Shown here one piece after another: positions 1 to 64,000 of a stretch of 64,000 nt of DNA. Below the pieces are notes generated by a model that saw only the letters and a list, made by a program, of their open reading frames with translations, was not told the origin of the DNA and ran no database searches. The position numbers were made by a program, and so were the translations under genes. The stretch spans positions 66,790,211 to 66,854,210 of the forward strand of contig NC_083604.1 in the NCBI RefSeq assembly GCF_029168945.1. Direction: 5' to 3'. The stretch comes from Cannabis sativa. Lineage: Eukaryota > Streptophyta > Magnoliopsida > Rosales > Cannabaceae. The first letter of the stretch is position 1; every line of letters starts with the position of its first letter.

Positions 1-396
1 GTGTAAAAACCTATCTGAAGTTTCTAGGTCTACCAGAGAGAGACTGAATGTTAAAGTTGCAGGAAAGGTACTTATTCAGTCTAAGGAAAGTTCTATACAT
101 TTTTGGCATCATTCCAAATTGCCTTAAACTACTAGTGTTAATTTCCTGATTAACCAAAAGTAGTTGCCAAAGATATAGAATCCAGTATCCCAAGAGAGTA
201 GACATATAGAGAGGAATTTCACATTATCAATGATTTTGTGATTAAGGAAGAGTAATAGTGGAGAAAAGGTTGTGGTTAATTCAACCTTTCAGATCCTATT
301 ACGAGGAGTTTACTACTACTACACTTGATTTGTATATCAAGGTATTGAGATTATTTGAAACGCACTTTTTGTTTTATATTTGTGCAAGTGGGAGTT
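1..396 (+). pseudogene. 3' internal remnant of a Copia retrotransposon
   Basis: No open frame survives. The last stretch (about 200-396) reads, with breaks, like the RNase H tail and 3' end of a plant Copia polyprotein, and the bases just before the LTR form a purine-rich tract (GCAAGTGGGAG) of the kind that primes plus-strand synthesis. That is why I read it as the internal end of an element lying mostly left of the window. Positions 1-200 give no recognisable protein on either strand. The assignment rests on position and the purine tract more than on protein identity. Confidence 0.45.
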
Positions 397-2290
397 TGTT
401 GGGTTTTATGCCCTAAATAAAACTCATTTCAATATAATCAGATTTACTTATTAATATAGATCAGAAATAACATTTAATGTTGCATGGTTCACATGATTTA
501 TTTCATGATTATATGTACATAATGTATAAATTCATCTGAAACCCTTTTCACATACTTGATCCTGTTTATTGTGTCGTCAACACATTGGAAAGTAAACATG
601 ACTATGTGAATAAAGTTTCCTAGATTTATCAAACACAGGGTTTTACTGATATGATAATCTACAACAAGAGTTTACTTGTATTTGGAGAAATACTATGTTC
701 TTTCCAGAACATTGGTTAAAGTAAAGCTCAGGTTGGATGCATGGAGTATGCATCGGAAGGACCGATATTGAACTTTGACTTAGATTTAATTAAACTTACC
801 GTAAAATCTATTCAAGTCAATATCGCCTAGTTGATCCTAGATCAAATGATCTTAATCCTGTTATGATTAGGCTCAATCTTGAAAGGCTATTCGTGTTCCT
901 TGAATTGTTAGTTAAGCCTACTTTTAAGTCAGGGTGATACGTACTTTTTGGGAACACGGTAGTGCAATTGAGTGGGAGCGCTAGCATAAACATGGAATCT
1001 ATAGCTTCTATCTGGCGAATAGTAAGCAAAGGATGATCACCTTCGAGCTTGACCAAACGAAAATAAATGGTGGAGATCTCATTTCACATAAGCTGAAATA
1101 TCATTTATACGGGGTCAAGTGTTTTAAGGATAAAATACATTGTAGGGTGTTACGGTAATTTAATCCCTTTACTGTGTAGATCATTCATATAGAGGATAAT
1201 TGATCAAATTAGGATTATAACAATGGATAACTAATGATGTGTCTATATGGTGGAACATATAGAGCATTCTATATACTGAGAGTGCAATTCTAAGTTCTAT
1301 GCGTGGATTCAACGAAGAATTAATAAGTTAGTGAATTTTAGTGCTAAATTCTTGATCTACTTATTGGAAGCTCGGTTATATAGACCCATGGTCCCCCCAC
1401 TAGTTGAGATAATATTACTTGTAAGACTCATGTAATTGGTTTTAATTAATCAATTATAATTCACAAGTTAGACTATGTCTATTTGTGAATTTTTCACTAA
1501 GTAAGGGCGAAATTGTAAAGAAAGAGTTTATAGGGGCATATTTGTTAATTATGATACTTTGTATGGTTCAATTAATAAATATGATAAATGACAATATTAT
1601 TTAATAATTATTTATAGTTATTAAATAGTTAGAATTGGCATTTAAATGGTTGAATTAGGAAATTGGCATTTTTGAGAAAATCAGATACAAAAGGTGTTAA
1701 AATTGCAAAATTGCAAAAAGCAAGGCCCAATCCACTAAGTGTATGGCCGACCACCTATTGTAGTATTTTAAGTTGATTTTTTCATTATTTTAATGCCATA
1801 TAATTCAAATCTAACCCTAGTGGATTGCTATAAATAGATAGTGAAGGCTTCAGGAAAATTAGACTTTTCTTCTGACACTTTCTGAATCAGAAAAACTGAG
1901 CCTTCTCTCTCCCTATCTTTAACTACCACTTCTTCTTTCTTCTTCCTTTGAATTTCGAAATCCTTAGTGATTAGAGTAGTGCCCACACACATCAAGTGAT
2001 ACCTCAATCATAGTGAGGAAGATCGTGAAGAAAGATCATCAGCAAAGGAGTTTCAGCATCAAAGATTCAGAGAAAGAGATCCAGGTTCAGATATTGATAA
2101 TGCTTTGCTACAAAAAGGAATCAAGGGCTAGATATCTGAACGGAAGGAGTCATTTAATTCCGCTGCACCCAATGTAAGGTTTCTTAAACTTTATATGTGT
2201 TTAATTTATCGTTTTAGAAAGTTCTTATTTAGGATGTTAATAAACATACTTGTGAGTAGATCTAAGATCCTGGTAAAATAATTTCCAACA
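397..2290 (+). mobile_element. Copia LTR (family D), probable 3' LTR
   Basis: Begins TGTTGGGTTTTATGCC and ends AATTTCCAACA, the same ends as the copies at 2390-4306 and 48084-49976, so this is one LTR family of about 1.9 kb. A TATA box lies at 1829-1836. Unlike the other copies it lacks a matching 5-bp flank (GAGTT left, GGTAG right). With a purine tract immediately upstream, this suggests the 3' LTR of an element whose 5' half lies outside the window rather than a solo LTR. Short open frames inside it are chance. Confidence 0.75.
1829..1836 (+). promoter_or_regulatory. TATA box of family D LTR
   Basis: TATAAATA, about 460 bp before the LTR end. The equivalent boxes are at 3909-3916 (TATATAAA) and 49532-49539 (TATAAATA) in the other two copies, so its position in the LTR is conserved. 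It is the likely retroelement core promoter. Confidence 0.6.
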
Positions 2291-2389
2291 GGTAGGAACG
2301 ACATCAGTTTGGATTCAGGCCCTTATGTTATGTTAATATTTTCTATGTTAGGTTGACAATATATGGAATCAATTTTTATATGTTTATGT
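2291..2389. other. Short unique DNA between two LTRs
   Basis: 99 bp of AT-rich sequence separating the first LTR from the solo LTR at 2390. It is the left part of the site into which the solo LTR inserted, continuing at 4307. No gene is seen. Confidence 0.6.
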
Positions 2390-4306
2390 TGTTGGGTTTT
2401 ATGCCCTAAATAAAATTCATTTCATATAATCAGATTTACTTATTAATAAAGATCAGAAATAACATTTTATGTTGCATGGTTCACATGATTTATTTCATGA
2501 TTATATGTATATAATGTATGAATTCTTTTTAAGTCCAGAACATATGAATTTGTTAAGATTATAGTGTTGTCAGCACAGTGGAATATAATCTTAATTATAT
2601 GTTCAAAAGTTTATTCCGTGATTTGTCAAAACACTGGATTTAGACTGACATGGTATAATCAGCGATAGGTATTCTTACACCTTGGAAAAGTGTTATGTCC
2701 TTTCCAGGACATTGGCAAAGTTTACCAGTATCGGATGTATGGAGTATACATCGGAAGGGACCGATATTGAACTTTGATTAGATATATTAAAACTTACCGT
2801 AATATCTATTCAATTCAATATCACCTGTTGATCCTAGATCAAATGATCTTAATCTTGATATGGTTAGGTTCAATCTCAAGAGTGTTAGTCGTGTTCTTTG
2901 ATTTGTTAGTTAAGCCTACTTTTGGGTCAAGGTGATACGTACATTTTGGGAACACGGTAATGCAATTGAGTGGGAGCGCTAACATAAATATGGAATCTAT
3001 AGCTTCTATTTGGCAAATAGAAAGTAAAGGATGATTTCCTTCGAGCTTAACCAAACGAAGATAAATGGTGGAGATCTCATTTCACTTAGCTGAAATATCA
3101 TTTATACAGGGTTAAGTGTTTTAAGGATAAAATACATTGTAGGGTGTTACGGTAATTTAATCCCTTTACAGTGTAAATCATCTATATAGAGGATCATTGA
3201 TCACATTAGGGTTATAACAATGGATAACTAATGACGTGTCTATATCGTGGAACATATAGAGCGTTCTATATGACTGAGAGTGCAATTCCAAGTTCTAAGT
3301 GTGGATTCAATGAGGAATTAATAAGTTAGGAAATTTACTTGGTAAATTCGGTTCAACTTATTGGAAGCTCGGTTATATAGACCCATGGTCCCCATATTAG
3401 TTGAGACCATACTGCTTGTAAGACTCAGTTAATTGATTTTAATTAATCAATTATAATTCTAAAAGTTAGACTATGTCTACTTTATGAATTCTCACTAAGT
3501 AAGGATGAAATCGTAAATAAAAGGGTTTCTAGGTTTAATTATTAATTGAGAGACTTTGCATGTCTAATTAATAATTATTTTAAATGACAATATTATTTAA
3601 TAATCTATTTTAGTTATTAAATAATTAGTTTTGGCATTTAAATGATTAGAATTGGAAAAGTGGCATTTTTGGAGAAATAGAAATAAAATTGAGGAAACTG
3701 AAAAATCCAAGTGAGGCCCATGAAACTCCATGGCCGGCCACCTCTTTGATTTTCCCAATTATTATTTTCAATTTTAATTGCCATGTAATTGCTAATCAAA
3801 GCCTAGCAATAATAGGAAAGTGGTGGATCACACTAAATAAGGAAGTTAATCAATTACACAGTAAAAGAGGAAACTGCTTATTTGGAAAGTTGTGCTCTCC
3901 CTTTTCCCTATATAAAGCAATCCTTGTTCTCTTCTCTTGCATGTCTTTGAATGCTTGATAAGCCACGAAATTAAGAGAGAAAAAGAGAGAAAATTTTCGA
4001 AATCCTTGTGAGATGAGTAGTGCCCACACGCATCAAGTGGTACCTCAATCATAGTATGTAAGACTATGGAATTTCTGCATCAAAGAAGGAGAAAAGAAGA
4101 TCCAGGTTCAGATCTTGGTGATGCTCTGCTACAGAAAGGAATCAAGGGCTAGAGATCTGAACGGAAGGAGTCATAATATTCCGCTGCACCCACTGTAAGG
4201 TTTTCTAACTTTATATGTGTTTATTTTCATTGTTTTAGAATTCATATTAGGTTGTTAATCCAACATACATGATAGTAAATAGATCCTGGTAAAATAATTT
4301 CCAACA
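2390..4306 (+). mobile_element. Solo LTR, Copia family D, TSD TATGT
   Basis: A 1,917-bp copy of the family D LTR with canonical TGTTGGG...CCAACA ends. It is flanked by a perfect 5-bp target duplication TATGT (2385-2389 and 4307-4311). No internal domain or second LTR lies between the flanks, so it is a solo LTR left by LTR-LTR recombination. A TATA box lies at 3909-3916. It inserted into T-rich DNA next to the decayed MULE that follows. Confidence 0.9.
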
Positions 4307-4891
4307 TATGTATACTTTTAGTTTTTTCTGATTTTTCTTTTTGTAATACATATTTTAATGGTTTTTACATTTTCCTTGTGAAGTGTTGTTGTTACATTGT
4401 GTTTTGTTTGTATAGTTTTTTGTTTAATTTTAACCGGTTTTTTCATGTTTACTTAGATTGCTTAATGTTATTTGTATATTTAATCGGTTTATTTTCCAGT
4501 TTGAAAGGTCGTTGTTTAATGTTGATTTTTTTTAACCGGTTATTTGTTTAGTTATCTTATATATTTTTTTTGTTATTAAGTTGTTTGTATTGTATATATT
4601 ATATAGAACCTTTTTTTTATAGAACATGTATTTTTGGTTCATGTTTAAATATAATCAGTTTCATTTTCGTTGTTTTCTTTTGTTTTGGTGCATTTTGAAT
4701 ATACCCGATTTTTTTGTTGTTTTTTTTTTTACAAGGCAATTCTATATTATGAAAATTTTCATTTTCATTCAAAACCAATTATGTTTGAAGATATAGTTCA
4801 TGATCAACAAATATTGAAACGATTATTGGAACATACAAAATCAAATTTTTTTTTTTTATTGTAAATATATCTTTGTATTCAATAAAACTGG
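4307..4891. repeat. T-rich flank of MULE1 with AACCGGTT motifs
   Basis: Strongly T-rich sequence downstream (in minus-strand terms) of the MULE1 transposase stop. Perfect AACCGGTT palindromes lie at 4432-4439 and 4534-4541, with degenerate forms (AATCGGTT, AACTGGTT) near 4484 and 4888. The same motif is dense in the transposase's first intron (9807-10984), so this is probably a subterminal part of the same element. I could not identify its terminal inverted repeat here. Confidence 0.55.
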
Positions 4892-6695
4892 TTATTCTTG
4901 TTGTGTCTTTGCTTTCTTGCGCCTTGGTTGTTTTGGTTCTTGTTGCTTTGGTGGTAGAGCTGGATTAGTGCATGTTTTTCTGTTGTGCCCTGTCTTCTTG
5001 CAACATCCACACTTTAGCTGTACCTTTGGCTCTCCTTTTGAACTTATTCTTCTCCTCCTAGGTCTCCCTGCTCTCTTTTTTGTGTTTGGGGGTAGGACTA
5101 TCATTTCCAAGCTCTCAGGCAGTGTCCACTCACTTTCATTTGGTAATGGGTTCTGTAAAGACCGCTTATTTTAATTTGAAAATTAGCAGTTAATCACGTT
5201 TAATTATGAAAATTATTTATAGCTATTTAAATAATTTGTTATACTGTTATTATTGAATTCAGAAATGCATTGCTATGTCATTCAGTAGTTTTCATATTTT
5301 GCATTTCCGGTGCCCGGTATTTTGGAACTCGGTGTTTGGCTCAGTAGAAATCACAACTTAGTATGTTAGTAGTTTGGGACGGTTTAGTTAGACATTTGGA
5401 ATGTCGGGAATGGCCGGGAATTTAGAATTTCCCAAAAATACCCCTTTAGTGTTAATTATGTGGTTTTGGTGAGGAGGGGCAAAATGGTCTTTTTGCCCCA
5501 ATGACTTTTTGTCCTTTAGTGGACTTAGTAAATGAAAAATAAATGTTTGTTTATGATTTATTTGGCTGAAATGGTATTGATATATGTATAATAGTTTTTT
5601 TATTTCATTTATCAAAAAATTACAAAGTTAAAGAAAAGTAGAAAATTTTCAAAAAGCTCTCATTTTCTCTCTATTTTCGGCCAAGACTTGGAGCTGCTAG
5701 GGCTGGGTGTTTTTGCTCAATTCTTGTGATTTTCAACTCCTCTTTGTGTAATCCAAGTCAAGGTTTGATCACTTGTATCTTCTCTTTGTTTTCTTGAAAT
5801 TTTTGATGAAAATAATATGAGTTATGCATGATGTTGCTGCTGTAATTGTTGTTGTTGTTTCCTTGATTAAAATGTTAAGTTAAGTAGGTTTAATTAGATT
5901 GAATTGCATGCTTGAATTCCTTCTTCTAGTTGGATAGATTTTTATGTAAAAAGCTTGGGTTTTCAAAGAAAAATGGAGGTTTTGGTGGCTGTTGTGTTTG
6001 CATGAGTTAGATTCTAGTTTCTGAAGTTGTTATTAGCTTGATATTGAGTTTGAAGCATAGATTGAATGCATGTTAGGTGATTTTACTCAAGTTTGAGTTT
6101 AGAACTCAAAGCTTGAGCTTTAATGGTGTTTTTCATTTCTGTGCAATCTGGGTGGTTTTGTTGCTTTAGAAATGTTCTAGGGGTTGTATAGAACAGGTCT
6201 GGAAGGTTTCATGTGATTTGGGGTTGATTTGAGCAAGTTATGAATTTTTGAGTTTGCTGCCTGCGACGAACCAGAATTCCGGTTGTGCATCCGGAATTTC
6301 GGATGGGGGTTCTGAATTTTCCAGAACCGGAATTCCGGTTGGGCAACCGGTCTACCGGTTGGGGAAAATTCTGAAACCCTAGACTTCCTCGATTTTATGT
6401 TTTTAGGGGTATTGCCATGCTTTTTATCGATAGGGAAACTTTTAGTTCCTAGTTTAAGTCCCCGGGAAGTGATTTAGCGTGTCACTTATAGTGTTGTGAT
6501 TTTTATGGTTTAGGAGCCTGTAATCCGCCGCGCAGTTAAAGTTCCAGTCAGGTTGACCGGCACACCTGAATTCGGAATCCAGGTAAGATTAGTATAACAG
6601 TATGCATATGTAGATTACATGTTTAGCATGCATGTAGGAAGCCTGTTAGATTACATTAGTTATGTATGTTGGCTTCGAACCATCCAACCCTATCA

Positions 6696-6925
6696 CGTCG
6701 GTACAGGCTGGAGTATGAGCAGCAGCCGGAGTATGACCGGTTCGACCGATCAGGCTGACACTTGGTTGGTGGTTCCGTACTATTGACGTATCCCGTCGGT
6801 ACAGGCTGGAGTATGACCAGCAGCCGGAGTATGACCGGTTCGACCGATCAGGTGGATATAGTAACACGTCGGTACAGTTTGGAGTATGACCAAGCGGAGT
6901 ATGACCGGTTCGACCGATCAGGCTG
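6696..6925 (+). repeat. Three-unit tandem repeat inside Gypsy LTR
   Basis: Three diverged units start at 6696, 6794 and 6867 with CGTCGGTACAG, each ending in a GACCGGTTCGACCGATCAGG-type core. Unit lengths differ (about 98, 73 and 59 bp) because the linker varies. It is GC-rich compared with its surroundings. Confidence 0.85.
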
Positions 6926-6962
6926 TTACGTGTCAATAGTACCGTCCCTATGAACGTTCAGA

Positions 6963-7055
6963 ACTCAGTACCGTGTTGGACACGGCAGTAGTGACTCAGT
7001 ACCGTGTTGGACACGGCAGTAGTGGGACTCAGTATCGTGTTGGACACGGCAGTTA
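6963..7055 (+). repeat. 31-bp tandem repeat, three units, inside Gypsy LTR
   Basis: Units at 6963, 6994 and about 7027 share ACTCAGTACCGTGTTGGACA. Each holds an imperfect dyad (CCGTGT...ACACGG) able to form a small hairpin. It lies directly downstream of the longer tandem array. Confidence 0.85.
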
Positions 7056-9806
7056 GGGTTATGATCAGGGGTATGGGCGTCTGATCATGACTGGGATTAC
7101 GTATGAATATTATTATGCTTTTCTTACTGAGTCTGTCGACTCACAGTTCTACGTTTATGTGTAGGTAAAGGCAAGGCTAAAGCTGATGGACCGTGAACGA
7201 GCTTGTGAAGATTGTACATGTCGGGGCGGTTAGGCCTGGAGAGTACGATCTTCGGGACAGCGAGGCTGATTTTGTAACTAGTCGCTAGGCGACATTTATT
7301 TTGTATAAACAGTTAAATTTTTTAAATGATTTTGTAATCGGGATCCCGAGTCTTTTTGTAATTATATTTTACAAGTTTAATTAAAAAGCAAAAATTATAA
7401 TTAATCACGTTTTCCATAAACCTCGTTGATTAGCAACGAGCTGCACAGCATGTTTAAAAATCACGTAATACGCCTATGTTAGTTAGGGTGTTACAGGTTC
7501 GCTGTTGTGTCATATATTGCTTTCATTTCGTCAGTTTTGTAGTAGTCCGCAACATAGTCGTAAACTCGCAATCCTCGTTTTGAGAATACAGCTATTGCAT
7601 GAGCACATGGGATTTCATCTTGCTGGAACCGGTTACATTCACATGTTTTGTCTAGTAAATTGACTAGGAATTTCCCTTTCTCTAGCACATTCACTTGGTG
7701 GAGTATGGTTGTGACTAGTGTAACCTGTTATTTTAAGTAGAAAAATTATTTTATACAGTTGTTCAATTTTTTTAATGTGTACTGTCTGTATATATCTATA
7801 AGTTTAGTTGCTTGAATAAAGTTGTCTCTGAGTATTTTTTCTTTCACTGTTGAAACTTTGGTGAATGTTCCATGTGCTTTGTTGCCGTTTGTCCAAACCC
7901 ATTTTTGTACCAAACTTCGAAAACTCTCCATCATTGTAGTGATGGGCAGTGTTCTTGTGGCAAGTATTGCTGAATTTATCGACTCAGCTATGTTGGATGC
8001 CATCATTGTGTACCTTCTGGTCGGGCAGTGGCATCTACTCCATATTTGTATCTTATTCTCTGAAGATAAGGTCTGATTCTGCTGTCTATTTTGTCGAGTT
8101 TTGACATGTATCCTTCAAATGATTTCGTGTTGTATGTCTTGGCGGCTTTGACAAAGTTTAATGTAAGATCTTCCCCGTGTATTCTAAAATTGACCTTAAT
8201 GTTGTTTAGCAAGTGGAATATGCATGCTCCATGGAATATGTTTGGGTAGACAATTGTTACTGCTTTCTCTATGCTTTTGTGTCGGTCTGAGATGATTGTC
8301 ATGCCTGCGAGTGTATGTCTGTTTTAACCGATTTTTTTGTTACTTTTTTTTTTTGAAACCGGTTATTTATGTTAAGTAAGTCTAACAAACAATAGGAAAC
8401 CTATTACACTAAAGATGATGTATTTGCTGTATATTTCTGCTTGAACCAGTTTCTTACCTTCTCTTTCTCCGAATGTTTCTCTTAGCTTGTGGAAGAACCA
8501 CTCCCATGATGAATCATTCTCCGAGTCTCTTATTCCGAATGCCAATATGAATATGTGGTTATTAGCATCCATTGTTGATGTTGTAAACAACGTCCCTCCG
8601 TATGTTATTTTCAAGAATGTGCCATCTACCACAATCACCGGTCTACAATGAATCCATCCTCTAATTGAGTTTGACAGTGCTAGGAACATGTACTTGAACC
8701 GGTTCTTATTGTCTGTTATCAATTCGGTTACGGTGCCTGGATTTGCTTTTTTTAGCATATGAAGGTACATTGAGAGTTATTGGTATGAGTCTTCTGGCTT
8801 TCCTCTTGATAATTCTAGAGCCTTCTCTCTTGTTCTCCAAGCCTTTTGATATCCCATCGAGACCCCAAACTCGTGTAGCAAATCCTTCATGATGTCATTC
8901 GGTGCATGCTTCCTATTTATTGAGTCGTACTTCTTCTTTACTATTTGAGCAATAGTATTGTATGTTGCTTGCCTGTGATCTTCCACTATGACATCCAATG
9001 AGCAGGTGTGGTTGTTGACATATTTTCCAATCTTGAAGGTTTGTGTTTGTTTCAACTTTGAAGTGCGCATAAATCAGTTACAATTTTCGTCAACACATGT
9101 AACCATGTATTCCCTCGGCTCGGACCTCTTCGTTCTGATTTGAAAGTTCTTTATCATTGCATAGAATCCGATTGCCGTTTCAGTATGTTCTTGTCACTGT
9201 ATATTTGTCCTTCTTCGATCTCAAGCACCATGTAATCTGTGATTATCTCTATTTCCTCATCCCTTCTCTTTTTTGTTGCTTCATTGGATTGCTCTATTAT
9301 AAAGTCTGCAACTTGTTCAGCCATGGCAAACATGTTGGGGGCAATTGTATACTGACAATAATCATGATTTGAATCTTGTCCTTCAATATCAGATTGTTGG
9401 TTGAATGGTTCGTCGTGTATTTGTAGAACCAGTTCCTCCACTGTCTTGGTTTGCTCTTGTATTGGTTGGTCTGAAGATTGATTTTTCACTATTTGTATAG
9501 CCATTTCTTCTGTAGTTGTGATGCATAGTGGAGAATCAGTTACTCCAGCTTGTGATTTTCTCAGCTTAATGTAGAACTTGAGAGAATTGTCACTCAGTAG
9601 CTTCATCGGTGTTGTCCCCGGTGATATCTGGTAGGATATGTCTATGTTGCTTCTGTTGCAGTTGATCTCTGTTTTTATCAGCTCCATCAAGTTTGCTAGT
9701 GATGAATTGGTTGGAATTAGAATTTCTGTCATTGTGTAGTCATCATAATTTGTATTTTCCCTCCACTAACCCCCATATTTGATGACACACATGATTTATT
9801 CCATAC

Positions 9807-10984
9807 CTGCAATTTTAGGAAAAAAGTAATATCAGAATATTATTGAAATGTTTTGTTTGGAACCAGTTATTTTTTAAAAAATTATAGGTGTTATTGTTTT
9901 GGTTTTAGGTTTTTAACTGTTGTTTTTTTTGTTTTTTTTTATTTGTCATTTATGTTTTTGATAATTATTTTGCATTTTCAAAGAAAAATTCTTTTTAAAA
10001 TTTAAGTGTAATTTTTTTTTTCTTTTAATTTTTTAATTGTATGTTTTGCTATATTTTTTAATATTTTTCAAGTTTTTTAACCGTTTTTTTTTTCTGTTAT
10101 GTTTTATTATTTGTGACTTTCTTTATTTTTTAACTATTTTATGCAAAAGTAATATTATATTATTATATTTTTGTATTTAGAACCGGTTATTTTTAAATTG
10201 TATTTAGAGAATCAATGTTATAGGTGAGTTTTTTAACTGGTTTTTAAGTTTTAACTGATTTGTTTTATGTTATATATATTGTTGTATATGTTTTAATTTT
10301 GTTTTCTTGTAGCCTTGTTAAATGTAATGTTTTGTTAGAATCTGATTTTATTTTTGTATTTGGAATCGGTTTCATTTAATTTTTATGTTTTAGTGTGTAA
10401 GTTAGTTTTTTAACTGGTTATTTTTTAAAAAATTATAGGTGTTTTAAGTTTTTAACTATTTTTTTTTTTGTTTATTTTCTGGTTTTAGGTGTTATTGTTT
10501 TGTTTGTTTTGGTAAAAATTATTTTTTTTAACTGTTTTTTTTTATTTATTTTTTGATGGTATGTTTTGTTATATGTTTTTAACTATTTTTCACGTTTTTG
10601 ATTGTTTTTTTAACCGGTTTTTTTTCCTATTATGTTTTGTTATATGTCACTCTCATTATTTTTTTTACTGTTTTTAACTGGTTATTTTGGTTCTGGTATA
10701 TATTTGTTTTGCATGTGTGTTTCATACGGTTGACCTTGATTTTGTATATTGTTTTAACCGGTTATTTTTTTTTATATATGTGTTCATTAAAATGTCGCGT
10801 AATGTTTATATACCATTAATGCTTATATACCTGTAATGTGTATTATTGACAATTGTTATTCCAGTTTTGATTCTGTGTGTAATTTGGTTTGTTTTTTTTA
10901 GTTTTTTGTTTTCAATTTTAATTAGCATTGATTTTTCAAGTTATAAAGATAAGGAAGAGGATCAGAAGCAATTGAAGAGCTTAC
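9807..10984 (-). repeat. Predicted first intron of MULE1 with AACCGGTT array
   Basis: On the minus strand a consensus donor (CTTCAG|GTAAGC at 10985/10984) and an acceptor (TTGCAG at 9812-9807) bound 1,178 bp of T-rich sequence immediately upstream of the transposase start. Perfect AACCGGTT sites lie at 10181-10188, 10612-10619 and 10755-10762. Many one-base variants (AACTGGTT, AACCAGTT, AATCGGTT) lie near 9861, 10240, 10365, 10412 and 10677, nearly all followed by A and runs of T. A further perfect site lies in the gap at 8357-8364. Intron status is inferred from splice consensus only. Confidence 0.55.
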
Positions 10985-11480
10985 CTGAAGACGATTAGAG
11001 CTGTAGAAGACGATCGGAGGTCGATGATCGTTGCTGAAGCTCTGTCTTCAGTCGATGAAAATTTTTAGTTTTGAGATCGACTTTCTGCGCATGTTTCTTG
11101 CGTTTGAGATGATTAGTATAACCTGAAGAACTTTTCGGAGCTGGAAAAGACGATCGGAGGCGGCAATCGTTGCTGGTTTTGGAGAAGACGATCGAAGTCG
11201 ACTGATCTTTGCGTTTGAGTTCGGTTTGCAGATCGAATTGCAGTGATCAATCGCAGCTGGTGATTGTGCGATTCCGAATGTGATGATCGGAGAGAAAACC
11301 GCAGAGATTAGGGAGAGAGTAATCGAAGTGAATGGATTCTGTTATATTTTCAATTTGGTAAGTATGGGTTTTTCCACTTTAAGCATATTTATATGTTTTG
11401 TGCATTCCTATATTTTTTCAGTTAATTATTTTTTTTTCCATATATTTTTCATTTATTTTTTTCTGCCATGAAAAGGTAAA
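10985..11480 (-). promoter_or_regulatory. Putative 5' leader/promoter end of MULE1
   Basis: Mixed-composition sequence upstream of the predicted first intron, with three diverged copies of a GACGATCGGAGG-like phrase (near 11010, 11148 and 11187). Its position suggests the untranslated first exon and the terminal region of MULE1. I could not match a terminal inverted repeat to the other side, so the outer boundary is unknown. Confidence 0.35.
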
Positions 11481-11879
11481 TGACAACAAAAAAAATTCCA
11501 TATTTATGAAAAATCCTATTAATTTGGGGATAAAATAAGAAATGCCTCTTTTTTTTGTCAGTTAACTAAAAATGCCTGCATATTAAAATCTATTCAAATT
11601 TACCCACTTTTATAAGGTTACTATCTAATTTACCCTTACACATGTTACCTTAATTAATAGCTGGTGGGTATTCATATGATTGGGGAGGCCTTAATTGTAT
11701 GAAATAAGAGGGGCATAATTGGAATAATAGTTAGAAAAGAGGGCATAAATTAATGAGTTTTAAGAAAGAGATAAAAATGAGATGGACTCCCTTAAAAAAG
11801 GGTATACCATCTAATTTCCTCAATTATTTACCATCTATCTGTTTTGGGCCCAACCAAGCCCAATTCTATTCCTAAACCT
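11481..11879. other. AT-rich intergenic DNA, possible element end
   Basis: No gene is seen. The sequence has the repeated phrase AAATGCCT and other features typical of MULE terminal regions, but no matching inverted copy or target duplication was found. Confidence 0.4.
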
Positions 11880-12780
11880 ATCATTTTACTTTCCCCTTCT
11901 TTCAACTCTCTCATGATCTCTCTCTCTCTATCTTCTCTCTTCTCTCAGCCAAAAAGTCGCCGCCGACGCCGAGTTCTGCCGGGTGAAGGTAATTTAAAGA
12001 TTTGATTTCCTCTTTAGTCGCCTTTTTTTGTTTCTTATTAATAGATATGTTCTATTGTGCTGTGGTTTGGGAAAAACGAATTGATTGTGGTCATTATTAT
12101 TTTTAATTTCTTCTTCCGTTTCTATTGTATTTACATTGTAAATTAGGGTTAACTTGTCTCGCTTGGACCGCTGTTCGTCTTGTTTCGTTGTTTTTTTGTT
12201 CTCATTTTAGAATGAGAAGATTTATTGATACATTTATTGGTAAAATTAGGGCTCTGTTTTTCGTCAACTCTCAAAATCAAATTTTTTGTACTTTGCTTTT
12301 TGAGCATTGTTTGTTGTACAATGATATCAAGTTATTTGTTTTGATATTGTTGTATAATGTATTATCAGCTATGTATATACGTATGTATGAATAATATTTT
12401 TGCAGATGATAAGATTGGGGTTATACAACAAACAATGCGCTCAAAAGCATTGAATAAAAAACTTGATTTTGAGACTTGACGCCAAACAGATTTTAATTTT
12501 GTGCATAGTGATTTTGATGGTGATATTAACATATTTGTTGTTTTATCCTATGAGAGTTTTGGTTTGTGCCTCTGTGTGTAAAAATGTTCTACTGAAAATA
12601 TAAGGTAATTATTGTAGTTTTTGTAATTGTGTCTTTATGATTTCTTTGTTCAAATTAGATTTGAGTTTGTTTTGAACACGAATATTAGTATGTTACATAT
12701 TCATCATCAATAATAGAAGAAGAAACAAGAAGGTATATTTATTTATTTTATTTGTTCTTTTTTCTTATATAGAAAGAAAG
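11880..12780 (+). other. Possible upstream transcription unit or 5' leader
   Basis: 11890-11985 looks like a plant 5' leader: CT-rich, then a GC-rich stretch ending in GTGAAG|GTAATT, a plausible splice donor. A T-rich stretch ends in TTTTTGCAG at about 12405, a good acceptor, followed by ATGATAAGATTGGGG, which opens only a 15-codon frame. A GGGCCCAA-type element lies near 11845. It could be a remote 5'UTR of the zinc-finger gene, a non-coding RNA, or a pseudogene leader. No protein is recognised. Confidence 0.25.
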
Positions 12781-12889
12781 GCAAATGTCGGTAACACTGT
12801 ACTAGAAGACACAAACAACAACTCGTTTAGCGCTTATTAAGTAGTTCTTTTCAACTCAGTATTCTACTCACTCACTCACTCAATCACCC

Positions 12890-15421
12890 ATGGCGGATTG
12901 CTTTGACTCTCCTCCTTCTCCTTCACCCACTTCTCCCATGAATATCGATGGCTCCGACCGTGACTCTGCCCTCTCTAACTCTGAATGGCTCACTCAGCGA
13001 GAGGTAATCGAACGTCGTGCTCGACGAGTCAAGCAACTTGCTCGTCTTTACAGGCACCATTACTGGGCTTTGATGGAGGATCTCAAGTCCAAGCACAGAG
13101 AATACTATTGGACCTACGGTAAGAGTCCCTTCAAGGAAGACGAGCATCTCCCTCCTAATGGTACGGATGGAATCGGAGAGAACGGGAAGCTAGGGTTGGC
13201 TTCTGCCACCGGAGTTGGGGATGACATTAAAAGGTGCCAAGTGGCTGGCTGTAAAAACAGGCCTATGGCCTTGACGAAGTTCTGCCATGCCCATATACTC
13301 TCCGATCCCCAACAGAAGCTATACAAGGGTTGCACATATGTCATCAAGAGGTATTTCTAATTTCTATTGTTTTTCGTTTTTTGATTTATTTTTCATTGAT
13401 ACAGTATTTTTTGGTAGTTGCCGTGTGGGGAGGGAAAAAAAGACTAGTTTTCTTTCCATGAAATTTATTGGTTTTGGTTGTTGGTAAGAGTTTGAAATCT
13501 TCTAAGGGATTTTACAGCTGAAATAGATTTCTTGTTAGAGATTAGCAATGAAGATTTAATCCTTTTTCAAGATGTCAAGAACTTAGTTGATATTATAATT
13601 TGATTCACTATCTTTCGTCGTTGCCATGTGAGGGGTAAAAATGAAAGGATTTTACCACTGAAATGAATTTCTTAGAGACTAGTAATGAAGCTTTAATCTA
13701 TTCAAAATGTCAAGAACTTAGTTGAGATAATGCTTTGTTATGAGTTAGGAAGTTTTCGGAGTGATGTTCTGTATGCTATGACTTAGAATTAATGAATTGA
13801 GATGGATAGGTGTGTTTGTTGGTATTCTTTTATATGAAGGAAATGTTTGGTTTGAGTCACATCATACATGAAAAGCACACTGATGGAGAGTAGTAAGTTG
13901 AATATAAAAGTACAAACATATCGCCAGGTAGCAGAATATTTATGTAATGTGAGAGAGGATCTTTCTTGAATAAATCATATCAGTTAGTGTTACTTAAATT
14001 CCAATGGAGTATGTTTGGGGACTTCATGAGAGATAAATGGTGTTATTTGTTGCACTAAGTTACGGTTAGTTTGTATGTTATGAAACTCAGGTGTTGATTT
14101 TTTTATCTATCTAGAGATACTAGGCTGAAGTTACCCTGCATTTAATAGTTTACTTTGTTTGAATGATTATCTCTCAAGTTTTACTAGTTCAATCACATTA
14201 TTATTCCTTCTCACGTTCTCTCCAAATCTAATAGTGATGATCATGATCATCATGAATCTGGCAGTAATCCCATTTCCAAAAACTCTTGTTCTCTTAAGTA
14301 GAGGACGAATGATTATCATTAGGATGATGATGATGTTGAGGCTTAGTTGTCAGATGCTGCCTACTAATATTACTAATAATGCTGATGATGAGGAGGAGGA
14401 GGAGGTTGCTGTCAATAATAATAATAAGAAGAAGAAGAAGAAGAAGAAACCTTTTGAAAAGTGATGAGGTCGAGGTTTTAAAACGTCCTAAAAAGTTTTG
14501 TGCAAAGAACATTTGTCATGCCACTAAAGTGGACATGACAAAGTTTTACGCATGTGCTAGAAGAAAGATGAGTTATCTTGAGTTCAACTAGACCCAACTG
14601 GCAGATGCAGGTTGAAAATAACTTATTGACCAAGTACTTTTTATCTGCCAGTTGTGTAAGAATTTTTCAACCTGCGCACCTTATCTGCCAGTTGGGTCTT
14701 ATTGAACTCAAGATTGCTATCTTTCGTCTAGCATATGCGTAAAATTTTGTCATGTCTACTTTAGTGGCATGGAAATTCTTCTTTACACAATACCTTTTAA
14801 GACGTTTCAAAACCTCAACTTCTACCTCGTCATCCTTACTCCAAATCCTTTCAAAAGGTATCTTCTTCTTATTATTATTATTATTAACAGCAGCCTCCTC
14901 ATCAGCAGCAGCAGCAGCAGCAGCAGCATTAGTAATACTGTTAATGGCAGCATCTGACGTCGCAGCCTCAACATCATCATCATCCTGATCATGATCATTT
15001 GCCCTCCTCTTAAAAGAGAAGAGAGTTTTTGGAAATGGAATTACTGTCAGATTCACGATCATTATTAGATTTGGAGAGAGCAGGAGAAGGAATAGGAATA
15101 ATAACATAATCATTAACCTTTTGGGTAAGGTTTGCTGATTATTTAGTAAATAAAAATTTTGTATTGTCCAGTATGCAGTCAGGCCCTCTGCTGTGTTGTA
15201 AACCAATACTGAGATCCACAGTACCTTCTCTGTGTCCAACTCATTTTCAGAAGGGTGAAAAGTGTCTCATACGGGACCTAAGAAAGGCTGGTCTAAATAT
15301 CTCTTCATTAAATAACCTTGCCCCGAAACTCCATGTCGTAGTCGCTGAATTCGTATCTCAAATCCAATCCAAAAGGAGAGCCTTACGAAAGGCTAGTGTC
15401 GCTAAGGTGGAGCCAAAGTAG
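12890..15421 (+). CDS. C3Hc3H zinc-finger protein, NSL2/INO80D-like
   Basis: Two exons, 12890-13350 and 15172-15421, joined across a GT-AG intron (AAGAG|GTATTT ... GTCCAG|TATG). They give 237 codons including the TAG at 15419-15421, with phase matching exactly. The product (236 aa) has a Ser/Pro-rich acidic N-terminus, a basic helical region around residues 34-75, and a double C3H module: C116, C121, C132, H135, then C148, C163, C175, H178. This is the pattern of the zf-C3Hc3H family found in KAT8-regulatory NSL complex subunit 2 and INO80 subunit D, chromatin complexes in the nucleus. The second module is only completed by exon 2, which confirms the splice. The start is the first ATG after a leader of CACT repeats. 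It is the one clearly intact host gene here. Complex membership in plants is inferred from family. Confidence 0.85.
14195..14624 (+). pseudogene. GeBP-like gene fragment, left arm of intronic inverted repeat
   Basis: Broken frames on the plus strand encode, near 14460-14590, a stretch ending TKVDMTKFYACARRKMS preceded by a DEVEVLKR segment. This is the GeBP/STOREKEEPER-type domain, which in the family has a W-(S/T)-x-x-DE core and an x-D-M-x-x-FY motif. Upstream codons form acidic and lysine runs (14390-14455) typical of the low-complexity region of these proteins. A short deletion around 14457 removes the conserved tryptophan segment kept in the right arm. It pairs with 14664-15103 in inverted orientation. 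Confidence 0.65.
14664..15103 (-). pseudogene. GeBP-like gene fragment, right arm of intronic inverted repeat
   Basis: The minus strand keeps a long open frame through this arm, with an Asp-rich stretch, an alanine run encoded by GCT/GCA repeats (14900-14930), an Asn/Lys run, then FERIWSKDDEVEVEVLKR and KVDMTKFYAYARRK. That is the core of the GLABROUS1-enhancer-binding protein (GeBP/STK) DNA-binding family. The fragment has no complete C-terminus. It is a near mirror image of the left arm, with matching end sequences (ACCCAACTGGCAGAT near 14592 and its complement near 14680). The source gene is not in the window. Confidence 0.65.
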
Positions 15422-16020
15422 AGCGGAGCTGACCAATTTCTTAAGCTCCTTATGCCCTTTGATACTCTGCTGAATACATAATTAGTGGGAGGGGGACTCA
15501 ATTTTGATAGGACGATAGACTTTTGCCCAAGAAAGAAGACATTTGTGCATACCTAAGATAAGAAAGACTCTGGAGACTTCATTTTCTTCACAACAACCTC
15601 GCCCATGAGCTTTTATCCTAACAACAATAATGTAAATTGGTTATTCTACTTTAAAGTCCTGATGATTTTATTGTTGTAATTAAATCACAAAATACTCGAA
15701 ATTTCCTCAATGTTTATTATTATTATTATTATTTATTATGTATGTAACCGTTGTGCATGATTGTGTGAAGTTACAAGATGTATAATAGCTTCATCCAGAT
15801 AATTACCAAGTATATTTAGACCATTTCGACTGTATGAGAATCTGCTTAGCTTCCTTTCTGTTTATTATTCTATTATGGTTAGGATTATCAAAAGTATACA
15901 CCAGAACGGATTAACTTAATGAGTAAGTAGTTGAAATGACTCCATTTCAGAAAAAAGAAAAAATTGACATTACTCGTAACAACAATAAAATCCATTTCAC
16001 ACGTTGCAATTTTTTTTTGG
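15422..16020 (+). other. 3' UTR of zinc-finger gene and intergenic DNA
   Basis: Downstream of the stop codon. An AATAAT-like signal and an (ATT)n run lie around 15630-15740. AT-rich, with no further gene seen. Confidence 0.6.
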
Positions 16021-16936
16021 AAAATTTGAAATTCTATACTTACAATACCTTAAAATTTTATCCCTAAATGCATAGTTATTAAAATTGGTCATATATGACC
16101 ACATTCCTAATTTCTTAAAAATACCACTGACATTTGAAATCCCTAATCTCATCTTCCTCTCTCTCAACACACTCTCGGCTCAACCCACCCGATTCCAACC
16201 CCAACCCCAGTCGAACCACGGTGACGGTGACGGCGGCTCAATCGACCCACGGTGACGGACGCAGTGGACGCACGGTGACCGACCCAGTCGACGACGCAAA
16301 TTTTTTCGACCCACAGTGGATCCACGCTGACGCCTAACCGAGATGTCGAAGGTATGTTTAAATTTTTTTTGTATTTTTTTTTTAGATAGTGTTAAAGATT
16401 TATTATGTTTGTGATTTTGTTTGGGATTGTTTGTGAAACCTACTGTTAGATTTAAGAAAATTTTTGTGGAATTTTTGGTGGATTCGGATCTGAGAAACCA
16501 TTGGGGAAGAAGGGGGTCCGATGGGTCCGACAGGTTGGGTTCGATGGATCCGACGGGTTGGGTCCGATGGGTTGGGTGCGATAGTTCGATTCATGGAGGT
16601 CCGATTGGACCGATAGGGCCCGATGGCTACCATATTGGGCCAATCGAACCCATCGGACCCGAGGGGGTTTTTTTTTATTCTGTCGTACGCGGTGGAGATC
16701 GTCGGGTCGTAGGCGGTGGTGAGGGGGTGACGGCGCGGTGGTGTGTTAGGGTTTGAATGGTGAGGGTTCGGTTAGGTTGAGAGAAAAGCTAGAGAGATAG
16801 AGGAAGAGAGAGAGTTGGGGTGTTAGTTATGTGAGGGTTATTCTTGGGTTTTTCATAAAAGTGTCATATATTTTTTATTTTGAAATGTATTGGTTTAGGT
16901 ATAAAATATTAAGATTTTTAATGTATAGTTTTTCAA
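16021..16936. mobile_element. Non-autonomous TIR element with GC-rich core, Pack-MULE-like
   Basis: The ends are imperfect inverted repeats: the left end reads AATTTGAAATTCTATAC and then TTTTATCCCTAAA, and the complement of the right end reads TTGAAAAACTATAC and then TTTTATACCTAAA. T runs at both edges may be the target duplication but are uninformative. The core (about 16150-16780) is GC-rich and built of repeated GGTCCGAYGGGTT-like phrases, unlike its AT-rich surroundings, and has a CT-rich leader-like start. Open frames across it on both strands are by-products of this repeat. It could carry captured gene pieces; none is recognised. Confidence 0.45.
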
Positions 16937-17168
16937 TTTTTTTTTTTTTACCTATTTTAGCTATTTATTGGTCGGAGAGGTCCAAGTTAGAATCTTTATC
17001 CTCTATGTAAAATAAAATAATATTATTTAGTCAAATTATTAAAATATTTAATTATTAAACATAATTGGTATTTTTATTTAGTTCTTTCCCTTTATTTTTC
17101 CTCACAAATCAAACTATTACATTGAGTGTGTTTGGAAAATTAGTATGTAATTGAAATTAAGTGTAATT
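16937..17168. other. AT-rich intergenic DNA
   Basis: Nothing recognised, apart from the left target duplication of the next MITE at 17159-17168. Confidence 0.6.
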
Positions 17169-17719
17169 AGTGATGGAAATTTGACTCGTGGGAACGGGTA
17201 CTCATGTCGAATAGAGCAGAGCTTACTTGCCTTAATGAATAATAGAACGGGTGTGGGGTGTTTATATACCTGAAACGGATTTGGGGCAGGTCAGGGAGGG
17301 GTGATACTACTCATCCTATATTCGACCAAAATATATAGTTTTTTAAAGTTTTCATACAATTTTCTAATTATTATGTATTAAATTTATTAGTTATACTTAC
17401 AAAGTTGATTATTATTCTTTCTTAATTCACTGTGTAATAAAAGCTTTTTAATGGATAGAATATTTGTTTAGTTTAAAGTTAATACCTTGTTTTTTGTTTT
17501 CATTTTGAATTTTATTACATTATTTTCTTCTTATTATTATTGTTTTAATTTTAATTTTAATGGGTATCCAATGAATTCTCATACCTAATGGAGATTTATC
17601 CACCCTATATTCATTGGGAATTAAGCGGGGTGAGGGCGAGAATGATGGGCATAAATAGAAAATTGGGACAGGATTAGGAGGTGCCTTATTCGCTTATTAC
17701 TCACCCAATTTTCATCTCT
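17169..17719. mobile_element. Mutator-type MITE, 10-bp TSD AAGTGTAATT
   Basis: The 551-bp element is flanked by identical 10-bp direct repeats AAGTGTAATT (17159-17168 and 17720-17729). The ends are short imperfect inverted repeats: AGTGATGGAAATTTG at the left and the complement AGAGATGAAAATTGG at the right. Long 9-10 bp duplications are characteristic of Mutator-like elements. The inside has G-rich GGGAACGGGTACTC-like phrases and no ORF. Confidence 0.7.
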
Positions 17720-17979
17720 AAGTGTAATTCATAGTAATTATAAAGCTCAAAGTATTTATTTATTTTATTTTTTTATTTTTGTAAAAAGGCTTAAAATATT
17801 ATTTAATTATGTAGTTATATAGTAATTATGTAATTAGAGATAATTGAGATGTGTTAATTTCATTTTTTTAATTCTTATAACCATGAACATAGCAAATATA
17901 AAATATTACTATTTTTAAATCTATAATTATTAATTAATATAATGTTAAGTATATGTTATTATTTTTTATTTTAAACAGA

Positions 17980-18260
17980 AATAAAATGTAGGTGAATTAT
18001 CCCATATACTATTGTTTTAACTTTTTTTTTTTTCAAATTTACGGTTTGAGTTTCTAAAATGGTTGCAGCGCTAGTTGCAGTAGGAGTTTCTGTATGATTT
18101 TTTGTTGCAATTTAGGTTGCAGCGCTAGTTACAATAGGGGTTTTTGTGCCTAATTCTGTAAAAATGCAAAAAAAAAAAAAAAAAAAAAAAAACTGTTTTG
18201 AAATGTAAAAATAAAAAATCCTCTAGAATGTATATGTAATTATTATATTGGGCAATTATT
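17980..18260 (+). repeat. Dispersed repeat copy 1 (MITE/SINE-like)
   Basis: Contains TTACGGTTT, two direct copies of GGTTGCAGCGCTAGTT (near 18062 and 18117) and a run of about 27 A. A diverged copy in opposite orientation lies at about 59810-60035, sharing the TTACGGTTT, AGTTGC, GGARTTTCTGT and TGTAAAAATAAAAA blocks in the same order. Ends are not defined precisely, so the class is uncertain. Confidence 0.55.
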
Positions 18261-18514
18261 ATCCTAATCATTTTACTGCATTCTAATTATATAGTGATTT
18301 CCAAACAAACTCTAATGTGTGATTATAAATTTTAGGTCAATTAATATCGAAATATACATCTATATATAACTTTACTTATATCTATTTATCTACACTATTT
18401 ATTTATTTATTTTTAAATAATATATTTTTTAGAAAAAAAATCACAATCTATAATTTATTAAATTATTATTTTTAAATCTATCTGTTTTTTCTTAACATTT
18501 TGTTGATTATATTA
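18261..18514. other. AT-rich intergenic DNA
   Basis: No gene or repeat boundary recognised. It forms the left flank of the Helitron that follows. Confidence 0.6.
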
Positions 18515-19554
18515 TCTTTATATATTAAAAGTGTCTATTTAACGGCAATTCTTGGTTTAACGATTCTTGGTTTAACGATTCTTTTTTTTATTTAGCCTTA
18601 CACGGTTAACACGATTAACTTAACAGACTGTTAACGTTAAACGTTAACAAATAAATAAACCCAATAATTAAACCCATAAAATTAAACAATCTTTTTCAAA
18701 ATTAAAAAAAATATCTTAGCCACATATCTCTCTAACAAATTACACGACTTCATTCCAATTTCAAAAAATAAACCCAATAATTAAACCCATAAAATTAAAT
18801 AATATTCACGATTAACTTATATATCTCTCTAACAAACTACAATTTTTGAAATTTTTTTATTCATAACTCAATAATTAAATCAAAAAAAAATTAAACAATC
18901 TTTACGATTAACCCATTCATCACCCATACAGGCAAACACAACAAAAGCCTCTCTCTCTCAGATTTCATATTTCTTTCTCATCGATTGCAGTTCTGTTATT
19001 TTACAAGAGTGTCCAAGCTAAAGGTCAGAATGCAATCATCAGTTGTTAATTCTCATTGCTTTTGGTAAAAATTACACCTTTAATACTTCTTTGTTACTTT
19101 TGTTGTGCTATTTTGAGTGACGGTGGCTTTATAATGAGCAGATGAGATTTCAGTTAGCATTGTTAAAATTCATGACTTCTGGTAGGCTAACAGTGGTAGC
19201 TTCTTAGGAATACTTGTACACATTAATTTTGATTTTACTCTGTTTTTGACTCCATATCTAAGATTTCTTCTTGGTAGTGAGAATGTTCCTTCAAGTGTTA
19301 GTTATTCTTAATTTTGTAATATTTGAACGGGAACAAATGCAACATATATTATAACCTTATTATTATTGTTTCTAATATGTTTTTACTAACATTTGTAGTT
19401 TAATTTAAACTCCATTATACTGGACATAAAAGTTAAATTTAAATTTATTATTCAAATCTCTCTAAATTAAATATTATTTATTTCCTTCCGAACTTTTAAT
19501 ATAATACTTAATATAAAACATAGCATACGTGTATCGCACGTAACAATATACTAA
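18515..19554 (+). mobile_element. Non-autonomous Helitron, 1,040 bp
   Basis: The 5' end TCTTTATATATTAAAAGTG begins TC and follows an A. The 3' end is a short hairpin (ACGTG...CACGT at 19528-19542) followed 8 bp later by CTAA (19551-19554) and then a T. That is the Helitron signature: 5' TC, 3' hairpin plus CTRR, insertion between A and T, no target duplication. Inside, a phrase AATAAACCCAATAATTAAAC repeats near 18650 and 18767 with a diverged third near 18870. No helicase is present. Confidence 0.75.
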
Positions 19555-20767
19555 TTTTTTTATACACATATAATTATTCTTCCAAATATTCCATTCAAAT
19601 TTCTTTTTCAGTTTTAATTAATTTTAAAAAAAAATCTACTACCAAACATTTTTTTATAACAAAACTTGATTTTTTTAAGAAAATATATATCATTTAGTTT
19701 TTAATAATATATTATATATGGTCAAATGTCTTATAAAAAATAATAAAAAATTATGAATATATATATTAATATATATATTAAAGGCTCATACAAAATATAT
19801 ATATATATATATTAAAGGTTAACATATATATTTTTTTTTTAGATTTTAGTGTGTAAATTAATACATTTTAAAAGAAAAAATTTATTTGTAATATTATTAA
19901 GCTATTATAGAGAGTCATATATACCATATTGAACTAATGTAATATTGTTGTGCTATTATGCCCTATTTATGGTGTTCTCTTATTCGACTTCTTCGTGTTT
20001 GTTTTTTTTTTTCTCATTTAAAATTTGATTATAATATATTGGTATATTACAAAATTTGATATATTTACTATAATTTGGTGTTTACTTTTAACAAAAACTA
20101 ATAATTTATTTATTATTTTTATTTCTAACGTTCGTTTATTTATTATAGTTGTATTTAGTTATTCTCAAAGATTACCTTTGAGAATCGAGATATGTTCAGT
20201 AATCATCATCATACCAAAACATTTAGAAATATGCAAGGAATTTATAACAAAATCATACACTAATGTATAAAAAGTTAGTAGTTAATTAACTCAAGTATAT
20301 AATTTGTTTTATGTACAGAACAAACTTATTTTGATCAATAACGACAATCACAAATAAGATACGATGATGACAACGATTTTGAATGTAGTGGTGACTACAA
20401 GTGTGATAATACGGTGATGACATAGGCTTTAAATGATAATAGTTTTAAAATCGTATGATGAGTTTTCTATAGATTTATTAATTGTTTTTTTATATCTCTA
20501 TTTTGTGTGAGGATTTTCCAACCTCTATTTTTTTTATTTTACAATAACGTTTGAAAATATCTCTTTCTTGCTTTCTTTTTTAGATAAGAAATTGAATGAT
20601 GAATTTTTCTACAATATTATTTTATTTTTTTGTATAAAAATTATGAAAAAATTTAGTAAAATAGTTACTTATACTATTAAAAAAATATATTAAATTTAAT
20701 ATATTTTTATAACTTAATTATCAATAAACAAAATATAACCGCACGTGAAGCGCGGTTTGTTTCCTAA
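19555..20767 (+). mobile_element. AT-rich DNA ending in a second Helitron 3' terminus
   Basis: The right end has a hairpin ACCGC...GCGGT (20738-20756) followed by CTAA (20764-20767) and T, a canonical Helitron 3' terminus. I could not place its 5' TC end, so the element's true length is unknown. The only other structure is two units of the 57-bp repeat at about 20340-20470. No gene is seen. Confidence 0.5.
20340..20470 (+). repeat. 57-bp minisatellite family, locus 1
   Basis: Two diverged units with the phrases GATACGATGATGACAACGA and GTAGTGGTGACTACAAGTG. Followed by GATGAGTTTTCTATAGATTT, the same downstream phrase found at 32998-33020 next to another array of the family. Confidence 0.6.
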
Positions 20768-21073
20768 TATATATATATGAAGGAGAGATATGAGATGGTA
20801 ACATGACACTCTAAGATCTCTCCAATTAGCATTATTTATTCTCTCATTAATTCTATCTCATTTTTTTTTTATTTTTTTTATTATAAAGGAAAGATATGAG
20901 GCGGTGACATGAAACTATATAATGTTTATCTAATTAGCATTATTTGTTTTCTCTTTTATTCTCTCATTTTTTATTTTTATTAGCTTCATAAATAATAATT
21001 CCAAAATTTATATTCAAAAAAAGTATTTAATTAGCATTATTTAGTATTTAATTTTTTATTAGCATTATTTAAG

Positions 21074-21109
<36 letters not shown>

Positions 21110-21666
21110 ATCTCTCATTTCACCTTTTTAGCCAAAATTTGGCTTTTTGGCTTTTTTTTTTTTACAATTAAAATATTTAAAAAATGATCATTTTTTTATC
21201 ACTTACAAAACTCTTTATAAATATGACTTCACTTTAAGATTTTTCAAAATAGCACTACTTATCTTTTCTTAATTTTCTTATTTTATAATTTTTTATTATG
21301 TTTATAACTATTAGTTGATTAATTAATTAAGAAAAATATTTATATGCAATTCAAAAAAAAAAAACCATTCTATTTTCATAATAAAAAATGCTTCTACCGT
21401 AACTTTCAATAGACATATAAAAAATCTATGTATAAATTTATATGATTTTATTCAAACCCTAACAAATTAAAGAAGCCTTTCTTTCTAAAATAAATAAATA
21501 AATAAATAAATTAAAGAAGCCTTCAAGAGAATCAACAACAGCTTCTTCGATTGAATGAGTGATCACAATGACCAAAATTAAAGCATATTTGTTCTCAATA
21601 ATGCTTTCTTTAATTGAATGAATGATTATAGTGACCAAAATCAAAGCAAATTTCTTTAATTAATAA
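20768..21666. repeat. AT-rich DNA with two local duplications
   Basis: A duplication of about 105 bp (GGAGAGATATGAGATGGT at 20783 and its variant at 20887), a T run at about 21069-21100, and a 60-bp tandem duplication (GATTGAATGAGTGATCACAA at 21550, repeated with changes at 21612). The second lies directly against the left target duplication of the complete MULE. No gene is seen. Confidence 0.6.
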
Positions 21667-21746
21667 GGGAAATTTTACTTTTTGGCTTTAATAATACAAG
21701 CCATATCAAAATTTATACCCTCCCTTAATTTGTACAAATTTAGTCC
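21667..21746 (+). repeat. MULE2 left terminal inverted repeat
   Basis: Starts GGGAAATTTTAC and aligns with the complement of 30346-30425, including shared blocks ATCAAAATTTATACC and AATTTGTACAAATTTA. It is immediately preceded by the ATTAATAA duplication. Confidence 0.9.
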
Positions 21747-22031
21747 ATTAATTACATGAACTTCCCATTTTACCCTTTTTTTTTCAAAAAAATAAAATAA
21801 AATAGGTAAAATCTGAAATTGATCTTTCTCTCTCTCTTCCCTCTTCCCTCTCTCTCGTGCACCACTCTCTCTCTCTAGAAAAAACTGAAAAATTTATCAA
21901 AAAAATTCTCTCTGTCCGTCCCACTCTCTCGTCCCTCTCTTTCTTTCCTCTTGAATGGTTGTTTTCTCGGTGGGTGTTGGTGGAAAACCGAAGCACAACC
22001 CAATATCACTCAAGAATCTTACACCATTATA

Positions 22032-25000
22032 ATGGGTAAGTTGTGTTTTAAGCATTTTGTTTGACTTTATGTAGTTTAAAATTGTTATATGTGTGTTATT
22101 TGTTGGAACTGCTGTTTTTTGGTCTGAAATTGTTGAGATCTGGCAGATCTGGTTTTCAGTCGAATTCTGGGTTTTCCAGTGTTATCGATGATATATCGAT
22201 AATATGTCGATGGTTTGTCGATGATTACAAAAGGAAAGGTCAGTGACGACCATTATCGACGTTATGTCGACATAATGTCGACGTTATGTCGACATTAAGC
22301 AGCAAACATATTTTTTACAATTTGTCGACAACTTGTCGATAGTTGTCGACAGCATGTCGACAACAAGCGTTTATCTCTTTTTAGAAGTTGTCGATATTTT
22401 GTCGACACCATGTCGACAAAATATCGATGCAAATGAAAAAAAGCCGTAAATAACATAACATAACATTAAAATAACATAAAATTAAAGGGAAATTTCATTA
22501 AAATAAGAAAAAAAACATAACATAAAAAAACATTAAAAAAAACAGAAAATAAAGTTCATAAAAAAAAAACAAACATTAAATAAAACTCACCACAAGCCAT
22601 AACATAACAAATTATTTTTTTTTTAAATTCTTTGGCTTGTGGGTGAGCCTTGCAATACTTGCATAATGTTCCAGGCTTCACCGGTTTACCGTTAAAGATG
22701 CCTAGTTTGCAACGACGGCATCCTTCGGGGAACCCTGGTGGTGGAGCCGGCCATACACTAGTTTTGCAAAAATGTGCTTCAAGTTGCCTGAACCTGAACT
22801 CGTTCCCACATCGTTCTCTTTCGAAAGCTCTTTAGGCGTCAAAAACTTTCTGCATTTCAGGAGTAATTATGCCAACATCAGGCTCCTGCTTCAGCTCTTC
22901 AGGAGTTAAGATGGGGAACTTGCCTTTGTTCTTTCTTGGGGCCATATTTAGAACTTAAGAATAAGAGAAATTTTTAAGAGGAAGAGAGAAGTAGAAGACA
23001 AGAGCACTTATGAATAAGAAAGGGATTTTCTTTTATAGAGCAGTAAACATGTTGGGAATGTAGGAAAATTTAATGGTCATTAAATGTGTAACTGTACAGG
23101 TAAAACGCATGAAATGGTGTATTTGTCGACTGAATGTCGATACTATATTGACATGATGTCGACAACATGCCAATTTAGTGACACTGCTAACTTATTTGTC
23201 GATACCATGTCGACGTCATGTCGATAGCTTGTCGATAGGACACGTGTCTGACATGCAACGTGTCAGTTGGGAAGGGTTGTTGGGAACGTAGGTAAAATTT
23301 ATTAACATTAAATGTGTAACCGTAAAACACGAAACGCATACACTGTGTGTTTGTCGATTAAATGTCGATGGTATGTCGATGTTATATCGATGGCGAGCAT
23401 GCTTGGTGTGGTTGTCGACGTTATGTCGATAGTATGTCGACACAATGTCGACAATTAGTGCCCTAATTTCTGATGTTGTGATTATCGACATTATGTCGAT
23501 TGATATCGATGGGATGTCGATTTTTATTTTTTTTTGGATGTTTTTTCCTTTACTCACCTTGTTTTTTTGGTTTGCAATTGCAGGAGAGAAAGTGTTCCTT
23601 GTTGTATCGTACGATGGTGTTTGGTTATGTGAGAATTATAATTGGATCTACAAAGCAAATAGCAGCTTGATGTTGACAGTTACAATTGAGACAACCCTAC
23701 AAGAACTGCGACAAATTTTATATGAAGAGTTGGAAGTTGATCCGGTAGCGTATGATTTAAAGTTGGAGATTTGTTCCTTGTACATGAAGGGAAAAATGGT
23801 TGCGCCAGAGGTTATTAAGAGAGAACGCCAACTGAGAACGTTTTTAGAGATGAGGGCAACAATGTCAAATACAGAGTTTGTGCCATTATTCGTGACCAAG
23901 GTGAGAAAAGTTGGGAATTCGGAGCCTACGCCGCCTACTAATCCTCTCCCTCGAAGTGTGGTAGGGTCTTGCGTTCCCGAAACAGATGTTGGGATTGGTG
24001 TGAATGAGGAGGTTCCGACCAATTTAGAGGTTCCGACCAATGTAGGGCAAGAACAAGAAGCGACAGGATTTCATCAGTTTGAAGAGTTCGATACACCCTT
24101 CTACAATAACGATCCTATTATAGATTTGAATATGGACGATGAACATGATTTGGCAGTCGATGAAGCCGTAGCGGGACCATCGTTGAGGTTAGAGTGTGTA
24201 CCGAGTAACCAAGGTACACAACGAGAACGACAACCTCGTAGTGAAAATCGCACTACACCTGGAACTAGCAGTAGTCGACAAGGCAGAACTGAAGAACATG
24301 CTCGTCATGCAACGTTCTCAACGTTCTACTCTTTTGAAGTTTGTACCAAGTTCAAAGCTCCCATGTGGACAAAGGAAGATATAATGGAAAATCATGAGCT
24401 AACTACTTGTTTACATAGTAAGGAAGCATGGGTGATAGAGCTTGGTAATTTTTATGAAAACAAGGAAGAACTGAGACAAGTAATGGGTAGGTTTGCACTT
24501 AATAACAATTTCGAGTGGATGGTGAAGAAATCATCCCCTGATGTGTTGTACGTTACATGCAAGGCTCCAGATTGTAAATGGAGATTGAGGGGGAGGAAGA
24601 AGATGCATTCTGACAACTTTGAGGTCACTGTATTTCACAATGAACACACATGTAACTTGAATGCGAGACGTTCAGATCACCGTCAAGCAGCACCATGGGT
24701 AGTTGGCCACCTTATTAAGGGGAAGTACACCCAAGATGGAACTAAGTACAAGGCTAAAGACATACAGAGGGACATGTTTGACAACTATGGTATCAGTATG
24801 AGTTATGTGAAGGCGTGGAGGTGCAGGGAGATGGGACTTACGTATGCTAGGGGTACGCCTGAGTTTTCATACATGAAGCTTCCTGGGTACTTGTACATGC
24901 TGGAACAGAAGAATCCAGGTACCATTACTGACTTGTACTTAGAGGATGAGCGGTTCAAGTACTGTTTTATATCACTCGGTGCATGTAGAAGGGGATTTTC

Positions 25001-26156
25001 TTTTTGTCGTCCTGTTTTGAGTATCGATGGCACCTTCTTGAAGACGAAGTACGGCGGTATAATGTTAGTTGCTGTGGCATATGATGCGAACAACCAATTG
25101 TTGCCGGTTGCTTATGGTATCGTTGACAGTGAGAATAACGACTCCTGGACGTATTTCTTACAGAAGTTGAGGGTAGCAATTGGCGTGGTTGAGAACTTAG
25201 TGTTTGTGTCAGATAGGCATCAAAGCATTGATCATGCTGTTGAACTCGTTTTTCCCGAAGCAGTCCACTGTGCATGCTATCACCACATTGTTATGAACGT
25301 GAACGCCAAATTCAAGACTGATGCTTTTCACAACCAAATATATAATGTTGCTTACGCATGGTCGAAGACTGAATGCAATAGAGAGTTCGAGAAGCTTAGA
25401 AAGATGAATCCGGCCATTGCTGCATATGTGGAGAGTATAGGGTTTGAGAAGTGGGCTCACCCTTATTGTTTGGGCGATAGATACAACATCATGACGAGCA
25501 ACGCTGCTGAAAGCTTCAATAGTGTCACAGAAGAGTTCAGGAAATATCCAATAACTACTTTGGTTGAATTTATCAGGTTCACACTCCAATCGTGGTTCGT
25601 TGATCGCCTCGAAAATGCTGACAAATGTGCCACCCCTTTGGCCACGCTCTTTGAAAAAAACTTGGCAAAAATTCATGAAAATGCAAGGTACAGGCGCGTC
25701 CAACGAAATGGAGCCAATTTGTATAACGTTGGTAGGGGACCTAACGGTGAAAGAGGTGGTGATGTGAATCTAGTTGAAAGAACATGCACCTGCGGCGTGT
25801 TCACGTTATTGAAACTCCCTTGCCTTTATGCATGTGCCGCGGCATTGAAAACGAACACAAGTGTGTACACGCTTTGCTCATCTTATTATTCAAAAGAAAC
25901 GTGGAGGAAGATTTACGATAATACCATCAATCTTGCTGGTGACGAGGATGATTGGGTTCTCCCAGAACACATCAAGAATATGAAAGTTGGGGTACCTGTG
26001 GAAAAGAAGCCTGTAGGTCGTCCAAGAAAAAGCAACGCTGGAAGAAGACGGGAGAACCGTTTCCCGTCTGGTGATAAAAAAGGTTCTGTACCACGAAACT
26101 GCAGCCGCTGTGGCAGTTCAGGCCACAACAGAGCAACATGCAAAGCCCGCATTTGA
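22032..26156 (+). CDS. MULE2 Mutator-like transposase
   Basis: Proposed gene: ATG plus one base at 22032-22035 (ATGG|GTAAGT), intron 22036-23583 ending CAATTGCAG, then one large exon 23584-26156. This gives about 858 aa starting M-G-E-K-V-F, matching the usual N-terminus of plant MULE transposases. The frame stays open upstream of the acceptor, but only through palindrome-array DNA. Domains: N-terminal MULE region (1-180), FAR1/MuDR DNA-binding domain (about 270-380), DDE core with Asp in SIDGTF, Asp in VSDRHQ and Glu in NAAESFN, SWIM finger (about 735-755), and a C-terminal CCHC knuckle (CSRCGSSGHNRATC). No stop or frameshift interrupts it. The SWIM finger has Tyr (codon 25827-25829) where His is expected, which may weaken zinc binding. 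Convergent with the Ulp1-like gene, with 282 bp between stop codons. Confidence 0.88.
22180..22440. repeat. TGTCGACA/TATCGATA palindrome array 1 (MULE2)
   Basis: About 16 TCGA-centred sites in 260 bp, most reading TGTCGACA or TGTCGATR spaced 8-25 bp apart. The array lies in the predicted first intron of the transposase. Arrays 2 and 3 (23110-23530, 29340-29830) share the motif. Confidence 0.85.
22441..22551. other. AACATAAC-rich spacer in transposase intron
   Basis: Low-complexity A-rich sequence with AACATAACAT repeats. No gene is seen. Confidence 0.6.
22552..22945 (-). pseudogene. Antisense cysteine-rich small ORF in transposase intron
   Basis: From ATG at 22945 the minus strand encodes 37 codons starting MAPRKNKGKF, then a TAA (22834-22832), then runs on in the same frame for over 70 codons. 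That part includes CRRCKLGIFNGKPVKPG and then TLCKYCKAHP, a compact C-x2-C...C-x2-C-x2-H pattern suggesting a zinc-binding motif. The end is uncertain because of an A run near 22620 (the next stop in frame is near 22552). Composition is gene-like and unlike the A-rich surroundings. I do not recognise the family. The MAPR start is shared with the Ulp1-like gene, which may be chance. One in-frame stop suggests a decayed gene. Confidence 0.5.
23105..23535. repeat. TGTCGACA palindrome array 2 (MULE2)
   Basis: A second cluster of TGTCGACA, TGTCGATR and TATCGATG sites running up to about 50 bp before the predicted splice acceptor of the transposase. The open frame reading through it is an artefact of the repeat and is not taken as coding. 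Confidence 0.85.
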
Positions 26157-26438
26157 GGCGTCTTGTACGTATTCGTTGTAATAACATTTTTTCTATTGGG
26201 AAATTTGATATATTGTAATGATGCATATTTTGTCATAGTTATTTTTGTTGAGGTTGAATATTTTTCAAATATTTTAATTATTTTTAGGTTTAATAGTTAT
26301 TTTTGTTGAATAATATTGATATTTTATATTTGAAACCACGAATAATTATCAAAATTTGAACGAAAAGAAAGTCTATATATACATAACTGTAATGTTAATT
26401 ACACAAAATATACAATGTCCCAATAATTACACATATAA
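26157..26438. other. Convergent 3' UTRs in MULE2
   Basis: 282 bp of AT-rich DNA between the two convergent stop codons. It must hold both polyadenylation regions. TTTTTGTTGAA phrases repeat near 26245 and 26300. Confidence 0.6.
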
Positions 26439-29295
26439 TCAGCCGACATTTTGGTAAAATAAATCAACACACCACCGTTGACGAAACATAGCTATCCGGT
26501 CTGGCGTCACATCGGTCAATCCACGCTGCATCATGAGATGCTCCACATACTCAATGCAATAGACGCCACAATCACCACTAAATGCAAAATAAAATGTAAA
26601 GTCAGTCTAACGTAAAACATATTTTAATACTATAGTACTTTTTTATCGCTATGTACCTGGTTGTTGACTTCGGAACTAAGTCGTGAGTGGCTCGAGTCGA
26701 GTGCATTTTTGGAAGCACCGTGATGTCCCTGTTAGTTAACGCCATGATCTGGTTGTTATGTGGAAATTCCCCGGTTGCAAGGATTAGCGAGGGCAGCAGT
26801 TCTCCCCAAGTCTTCAGGATGGGTTCCATGGCGGTCCAATGACAGACGCTGGAATCACAGTCGTAGACATTAATTTTCCACAGCTCTATGTCGACTTCAA
26901 GTGTGACCCAGTGCCTTGCCTCGGGAAGGTTCAGAACGAAGTAAATAAACTCGTTACCCCTCCATCTCTCAAAGACTTGGGACTGTAATTACAGAGAACA
27001 ACGAAACAATTAACAAACCATAATAATCTTCCCAAACAATTAACATTTAAAATCTTACTAAAACAATACCTTATGAACCCCTCTGCAGTAGTCCAGGATA
27101 TAATCCTCCCACACAAAGTTTTTCCTCGGACCCTTGTGGCTCGTCCATGCACTGCTGATCATGCTGGTCACGAATGTGGAGAGAATGACACCCTTCTGAG
27201 GAAATGTCAGTGGATAGTCGGTGCGTCGCCTCCTCAGCATATGCATTGCTGCATCTATATGCTGCATATAAAGGGAAATGTCAGTTAGACAAAAAAATAT
27301 ATTAATTGCACATAAAGTTGTAAAGTGAAGTAATATTATAAAATACTTTACTTACGTCATCTGTAAGCCATTCCTTTGGTGTGAGCATTATCCAAAAGAA
27401 TCCTGGACCGTAATCACCACTTCTCAAATCCCGAAGTCGGTGGTTCGGAATGAGTCCAACACACCACTTTCGGAAAGTGGTTAACAATTTCTCATCCGGT
27501 GGCTCCAGGGGATCAAAAGTCGAAGATGGCCTATGTCTCCTCTTCATCTCCGTATAGTCACCGAACCATACAGGAGGCTTTCTCTTCCTCTTCCGACTCT
27601 TAACCACTGCAGGTTGTGCCTCTATCGACAGAATCTCACCCTGCGACTCGGTGTCATGTACATGGATAACAGGTTGTGCCTCGATCGGAGTCGCTGGAGC
27701 TCCCTCATAAGGATCGTAATCGTCGGGGAAGACCTCCTCCTCTTCTACTGGGGGTGAAGCAGCTGGTGGTGGGGTAGATGGATCTGCTGGGGCCTCCGGT
27801 GCTGAAGCTGTCGTTGGCGGACGATTCAACATGGCCAATATGTCTCTGAGCTGCTCCATAATTACGTTCTGACCACCCTTCAGCTCTACATGGCTGGTCT
27901 CGTATGCCTTCTTCAAATTTCGACATGAGCGGCATACAAACCCGAGTGTCGGCCCTCGATCCTATCCAACCTCGCCACTAAATCGCTGTACCTCGCACCC
28001 CGAACGCCTGATGAAGATGGTGCACTGGGCTGAGGTTCTGAACCAGTGGCCTGAAAAAATATTTATCAAAAAAATACGGTAAGCATACGATAATTCCACA
28101 ATGTAACAAATATCACAAAACAAAAACAATAAAAAATAAAGACATAAAAAAAAAAGTTCCAAAAATTGGTACCTGAGTGTCTGGGACCTGAGTCTCTGGT
28201 ACCTGACTACCTGCCTCAGCCTCTGTGTCATCCACACCATCATCAACCAGGTTCTTCACACCATCGTAAGATATGGTCCTCACAAATGCCTCCTCCTCTG
28301 TCCGTGGAAGTAGCCCCTTCACCACTTCAAGATTCTGTTTATGGTTCAAAAAATATCAAAATAAAACCATTTAGCATTTATTACAAGCATTTATGTTAAA
28401 TAATTATTCTGAACATAAGTAAAAATCATACCCGTCTAGAAAATAATGCGCTGACGTCTTTCTTCCCAATATCGCCTTTGCTCGTCCAGCTAAGCATCCT
28501 GGGGAACCGAATCCCGCGGTTCGTGCCATACCTCTTCCCAACCTCCAAAATGGCCTCGTACGCCCAATATTGTACTGCAGGTGCGAAGCCATATGCTGTG
28601 TATTTGCACTCGTGCTGAACATCCGAACTCAGCTTCTTCTCGTAGTTGACCTTCTGTTTCAACATGTCTTTTTGAAGCGAGTGCATGAGTCTGGCGAATG
28701 AGTGCTTCTCCCAAGGAATCCGGAAGAAGAACTCGAGGTCTTCCACATATCTAAGTATGTGAGGCATAATCAGCGCGTTTGCCTCGCGGCCCAGAAGCAC
28801 TGACTCCACAAACAAGCACAAGCCGAGCTTGTACAAGTCTTCCGGGTTCTGACAGTTTGTGAACCTATCTTGGAGTGCTTCTGTCTTCACACTATCAGAC
28901 CGGTTGAAATATCTGTTGATCAATCGGTCTGACCCCGAGCGCGCGACCTGCGCAGCCTTCTCCTCTTCTGTTGGCCCCGAGGAGAAGTCCAGGCCTGTAA
29001 TGAGTGCAAACTCCAGCACCCCGAATCTGACCTCCTTCCGACCAACATAAAACCGCATCCTCAACTCCTCCTGAGCATCCACTTTCATTTTGTGGAGCAT
29101 CAGCTGGTGAAATAACACCGAGGAGAATGTCAAGGGTACGGCATTCCAGAAGCTCCCGAAACGGCTTTCCTTCGCCGTGTTATTAAGGTTGAACTCCTCA
29201 AACCGAGCTTTGATTTTTGCAAAAATTCCAGTGCCTCTATATGTGACGCGGCCAGTAAAATGCTCGGGTGCTGGAATAATGAGTCTGGGAGCCAT
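26439..29295 (-). pseudogene. MULE2 DUF1985/Ulp1-like protease gene (KAONASHI type), one frameshift
   Basis: Six exons on the minus strand, all with GT-AG borders: 29295-28432, 28334-28173, 28050-27356, 27261-27070, 26982-26657, 26577-26439. The sum is 2,378 nt, one short of a whole number of codons. The missing base lies near 27913/27914, where the frame shifts in exon 3. Otherwise the gene would give about 792 aa. Exon 1 (starts MAPRLIIP) is a DUF1985 domain (about residues 30-270). Exons 2-3 are a proline/acid-rich linker with a KSRKRKRKPP nuclear-localisation-like stretch. Exons 4-6 are the Ulp1/C48 cysteine protease domain with His in EARHW, Asp in VYDCD and Cys in SGDCGVYC. The oxyanion-hole Gln usual before the Cys is not evident. 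A non-coding 5' exon ends at 29993 and is spliced directly to the ATG. Confidence 0.85.
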
Positions 29296-29992
29296 CTGAA
29301 AAATCAAAGACCAAAAAAATTTAAATGTAAAAAAAGCTAAGAAATGTCGACATAACATCGACATCATGTCGATATTCTGTCGACATTATCAAACATTCAT
29401 AACTGGTCGACAAATCGTCGACATACAATCGACATGCTATCGACATTATCATAAGAGCAGTGACAAACGACCAACATCGACAACTTATCGACATACAGTT
29501 GACAAATCGTCGACATTCTAACAGTAAACTACCACAAGAATCAACTACACTTATTATCGACAACCTATCGACATACTGTCGACAAATTGTCGACATTCTA
29601 ACAGTAAACTACCAAAAGAATCAACTACAACTTATTGTCGACAAACTATCGACATATAGTCAACAAAATGTCAACATTACAGGGCAAAACTACATAACAT
29701 CAAACAAAGGTAAACCATCGACAAATTGTCGACATGATGTCGACAACCTGTCGACATCAATGTTCAAACACATAAACAGAAACCTATACATATCGATATC
29801 CTATCGATATCCTATCGACATTTCATCGATAACTATGTAAAAACACACAAAACACCATTGAAACATATCCAACATATACAACATGCAATAATTGACACCT
29901 AGATTCGCATATACAATCTAAAACAATGTTATCTGAAGCACATACACAAATTCGCATTGAAATTTCTAAAATTTAAACAGAAAAAAACTTAC
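29296..29992 (-). repeat. 5'-UTR intron of Ulp1-like gene with palindrome array 3
   Basis: Donor AACG|GTAAGT (29993/29992) and acceptor TTTTTCAG|ATG (29296/29295) define a 697-bp intron ending exactly at the start codon. 29340-29830 is packed with TCGACA, ATCGACAT and TGTCGAC sites, including a duplication of about 125 bp (CAACTACA...TCTAACAGTAAACTACCA near 29516-29545 and 29590-29620). Confidence 0.8.
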
Positions 29993-30345
29993 CGTTGGAT
30001 TGGATTGGTTCAGTGGTTCGTCGTCGTGGTCGTGGATCGCTGTCGGCCACCGTGGGTGTTCGTCCTCTTCGTCGTCGTCGGTCGCCTTGGGTTTCGTGGG
30101 TTTCGTGGGTTCGTGGGTTCGAGGGTTTCGTGGGTTCGTGAGGCCGTTTCGTGGGTTGTGGGTTCGTGAGGGGTGAGGAGGACAGAGAGAGAGAGAGAGA
30201 GGGAACGTCTGGTTTAGAGAGAGAGGAGGACTGGTTCGTGATCGTGAAGAGAGAGAGAGAGAGGGAACGTCAGAAAGAGAGAGGGAACGTCTGAGAGAGG
30301 GAAAGTTTAATTTAGGGGGTATTTTAGGAATCTTTTAAAATTAGA
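29993..30345 (-). promoter_or_regulatory. Leader/promoter region of the Ulp1-like gene
   Basis: On the minus strand: a CT-rich stretch (GA runs at 30185-30300 on the plus strand) leading into a CCCACGAAAC-repeat-rich segment (30060-30170), then the first splice donor. It mirrors the CT-rich leader of the transposase at the other end (21820-21960), so each terminal region seems to act as a promoter. Confidence 0.5.
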
Positions 30346-30425
30346 GGAATAAATTTGTACAAATTATAAAAAGGTATAAATTTTGATAAAGGTTATATTA
30401 TTAAGGGCAAATAATGAAATTTCCC
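30346..30425 (-). repeat. MULE2 right terminal inverted repeat
   Basis: The complement begins GGGAAATTTCATT and matches the left repeat over about 80 bp. Followed by ATTAATAA, the right copy of the target duplication. Confidence 0.9.
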
Positions 30426-30433
30426 ATTAATAA

Positions 30434-30682
30434 TCTTTATGATTAATTATAAATTAAAAAAATATATTAATTATAGTCTAGGTTTTAAAAGTAATTTGAG
30501 TTATTAAATTAATTAAAGACTATAAATTACTATTCCTATTAATTGGTAAAATATTTAATCCTTATCATAATAGCCCCCTTTATTTTATTTATTCAAACCT
30601 ATTGAATAATGACGGTTATAAGTAAGATACAATGATAACAATGACTATGAATGCAATGACAATTATTAAATGGACGTACTGC
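30434..30682. repeat. AT-rich DNA with 57-bp repeat family, locus 2
   Basis: No gene. At 30605-30670 lies a diverged one- to two-unit stretch of the minisatellite (GTAAGATACAATGATAACAATGAC). It is cut off by the solo LTR at 30683, beyond which the family resumes. Confidence 0.5.
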
Positions 30683-32977
30683 TGTAACGCTCTATTTCAT
30701 AGGGACGTCACGTGTGTGATTTTATAAATTAATTTAATACTAATATATTAATTAATTATTAAAAACTGTGAGGATAATAAAAATTTGACTAAAATAAAAC
30801 ACTAAAAACTGACATTATAATGACAGTAAAAAGGTGTTCCAGAGATACCTATTATAAAAGATTTACCCAAAAGACTATATACAATAGAAATTCGAAATAC
30901 AATTCAAAATACAACAGATACAATTAGTCCAAAACAACTCCTGGCAATCCAACACGCAGGCCGGTGAGGTCAATATGTACATTGCTGGAGAAGACTATCA
31001 TCTCATGGTTGTTCTAACTTTTTCTTGCCCTTACCTGTAGCACAGAGCACACGTGAGTCACATAGACTAGCAAGAAAAGTAATAAAGCAGGATACATTAA
31101 ATAGCTAATTATACATCTCATTATCATAAAATGATTAAACCATAACATTTAACAGTATGTAATATAACCACTCATATGCATAGAAATAGATATGCTCATA
31201 TATTTGTATTGCCTAACCAGGCAAGCCCGTATCATCATGTAATATCATATATAATATCATTGCACCACCTAATCATGTAAGCTCGTGCACAACTTGACAT
31301 TAATATATCGCATCGTCTAATCAGACGAGCCCTATGCCCGGTAGTTATCATATGTCATTGACGCCTGTACCTACGCTCGATACATCGTCAGGAAAAAACC
31401 CAACAATAATTTTGATCTATGTCATAACTAGGCATTTTTATATCACTGACGCCCATACCTACGCTCGATACGTTGCCAGGAATATTGCATCACCTAATCA
31501 AATGAGCTCGTACCTACGCTCAGTACTCATCATATGTCACTGATGCTCGTACCTACACCCGGCACGTCGCCAGGTATACCGCATCACCTAATCAGGTGAG
31601 CCTATATATTATGTCCATAATATCATCACATTATCATTGCCTAATCAGACAATCGGTAATTTCATAACCTGTCATGCCATGTGGTACATTATACTAGTTT
31701 TCTTACCTCAAATTTCGGTTTAGGTATGTTGGTTGACATGCTTGGAGAACGATCGATAATCTCAGGTCCTATGTCATAACAATAATAAACTAATAAGTAT
31801 TTATCCAAAAACACTACTTAACAGTTGCAAAGGACAACCTAGGGTTTCTTACCAAATCCCGTAGTACAAATAAACTCAAATAAAACTTATATTTTGGCTC
31901 TAAATCATACACCATATTGTAGGGCTCGTCATGAGCTTCGAAACGGTATATAGAACGTCCAAAATAAACACTCGAGTGAAAAGTTATGGACAAAATAAAA
32001 TTTGGCTTTTCTAAAAACTGACCAAACGGAATTCCAGTTGGTACGGAATTCCGATTATGAACAGCCAGAACACGATTTTCCTCAACTTTAAACCCTCCAA
32101 ACTAGCTCCAAACCTAACTAAATTATTACAAACTTCACAGGACACATATATATATCATTCATATAACAATCTCAACGTAACAAAAATAAAAAATAATTCC
32201 TCAAACGAAAGATGCCATGAAAGCCTAAACTTTGAGCTTTAAACTCAAGCTTGGTGCTTTTCCACCCCACAACCATCAAACCTACCAAATAAGCATCACA
32301 AATAGTCCTAAAACATCCTAGAAAAAAAACCCAAAACTCAACTAAACCCTATACATCACATAAAGAAATTTTAATTTCTCAAACCTGTAACTTCTAGCTT
32401 GAAACTTTAAGAAGTGCTATACCTTACCTCAAGTCCTACTAGGGTTATTTTTAGATTGAAATTTGAAGAAAAAGGAGTGGTGGTGTTCCTTATATCACGA
32501 AGAGGAAGGAAGAGAGAGAGCTTAGTTTTAAGTTTTTACTTTTCAAAGTAATAATATATATAACTTTTAAATTTTATTAATAATAATAATAAAACTTTAT
32601 AATTAATAAAAGTTATTTATCAGTTTTTAGTCACTAAGAAATATCTAATCCTAGGACATTAGACCAAATCTCAAATACTTCTAATAACCCCAATACTTAT
32701 ACCATTAACTTATCATAATATTCTCATCAAATCTATTAACTAAACATGTTATGACATTTTTGACCCCCCGATTGAGTCTCTAAAGTCGCGAAACCTAAAA
32801 AAAAATTATTCCACAATAGCTCATATATAATTAATAAATTACGTTTATTTGTCCACTTATACCACATTTAACATTTATGCTAAAATAGATTAGTAGGATC
32901 ATAATCTCACTTATTACCGATTAGCCTATGATATATATATCCTAATTATTTATCATTAGGCTTATCGGGATATTACA
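30683..32977 (-). mobile_element. Gypsy-type solo LTR, minus orientation
   Basis: 2,295 bp. The plus strand starts TGTAACGCTC and ends GATATTACA; the complement starts TGTAATATCC like the chromovirus LTRs at 38826 and 41529. Flanks are ACTGC (30678-30682) and ACTTC (32978-32982), a duplication with one change. In minus orientation it shares phrases with the LTR at 5154-7495, such as the doubled GGAATTCCGGT-like motif (32030-32065 here, 6270-6350 there) and GGTAAGGGCAAG near 31030. No internal genes. CCTACGCTCGATAC-type phrases repeat at 31365-31460. Confidence 0.82.
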
Positions 32978-32982
32978 ACTTC

Positions 32983-33403
32983 AATTTTAAAATTATATAA
33001 TGAGTTTTCTATAGATTTATATTCAAACCTATTAGGAAATATATCAACAATTACAAATGAGATATGTTGATAATAATGACTTTGAATGTAATAGCAACTA
33101 CAAGTGAGATGCGGTGATGATAATGATTTTGAATGTAGTAGCGACTACAAGTGAGATACGGTGATGGTAATGACTTTAAATGTAATAGCGACTACAAGTG
33201 AAATACAGTGATGACATTAATTTTAAAATTATACGATGAGTTTTTTTATGAATTTATATCAATTGTTAATTATATTTTTTGAATTTTAATTTAATTTACT
33301 CAAATGATATATATTTTAAAAACTAATTGTATAATAATATATATAATAAATCAATTTAAAAAATGAACATATAAAAATATCCAAAAAAAAAATAATAAAT
33401 TTA
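32983..33403 (+). repeat. 57-bp minisatellite family, locus 3
   Basis: About 33045-33215 carries three to four tandem units of about 57 bp built on GACTACAAGTGAGATACGGTG and TGACTTTGAATGTAATAGC. Flanking phrases (GATGAGTTTTCTATAGATTT) match locus 1. The remainder to 33403 is AT-rich and featureless. Confidence 0.7.
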
Positions 33404-33577
33404 GTGAATTTATTATTCAATGTTGGAATTTGTCATTATAAGTTCGACAAAAAATTTACCACTCAAAAGAACAATTCTCATTCTCCAAGGGCTTACTTAA
33501 CTGAACAAGAATCCCTTGAAGATAATGATCCTCAAGCTCATGCTACCACCTCTGGTCATGACTTTGGAGATGATATA
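33404..33577 (+). pseudogene. Copia A, gag C-terminal fragment
   Basis: Encodes a short gag tail (HYKFDKKF and a Gln/Ser/His-rich linker typical of the region after the CCHC knuckle). It ends exactly at the ATATA duplication, where the composite begins. Upstream gag is missing. Confidence 0.65.
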
Positions 33578-34010
33578 TGTGACAGTCAGTAGTCCCGTGA
33601 TCCGTAAGGGGAAACACCGGGTAAGCTGTGCAATCCCACACCGCCTGGGAAGGTCAAGTGGGATGATTCTGAGACTGTGTAGGTATGGGACTACACAGTT
33701 GAAGAGAGCTTAAATGGATTGATTGGTACTACCTATGTCAACAAGGTGCATCTTGTTTTTCGGTAGCCCATCTCGAAAGAACTCCACAGTTAAGCGTGCT
33801 TGGCCTGGAGCAATTTCAAGGATGGGTGACCTCCTGGGAAGTTTTCCTAGGATGCGTGTGAGTGAGGACAAAGCACGCTGAAAACACTCGTGTTGGTCTG
33901 TAGGGCCAGTCATCAATCCAGGAAGCAGCTAGAGTGGCGTACTCGTGTATAAGAGCCATTCATTCCGTGGGTGTAAGGACCCAATGGAGGCTTGAAGCGG
34001 GGACGTTACA
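33578..34010 (+). repeat. 5' LTR (433 bp) with 5S rRNA-derived segment
   Basis: Starts TGTGACAGTCAG, ends GGGGACGTTACA. No difference from 44347-44779 was found by eye. It includes a Cassandra-like CAATCCCACACCGCCTGGGA near the start and the 5S-like block at 33746-33860. Confidence 0.92.
33746..33860 (+). ncRNA. 5S rRNA-like sequence in the 5' LTR
   Basis: Matches the 3' two-thirds of plant 5S rRNA, including the RNA polymerase III internal promoter: A box AGTTAAGCGTGCTTGG (33788-33803) and intermediate/C-box block GGATGGGTGACCTCCTGGGA (33820-33839), both fully conserved. The 5' third is diverged. As in Cassandra, this could drive Pol III transcription from inside the LTR. It is not a functional rRNA gene. 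Confidence 0.85.
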
Positions 34011-34028
34011 ATATGGTATCAGAGCAAT
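34011..34028 (+). promoter_or_regulatory. Primer binding site (tRNA-Met type)
   Basis: Follows the LTR directly with ATATGGTATCAGAGC, the usual plant initiator tRNA-Met primer site. The junction GTTACAATATGGTATCAG is shared, base for base, with the Gypsy LTR/TRIM junction at 44269-44286. Confidence 0.8.
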
Positions 34029-34232
34029 ACGGTCCTAAAGAATGTGGTTAGCCCTAACATGTAAAGTTCACCGCCATGAGATGAGCTCGACTCACTGTAC
34101 TGTAAGTGGTTATTACTTATAATTAAGTTGCCTTAAATTTCTGCATGCGAGAGGGTAACATTATTTTCATGTAAAATTGATGATCAAAATGATCTTGATG
34201 TGTTTTGGTTTGTGTGGTTCAGGAGTTTAGAA

Positions 34233-37200
34233 ATGCCTCCTAGAAGGTCAGTTAGAGTGGGTCGAGGTCGAGGTCGAGGCCAAGGCCAAGACCGAGATAG
34301 AGGCCGAGGTGATGGAGGGAGCAATGAACCACCTTAAGCACCACAGGGATGGGAAGAGTGCCTTGCCGCACTGGAAGGAATCATTCATAGGCAGGATGAA
34401 GAACTTCGTCAGCTGAGACGTCAACCGGAGCCGCCAGTCCAAATAAGGCAGGATCCAGAAAATAGAGACCCACCAACTGCAGTGGTATATCCTGCTACAG
34501 AGGCTAGACATGAGTTGTTAGCAGAGAGATTTCGGAAACAACACCCACCTGAGTTTGAGGGAGGCATAGACCCGGTAGTGGCTGAGGAGTGGATAAGTCG
34601 CATAGAAAGCATTTTGTAGATGCTAAGGGTGGATGGGAATGACCGAGTGAAGTGTGCATCTTACATGCTGAGGAAAGATGCTCGTATCTGGTGGGAGGTT
34701 GTGGAACAAACAAAGGATGTAGATACCATGAACTGGGACGATTTCAAAAGGGTCTTTAATGAGAAGTATTATAACTCAGCAGTTCTAGCAGCAAAGGTCG
34801 ATGAATTTACTGGGTTAGTCCAAGGGAGTCTTACTGTGACTGAGTATGCACAAAAATTTGATAGATTGGCGAAATTTGCTCCAGATCTGGTACCTACTGA
34901 TAGAGTGCGAGCACATTGATTTGTGGAAGGCCTGAAACCAATGGTTGCTCGAGATGTGGAAATTGTGTCAAGGGGTCAATTCAGTTCTGCTCAAGTTGTC
35001 GAAATGGCTCTTACGGCTGAGCGGAGTGAAAACAAAATTTGGAAGGAAAATGCTGCCAGGAGAGAATCGAAGAAAGGTGGAGCCAATTCTAATGACCACA
35101 AGAAACGAGGACAGGACCAGTCCGGGCAGCCAAGTCAAGACAAGAGGTACAAAAGTGATAATGACCAACGATTTAATGGCAGCAGTGGGCGAAACATTCC
35201 AGAATGCCCTAAATGTACCAAACGTCATCTCGGCGAGTGTCGCGCAAAAGCATGCTACAAATGTGGAAAAGAAGGACACATCAAACGCAATTACCCACTG
35301 TGGGGACAGACTGGGAACATAGCAGAACCCAAGAAAGATGACAAGTATGTTCCAGCCAGAGTTTTTGCCATCACTCAAGAAGAAGCTGAGGCCAGTCCTT
35401 TGGTTGTATCAGGTCAGATTCCTATGGCCAACACCACTTGTAAAGTTTTGTTTGATTCTGGTGCAACTCATTCCTTTATTGCTAGCACAATTGTTAATCA
35501 TATAAATGCACCGAGTGAATTATTTACTGTGGGGTTTGGGACCATGTTACCATCTGGGGAGGTTGTAATCTCTAGAAATTGGCTTAGGGGTACACCTGTC
35601 AGGATAGATGGTAGAGAATTATTTGTAGACCTGATTGTATTAGATTTATTTGATTTTGATGTAATCTTGGGCATGGATTTTCTTACCAAATATGGAGCAT
35701 CAATTGACTGCAAGCAAAAGAAAGTTGTTTTCACACCAGAAGATGGAGAGACATTCGAGTTCAGGGGGGTAGGAAAGAAACCCCGCACCCCTATTATTTC
35801 GGCAATGAAGGCTGGACAACTATTGCAGCGTGGGTGCTTAGGGTATCTAGTTAATGTGGTTGATGACACCAAGAAAATTGAAAGAAAGCTGGAGGAAACA
35901 CGGGTAGTTGCTGAGTTTCTTGATGTATTTCCAGAGGAGTTACCCGGGTTACCACCACACAGAGATATCGAATTTGTGATAGAATTAGTGTCCGGGACGG
36001 CACCAGTTTCCCGCGCACCATATAGAATGGCACCATCTGAATTGAAAGAACTCAAAATACAGTTGGAAGAGTTGCTTAAGTTAGGGTTTATCAGACCTAG
36101 CTACTCTCCGTGGGGCGCACCAGTTCTATTTGTTAAAAAGAAAGACAGTACTATGAGAATGTGCATAGATTACCGAGAACTGAACAAGGTGACTATAAAG
36201 AATCGGTACCCATTACCGAGGATTGACGACTTGTTTGACCAGCTTCAAGGGAAAAAGGTGTTTTCTAAGATTGATCTTCGTTCAGGATATCATCAGCTAA
36301 GAATCAAAAATGAAGACATACCGAAGACAGCCTTCAGAACGAGATACGGGCATTATGAGTTCATGGTGATGTCATTTGGACTTACAAATGCCCCAGCAGC
36401 TTTTATGGACCTCATGAACCGAGTCTTCAAGGAATATCTGGATCAGTTTGTCATTGTATTCATAGATGATATATTGATTTATTCCAAGACAGAGGAGGAA
36501 CATGAGGAGCACTTACGCTTGACCTTGCAGCGATTGAGAGAACATCAATTGTATGCCAAGTACAAAAAATGTGAGTTCTGGTTGTCCGATGTTGCATTTT
36601 TGGGCCACATTGTCACTAACGGGGGAATAAAAGTAGATCCTGCCAAGGTTGCTGCAGTGAAAGAATGGCCTAGACCAAAGACCGCCTCAGAGGTTCGAAG
36701 CTTTTTGGGTTTAGCAGGCTATTATAGAAGGTTTGTTGAGGGGTTCTTAAAAATAGCAACACCCTTAACAGAATTAACTAGGAAGAATCTAAAATTTTCC
36801 TGGTCATACAAGTGTGAGCAAAGCTTCCAAGAGTTGAAGAGTAGACTTACTTCAGCACCAATCCTTAGTTTACCAACATAAGAGGGACAATTTGCGGTAT
36901 ATTGTGATGCATCTAAACAAGGGTTGGGTTGTGTTCTAATGCAAGAAGGGAAGGTAATTGCTTACGCTTCAAGGCAATTAAAAGAATACGAACAAAGATA
37001 CCTGACACATGACCTAGAATTAGCCGCAGTAGTTTTTGCACTAAAAATTTGGCGTCATTATCTCTATGGAGTGAAATGTGAAATCTACACTGATCATAAG
37101 AGTTTAAAGTACTTTTTCACCCAGAGGGAGTTAAACATGAGGCAGAGGAGGTGGTTGGAGCTAGTCAAAGACTACGACTGCGAGATAATGTACCATCCCG

Positions 37201-38788
37201 GCAAAGCCAATGTGGTAGCGGATGCACTCAGCCGTAGAGGTCCCTGACTAGTTTCCACTTTACAAGGGTATCAAGGGAATTAGTGGAAGACATGGAACGA
37301 GCTGGTATAGAGTTTATTACAGGGCAACTTGCAAAGGTCACACTCCAATCCACTTTGTTAGAAAGAATTAAGGAGGGGCAGACGACAGATCAAAAGCTCA
37401 GTGAACTAAAGTAAGAAATTTTGAATAGTAACGCCAAAGATTATGAAATATCAGACACGGGATTAATTCGGTTCAAGGGACGAATTTATGTGCCCGATAA
37501 TGATGAGCTCAAGAAGGGGATATTGGTAGAAGCTCATACTACACCTTATTCAGTTCCTCCCGGGACCACTAAAATGTACCATGACCTAAAAGCATTGTAT
37601 TGGTGGCCTGGTATGAAAAAGGATGTAGTTGAATTTGTGGCCAAATGCTTAACATGTTAACAAGTCAAAGCAGAGCATCAAAGACCAGCAGGATTATTAC
37701 AACCACTTAAGCTCCCTGAATGGAAGTGGGAAGAGATTTCCATGGATTTTGTGACTGGGTTACCTAAGACTACAAAGCAGCATGACGCCATTTGGGTAGT
37801 TGTGGATAGGTGTACAAAGTCTGCTCATTTTCTACCAGTACGCATGACTTACTCCATGGACCATTTTGCTGAACTTTATGTGAATGAGATTGTGAGATTA
37901 CATGGGGCACCGTATTCTATTATTTGTGATCGATATGCTCGGTTCACTTCATCTTTTTGGGAAAGCTTACAGAGAGCAATGGGAACTCGATTGAAGTTCA
38001 GTACTGCATATCATCCAGAGACAGATGGTTAGACTGAGAGAACAAATCAGATCTTGGAAGATATGTTGAGGGCATGTGTGATAGATTTCCAAGGATCATG
38101 GAGCAAATACTTGCCTTTGATTGAATTTTCTTACAACAACAGCTATCTGTCTACTATCGGGGTAGCACCCTATGAGATGTTGTATGGAAGAAAATGCAGG
38201 TCTCCACTACATTGGGATGAGTTGGGAGAGAACAAACTCCTAGGGCCAGATGCAGTTCAGCACACCAACAAAGCTATTCAGAAGATCAGGGCTAGAATGA
38301 TCACAGCTCAGAGCAGACAGAAATCTTATGCAGACCTGAAGCGGAGGGACATTGAGTTCGAAGGGGGTGATCATGTGTTTCTTCGAGTGACACCACGAAA
38401 AGGACTCTCAATGAAGAGATTTGGCAAGAGAGGGAAACTAAGTCCCAGATATGTTGGTCCATTTCAGATATTGGACAGAGTAGGCAGTGAAGCTTATAGA
38501 ATAGCTTTACCGCCATCATTATCTGGGGTGCACAATGTATTTCATGTATCTCAACTCCGGAAATATGTGTCAGACCCATCGCATGTTTTGAGCTATGAAA
38601 CACTGGGTTTACAGGAAGACTTGTCTTACAATGAGCGCCCGGTAAAAATTCTTGATCAAAAAGATAGAATTTTGAGAAATAAGACAATTACCTTGGTGAA
38701 AGTCCTATGGAGAAATATCGTGGTTGAGGAAGCTACTTGGGAGCTAGAGTCTGATATGCGAGAACATTATCCAGAATTATTTGAGTAA
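34233..38788 (+). pseudogene. Chromovirus (Tekay-like Gypsy) gag-pol, inactivated
   Basis: One reading frame from ATG 34233 to about 37260, then a single frameshift and a second frame to TAA at 38786-38788. Order: Arg/Gly-rich N-terminus, gag, CCHC knuckle with its last Cys replaced by Tyr (near 35284), aspartic protease (FDSGATH, near 35455), RT with FIDD (near 36460), RNase H (36900-37240), integrase with HHCC finger and DDE core (about 37500-38100), and a C-terminal chromodomain (near 38680-38740, ending WELESDM). Stops: 34335 TAA, 34617 TAG, 34917 TGA, 36879 TAA, 37245 TGA, near 37411 TAA, 37658 TAA, 38030 TAG. Most fit C-to-T changes at Gln or Arg codons, as expected from deamination of methylated cytosine. 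It cannot make its own proteins. Confidence 0.92.
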
Positions 38789-38802
38789 AATTTCGGGACG
38801 AA

Positions 38803-38825
38803 ATTTTCTTTTAGAGGGGGATAAT
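38803..38825 (+). promoter_or_regulatory. Gypsy polypurine tract
   Basis: TTTTAGAGGGGGATAAT directly before the long LTR's TGTAATATCC. This is the native plus-strand primer of the chromovirus, so gag-pol and this LTR belong together. Confidence 0.8.
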
Positions 38826-39059
38826 TGTAATATCCGCTAACTCCGAAAGGGTATTTTTTGTAATTTTATTTAGTTGAGAGTATTTTTTTTTATTTTACAT
38901 ATTTATGGATTTAAATATGTATGGGATTATTTTTATGATGATATAATATTTGATTTTATTGGCATGTGCATAATGCCTAATGGATATATATATCTGGATA
39001 TTATTATATGGGTATATTATTATAGTATTATAAATATTATTATTATTATTATTATTAAC

Positions 39060-39093
<34 letters not shown>

Positions 39094-41520
39094 ATTATCA
39101 TTATTATTATTATTATTCTTATTATCATTATTATTACTATTATTATTGTTACTGTTATGCGATATATATGCGCACGTTCGAAATCGAACCGAATTTTTTG
39201 TGGAATGAGAATCGTTCTACTTCGGTTCAATGCGATCTCTTTGTTTGGGTTTAAACACGATAGAAATTAGGTTTTGACCTCTATTTTCGTACACCAAAAA
39301 CAAAGAACGAACGAGAGAGAGTGAAATATACGGCGTATACGATACCGAAAATTTTCGTTTCTTCAAGCGGAGCACAACCTGGGTGAAAGTGGGGGTTTGG
39401 GATCACTTATATACGACCTAAGAAAGCTTTTTAACGTGGTATAAGGAGCAGAAGTCGTCGTTTTGAGATTCGCCATTTTTGAAGCTTCAAAGGTGCGGCT
39501 TGGATATGGACTCGAATTCGAACGTGTTTAAGCTTGTTCTTGGGTCAAGGGAGGTTATATTTGAGTGCATGGGATCCTAAGGATTGTTTTTGACGTAAGA
39601 AAACGAAGCTTTAACGTCTAAAACGAAAATATAACATTTTGACTCCATTAAAGACGGTACATCGCCAACGAAGAAACGACCCCGATCTGCCTTCTCGGAC
39701 CACTTTTCTTGATCGTTTTGAGGTCCTAAGCACTGTGGAGAGCTTCCCCAATCAAAAGGACGCTTCAAGAGCAATCGGAGACAAAGTTACACTTTACCGG
39801 CGACGAAACCGACGAGAACACCGGCGACCGCGTTCTGACCGTTTCTGAGGTGTTTTTCTTAGATATTTTTGTATATTTTGATTCCTTATTTTATTCTAAG
39901 GTGCTTGGTGAAGTTTCATAATTTTCTGAATTTATTTGGAATTATTGTGAATTATTTAGTATAATTAATAGATTAATTATGAAAAATACTTAGGTTGTTC
40001 AGAAAAATCTAGATTTATTTTATATGATGGGCTATGATATATAAACTGTTATAAAATTGGTAGATTGAATTTTCAGGCGATTATGTATTTTTCATGAATT
40101 ATTGATGTTATTTCTTATTTTAATTATGAAAAATATCTAGGTTACTTAGAAAATTCAAAAAAAATTATTTATGACTTAGTAAAGATTATAAACTGTGTTA
40201 GAAGAGTTAGATTCGGTTTTTAATCAATTTTAATATTTTTCATGAATTTGCTTAATTAATGCTCAAGTTAATTATGAAAAATAGATAAGTGTTGTTAAAA
40301 TAGTAAAATGTATTTTTGTAATACCATTTACTGCCTATGATATCAAAAGGAATAGGTTTTATTATTTATTAGTTGTTGTAGGTATTTATTATAATTATTG
40401 GTGATTAATTAACTATTTATTTGAGTTTTAATGAGAATAAATAGTATTTTAGTAAATTTTAGGTAAAAAGGTGTTGTATGAATTTATGTTTTACGTTAAG
40501 AATGTTTGTTTGAGTCCATGCAATATGTTTGTGTGAATCAAAATAATAAATGCTTATGTATGGTGTGTCATACAAGTGAAATGGACCTATGTGTTACGTA
40601 TTTTTACGTAAGTTTCTGTATGAGTTTAGAGATTCATACTTGAATGTATTTTGAGTGTATTATTGTGTTAATGAATGTTTAGGATCTTGTTCTCAACAAG
40701 GAATTTTGTTGAGGTGCTCGAGGTAGCAAGTGTGGTCTTAGCAACTGAGGTAAGAAGAGTGGACATCTGTACACAGGGTGTATGTTATGCATACAACTTG
40801 GGATGGGTTGCTATTTAATTTGATTGTGTTGTGATTTCCTTATATTTTGTGAGCATCGTTAGCATGAGAATAATATTAGGGTCTTGCTGCTTGTGTGAGC
40901 ATAACACTTGCAGGTTATGACTTTATCATGGGTGAGTACAACTTATGGTAATTAATTGCCCTGTTAATTGCCAAGTGTGTGAATAACACAAGGCAGGGTA
41001 GGTTACCTCATGTCTGATCAACATGAGAGAATAGTTGATTATCGTATGTGAGTATAATGTGCGGTATGAGACTTGATGTGTGCATGTGAGAACAACATGC
41101 GTTGTGGATATATTTATGGAATGTGAATTACTGTTGATTAATATTAAAGAGTAAATTATGTCAAGTAACTAGTTAGGAGGGTTATGTCCTACATAGCTCT
41201 TCTTACTGGGCGTTAGCTCACGGGTACTCTGTGTGCAGGTAAGGGTAAGGCTAAGCAGTGAGAATGAAGAGCTCGAGGCGTGGACCGCATGTTAGGGGGC
41301 TGGCACAGTATTTTGCTTTTAATGTTTTTAATTTGTAAACATTGTGAAACTGTTATTTTGATTTAACTAGTTCTTATTTAAGTTTACGGTACTAAAAGTA
41401 TTTGGTTTTAAACAGTGAGATCTCATGCTTAGATATTTTTTTTCAATAAAGAAGTATTTTATTGTCTTTATCTTATTAAATTGTTTTATACGGACTATCC
41501 TATGTGACATCTCGGGAAAT
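38826..41520 (+). mobile_element. Long Gypsy LTR, copy 1 (3' LTR, end clipped)
   Basis: Starts TGTAATATCCGC after the purine tract. It matches copy 2 at roughly 99% by eye but stops at CGGGAAAT, lacking the terminal GGGGTGTTACA. Contains (ATT)n runs at 39030-39150. The exon-like GC-richer stretch at 39640-39850 is LTR leader, not a gene. Confidence 0.88.
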
Positions 41521-41528
41521 CAGGTAAT
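41521..41528 (+). other. LTR-LTR junction, 8 bp
   Basis: CAGGTAAT joins the clipped end of copy 1 to the intact start of copy 2. Its last bases (GGTAAT) resemble those before copy 1 (GGATAAT), so it may retain primer-side nucleotides as in two-LTR circle junctions. Confidence 0.6.
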
Positions 41529-41742
41529 TGTAATATCCGCTAACTCCGAAAGGGTATTTTTTGTAATTTTATTTAGCTGAGAGTATTTTTTTTTTTATTT
41601 TACATATTTATGGATTTAAATATGTATGAGATTATTTTTATGATGATATAATATTTGATTTTATTGGCATGTGCATTAATGCCTAATGGATATATATATA
41701 TCTGGATATTATTATATGAGTATATTATTATATTATTATAAA

Positions 41743-41825
<83 letters not shown>

Positions 41826-44274
41826 ATTATCATTATTATCATTATTATTATTATTATTCTTATTATCATTATTATTACTATTATTATTGTTACTGTTATG
41901 CGATATATATGCGCACGTTCAAAATCGAACCGAATTTTTTGTGGAATGAGAATCGTTCCACTTCGATTCAATGCGATCTCTTTGTTTGGGTTTAAACACG
42001 ATAGAAATTAGGTTTTGACCTCTATTTTCGTACACCAAAAACAGAGAACGAACGAGAGAGAGTGAAATATACGGCGTATACGATACTAAAAATTTTCGTT
42101 TCTTCAAGCGGAGCGCAACCTGGGTGAAAGTGGGGGTTTGGGATCACTTATATACGACCTAAGAAAGCTTTTTAACGTGGTATAAGGAGCAGAAGTCATC
42201 GTTTTGAGATTCGCCATTTTTGAAGCTTCAAAGATGCGGCTTGGATACGGACTCGAATTCGAACGTGTTTAAGCTTGTTCTTGGGTCAAGGGAGGTTATA
42301 TTTGAGTGCATGGGATCCTAAGGATTGTTTTTGACGTAAAAAAACGAAGCTTTAACGTCCAAAACGAAAATCTAACATTTTGACTCCATTAAAGACGGTA
42401 CACCGCCAACGAAGAAGACGACCCCGATCTGCCTTCTCGGACCACTTTTCTTGATCGTTTTGAGGTCCTAAGCACTGTGGAGAGCTTCCCCAATCAAAAG
42501 GACGCTTCAAGAGCAATCGGAGACAAAGTTACACTTTACCGGCGACGAAACCGACGAGAACACCGGCGACCGCGTTCTGACCGTTTCTGAGGTGTTTTTC
42601 TTAGATATTTTTGTATATTTTGATTCCTTATTTTATTCTAAGGTGCTTGGTGAAGTTTCATAATTTTCTGAATTTATTTGGAATTATTGTGAATTATTTA
42701 GTATAATTCATAGATTAATTATGAAAAATACTTAGGTTGTTCAGAAAAATCTAGATTTATTTTATATAATGGGCTATCATATATAAACTGTTATAAAATT
42801 GGTAGATTGAATTTTCAGGCGATTATGTATTTTTCATGAATTATTGATGTTATTTCTTATTTTAATTATGAAAAATACCTAGGTTACTTAGAAAATTCAA
42901 AAAAAATTATTTATGACTTAGTACAGATTATAAACTGTGTTAGAAGAGTTAGATTCGGTTTTTAATCAATTTTGGTATTTTTCATGAATTTGCTTAATTA
43001 ATGCTCAAGTTAATTATGAAAAATGGATAAGTGTTGTTAAAATAGTAAAATGTATTTTTGTAATACCATTTACTGCCTATGATATCAAAAGGAATAGGTT
43101 TTATTATTTATTAGTTGTTGTAGGTATTTATTATAATTATTGGTGATTAATTAACTATTTATTTGAGTTTTAATGAGAATAAATAGTATTTTAGTAAATT
43201 TTAGGTAAAAAGGTGTTGTATGAATTTATGTTTTATGTTAAGAATGTTTGTTTGAGTCCATGCAATATGTTTGTGTGAATCAAAATAATAAATGCTTATG
43301 TATGGTGTGTCATGCAAGTGAAATGGACCTATGTGTTACGTATTTTTACGTAAGTTTCTGTATGAGTTTAGAGATTCATACTTGAATGTATTTTGAGTGT
43401 ATTATTGTGTTAATGAATGTTTAGGATCTTGTTCTCAACAAGGAATTTCGTTGAGGTGCTCGAGGTAGCAAGTGTGGTCTTAGCAACTGAGGTAAGAAGA
43501 GTGGACATCTGTACACAGGGTGTATGTTATGCATACAACTTGGGATGGGTTGCTATTTAATTTGATTGTGTTGTGATTTCCTTATATTTTGTGAGCATCG
43601 TTAGCATGAGAATAATATTAGGGTCTTGCTGCTTGTGTGAGCATAACACTTGCAGGTTATGACTTTATCATGAGTGAGTACAACTCATGGTAATTAATTG
43701 CCCTGTTAATTGCCAAGTGTGAGAATAACACAAGGCAGGGTAGGTTACCTCATGTCTGATCAACATGAGAGAATAGTTGATTATCGTATGTGAGTATAAT
43801 GTGCGGTATGAGACTTGATGTGTGCATGTGAGAACAACATGCGTTGTGGATATATTTATGGAATGTGAATTACTGTTGATTAATATTAAAGAGTAAATTA
43901 TGTCAAGTAACTAGTTAGGAGGGTTATGTCCTACATAGCTCTTCTTACTGGGCGTTAGCTCACGGGTACTCTGTGTGCAGGTAAGGGTAAGGCTAAGCAG
44001 TGAGAATGAAGAGCTCGAGGCGTGGACCGCATGTTAGGGGGCTGCACAGTATTTTGCTTTTAATGTTTTTAATTGTTAAACATTGTGAAACTGTTATTTT
44101 GATTTAACTAGTTCTTATTTAAGTTTACGGTACTAAAAGTATTTTGTTTTAAACAGTGAGATCTCATGCTTAGATATTTTTTTTTCAATAAAGAAGTATT
44201 TTATTGTCTTCATCTTATTAAATTGTTTTATACGGACTATCCTATGTGACATCTCGGGAAATTGGGGTGTTACA
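41529..44274 (+). mobile_element. Long Gypsy LTR, copy 2 (complete)
   Basis: 2,746 bp from TGTAATATCC to GGGGTGTTACA. It differs from copy 1 by about 1% scattered changes plus longer (ATT)n runs (41740-41890). In a normal element this LTR would be followed by its own primer site and gag; here the TRIM internal domain follows. Confidence 0.9.
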
Positions 44275-44346
44275 ATATGGTATCAGGGCCTTGACCCAGC
44301 CGGAAGTGTGGTCGACGAGGACGTCGAACCCCGTAAGGGGGGTGAT
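44275..44346 (+). other. TRIM internal domain (primer site to purine tract)
   Basis: 72 bp: ATATGGTATCAGGGCC (tRNA-Met primer site with one change), a short GC-rich spacer, and GTAAGGGGGGTGAT, a purine tract touching the 3' 5S LTR. It has the size and layout of a whole gene-less TRIM interior, so an ordinary TRIM seems to be complete around the inserted chromovirus. Confidence 0.8.
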
Positions 44347-44779
44347 TGTGACAGTCAGTAGTCCCGTGATCCGTAAGGGGAAACACCGGGTAAGCTGTGC
44401 AATCCCACACCGCCTGGGAAGGTCAAGTGGGATGATTCTGAGACTGTGTAGGTATGGGACTACACAGTTGAAGAGAGCTTAAATGGATTGATTGGTACTA
44501 CCTATGTCAACAAGGTGCATCTTGTTTTTCGGTAGCCCATCTCGAAAGAACTCCACAGTTAAGCGTGCTTGGCCTGGAGCAATTTCAAGGATGGGTGACC
44601 TCCTGGGAAGTTTTCCTAGGATGCGTGTGAGTGAGGACAAAGCACGCTGAAAACACTCGTGTTGGTCTGTAGGGCCAGTCATCAATCCAGGAAGCAGCTA
44701 GAGTGGCGTACTCGTGTATAAGAGCCATTCATTCCGTGGGTGTAAGGACCCAATGGAGGCTTGAAGCGGGGACGTTACA
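44347..44779 (+). repeat. 3' LTR (433 bp) with 5S rRNA-derived segment
   Basis: Same sequence as 33578-34010 by eye, with the 5S-like block at 44515-44629. Followed by the ATATA duplication and the resumed Copia A frame. Confidence 0.92.
44515..44629 (+). ncRNA. 5S rRNA-like sequence in the 3' LTR
   Basis: Second copy of the 5S-derived block with intact Pol III A box (44557-44572) and C-box region (44589-44608). Any transcript starting here would read out of the element into Copia A. Confidence 0.85.
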
Positions 44780-44784
44780 ATATA

Positions 44785-45973
44785 AGATGGTATGTTGACT
44801 TTGGGGCCACAAACAATGTTGCTCTTGGTATGGAAAACCTGGACAGTGCCATTCCCTACCATGGTTCAGAGACCCTTATAGTTGGAGATGGTTAGAAACT
44901 TATAATCTCTCATATAGGCAAAGAATTTATTCCCTCTAATTCTTCTTCCCCTCTACAATTCAATTCCATTCTAAGTGTTCCTACTATTATAAAAAAATTT
45001 GGTTAGTGTGTCTAAGCTCACTAATGACAATAGTGTTTATCTTGAATGTCACAAAAATTATTATTTTGTTAAGGACACGGACACCGGAAATGTCTTGGTC
45101 AAAGAGAAACTTAAAAGTGAACTATATGCTCTTGGTGAGATTTCTTCCAATTTCTCCTAATCTACTTTCCAGTGCCAACTTGCTACAATATCCAAGTCTG
45201 ATGCGCCTTCATCAAGTCTCTCCAGCAATGAGCTTTCTTTCTTTAATAATGATTGTAATTCTACTGTAGTGAATCCAATATGTCATGACAATTTTACTCA
45301 AAATTTTATTAATAAACATTCACATTTTTTTTTTTAATTTCAATCTCAAGTTTTTTTATCCTCTGCTGCTAATGATGTTAATTTAGGGCTTAGAAAACTT
45401 GGTCACCCTTCACCTAATACTCTAAGACAAATTTTATCTCAAATGTCCTTGTTTAGTTAACTTAAAAATCTAAATTTCTGTGATGCTTGTCAAAAGGAAA
45501 AAAGCCACAAGTTTCCCTTTCCCTTGTTCTCCAGTAGGGCTACACAACCTCTTGAATTCCTTCACACTAATGTGTGGGGACCTTTTCACACACCATTCAT
45601 ACATAGTTTTAGATATTATCTTCACTTTATTGATGATTTTAGCAGATTTACTTAAGATTTTTCCACTTACTCTTAGATCTCAAGCTTATGATGTTTTTAA
45701 ACAGTTCAAAAGTCTTATTGAAAAAAAAAATTCAGGACCAATAAAATATGTCCAATCTAACTGGGGAGGAGAATATAAATCTTTGGAAATTTTTTGCAGG
45801 ATCAAAGCATTACATTTCAGCATCCCTACCCACATTCCCATGAACAAAATGGATGTGCAGAGAGGAAACACATGCACATCACAGAGACTAGTCTCACCTT
45901 CTTAGCTCAAGCAGGTTTGACACGTTCTACTAGTGGCATGCCTTCTAATGTAGTGTTTACACCACTAATAGAA
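44785..45973 (+). pseudogene. Copia A, protease to integrase fragment
   Basis: Broken frames encode a protease-like WYVDFGATNN start (Phe where the catalytic D-S/T-G has Ser/Thr), the GAG-pre-integrase region (LGHPSPNTL...CDACQKEKSH) and integrase core pieces (HTNVWGP, FIDDFSRF, HEQNGCAERKH). Multiple stops and frameshifts. Ends at the Copia B insertion. Confidence 0.78.
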
Positions 45974-47135
45974 TGTTATATTATTTATTATATAATATAA
46001 TATTTGAGATTAAAATTGTGATATGTTATATATATTATTACATATAATATAATTGGGAATTATATGCATGTAATAATCACAATATTATGTGATTGGGAGT
46101 TACATATAGTTGTAATATATAAGAGGTGGAGTTAATATTTTATAACTTCCACATGATCACTAATTAGTGTGTAAAGAGTGGTTACACAACTTAATTTTTG
46201 AAATTCAAAAACTATAATTCAAATATAGTTGTTGGCGATTGAATTTTATCATTTATAATGTGTATAAGTGATATAAAATAAAGTGTGAATGGTAGGTTGG
46301 AGTGTTATTTGCAAAAGCTGAAAAATTTAATAACTAGTTACTATTTTTTCAGCATTAATAGTAAAACGTTTTTTGCTATTGGGATGGCTTTTAACAACTC
46401 TCATAATCTCTAAATCACCCATTTAATCCCATTTACACCCCATTAAGAAATGGTAACAACCATTGGGTGTGTGATGTTTGAATTTCAAAGTTTGTGATCC
46501 TAAACACTATAAATAGAGGCCTTGGTTCACCCTTTGAGACACACTCTTCTCTTCTATCTTTCAAATACAAAACTAGAGAGTTCTAAGGCTTGATAATTCC
46601 TAGAAGTATTTCCACAAAGCCCTAAGTGTTTCATAGAGGGGAAAATAATCTTCTTAGGCAAAGGTGTAGAAACTTTGTTCAAGCTTTTGGTGATCCCCAT
46701 CTCCACTTTGGGTGTTTGTTCTTCTTTCTTATTTTGTTCTATTCTCAAGTTTTATATTGTTCTCTTATTCTCCTCTAAACACTCCTATATATATCCTATC
46801 ATATATTTATATTTTGACTATATAGTATTATATATATTATATATACATACTATATATACACTTTTTATATCTCTACTATATATCATCTATTATATATATA
46901 TTCTATATCATATATATACACACTATTATATATATGCTTTATATAATTTACATTTACTTGTATATTTGAGTTTTGAGTTGTAACTCTTTTCTTTTATTTG
47001 TATTTTGTGCTTTGGGATTGTAACTCTTTATTTAATATATTGTCCTTGTAATATTTTGTTTAGAGTTGTAATTGTCTTAGTCTTTTATTCATCTTATTTT
47101 ATTCTTCCATTGTAATTTCTTTATTATTTCTAACA
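45974..47135 (+). repeat. Copia B 5' LTR
   Basis: 1,162 bp, TGTTATATTATT to ATTTCTAACA. TATA box TATAAATA at 46508-46515, so transcripts probably begin near 46540. Ends in TATATA-rich sequence and a T-rich stretch. Close match to the 3' LTR apart from indels. Confidence 0.88.
46508..46515 (+). promoter_or_regulatory. TATA box in Copia B 5' LTR
   Basis: TATAAATAGAGGC context, conserved at 54633-54640 in the 3' LTR. Confidence 0.6.
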
Positions 47136-48083
47136 ATCAAGAAGATTATTTTTGTTTTCAATGGAAGGAGAAACTATCAAGATGATGAACCAAGACTTGG
47201 TGAGATTGGACCGCTTTGATGGCACCAATTTCACTAGGTGACAAGACAAGGTGAGGTTCCTCCTAACCACTCTCAAGATTGCCTATATTCTTGAGTCCAC
47301 CTTGGAGCCCTTTCCTGCACCTACCGACAAGGATACCGATGAGGTCAAGGCACAAAGGAAGAAGAGAGAAGATGACAATCTTCTATGTAGAGGACACATC
47401 CTCAACTCACTCTCGGATAGGCTTTATGACCTATACACCGACACTAAGGATGCCAAAGAAATTTGGGATCACCTTGAAAATAAATTCAAGGCCGAGGAGG
47501 AAGGTACAAAGAAATTTTTAATTTCTCAATATTTCGATTTAAAATTTCTTGATGGTAAACCTCTTTTACCTCAAATTCATGAGTTGCAAGTTATTGTTAA
47601 TAAATTCAAAGTGCTCAAAACTGAACTTCCCGAGGCATTCCAAGTTGGTGCAATAGTGGCAAAATTGCCACCATCTTGGAAGAATTATAGGAAGAGAATC
47701 CTTCATAAAAATGAGGATTACTCTTTGGAAGAAATCCAAAAACATATTCGAATCGAGGAGGAATCGATATGTAGGGATAAGCTTATGGAGGGGTCTAATG
47801 ATGAGACTTCCAAAGCAAATGCAACTTCCAAAGTTCCTAATAAGAACAAGGGAAATACCAAAAAGGGTAATACCTTGGGTCCAAAGTCTAAACCAAACCA
47901 ATTTAAAGGTGGAAAAGGTCCATGTTTTGTGTGTGGCAAACTTGGACACTATGCTAAGGATTGTAAGCATAGGAAAGACTTTAAGGGACCCAAAGTAAAT
48001 GCTATCGAGGAGGATATCGTTGTTATCCTTAGTGAGGTGAATTCCATGCAAGGGAAAGTGAATGGATGGTGGTATGATACATG

Positions 48084-49976
48084 TGTTGGGTTTTATGCCC
48101 TAAATAAAACTCTTTACAATTTGATCAGTTATCAATATAAGAAATTTGAAGTGATTGATGTTTGCATGAATTTTACATGCTAATGGTTTAATATGTTTAT
48201 TACTATTATACACAGAATCAGTTAAATCCAGATCATATGTTCAATCACAATTACAGTATCGTCAACACAGTGGAATGTGATTGTGATCATATGAATCAAA
48301 AGACTTGGTCCCTGTTTCATAAGTGTTATTGAATTTACACTAATGTGATAATCATGGATGATGTATACTTACACTTGGAGTAAGTGTTATGTTCTTTCCA
48401 GGACATTAGTAAAGTATACTAGTTTTGAATGTATGGAGTATACATTGGACTGGACCGATATTGCAACTAAGTTAAGATATTACAAACTTACCGTTATATA
48501 TATCTTTCCAAGTCAATATCAGTAGTTAATCTTAAGATTAAAAGAATCTCAATCCTGATATGCTTAGGCTCAACTTAGGAGTACTATTCATGTTCTTTGA
48601 TTTATTAGTTAAGCCTACTTTTAGGTCAGGGTGATACGTGTATTTTGGGAACATGATAGTATGATTGAGTGGGAGTGCTGAACATAAATATGGAATCTAT
48701 AGCTTCTACTGGTGTATAGAAGTCAAGTGATGATTCCCTTCGAGCTTAGCAAATAGAAGTAAATGGATGAGCTCTTGTTTAACTGACTAATTATTAGATC
48801 ACTAAACACCATTTACAGGTAGCTAAGTGTTTTAAGGGGCAAAATACATTGAGGGGTGAGAACGGTAAAGAAATCCCATCTCGATGTAGATCATCTATAT
48901 AGAGGATCTTTAAATCACAATAAGATTATATCAATGGTTAAATGAGATAGCGTATTGATATCGTGGAACATACAATATGCTCTATATAAGTCTGAGAGTG
49001 CAATTCTAAGTTCTAAGAGTGGATTCAACAAAGAATTAATAAGTAGGAATTTACTTGGTAAATTTGGTTCACTTATTGGAAGCTCAGCATATAGATCCAT
49101 GGTCCCCATTCTAGTTGAGAACATTCTGCTTGTAAGACTCATTAATTGATTCGTGATTGATCAATTATAATTCTAAAGTTAGACTATGTCTAATTTTATG
49201 AATTTTCACTAAGCAGAGGTGAAATTGTAAAGAAAAGAGATTCTAGGTTTATTTATTTATTAATGGACTTTATATGTCTAGTTAATAATTAAATTAAATG
49301 ACAATATTATTTAATAATCTATTTTAGTTATTAAATAATTAGTTTTGACATTTAAAAGGTTAGAATTGGAAAATTGGCGTTTTTGAGAAAATAGAAATAA
49401 AATTTGATAAAACTGCAAAATCAAGTGGGGCCCATTAACACACCATGGCCGGCCACTTATTGTGGAATTTCAAATTAATATTTTCATTATTTTAATGCTA
49501 AATAATTCCTAACCTAAACCTAGTAGTTACCTATAAATAGAAAGTGATGGCTCAGTCAAATAACAAGTTTTCATAAGCCTTTCTGACAGAAATTTCTCTC
49601 TTCAGAAAAACTGAGCCTTCCCTAGTTTCTATACCTGGCCGAAACCCTCTTCTCTTTTCTCTCTTCATAAATTTCGACCCTAGTGAAAGAGTAAGTGCCC
49701 ACACACAGCAAGCAGTAACTCAATCATAGATTGGAAGACTGTGAAGGATAAAACTTGAAGAAAAAGGACATTCGGGCTCAGATCTTGATTATACTCTGCT
49801 ACAGAAAGGATACAAGGGTTAGAGATCTGAGCGGAAGGAGACATTAATTCTACTGCATCAATGTAAGGTTTTCTTAACTTGATATTTGTTTAATTTATTT
49901 AGAAAGTTCATATTTAGGGTGTTTAAACAACATACTTGTGAGTAGATCTAAGATCCTGGTAAAATAAATTCCAACA
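48084..49976 (+). mobile_element. Solo LTR, Copia family D, TSD ACATG
   Basis: 1,893 bp, TGTTGGGTTTTATG to AAATTCCAACA, with perfect ACATG duplications (48079-48083, 49977-49981). TATA box at 49532-49539. Removing it and one duplication restores the Copia B frame across the protease N-terminus, so it inserted after Copia B. Confidence 0.93.
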
Positions 49977-51605
49977 ACATGTGCCACCGTTCATGTCACA
50001 TATGACAAATCATTGTTCAAGACCTTTGAAGAGTCAAAGGGTAACCATGAGATCCTAATGGGCAATGAGGTCAAATCAAAGGTAATAGGCAAAGGTACCA
50101 TTGATGTGTTTTTCACCTCCGGTAAGAAAGTCACATTGGTGAATGTGCTTTATGTGCCCGACATGAATAGAAACTTGATTAGTGGTGACTTATTTGGAAA
50201 GCCCGGCCTTAAGGCCATTTATGAATCCGGTAAGCTCATACTTACCAAGTCTAATGTATTTTTGGGCAAGGGGTACTCTTGTGAGGGAATGGTGAAATTG
50301 TGCACCAATGATGTAACTTTTAATGTTAGCAATAATAAAGCTTCTAGTTCCACTTATATGATTGAGCATAATTCTTTATTTTTGTGGCATCTTAGATTAG
50401 CTCATATTGGTTTTTCTACTGTGAAAAGAGTTAAAAAATGTGGCATGATTGATTGTGATATAAGAAATTATGGTAAATGTGAAACTTGTGTAAAAGCAAA
50501 GATGGTTAAAAAACCTTTTCCAAATGTTGAAAGAAATTCAAAATTGTTAGATTTAATTCATAGTGATTTATGTGAATTAAATGGAATTCTAACTAGAGGT
50601 GGTAAAAGGTATTTTATTACTTTTGTTGATGATTATAGTAGATATACTTATGTATATTTGTTAAAGCAAAAGGATGAGGCCTTTAGTGCTTTTAAGATTT
50701 TCAAAGCGGAGGTTCAAAATCAACTCAACATGAAAATAAAAGTGTTGAGAAGTGATAGAGGAGGTGAATACTTCTATTATAAATTTACTCATTTTTGTGA
50801 GGAAAATGGTATAATTCATGAGAGTTCGGCACTACATACACCACAACAAAATGGTGTAGCCGAAATGAAGAATAGAACATTTCTTGAAATGGTCAATTCT
50901 ATGATAGTGTACTCCAAGTTGAATAACAAATTATGGGGGGGGGGGCACTTTTAACCGCATGTCATATTCTTAATAGAATACCTATGAAGAAAAATGACAT
51001 GTCTCCATATGAGTTATGGAGAGGAAGAAAACCAAATATTGGTTACTTCAAAGTGTGGGGGTGTCTTGCTTATTGTAAGAAGACCGAACCAAATAGAACC
51101 AAGTTGGGTTCAAGGGCCATAAAATATGCATTTGTTGGTTATGCCAACAATAGTAAGGCATATAGGCTATTGGATGTGGAATCCAATGTTGTAATTGAAT
51201 CTAGAGAAGTAGAATTTTTTGAGAGTAAGTTGTATGAGGACAACTCTCAAAGTTCCACACCTCTAGGTGAAAATATTTTATATGAAAATAATTCTCAAGC
51301 TTCTACTTCTAAAAGAAGATCTCAAGAGGAGAACACTACTAAAGTTGTAGAACAACCCATTGAACCTAGGAGAGGTCAAAGGGTGAGAAAAGAGAAAAGT
51401 CTAAATAAGGATGAAATAGATTCTCAACTAATTTCTTTCTACGTGGTAGAAGGGACTAGAGAAGAAGTAATAAGGAAAATTCCTTTAATACTTCTTATTG
51501 AGGATGATTCTAAGACTTTTTTAGAAGCCATGCAATCTAGAGATAGTGCATTTTGGAGAGAAGCAGTTGATGATGAGATGGACTCAATTCTCTCCAATGA
51601 CACCT

Positions 51606-52044
51606 ATGATTCTATCTCTTCTCTTAGCAAAGTAGGTTCAAGTAACACTTTTGGCTTGCGGGCTCAGGGACTGCAGTCAGCCGCTTCCCCTGTAGTCGTC
51701 ACTGTCCCGACATCCATAAAGTCTTTAGTCCCGATCATCAACACTCGACTGAAGGGAACGAAAGAAGGGGAAGGAGAGGGAGGTTTTTCTTGGCCCGGAT
51801 TACCTGCCTAACCCCTCGCTCCGAGGGACCGTAGATCGGAAAGCACCTTCTAAACCACCCCATTCATCCAAAAGAGAAGGGAAGGGGCCTATGTATTTGC
51901 ATGACCCCTGCAGATTTTACCCTATCTACACCCGGAGCCAATCCCCTATCGGTCCTGCCGCCACGCCGCAGAACGGGAGCTCGTGTGAAACCTTTTATTT
52001 CTGGCGTAACAGCGGTGGAACGTAACAAAATATTACGGTCGTTG
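51606..52044. other. GC-rich insert in Copia B RT, possible organellar DNA
   Basis: About 440 bp near 50% GC inside a gene near 38% GC. It sits between the codons for SNDT and DLPQG, where RT normally runs on continuously. No LTR, inverted repeat or target duplication is seen, so end-joining is likely. Style and composition resemble plant mitochondrial non-coding DNA, but I cannot name the source. The open frames entering and leaving it are accidental. Confidence 0.45.
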
Positions 52045-53473
52045 GATCTTCCGCAAGGATGCAAAGCAATTGGGTGTAAGTGGATATTTAGAAAGAAATA
52101 TCACACTGATGGCTCTATACAAACCTTTAAAGCTAGGTTAGTTGCTAAAGGTTTTAGGCAAAAGGAGGGCATTGATTATTTTGATACTTATGCTCCTGCT
52201 GCTAGAACAACTACCATAAGGGTGTTGTTTGCATTGGCTTCATTACACAACTTGTATGTTCACCAAATGGATGTAAAAACGACATTCCTAAATGGTGACC
52301 TTGATGAAGAGGTCTATATGGAACAACCTGAGGGGTTTGTCCTACCAAACAATGAACATAAAGTGTGTAAGTTGAAGAAATCCTTATACGGATTAAAGCA
52401 AGCTCCGAAACAATGGCATGTCAAGTTTGACAATGCTATTCTTTCAAATGGCTTTAGGCATAACAATGGAGACAAGTGTTTGTATAAAAAAACTTGTAAA
52501 AATTATGTGATAATTTTTTGCTTATATGTGGATGACATGTTAATCCTTAGTGATAACATGAAAGGAATAGAAGAAACTAAGAGGTTTCTTTCTTCAACCT
52601 TTAAAATGAAAGACCTTGGGAGAAGTGGATACTATTTTGGGTAACAAAGTTACAAGGCATAGTGGGGATTTTGCTTTAGGGCAAGCACAGTATATTCAGA
52701 AAGTGTTGAATAAGTTTAGCCATCTAAAGGCTAAAGAGGCCAACACACCATTCGATCATAGTAAACCACTAGTTAAAAATAGTGGTAGAGCAGTGGCTCA
52801 GTTGGAGTAAGCAAGTGTTATAGGGAGCTTTATGTACGCTGCCCAATGTACAAGGCCCGATATATCATTTGCGGTGAGTAAACTTAGTAGGTTTACTAGT
52901 AATCCAAGTGTGGATCATTGGAAGGCAATAGGGAGAGTTTTGGGTTATCTAAAGGAAACCAAAAACCTATGCCTTCACTACTCCAAATTTTCTTCAATTT
53001 TAGAAGGATATACTGATGCAAGTTGGATAGCAAACCTTGGGATAATTTGTCCACAACTGGTTGGGTATTTACCCTAGGTGGAGGGGCAGTTTCTTGGGGG
53101 TCCAAGAAACAAACTTGCATTTCTCATTCCACAATGGAAGCGGAGTTTATAGCTCTATCTGCCACTGGAAAAGAGGCTGAATGGTTAAGAGATCTCTTAA
53201 TTGAGATTCCAATTATTAAAGAGGATGTATCTACAATATAGCCAAGCAACATTGGCTAGAGCATATAGTGGAGTATATAATGGGAAGTCTAGACATATTA
53301 GTCTAAGATATGGATATATAAGTGAGTTGATTCAAAGAGGAGTCATCTCAATATCCTATGTGAGATCAAGTGAAAACTTGGCGGATCCGTTTACAAAGCC
53401 ACTAACTAGAGATTTAGTGGAAAAGACTTCTAAAGGGATGGGACTAAGACTCCGTAAATCGGTTCACAATTGA

Positions 53474-54084
53474 GGGTAACCTATCTTAATACTAGTAACT
53501 TTACTAGTGTTAGGTTCAATAAGTAAGAACAAATCAATGTGTGAACAAATGTGATAAGTACTATATGTCCCATCCTATAAAGTTGTGAAGTACTTAGTGA
53601 GTTACCAATTTGAGGGTTAGACTTTTCAAAAGTCTTTAATATAATTCAGTTTGGAAAACAAGTATTTTGGTAACAAATACTGTAAGAATTCTACCTATAT
53701 TGACCTAAGGGTGGTGCCGCCCTAAATGAGAAATAGGGAGTATATTTTCTCAACAAGGTCAATGAATGGAATGTGCACAAGGCCATTAACGGTGCAAAGC
53801 GAGACATGAGGTCTTGGGTGAACCTAGCAAAGGTGTGTGTGTCATTACCATTTTATTATAAAGAAAAGTTGGTTCAATGCTTTGTCAACCAAATTTTCAA
53901 TAAAATTTGTGATGATTACACTATGGTTAAGTTCAAGTTAAAAAACACTTAACTTTATGCACTTAAGCAAGGACTATACAGAGAGTGTTGATTTATTCAA
54001 TCAAAGTGGGGGATATATGAGATATTTGATTGATTAAATAAAGTGTTACAATGAGGTATCACAAATTTTAATCTAGTGGGGGAA
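53474..54084 (+). other. Copia B 3' untranslated internal region
   Basis: No coding sequence after the polyprotein stop. Ends in the purine tract TCTAGTGGGGGAA at about 54072-54084, directly before the 3' LTR. Confidence 0.75.
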
Positions 54085-55339
54085 TGTTATATTATTTATT
54101 ATATAATATAATGTTTAAGATTAAAATTGTGATATGTTATATATATTATTACATATAATATAATTGAGAATTATATGCATGTAATAATCACAATATTATG
54201 TGATTGGGAGTTACATATAGCTGTAACATATAAGAGGTGGAGTTAATATTTTGTAACTTCCACATGATCACTAATTAGTGTGTAAAGAGTGGTTACACAA
54301 CTTAATTTTTGAAATTCAAAAACTATAATTCAAATATAGTTGTTGGGGATTGAATTTTATCATTTATAATGTGTATAAGTGATATAAAATAAAGTGGGAA
54401 TGGTTTGGAATAGGTTGGAGTGTTATTTGCAAAAGCTGAAAAATTTAGTAACTAGTAACTAGTTACTATTTTTTCAGCATTAATAGTAAAATGTTTTTTG
54501 CTATTGGGATGGCTTTTAACAACTCCCATTACCTCCAAATCACCCATTTAATCCCATTCACACCCCATTAAGAAATGGTAACAGCCATTGGGTGTGTGAT
54601 GTTTGAATTTCAAAGTTTGTGATCCTAAACACTATAAATAGAGGCATTGGTTCACCCTTTGAGACACACTCTTCTCTTCTATCTTTCAAACACAAAGCTA
54701 GAGAGTTCTAAGACTTGATAATTCCTAGAAGTATTTCCACAAAGCCCTAAGTGTTTCATAGAGGGGGAAATGATCTTCTTGGACAAAGGTGTAGAAACTT
54801 TGTTCAAGCTTTTGGTGATCCCCATCTCCACTTTGGGTGTTTGTTCTTCTTTCTTATTTTGTTCTATTCTCAAGTTTTATATTGTTCTCTTATTCTCCCC
54901 TAAACACTCCTATATATATCCTATCATATATTTATATTTTGACTATATAGTATTATATATATTATATATACATACTATATATACACTCTTTATATTTCTA
55001 CTATATATCATCTATTATATATATATATTCTATATCATATATATATACACTATTATATATATGCTTTTATATATCATATATATATACACTATTATATATA
55101 TGCTTTTATATATCATATATATACACTATTATATATATGCTTTTATATAATTTACATTTACTTGTATCTTTGAGTTTTGAGTTGCAACTCTTTTCTTTTA
55201 TTTGTATTTTGTGCTTTGGGATTGTAACTCTTTATTTAATATATTGTCCTTGTAATATTTTGTTTAGAGTTGTAATTGTCTTAGTCTTTTATTCATCTTA
55301 TTTTATTCTTCCATTGTAATTTCTTTATTATTTCTAACA
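54085..55339 (+). repeat. Copia B 3' LTR
   Basis: 1,255 bp, 93 bp longer than the 5' LTR, chiefly because a TATATCATATATATACACTA-type unit is repeated three times at about 55020-55145. TATA box at 54633-54640. Confidence 0.88.
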
Positions 55340-57585
55340 TAGCATGCCTACTAGAGTCCTTGAAAACATTAGCCCTTATCAATGCCTCTTTAACAAATGC
55401 CTAACTATCAATTTCTCAAGCCTTTTGGTTGCATCTACTTCCCTCATATGAGGTCATACTATTCTCACAAAATCAGTTTCAGATCAAAACCATGTAGATT
55501 TTTGGGTTACTCACCAAACCACAAAGGCTATGTCTGTGAAAGCACTACTGGCAGAAAATACATTGCAAGAAATGTAGTATTTAACGAGCATCAATTCTCA
55601 TTTCTTACACCAAATGCTACAGATTAGGTACTTCCCAATCCTTCCAACTCCTTACCTTCAGCTTAGTTTTCACCTAACATGGTCCAACAATATTCTAACA
55701 TAGATGCTTTTGTTGTGTCTAGTGCTTCTGTCCATGAAACTACTGAGCAAATTGACTTTTATAACACCAAAGTTCTTGAGGTGTCTGGTGATGCAACACA
55801 ATCACCATAGTCTCCTAGCTCCTCCCTGTCTCATGTCAGCCATACTACTACAGTTATTGAGGCTATTGCCACTACTGATACTTCCCAACAGGATTCCCCT
55901 TGTTGTGACACATTTTCTCAGCCTCTAATTCATACACATCCCATGACAACTAGATCTTAAAGGGGCATCCACAAATCTAAGGTCTTTATGGCCACCAAAT
56001 ATCAATTGTCGTCTTCCTTGCTCCCAACTGAACTAATTTCCACAAAGGCAGCCCTTAGTGACCCTAAATGGTATGCCTCTATGAATGATGAATATATTTC
56101 CTTGAAGAAACAATATACATGGACATTGGTCCCTTACGCCCCAGGAATGCAGGTGCTAACCAACAAAAGGATGCACAAGATCAAACTGAAAGAAGATGGT
56201 ACAATTGATAGATTTAAATCCAAACTTATTGCAAAAGGTTTTCTACAAACACTTGACATTGATTTTGAGGACACCTTTAGCCATGTGGTCAATCCTGCCA
56301 CAGTTAGAACTGTGCTCACTCTTGTCGTCTCTTATGATTGGGAAGTTACTTAACTTGATGTGAGCAATACTTTTCTGCATGGAACTCTAAATGAACTTGT
56401 GTACATGCAAAAACCAGCTGGATTTGTTGATCCAACTAAGCTTACCCATGTTTGCAAACTGAACAAAGCTCTCTATGGGCTTAAGCAATCCCTAGAGCTT
56501 GGAATGACAAGTTGAAACAAATACTTCTGCATTGGGATTCACACAATCCAAATTAGACACCTCATTATTTATTTTTAGTTCAGGACCAACACTCATCTTG
56601 TTATTGGTGTATGTTGATGACTTTCTCCTCACAAGTCCAAATAAAGCTCTCATACAACAACTGATTAAGGATCTCAATGCCCACTTCTCACTAAAAGATC
56701 TTGTCCCTATCCATTACTTCCTTGGTGTGGAGATTGTTCAAAATTCTATTGGTATGTACTTGTCTCAAACAAAATACATTACAAACTTATTGGTTAAGCT
56801 CCATTTGGAAGGTGTCAAACCCAGCTCAAGTCCAAGAAGCTCAGCTCACAAACTCTCTCTCACATAAGGTGACCATTTTCCTAATATGCATCTCTTTTGT
56901 AGCACCATTGGAGCCTTGCAATACCTCACTCTCACCAAGCTAGATGTAGCTTTTACAATCAACAGACATAGTCAATTCATACATGCTCCTACTACAACTC
57001 ATTGGGAGGCACCTGAGCGGTTAATGAGATATTTCAAAGGCACAATTATTGAAGGCAGTCTCCTCAAACCAACACCTTTTCTCTCCCTATATGGTTACTC
57101 TGATGTTAATTGGGCCAGCTACCCTGATGATACATTATTAACTGGGGGTTATGCCATGTTCCTTGGAGATAATCTGATATCTTGGTCTGCCAAAAAGCAG
57201 CCAATTGTTGCACAACCCAGTACCAAAAGTGAACTTCGAGCCTTAATTAGCGAATGATGACTCTAAATAAAGTGGTTTGTCTCCCTTTTTTCTGAACTTC
57301 AAGTACAACTGCACAGACCACCAATCTTATGGGTTGATAATCAGGGAGTTGCTGCTCTTGTAACTAACCTTGTTTTTCATGCTCGGTGTAAGCATATCAA
57401 AATTAATATGCACTGTGTCAGGGATCAGATCATTGCAAATCAACTTCATGTTCATTATGTGCCATCTGTTGATCAAGTTGTTGATTTACTCACTAAGGCC
57501 CTCTCTACTGACTGATTACAATACCTTAAATCCAAACTCAAAGTCAATCCTACTCCCTTTCGTTTGAGGTGGGAATATTAGCTAA
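55340..57585 (+). pseudogene. Copia A, integrase end, RT and RNase H
   Basis: Resumes with the integrase C-terminal region (PTRVLENISPYQCLF, then FLGYSPNHKGY), a Ser/Thr-rich linker with stops, RT (about 55988-56870, with YVDDF near 56610), and RNase H ending in QVVDLLTKALSTD (near 57500). Several stops and frameshifts (for example 56351 TAA and near 56490). The GAGGTGGGAATAT at 57567-57579 is a likely purine tract before the 3' LTR. Confidence 0.8.
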
Positions 57586-58060
57586 TATTAACTAATAAAT
57601 CGTTAGTTAAGTCAATTAGAGTTGGCTATACTATTTAATTAGTTAGATTATTAACGTTCTTGTTGATTACCGACTGTAACTAATTCTTTTATATTTTTTA
57701 GGGTTCGTTTGGTACATTGTATTACACCGTATTGTATTGTATAGTATTATATTAAATTGTATTTTATGTAAAACTATATGTGGTATTAACTTTTATGGGC
57801 ACCTAAATATATAATATTTTAGTATAAATTAAAGTTTAACATAGTATTACATAAAAATATGCTATATAATCCAATTCAATATAATACAATACAATACGAC
57901 ATAATATGACGTTCCAAACGAGCTCTTATTCTATAAATAAAGGCACTTGATCATTTTAGATTAATCAAGCATTTTAATGATAATTCAGTGTGTTGTTTTT
58001 ACAAAACTCTCTCAGCTTAAAAGTCTTTTTACATTAATCTCACTTTATTTAATTTAGCGA
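57586..58060 (+). other. Probable Copia A 3' LTR with nested MITE
   Basis: Begins TAGCTAATATTAACTA after the purine tract and should be the 3' LTR, but no partner LTR is available, so its end is not defined. A Tourist-like MITE splits it at 57701-57925. Confidence 0.4.
57701..57925. mobile_element. Tourist-like (PIF/Harbinger) MITE, TSD TTA
   Basis: 225 bp with inverted ends GGGTTCGTTTGG and (complement of right end) GAGCTCGTTTGG, flanked by TTA on both sides (57698-57700, 57926-57928). AT-rich inside with TATTGTATTG phrases in both arms. No ORF. Confidence 0.75.
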
Positions 58061-59809
58061 ACTTCTTTCATAATCTTAGTACATAGAAATATCCCATCAA
58101 TTATAGGTGATATTATAATGTTTTGAAACAAAAAAATTAAATTAAATCAATATATAGGAGAGTTTTAAGAGATTGAGTTGGCATCCTATATGAGTTTTCT
58201 TAGCTATTCTCTATTATTTCAATTTTTATCATTTGTTTAATTTTAATTATTCTTTTCACTTAATAATCTAATGGCTTTTCAGTTTTTTGTGGTTGAGAGA
58301 ATGACTTTTCAGTTTTAATGTAATGAATAATAATTGATAATTAAGTATATATCTTTTTTTAAGAGTATTTACGTTCTCTTGAATATTTAATATAATTAAT
58401 AAGGACACATCAAAAGTTCCAAAAAATAACTGAAAATATGAAATAAATAAAAATTTTGACTCTTTGAATGTTTTATCGATTTAGTTTTCAAAAAAATACA
58501 CATATATATAGGTAAGTATTTCAGCCAAGCATCTAAGTTGGAGTATATATCTAGAACATGAAATCCAATTTGTTTTAGTTCAGAAGAATAATATTCTGTT
58601 TTGCTTTAAGAATACACAGTAAGTTCTTCCACCATATATAATTATATAATATAATTAAGCTTCTTTTCTACTATTTTCATTTTTAATAATCTTTTCTTGA
58701 TTACATATTTATATATAATTATTTAGCTGGTTATTAAAATTTGATTAGCTTTCAAAATACAGTAAAAAAATTTTGTCTCCATATATACATATATTTATAT
58801 ATAATTTAGAATTTAGATTACCCAACTTTTTTCTTTTTTTTTTTCTCTAAAATTTTTAATATTACTTCATAAATATAATATTACTTTTTTTGCATAAGAC
58901 TTTGACAATTAGAATTCGCTGAAAATACATATATATATTCGTATCAATCGAATAGATTCATGTTTGAATATCATCAACTATTATTATTATTATTATTATT
59001 ATTATTAAGGTGTAAAACCATTATAATTACACTATTCTTTTATTATTTGAATTTGGATTAATGTAATTTTTTTTTTTTTTTGGAAGATTAGTGTAAATTT
59101 TGTTTATAGTATTAAACTCTTCTTTTTAGTAATATTTCTTTTTTAAATTTACCTTATTAATTTAATACTTAATCAACAAATTTTTTAATAATAATATTTT
59201 TTTTTCAAAATAATAATAATAATAATAATAATAATTTTGATCATAATAATAATGATGAGATTGTGTTTCACATAGAAAGAATTATGTTTCTTCTGTTCAT
59301 TTTTTTTTTATAAAGGATATATTGAAATAAAAGTTTTGTTATTTTAATATAATTTATTATTATTTATTTTTATTTTTTTGTTTTTTTTTCAGTAAAAGAA
59401 GTGTATCATTTACTCATTATTATATAATGAAGTAATATTTATAAATATCATGCCAAAGTAATTCATATAATTATCTTAATTATTTGTTAAAAAAATTATT
59501 AAACAAATGTGTTGAAATAAAAATAAAGATAATATAATAATATTTTTACATATAGAATTTTTATATATTCTCGTATGGATTAATTATGTTTAACTTTTCA
59601 AATAAGTTGGACATTTTTTTTTATAATCTAATATATAGTTTCTCCTTTTAATATTATTTTTCTTTTGTAGTAGTCAAAATGAAAGGCAACTAACCGGAAT
59701 TTAAGAAAAAAAAAATATAATTACTTTTACAATTAATAGTTATTAGTATTCTATTAAAAAATATAAATATATATTTGTTAGTATTTACATGTTACATCTT
59801 TTTATTTTT
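58061..59809. other. AT-rich intergenic DNA
   Basis: No gene seen. Holds (ATT)n and (AAT)n microsatellites (58980-59008, 59212-59236) and long T runs. May be interior of the element ending at 60353, but nothing proves it. Confidence 0.6.
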
Positions 59810-60035
59810 TGGAGTTTTTTTTTTGTTTTTATTTTTACACTTCAAAATAATTTATTTTTGTATTTTTACGGAATTTCACACAGAAATTCCTATAGCAACT
59901 AACGGAGCAACTAAAATCGCAACTAAAATCCGTATAACAACCCATATAGAAACCATCGGAGAAATCACCAGAGCAATCTAAACCGTAAATTTGAAAAAGA
60001 AAATGTTAAAAATTAATATATGGGATAATTCTTCT
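59810..60035 (-). repeat. Dispersed repeat copy 2 (MITE/SINE-like)
   Basis: Inverse copy of the family at 17980-18260: the complement reads AAATTTACGGTTTAGATTGC, then AGTTGC phrases, then GGAATTTCTGTGTGAAATTC and TGTAAAAATAAAAA. The frame open through it on the plus strand is chance. Confidence 0.55.
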
Positions 60036-60353
60036 TATTTTTTTTAAAAAAAAAAATTAATAACAACAAGAAAAAGAAATAATAATAAAATTAAAATTGT
60101 GATTAGTATATTGATACTATTATAATAATGAAAATTGAAATAGTATAAAAAAAATCTAAAAAAAATCTCGAGTATGTATATTTCTCCACTGCTTAAAAAT
60201 ATGTAAGTATATATCTATTTATAAAAATAAAGATATATTTATGTTTATATATAAGTTTATATTTATCAAAATATTATATTTTACATTATATCACTTAATT
60301 TGTAAAATAAATTTTACAAAACTAGGATCGCTTCGCGCGGCTTTATTCTCTAG
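60036..60353 (+). mobile_element. AT-rich DNA ending in a Helitron 3' terminus
   Basis: A GC hairpin remnant (ATCGCTTCGCGCGGC, 60327-60341) is followed by CTAG (60350-60353) and T, the standard Helitron 3' end. The 5' end is not located, so only the terminus is supported. Confidence 0.5.
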
Positions 60354-63000
60354 TTATTTAATAATATGGAATATTTAGTTGACTACGCCAACCTCAAAAT
60401 AGCTTATAATAAACCTTTGAGATCTTGAGCTGGCAGTGTAATTAGTATGTAAAGTCTCTCATTATATATATTCATATGATCCTAACCAACTTTTCAATGT
60501 CATGAGAGTAAACCAACCTCCAAAAATATAATTTATTTGAGATTTTTAGCACAGCTACTCATATAAATAGGGTTAATAAAAGTAGTAGATATAACAGATG
60601 GAGACTCACTATACTACAGTGAGGTCAATAATAGAATGTAGAGAACCATTATTTAATACGTACAAGTAAATATTCTATGGATTATGGAATTCTGATTAAG
60701 AAAGGCACTGAAAAAAAGAGAGTTGATGAAGAAGAATCTCATCACTATATGCCAAATATTTCTTTTCTAACTAATGCATAAGTATCCAATTATATGCCCC
60801 CCACCCCCAGGCCCCATCTTTCTCTTACCATTAAAAAAAATCCTCTTACCAATACTGGGATAATATTACTATTAATTATATATATTAATTGGTTTGATCA
60901 AATGAAGAACTTTCAGTAACAAATTACAAGGTTTCAGTTTTGTACTAGACCATATTTTGTTTTGAGAAATTAATAAAAATTCATTATATCATAAATGTTA
61001 CTTTGCCAGTTATAGTAGCAACCATATACCTGAAAAAAAAGGGTTTGCTTTGGGTTTTTTCCATTATTTGTACGAGTAGTGATATTAACACTTTTTTTTT
61101 ATCACTTGCTGAAATTAAAGAAAGTAAAAAACCAATTTTTTTATAAAGTAAATACTATTTTAGACTTTATGTTTTATAAAAATTATTAATTAGACTATCT
61201 ATTTTGTTAAATGATAAAATAGACCCTGCATTTTTTAAAATAGTACAAATAGAACCTTAAATTAATTTTTTATCATAATAAAATTTAATTATAATTTGAT
61301 TTAAAAGTGTCATGACAAAATTATGTGTATTTTCTGTATCTGTTCGTAGTAAGAATTGTCTTCAAGTTGGTTATATTAAAAGAAAAGTTATCGAAAATTA
61401 AGCTCATAGTTCTACTTTTACTATTTTAGAAAATACAATGTTTATTTTGTCATTTAACAAAACAAATGGTATAATCAGTAACTTTTGCGAAATAGTCCAA
61501 AATAGTATTTACCTAATTTTATATCACTATATTAATTTTTTCCTTCCCTATTATTATTGCTGTTGCTTGACACGTGGGTTTTAATGAATTATTTTACATC
61601 TCAGTTATAGTATACACTATCAATCAAAAGTTTATTATCATAGGGTGTATTTTCTTTTGAGTATTGTATTATAAAATTCCATCAAATATATGTTATTGTA
61701 CAGTACTTTTGATGTGATTATAATATAGTAATACATGTATATACACAGTGAAATATATAATAAACATAATTAGCATGTGAACTCACTATGCTAGATACGG
61801 CAATAGAATTTTATAAGAAAATAAAAAATATAGAACAAATAGAAACTAATTTATCCATCTTTATTGATTGGGAGGGAAATTTTTTGTTTATGCTACAAAC
61901 AGAAGCAAATTCCCAACTTTTGTGAGTGTCTTTTTATTTTTTTCTTCTTGTGTTCTATACTACTACGCTAACAGTTACTATAGTCATACATATTATAATT
62001 TATAGTGATAATGGAGAGTTGTTCTTTTAAGTGTGCCAAAGTAAAAGTTGGTATTTTTTTCCAACGCATATGGAAGGATATGTTTAATATGGTTGTATAG
62101 TATAACACCATAAATATATATTTTTGACAGAAAAAAAATACAAATATATTACCATGCATAATAAAACTCGGTGCATAGTTATGTTAATGTGAAAAGGATT
62201 GATCATTTTTTTGTAATAAATAAATAACAATAATGAACCAAATCAAAATCTATTCTCTCAATTATCAAATTAGGGAATCCAAAATTAGATCTTTAGACCC
62301 GAGATGTTTTCTCATCTACTAAAAAAAATCAAAGGGAAAATATATAGTAGCCACAATAAAACAAAATACATTACATTTTATTTTTCAATGTATATATACA
62401 AATTATTTTGGTTGAATATATACAACAAAATAAGAAATAATAATTAATGGAAATAAAATAAATCCAGCTCAAATAAGGTTGGCCTAATTTAGACAGAAAT
62501 AGCAGACACTGACTGGAGCCCCCCATAGCCCATATCTCAACCACCATACTCAATTCACTCATGCAAAGTAAGAACTTTGATAGATACATAATTAATAATT
62601 AAAAAGAAGAGGCCTTTTTATTTATATTTTTTCCTAAATTAAAGAAGATACTATTGTGTCGGTGAATGGAAATGCAATAATAAAGAACAGAAGTGTATAG
62701 TGATCAACTCCAACGGTCCAATCTGCGAAACTCATACAACCCATTATTGAGAAAGTACTGTAGAAGTAGATTGATATAGAGATATAGGGGTGTAGACTCC
62801 AATGGCCTGTTTCTGTCGCTTTGTTTTATTTTTACTATGTTGTTAAACTTTCACATGAACCCAAAGGCATAGAGCAATTGCATTTTTGTAAGTGTTAACG
62901 GACAAAAAATCTTAAAGAAAATACTTTTATCCATGAGGCCCCTTCTGAAAAGGACACGCTCTTCTATAATTTTTATGTGGTGGAAAGTGACCAGGTGTCA
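60354..63000. other. AT-rich intergenic DNA upstream of the edge gene
   Basis: No gene recognised on either strand. The sequence around 61140-61510 holds an inverted pair (TAGTATTTACTTTA-like left, TAAATACTATTTTG-like right, enclosing mirrored phrases such as AAATAGTACAAATAGAACC), probably an old MITE of about 370 bp. Confidence 0.55.
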
Positions 63001-63033
63001 CTCTATATGAGCTTTGCTCTTTCTTTCTTGTAC

Positions 63034-63086
<53 letters not shown>

Positions 63087-63315
63087 CTTTCTATCTCTTT
63101 CTCACTCTATCTCTCTACCATTAATGATGGCTGCCTGTCTTTACTTCTTTTGCTAGCTGTGTTTTCTTTCTTTCTTTCTTTCTTTCTTCTTCTTCTTCTT
63201 CTTCTTCATATTGGGTCTAAAGGTCTTCGCTTTCTGACCAAAACCCACCTCTCAGTTTAGATCTTGAGGCTAAGGCTGAGATTGAGTGTCTGAGCCACCC
63301 AATCCTTTTTGTGGG
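63001..63315 (+). promoter_or_regulatory. Promoter/5' UTR of edge gene with CT microsatellites
   Basis: TATATGA at 63004, then (CT)n at about 63040-63083, (TTTC)n at 63164-63187 and (TTC)n at 63188-63208, then leader sequence without ATG until 63316. Pyrimidine-rich leaders are common in plant genes. Confidence 0.5.
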
Positions 63316-63450
63316 ATGACGAGGTTTCATCACCACATTCATCATAGTCATAGAGCTGGAGCCATGGCTGGACTTTTAGTGCTTCTTTTTCCCATTTGGT
63401 TTCCCAGTTTGTTCTCCCCATTGAGCCATGCGTCCCCTTCCGCCTTCGCG
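63316..63450 (+). CDS. First exon of a membrane or secreted protein gene (partial)
   Basis: ATG at 63316, 45 codons, ending at a consensus-like donor (TTCGCG|GTATGC, phase 0). The product begins with a His/Arg-rich cytosolic-type tail (MTRFHHHIHHSHRAGAM), then a hydrophobic helix (residues about 17-36, GLLVLLFPIWF...), then Ser/Ala/Pro residues. This suits a type II signal-anchor of a Golgi enzyme or a signal peptide. The gene continues beyond the window. The family cannot be named from 45 residues. The CT-rich leader upstream supports a real gene. Confidence 0.6.
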
Positions 63451-64000
63451 GTATGCTCTTTTTTGCTTTGTTGATTTTTGTAGTTTCTATTTTCATATTG
63501 CGAAAAAAGGGTTTCTTTTTTTCCCTCTTAATTGTTTGTTTTTCCTATAAAGTGGACATTTTTGTCTCTGTTTCTATAATGTGAGTGTTCTTTTGCAATG
63601 GTTTTGGATGAAGGGTTTTTGCTTTATTAATTTTAGTTCCTTCATTAATGGTTGGAAACAAAACAAAACTATAATTGTGGGAGATGATTGCAAAGGCTTT
63701 TTTTTGTTTTGTTTTGTTTGTATTTGATTGTGTTCTTCATTCCTCTTTCCCCAATCAAAACTGACTAAAGGCTGCGGAACTATTCATTGGATGACAAGTA
63801 ACTACCCTGCCACTGTTATGATTTTTCCTTTTCGTTGGAGGGCAGTTAGAGAAGAATTCAAAGGTGGTCATTCATAGGAGTTATCCTGCAGTATCCAAGT
63901 AGCTCTAGTAAAAATTCAATTAATAGATTTGGTAATATAGTTCTCAAAACTTGTGTAACTTTGTGTGTGAAAAGGAAGAAAAAAAAGTGAGCAATGGATT
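63451..64000 (+). other. Start of intron 1 of the edge gene
   Basis: T-rich sequence after the predicted donor. No acceptor with a convincing following frame is visible before the window ends. Confidence 0.45.

Follow-up and report, generated by a model that had tools for sequence, protein, structure and literature searches.

Single insertions joining Cassandra LTRs to a chromovirus in the Cannabis sativa genome

Cassandra elements are widespread in vascular plants. In soybean, LTRs were reportedly swapped between autonomous and non-autonomous elements, the exchange taking place between related partners. For BARE2 and VejuL, an origin by switching between different co-packaged RNAs was named (Sabot and Schulman 2007; PMC1950507). 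Cassandra is described as forming LTR-interior-LTR concatemers, with template switching as one offered cause, and its autonomous partners are called unknown (Kalendar et al. 2020; PMC7215508); according to Kojima (2024; PMC10886601), too, nothing indicates which family mobilises Cassandra. The pairing of Cassandra with a chromovirus reported here bears on this stated unknown (PMC7215508, PMC10886601).

The analysed stretch of DNA, called the window, comprised 64,000 nucleotides of C. sativa (assembly GCF_029168945.1, contig NC_083604.1, positions 66,790,211 to 66,854,210). Positions 33578–44779 of the window are occupied by a single insertion of 11.2 kb with one 5-bp duplication, ATATA, and with its parts in the order Cassandra LTR, chromovirus interior, chromovirus LTR (doubled), 72-bp Cassandra interior and Cassandra LTR. 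The following features were assigned:

33573..33577, + strand: target-site duplication ATATA, left copy (flank comparison)
33578..34010, + strand: 5' Cassandra LTR, 433 bp, ends TGTGAC...GTTACA (LTR comparison; 1/433 differences from each LTR of the ordinary Cassandra at C3:31.53 Mb)
33761..33855, + strand: 5S rRNA-derived block of the 5' LTR (alignment to the 5S gene of the same genome)
34011..34025, + strand: junction 1, chromovirus-type spacer ATA and primer binding site (PBS) TGGTATCAGAGC, directly 3' of the Cassandra LTR (junction reading)
34026..38812, + strand: chromovirus leader and broken gag-pol (translation, Pfam)
38813..38821, + strand: chromovirus polypurine tract AGAGGGGGA (read directly from the sequence)
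38826..41524, + strand: chromovirus LTR copy 1, without its 3' end, then TAAT (LTR comparison, comparison with the duplicate)
41529..44274, + strand: chromovirus LTR copy 2, complete, sister of copy 1 via a later tandem duplication (shared derived sites)
44275..44346, + strand: junction 2 and 72-bp Cassandra interior, with spacer ATA, PBS with one change and a 3' purine-rich stretch (junction reading)
44347..44779, + strand: 3' Cassandra LTR, identical to the 5' LTR (LTR comparison)
44530..44624, + strand: 5S rRNA-derived block of the 3' LTR (LTR identity and the 5S alignment of the 5' LTR)
44780..44784, + strand: target-site duplication ATATA, right copy (flank comparison)
31516..47666, + strand: stretch matching the segmental duplicate C4:66545591-66559000 (the right end is the limit of the compared stretch)

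The outer parts were as the first-pass annotation had described them: two 433-bp LTRs with 0/433 differences that share the ATATA duplication, a 5S rRNA-derived block in each of them and a retained TRIM interior of 72 bp. Aligned to a 5S gene of the C7 array in the same genome, the block scored 96; when the letters of the LTR were shuffled 300 times, the scores averaged 26 and did not exceed 42. The alignment took in about 86 of the 119 bases of that gene, and the stretches around what we take to be the A and C boxes of the block matched. Rfam, tried as the 5S test, gave no match for the block at E ≤ 1, which speaks against a complete 5S gene, and was replaced by the alignment to the genome's own 5S. 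The LTR carries a 5S rRNA-derived block with a predicted Pol III promoter. The 72-bp interior consists of the PBS and a short gene-less interior, as in ordinary copies (L011–L013), and is parted from the 5' LTR by the chromovirus section. A Cassandra TRIM is gene-less and shorter than 1 kb; the whole window element, at 11.2 kb and with gag-pol remains, is neither. No tRNA genes were detected by a tRNA scan.

Pfam matches in the inner part comprised gag, protease, RT, RNase H, integrase and SH3_Tf2-1, in the Gypsy-type domain order gag-PR-RT-RNaseH-IN. The integrase zinc-binding domain scored above the Pfam cut-off and the integrase core under it (26.1 bits, cut-off 32.6). A candidate chromodomain (PF00385) at the integrase C-terminus was a weak match below the cut-off (E = 2.8e-4, 21.2 bits, cut-off 25.1), found also in some relatives among the 120 listed. 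The gag-pol had been called complete, which held for the domain order but not for the reading frame, in which at least six stops and one frame change were read. Both of the long Gypsy LTRs first noted are present, but the second is a later tandem duplication and not an original part. They differ by 1.3–1.5% (36/2691; 40/2693 in a second comparison), with TAAT between them, and share six derived sites, against two and one.

A diverged segmental duplicate about 276 kb away contains both junctions and one chromovirus LTR (the older form), with 3/433 differences between its outer Cassandra LTRs. An origin of the window element with two long LTRs was ruled out by this one-LTR form together with the shared derived sites. 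The copy at C4:66.55 Mb as an independent second insertion was ruled out because its flanks are those of the window element. An assembly artefact is unlikely, given that both junctions recur in the diverged duplicate. Although plant genomes commonly contain nested insertions, nothing was found in favour of independent insertions nested by chance, or of an artefact, at this locus; either is highly improbable, as the duplicate retains both junctions, junction 2 recurs in the genome, and in the window the LTR end meets the spacer and PBS directly, with no target duplication at either junction. The Cassandra LTRs do enclose a chromovirus body, with the junctions at LTR/PBS borders and one target-site duplication for the whole. 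The chromovirus does not normally carry this outer LTR: at genome places with 0–1 mismatches, its interior is preceded by the end of the long LTR. The flanks joined without the element form a continuous reading frame (by eye), with a motif, WYVDFGAT, that we take to be Copia-protease-like; a genome search for an empty paralogous target site gave 0 matches at ≤3 mismatches.

Across the genome, 865 ordinary Cassandra junctions and 255 chromovirus junctions, composites included, were counted; the 255 places take in chr2-type copies and window-like composite junctions (2 mismatches), so the ordinary copies are fewer. The search for further copies with the same joins, suggested in the first-pass annotation, yielded 34 places for junction 2 (the window's chromovirus LTR type into the Cassandra interior) on ten contigs, 15 of these places being read, and nine places for junction 1 (Cassandra LTR into the chromovirus interior), with 0 for a backward-pattern control. 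These nine came from 11 matching places, two being set aside because their left LTR was of the chr2 type and not Cassandra, and they leave out the AA-spacer class, to which the C10 locus belongs. The window composite as a unique oddity was ruled out by the many junction places genome-wide. The partner set is incomplete, the counts covering other interiors after a Cassandra LTR only where these do not begin with C; because PBS patterns guided the search for fusions, the joining position was partly set by that choice, and joins elsewhere would have escaped it. A looser junction search (≤3 mismatches) gave 168 places, ordinary Cassandra among them, and all ten that were read had a chromovirus-type LTR on the left. 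A partner-blind count (Cassandra LTR end, PBS and a non-C base) gave nine places, six of which were read and are the known chromovirus-leader junctions. Among the eight non-window loci with a Cassandra LTR found via junction 1 only, five show in addition a PBS join between a chromovirus-type LTR and the Cassandra interior, a feature that was not a criterion of that search.

Both composite orders and longer mixed concatemers were read in the genome, with the reciprocal form at C8. A target-site duplication was read at six of the ten composite loci looked at; one matched in 4/5 bases, and five were perfect (ATATA in the window, AACTC at C8, CTAAC at C9, AATGC at C4:17.9 Mb and ATAAT at C10), so that at these five loci the composite was inserted as a single unit. 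The outer LTRs of the loci compared differed by 0–0.5% (0/433 in the window, 10/2871 at C8, 2/433 at C9), with the widest difference, 2.1%, at C4:17.9 Mb. At C10, the tail of outer LTR 3 showed 0/226 differences from LTR 1 and 1/226 from inner LTR 2. For the composite at C4:80.6 Mb, no left edge was found in L060. Further joins linked Cassandra to chr2, a non-coding relative, to chr3, a diverged family, and to an unclassified LTR, and therefore its partner is not one family. An unclassified LTR class, ending GGGTGTTACAATTTGG, was sampled at one place (L062). Irregular joins were also seen: a Cassandra LTR with a chr3 LTR six bases away (L053), a 40-base chr2-type tail 3' of a Cassandra LTR (L063) and an inverted piece of chromovirus LTR (L018).

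The LTRs of Cassandra and the chromovirus both end in GTTACA, followed by a spacer of 2–3 bases and the same PBS, TGGTATCAGAGC. Cassandra's own spacer is mostly AA or AAA, and ATA occurred in one of about 100 rows listed of the 865. Both junctions were read at six loci, four of which (the window, C6, C8 and C4:80.6 Mb) carry the chromovirus spacer ATA at each; a Cassandra spacer at junction 1 was seen among the six only at C10, and a Cassandra-like spacer at junction 2 at C9. Cassandra and chromovirus RNAs were probably packaged together, with strand transfer at the LTR-end/PBS linking their cDNAs before integration as a unit. The two RNAs would be reverse-transcribed in one particle with enzymes that Cassandra does not encode, and strand transfers within the common GTTACA-spacer-PBS stretch would join the two cDNAs before integration. 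The product may be pictured as a two-member ring, openable at either LTR. Opened at Cassandra, it would give Cassandra LTR, chromovirus interior, chromovirus LTR, Cassandra interior and Cassandra LTR, the older form of the window element; opened at the chromovirus LTR, it would give the reciprocal form, as at C8. An integrase would then insert the product whole, creating a 5-bp duplication; tandem duplication of the inner LTR followed later in the window copy. In its simplest version, with plus-strand transfer solely through the PBS, this account would put a Cassandra spacer at junction 1, which among the six loci fits C10 only.

The same order of parts would result from recombination at the DNA level, of a one-LTR chromovirus circle into a Cassandra copy or the converse, before or after integration, through the roughly 20 bases shared around the PBS. 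The stretch GTTACA-spacer-TGGTATCAGAGC is indeed common to both elements, and the spacers of C9 and C10 are compatible with one reciprocal crossover. Such a crossover would leave one spacer of each kind and does not account for the loci with ATA at both junctions, unless the Cassandra parent had the rare ATA. Moreover, about 20 bases are a very short substrate for homologous recombination, and two rounds would be required for the C10 array, which shows a single duplication and no difference between its outer LTR tails. We consider this route rather unlikely. Under co-packaging with strand transfer, C10 would need four units, or two composites, joined.

A junction variant, GCGAGGACG with spacer AA, is common to the two units of C10 and was not seen at the other junctions compared; yet the units differ at 16/426 positions in the Cassandra LTR and by 4.8% in gag, as if two related composites had been joined. 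This would suit a standing composite family, in which chromoviruses took up Cassandra on one or a few occasions and the resulting composites then went on to be transcribed and to transpose on their own. Against it, the Cassandra and chromovirus relatives differ among the composites compared, and among the loci read no composite with the same parts was found at two unrelated sites, the window's second copy being the segmental duplicate; such a family is improbable. The window's Cassandra LTR has 16–24 differences from those of C6, C8, C9 and C10, and its gag differs by at least 3.0% from theirs and by 2.6% from that of an ordinary copy (L058), the nearest among the gags compared, its own duplicate aside. 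Cassandra LTRs at two other junction-2 places lie 2.1% and 2.3% from the window's, and because of these independence cannot be claimed for all the fusions. Strand transfer between co-packaged elements is weakened as a reading by these two LTRs and by the join position being partly fixed by the search patterns.

Besides co-packaging, strand transfer as the joining step and the ring, we infer that chromovirus proteins may move Cassandra, and the composites point to the larger element as a source of the copying machinery that Cassandra lacks. On balance, Cassandra may well be carried by chromovirus particles here, with routine co-packaging and co-reverse-transcription, dozens of composites as the fossil record and some of them replicating jointly. 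Fused insertions are physical evidence of cDNAs that met before integration. They record which cDNAs met, and therefore the partner could be sought by junction search in any well-assembled plant genome.

In the literature searched, where coverage of Cassandra recombination is incomplete, no Cassandra-chromovirus composite was found, so the novelty is provisional. The LTR swapping mentioned above resembles the window element in giving an interior a foreign LTR; the window element differs in retaining both LTR kinds. Helenus and Copia-9_PGr (PMC10886601) likewise tie a Pol III-type TRIM to an autonomous family through shared interior sequence, but as similarity between separate elements, whereas in Cannabis the two are joined in one insertion. 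The Cassandra tandem arrays (PMC7215508) consist of Cassandra units only, whereas chromovirus and Cassandra units alternate in the Cannabis arrays. The data suggest that tandem arrays of Cassandra, mixed arrays and composites of either order have one joining site in common, the LTR-end/PBS stretch. Template-switch complexes (PMC1950507), for which a heterodimer in reverse transcription was proposed, have, like the window element, an internal LTR, two interiors, a flanking 5-bp duplication and similar outer LTRs; the window element has its one flanking duplication and outermost LTRs without a difference. The composite form follows this published model. The complexes described there arose between similar members of one family by a switch between R regions, whereas the Cannabis composites unite a gene-less Pol III-type TRIM with a chromovirus, with unrelated LTRs, a join at the LTR-end/PBS and both orders.

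The element in the window was a composite of Cassandra, a gene-less TRIM with a 5S rRNA-derived block in its LTR, and a chromovirus.

Window 33578-44779, + strand: whole composite (sequence reading)

It begins on the left with a Cassandra LTR (433 bp), the spacer ATA, the primer-binding site (PBS) TGGTATCAGAGC, the chromovirus leader with gag-pol and a purine tract, and continues with two chromovirus LTRs, the spacer ATA, the PBS with one change, the remaining Cassandra interior and a Cassandra LTR. The first-pass annotation had described 433-bp outer LTRs with a common ATATA duplication and a retained 72-bp TRIM interior. Both descriptions held, as the outer LTRs were identical at 433/433 bases, ATATA flanked both outer ends and the 72-bp interior, spacer ATA and PBS included, was present before the 3' Cassandra LTR. 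Removal of the element and one ATATA left flanks forming an unbroken reading frame containing WYVDFGAT (read by eye), which we take to resemble a Copia protease site, so the composite probably inserted into a Copia element. A 47-bp unit is repeated four times in tandem immediately left of the composite (window 33038-33225; copies 2-4 64-77% like the first), and the right flank contains two directly repeated segments of about 990 bp with 95.6% identity (window 45971-46945 and 54082-55073).

The gag-pol, annotated as complete, was confirmed in its domain order (gag, protease, RT, RNase H, integrase, SH3_Tf2-1 and a weak Chromo match in Pfam) but not in its frame: the translation contained at least six in-frame stops and one frame change, and the integrase core and Chromo matches fell under the Pfam cut-offs. 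The two enclosed long Gypsy LTRs were both present, 1.3-1.5% apart (36/2691 sites in one alignment, 40/2693 in another); the second, however, probably arose within the window's lineage. A segmental duplicate, its element lying at C4:66547672-66556111 (C1-C10 denote contigs of this genome) and its flanks being common to window 31516-47666 (the right end being the limit of the compared sequence), carries a single chromovirus LTR, the 3' end of which is intact. Derived states, counted where the remaining LTR copies agree, numbered six for LTR1 and LTR2 versus two and one for the other pairings, all small numbers. Because of the duplicate's single LTR and these shared states, the one-LTR form is probably the older, the second LTR being a putative tandem duplication. 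Between window and duplicate the right flanks show 23 mismatches over 2892 aligned columns, and the window insertion is older than the segmental duplication. At least 3-4 differences were expected between the window's two Cassandra LTRs; none was observed in the window and three in the duplicate, and the shortage in the window may reflect gene conversion or chance.

Ordinary Cassandra LTR-PBS-interior junctions gave 865 exact matches in the genome, and chromovirus-type LTR end-PBS-leader junctions gave 255 with up to three mismatches (backward-pattern control 0 in both). The latter is an upper figure for ordinary chromovirus copies, since the tolerance admits copies of the chr2 type, a non-coding relative, and composite junctions (two mismatches). 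Among the matches listed, all with 0-1 mismatches had a chromovirus-type LTR end; the sequence was read for three of the 255 (L057-L059), one being very diverged. At C6:55572951, C7:40823054 and C9:4577303, a Cassandra LTR end, the spacer AAA and the PBS are followed by a non-Cassandra base.

The genome search proposed in the first-pass annotation revealed further copies of both joins. The pattern for junction 1, in which a Cassandra LTR abuts the PBS and leader of the chromovirus, occurred at 11 places, the left side being a Cassandra LTR at nine and a chr2-type LTR at two. At 34 places, counting the window and its duplicate, a chromovirus LTR end runs straight into the PBS and Cassandra interior (junction 2; up to three mismatches allowed, control 0); 15 of these lie within loci read. 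The other composites were as follows:

C6: Cassandra outside, as in the window; 3' end lost to another sequence
C8: chromovirus LTRs outermost; LTR and leader separated by a Cassandra interior with a Cassandra LTR
C9: three units, one of chromovirus and two of Cassandra, with Cassandra outermost
C10: chromovirus and Cassandra units alternating (C10:39932001-39937299 left out of the reading)
C4:80.6 Mb: chr2 (relative without detected gag-pol), the PBS of which carries a Cassandra unit; comparable with the plain chr2 copy L050
C4:17.9 Mb: two Cassandra units combined with the diverged family chr3
C1:23.707 Mb (L044), C2:81.605 Mb (L046), C5:21.055 Mb (L038): short Cassandra-LTR elements

In the short elements the interior opens with 97 bases from the start of the chromovirus leader, a segment that could contain a packaging signal, and continues with about 400-520 bases of other sequence. 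A candidate further array has an ordinary chromovirus junction at C2:16329476 and, 7.6 kb further along in the same orientation, a chromovirus LTR leading into Cassandra interior (C2:16337076). An LTR fragment at window 7209-7488 is 80% like an unclassified LTR preceding Cassandra interior at C2:34556230-34556530, a possible fourth partner family.

Ten loci were compared: window and duplicate (as one), C6, C8, C9, C10, C4:80.6, C4:17.9, C1, C2 and C5; the junction-2 places L014, L015, L017, L018, L023 and L063 were short stretches without both ends and were omitted. Perfect 5-bp target duplications were present at five of the ten (ATATA, AACTC, CTAAC, AATGC, ATAAT) and one matching in 4/5 bases at C2, these results covering six loci (all except C6, C4:80.6, C1 and C5). 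The outer LTRs differed at 0/433 bases in the window, 3/433 in the duplicate, 10/2871 in C8 and 2/433 in C9, and were 99.7% identical over 1836 bases in C4:80.6 and 97.9% over 2333 in C4:17.9; the C10 outer LTR tails differed at 0/226 (C10:39932001-39937299 outside the sequence read).

The window's Cassandra LTR differs at 1/433 bases from either LTR of an ordinary Cassandra at C3:31.53 Mb, and at 16-24 from the Cassandra LTRs of C6, C8, C9 and C10. Some composites may descend from common parents, since the Cassandra LTRs at the junction-2 places C4:50.04 and C5:3.73 Mb diverge from that of the window by just 2.1% and 2.3%. The window gag is 2.6% from that of the ordinary copy L058 and at least 3.0% from those of C6, C8, C9 and C10, and in a tree of ten gag sequences ordinary and composite copies were intermixed, some nodes being weakly supported. 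The C10 units have a common variant and spacer but are 16/426 apart in the Cassandra LTR, so C10 may be two composites joined.

The search patterns spanned the LTR-end/PBS stretch, so joins at other positions would be missed. A fairer test of the joining point is given by the eight non-window loci found by junction 1 alone, all with a Cassandra LTR there, of which five (duplicate, C6, C8, C9, C4:80.6) also join a chromovirus-type LTR to Cassandra interior at the PBS. Three irregular joins were encountered (L053, L063, L018). In L053:1640-1660 (C4:17.93 Mb), a third chr3 LTR begins six bases after the Cassandra LTR with no interior between; at C6:14955690-14956360 (L063, one of the 15 read), a Cassandra LTR, a chr2-type LTR end of about 40 bases and another Cassandra PBS/interior follow one another, as if the LTR tail alone had been exchanged.

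Cassandra's own spacer was AA or AAA in 12/12 junctions at loci read (some loci counted twice), with ATA in one of the roughly 100 matches listed out of 865; a separate junction search placed ATA after a Cassandra LTR end at two places among the matches listed. The chromovirus's own spacer was ATA in 6/6 (one locus counted twice). A single reciprocal crossover between the two elements should leave one spacer of each kind, but among the six loci with both junctions read and a partner of the window's chromovirus family or chr2, four (window, C6, C8, C4:80.6) have the chromovirus ATA on both sides, which favours two transfers made separately, as happens in reverse transcription. C9 has ATA and AAA, and each of the C10 units combines AA with ATA; a seventh locus, C4:17.9, where the partner is chr3, has AAA on both sides. 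The Cassandra spacer at junction 1, predicted by plus-strand transfer through the PBS alone, appeared at only one of the six loci (C10), which counts against the simplest form of the proposed model. The presumed switch must often have occurred within GTTACA or been repaired afterwards. Junction 1 of C8 and C9 has TGGTACCAG, a variant also found among the 255 chromovirus junctions, which indicates that the PBS there is derived from the chromovirus.

The best supported explanation, judged from sequence, is that Cassandra and chromovirus RNAs would be reverse-transcribed together in one particle, strand transfers at the common LTR-end/PBS stretch would join both, and the joint product, opened at either LTR, would integrate. 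No Cassandra-chromovirus composite was found in the literature searched, two Cassandra papers (Maiwald 2021, Yin 2014) lying outside its coverage. In the accessible parts of these sources, Cassandra's partners are termed unknown (Kalendar et al. 2020, PMC7215508) and there is no indication of which family is responsible for Cassandra (Kojima 2024, PMC10886601). The Cannabis composites were filed as putative template-switch complexes of a Pol III-type TRIM with chromoviruses, repeated within one genome. Their diagnostics are the same as those of the complexes of Sabot and Schulman (PMC1950507), who, in the part of the paper available, proposed heterodimers of similar elements, whereas the Cannabis composites pair elements with unrelated LTRs. 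Template-switch complexes as such are thus known; what appears new, provisionally on the literature covered, is the pairing of a Pol III-type TRIM with chromoviruses.
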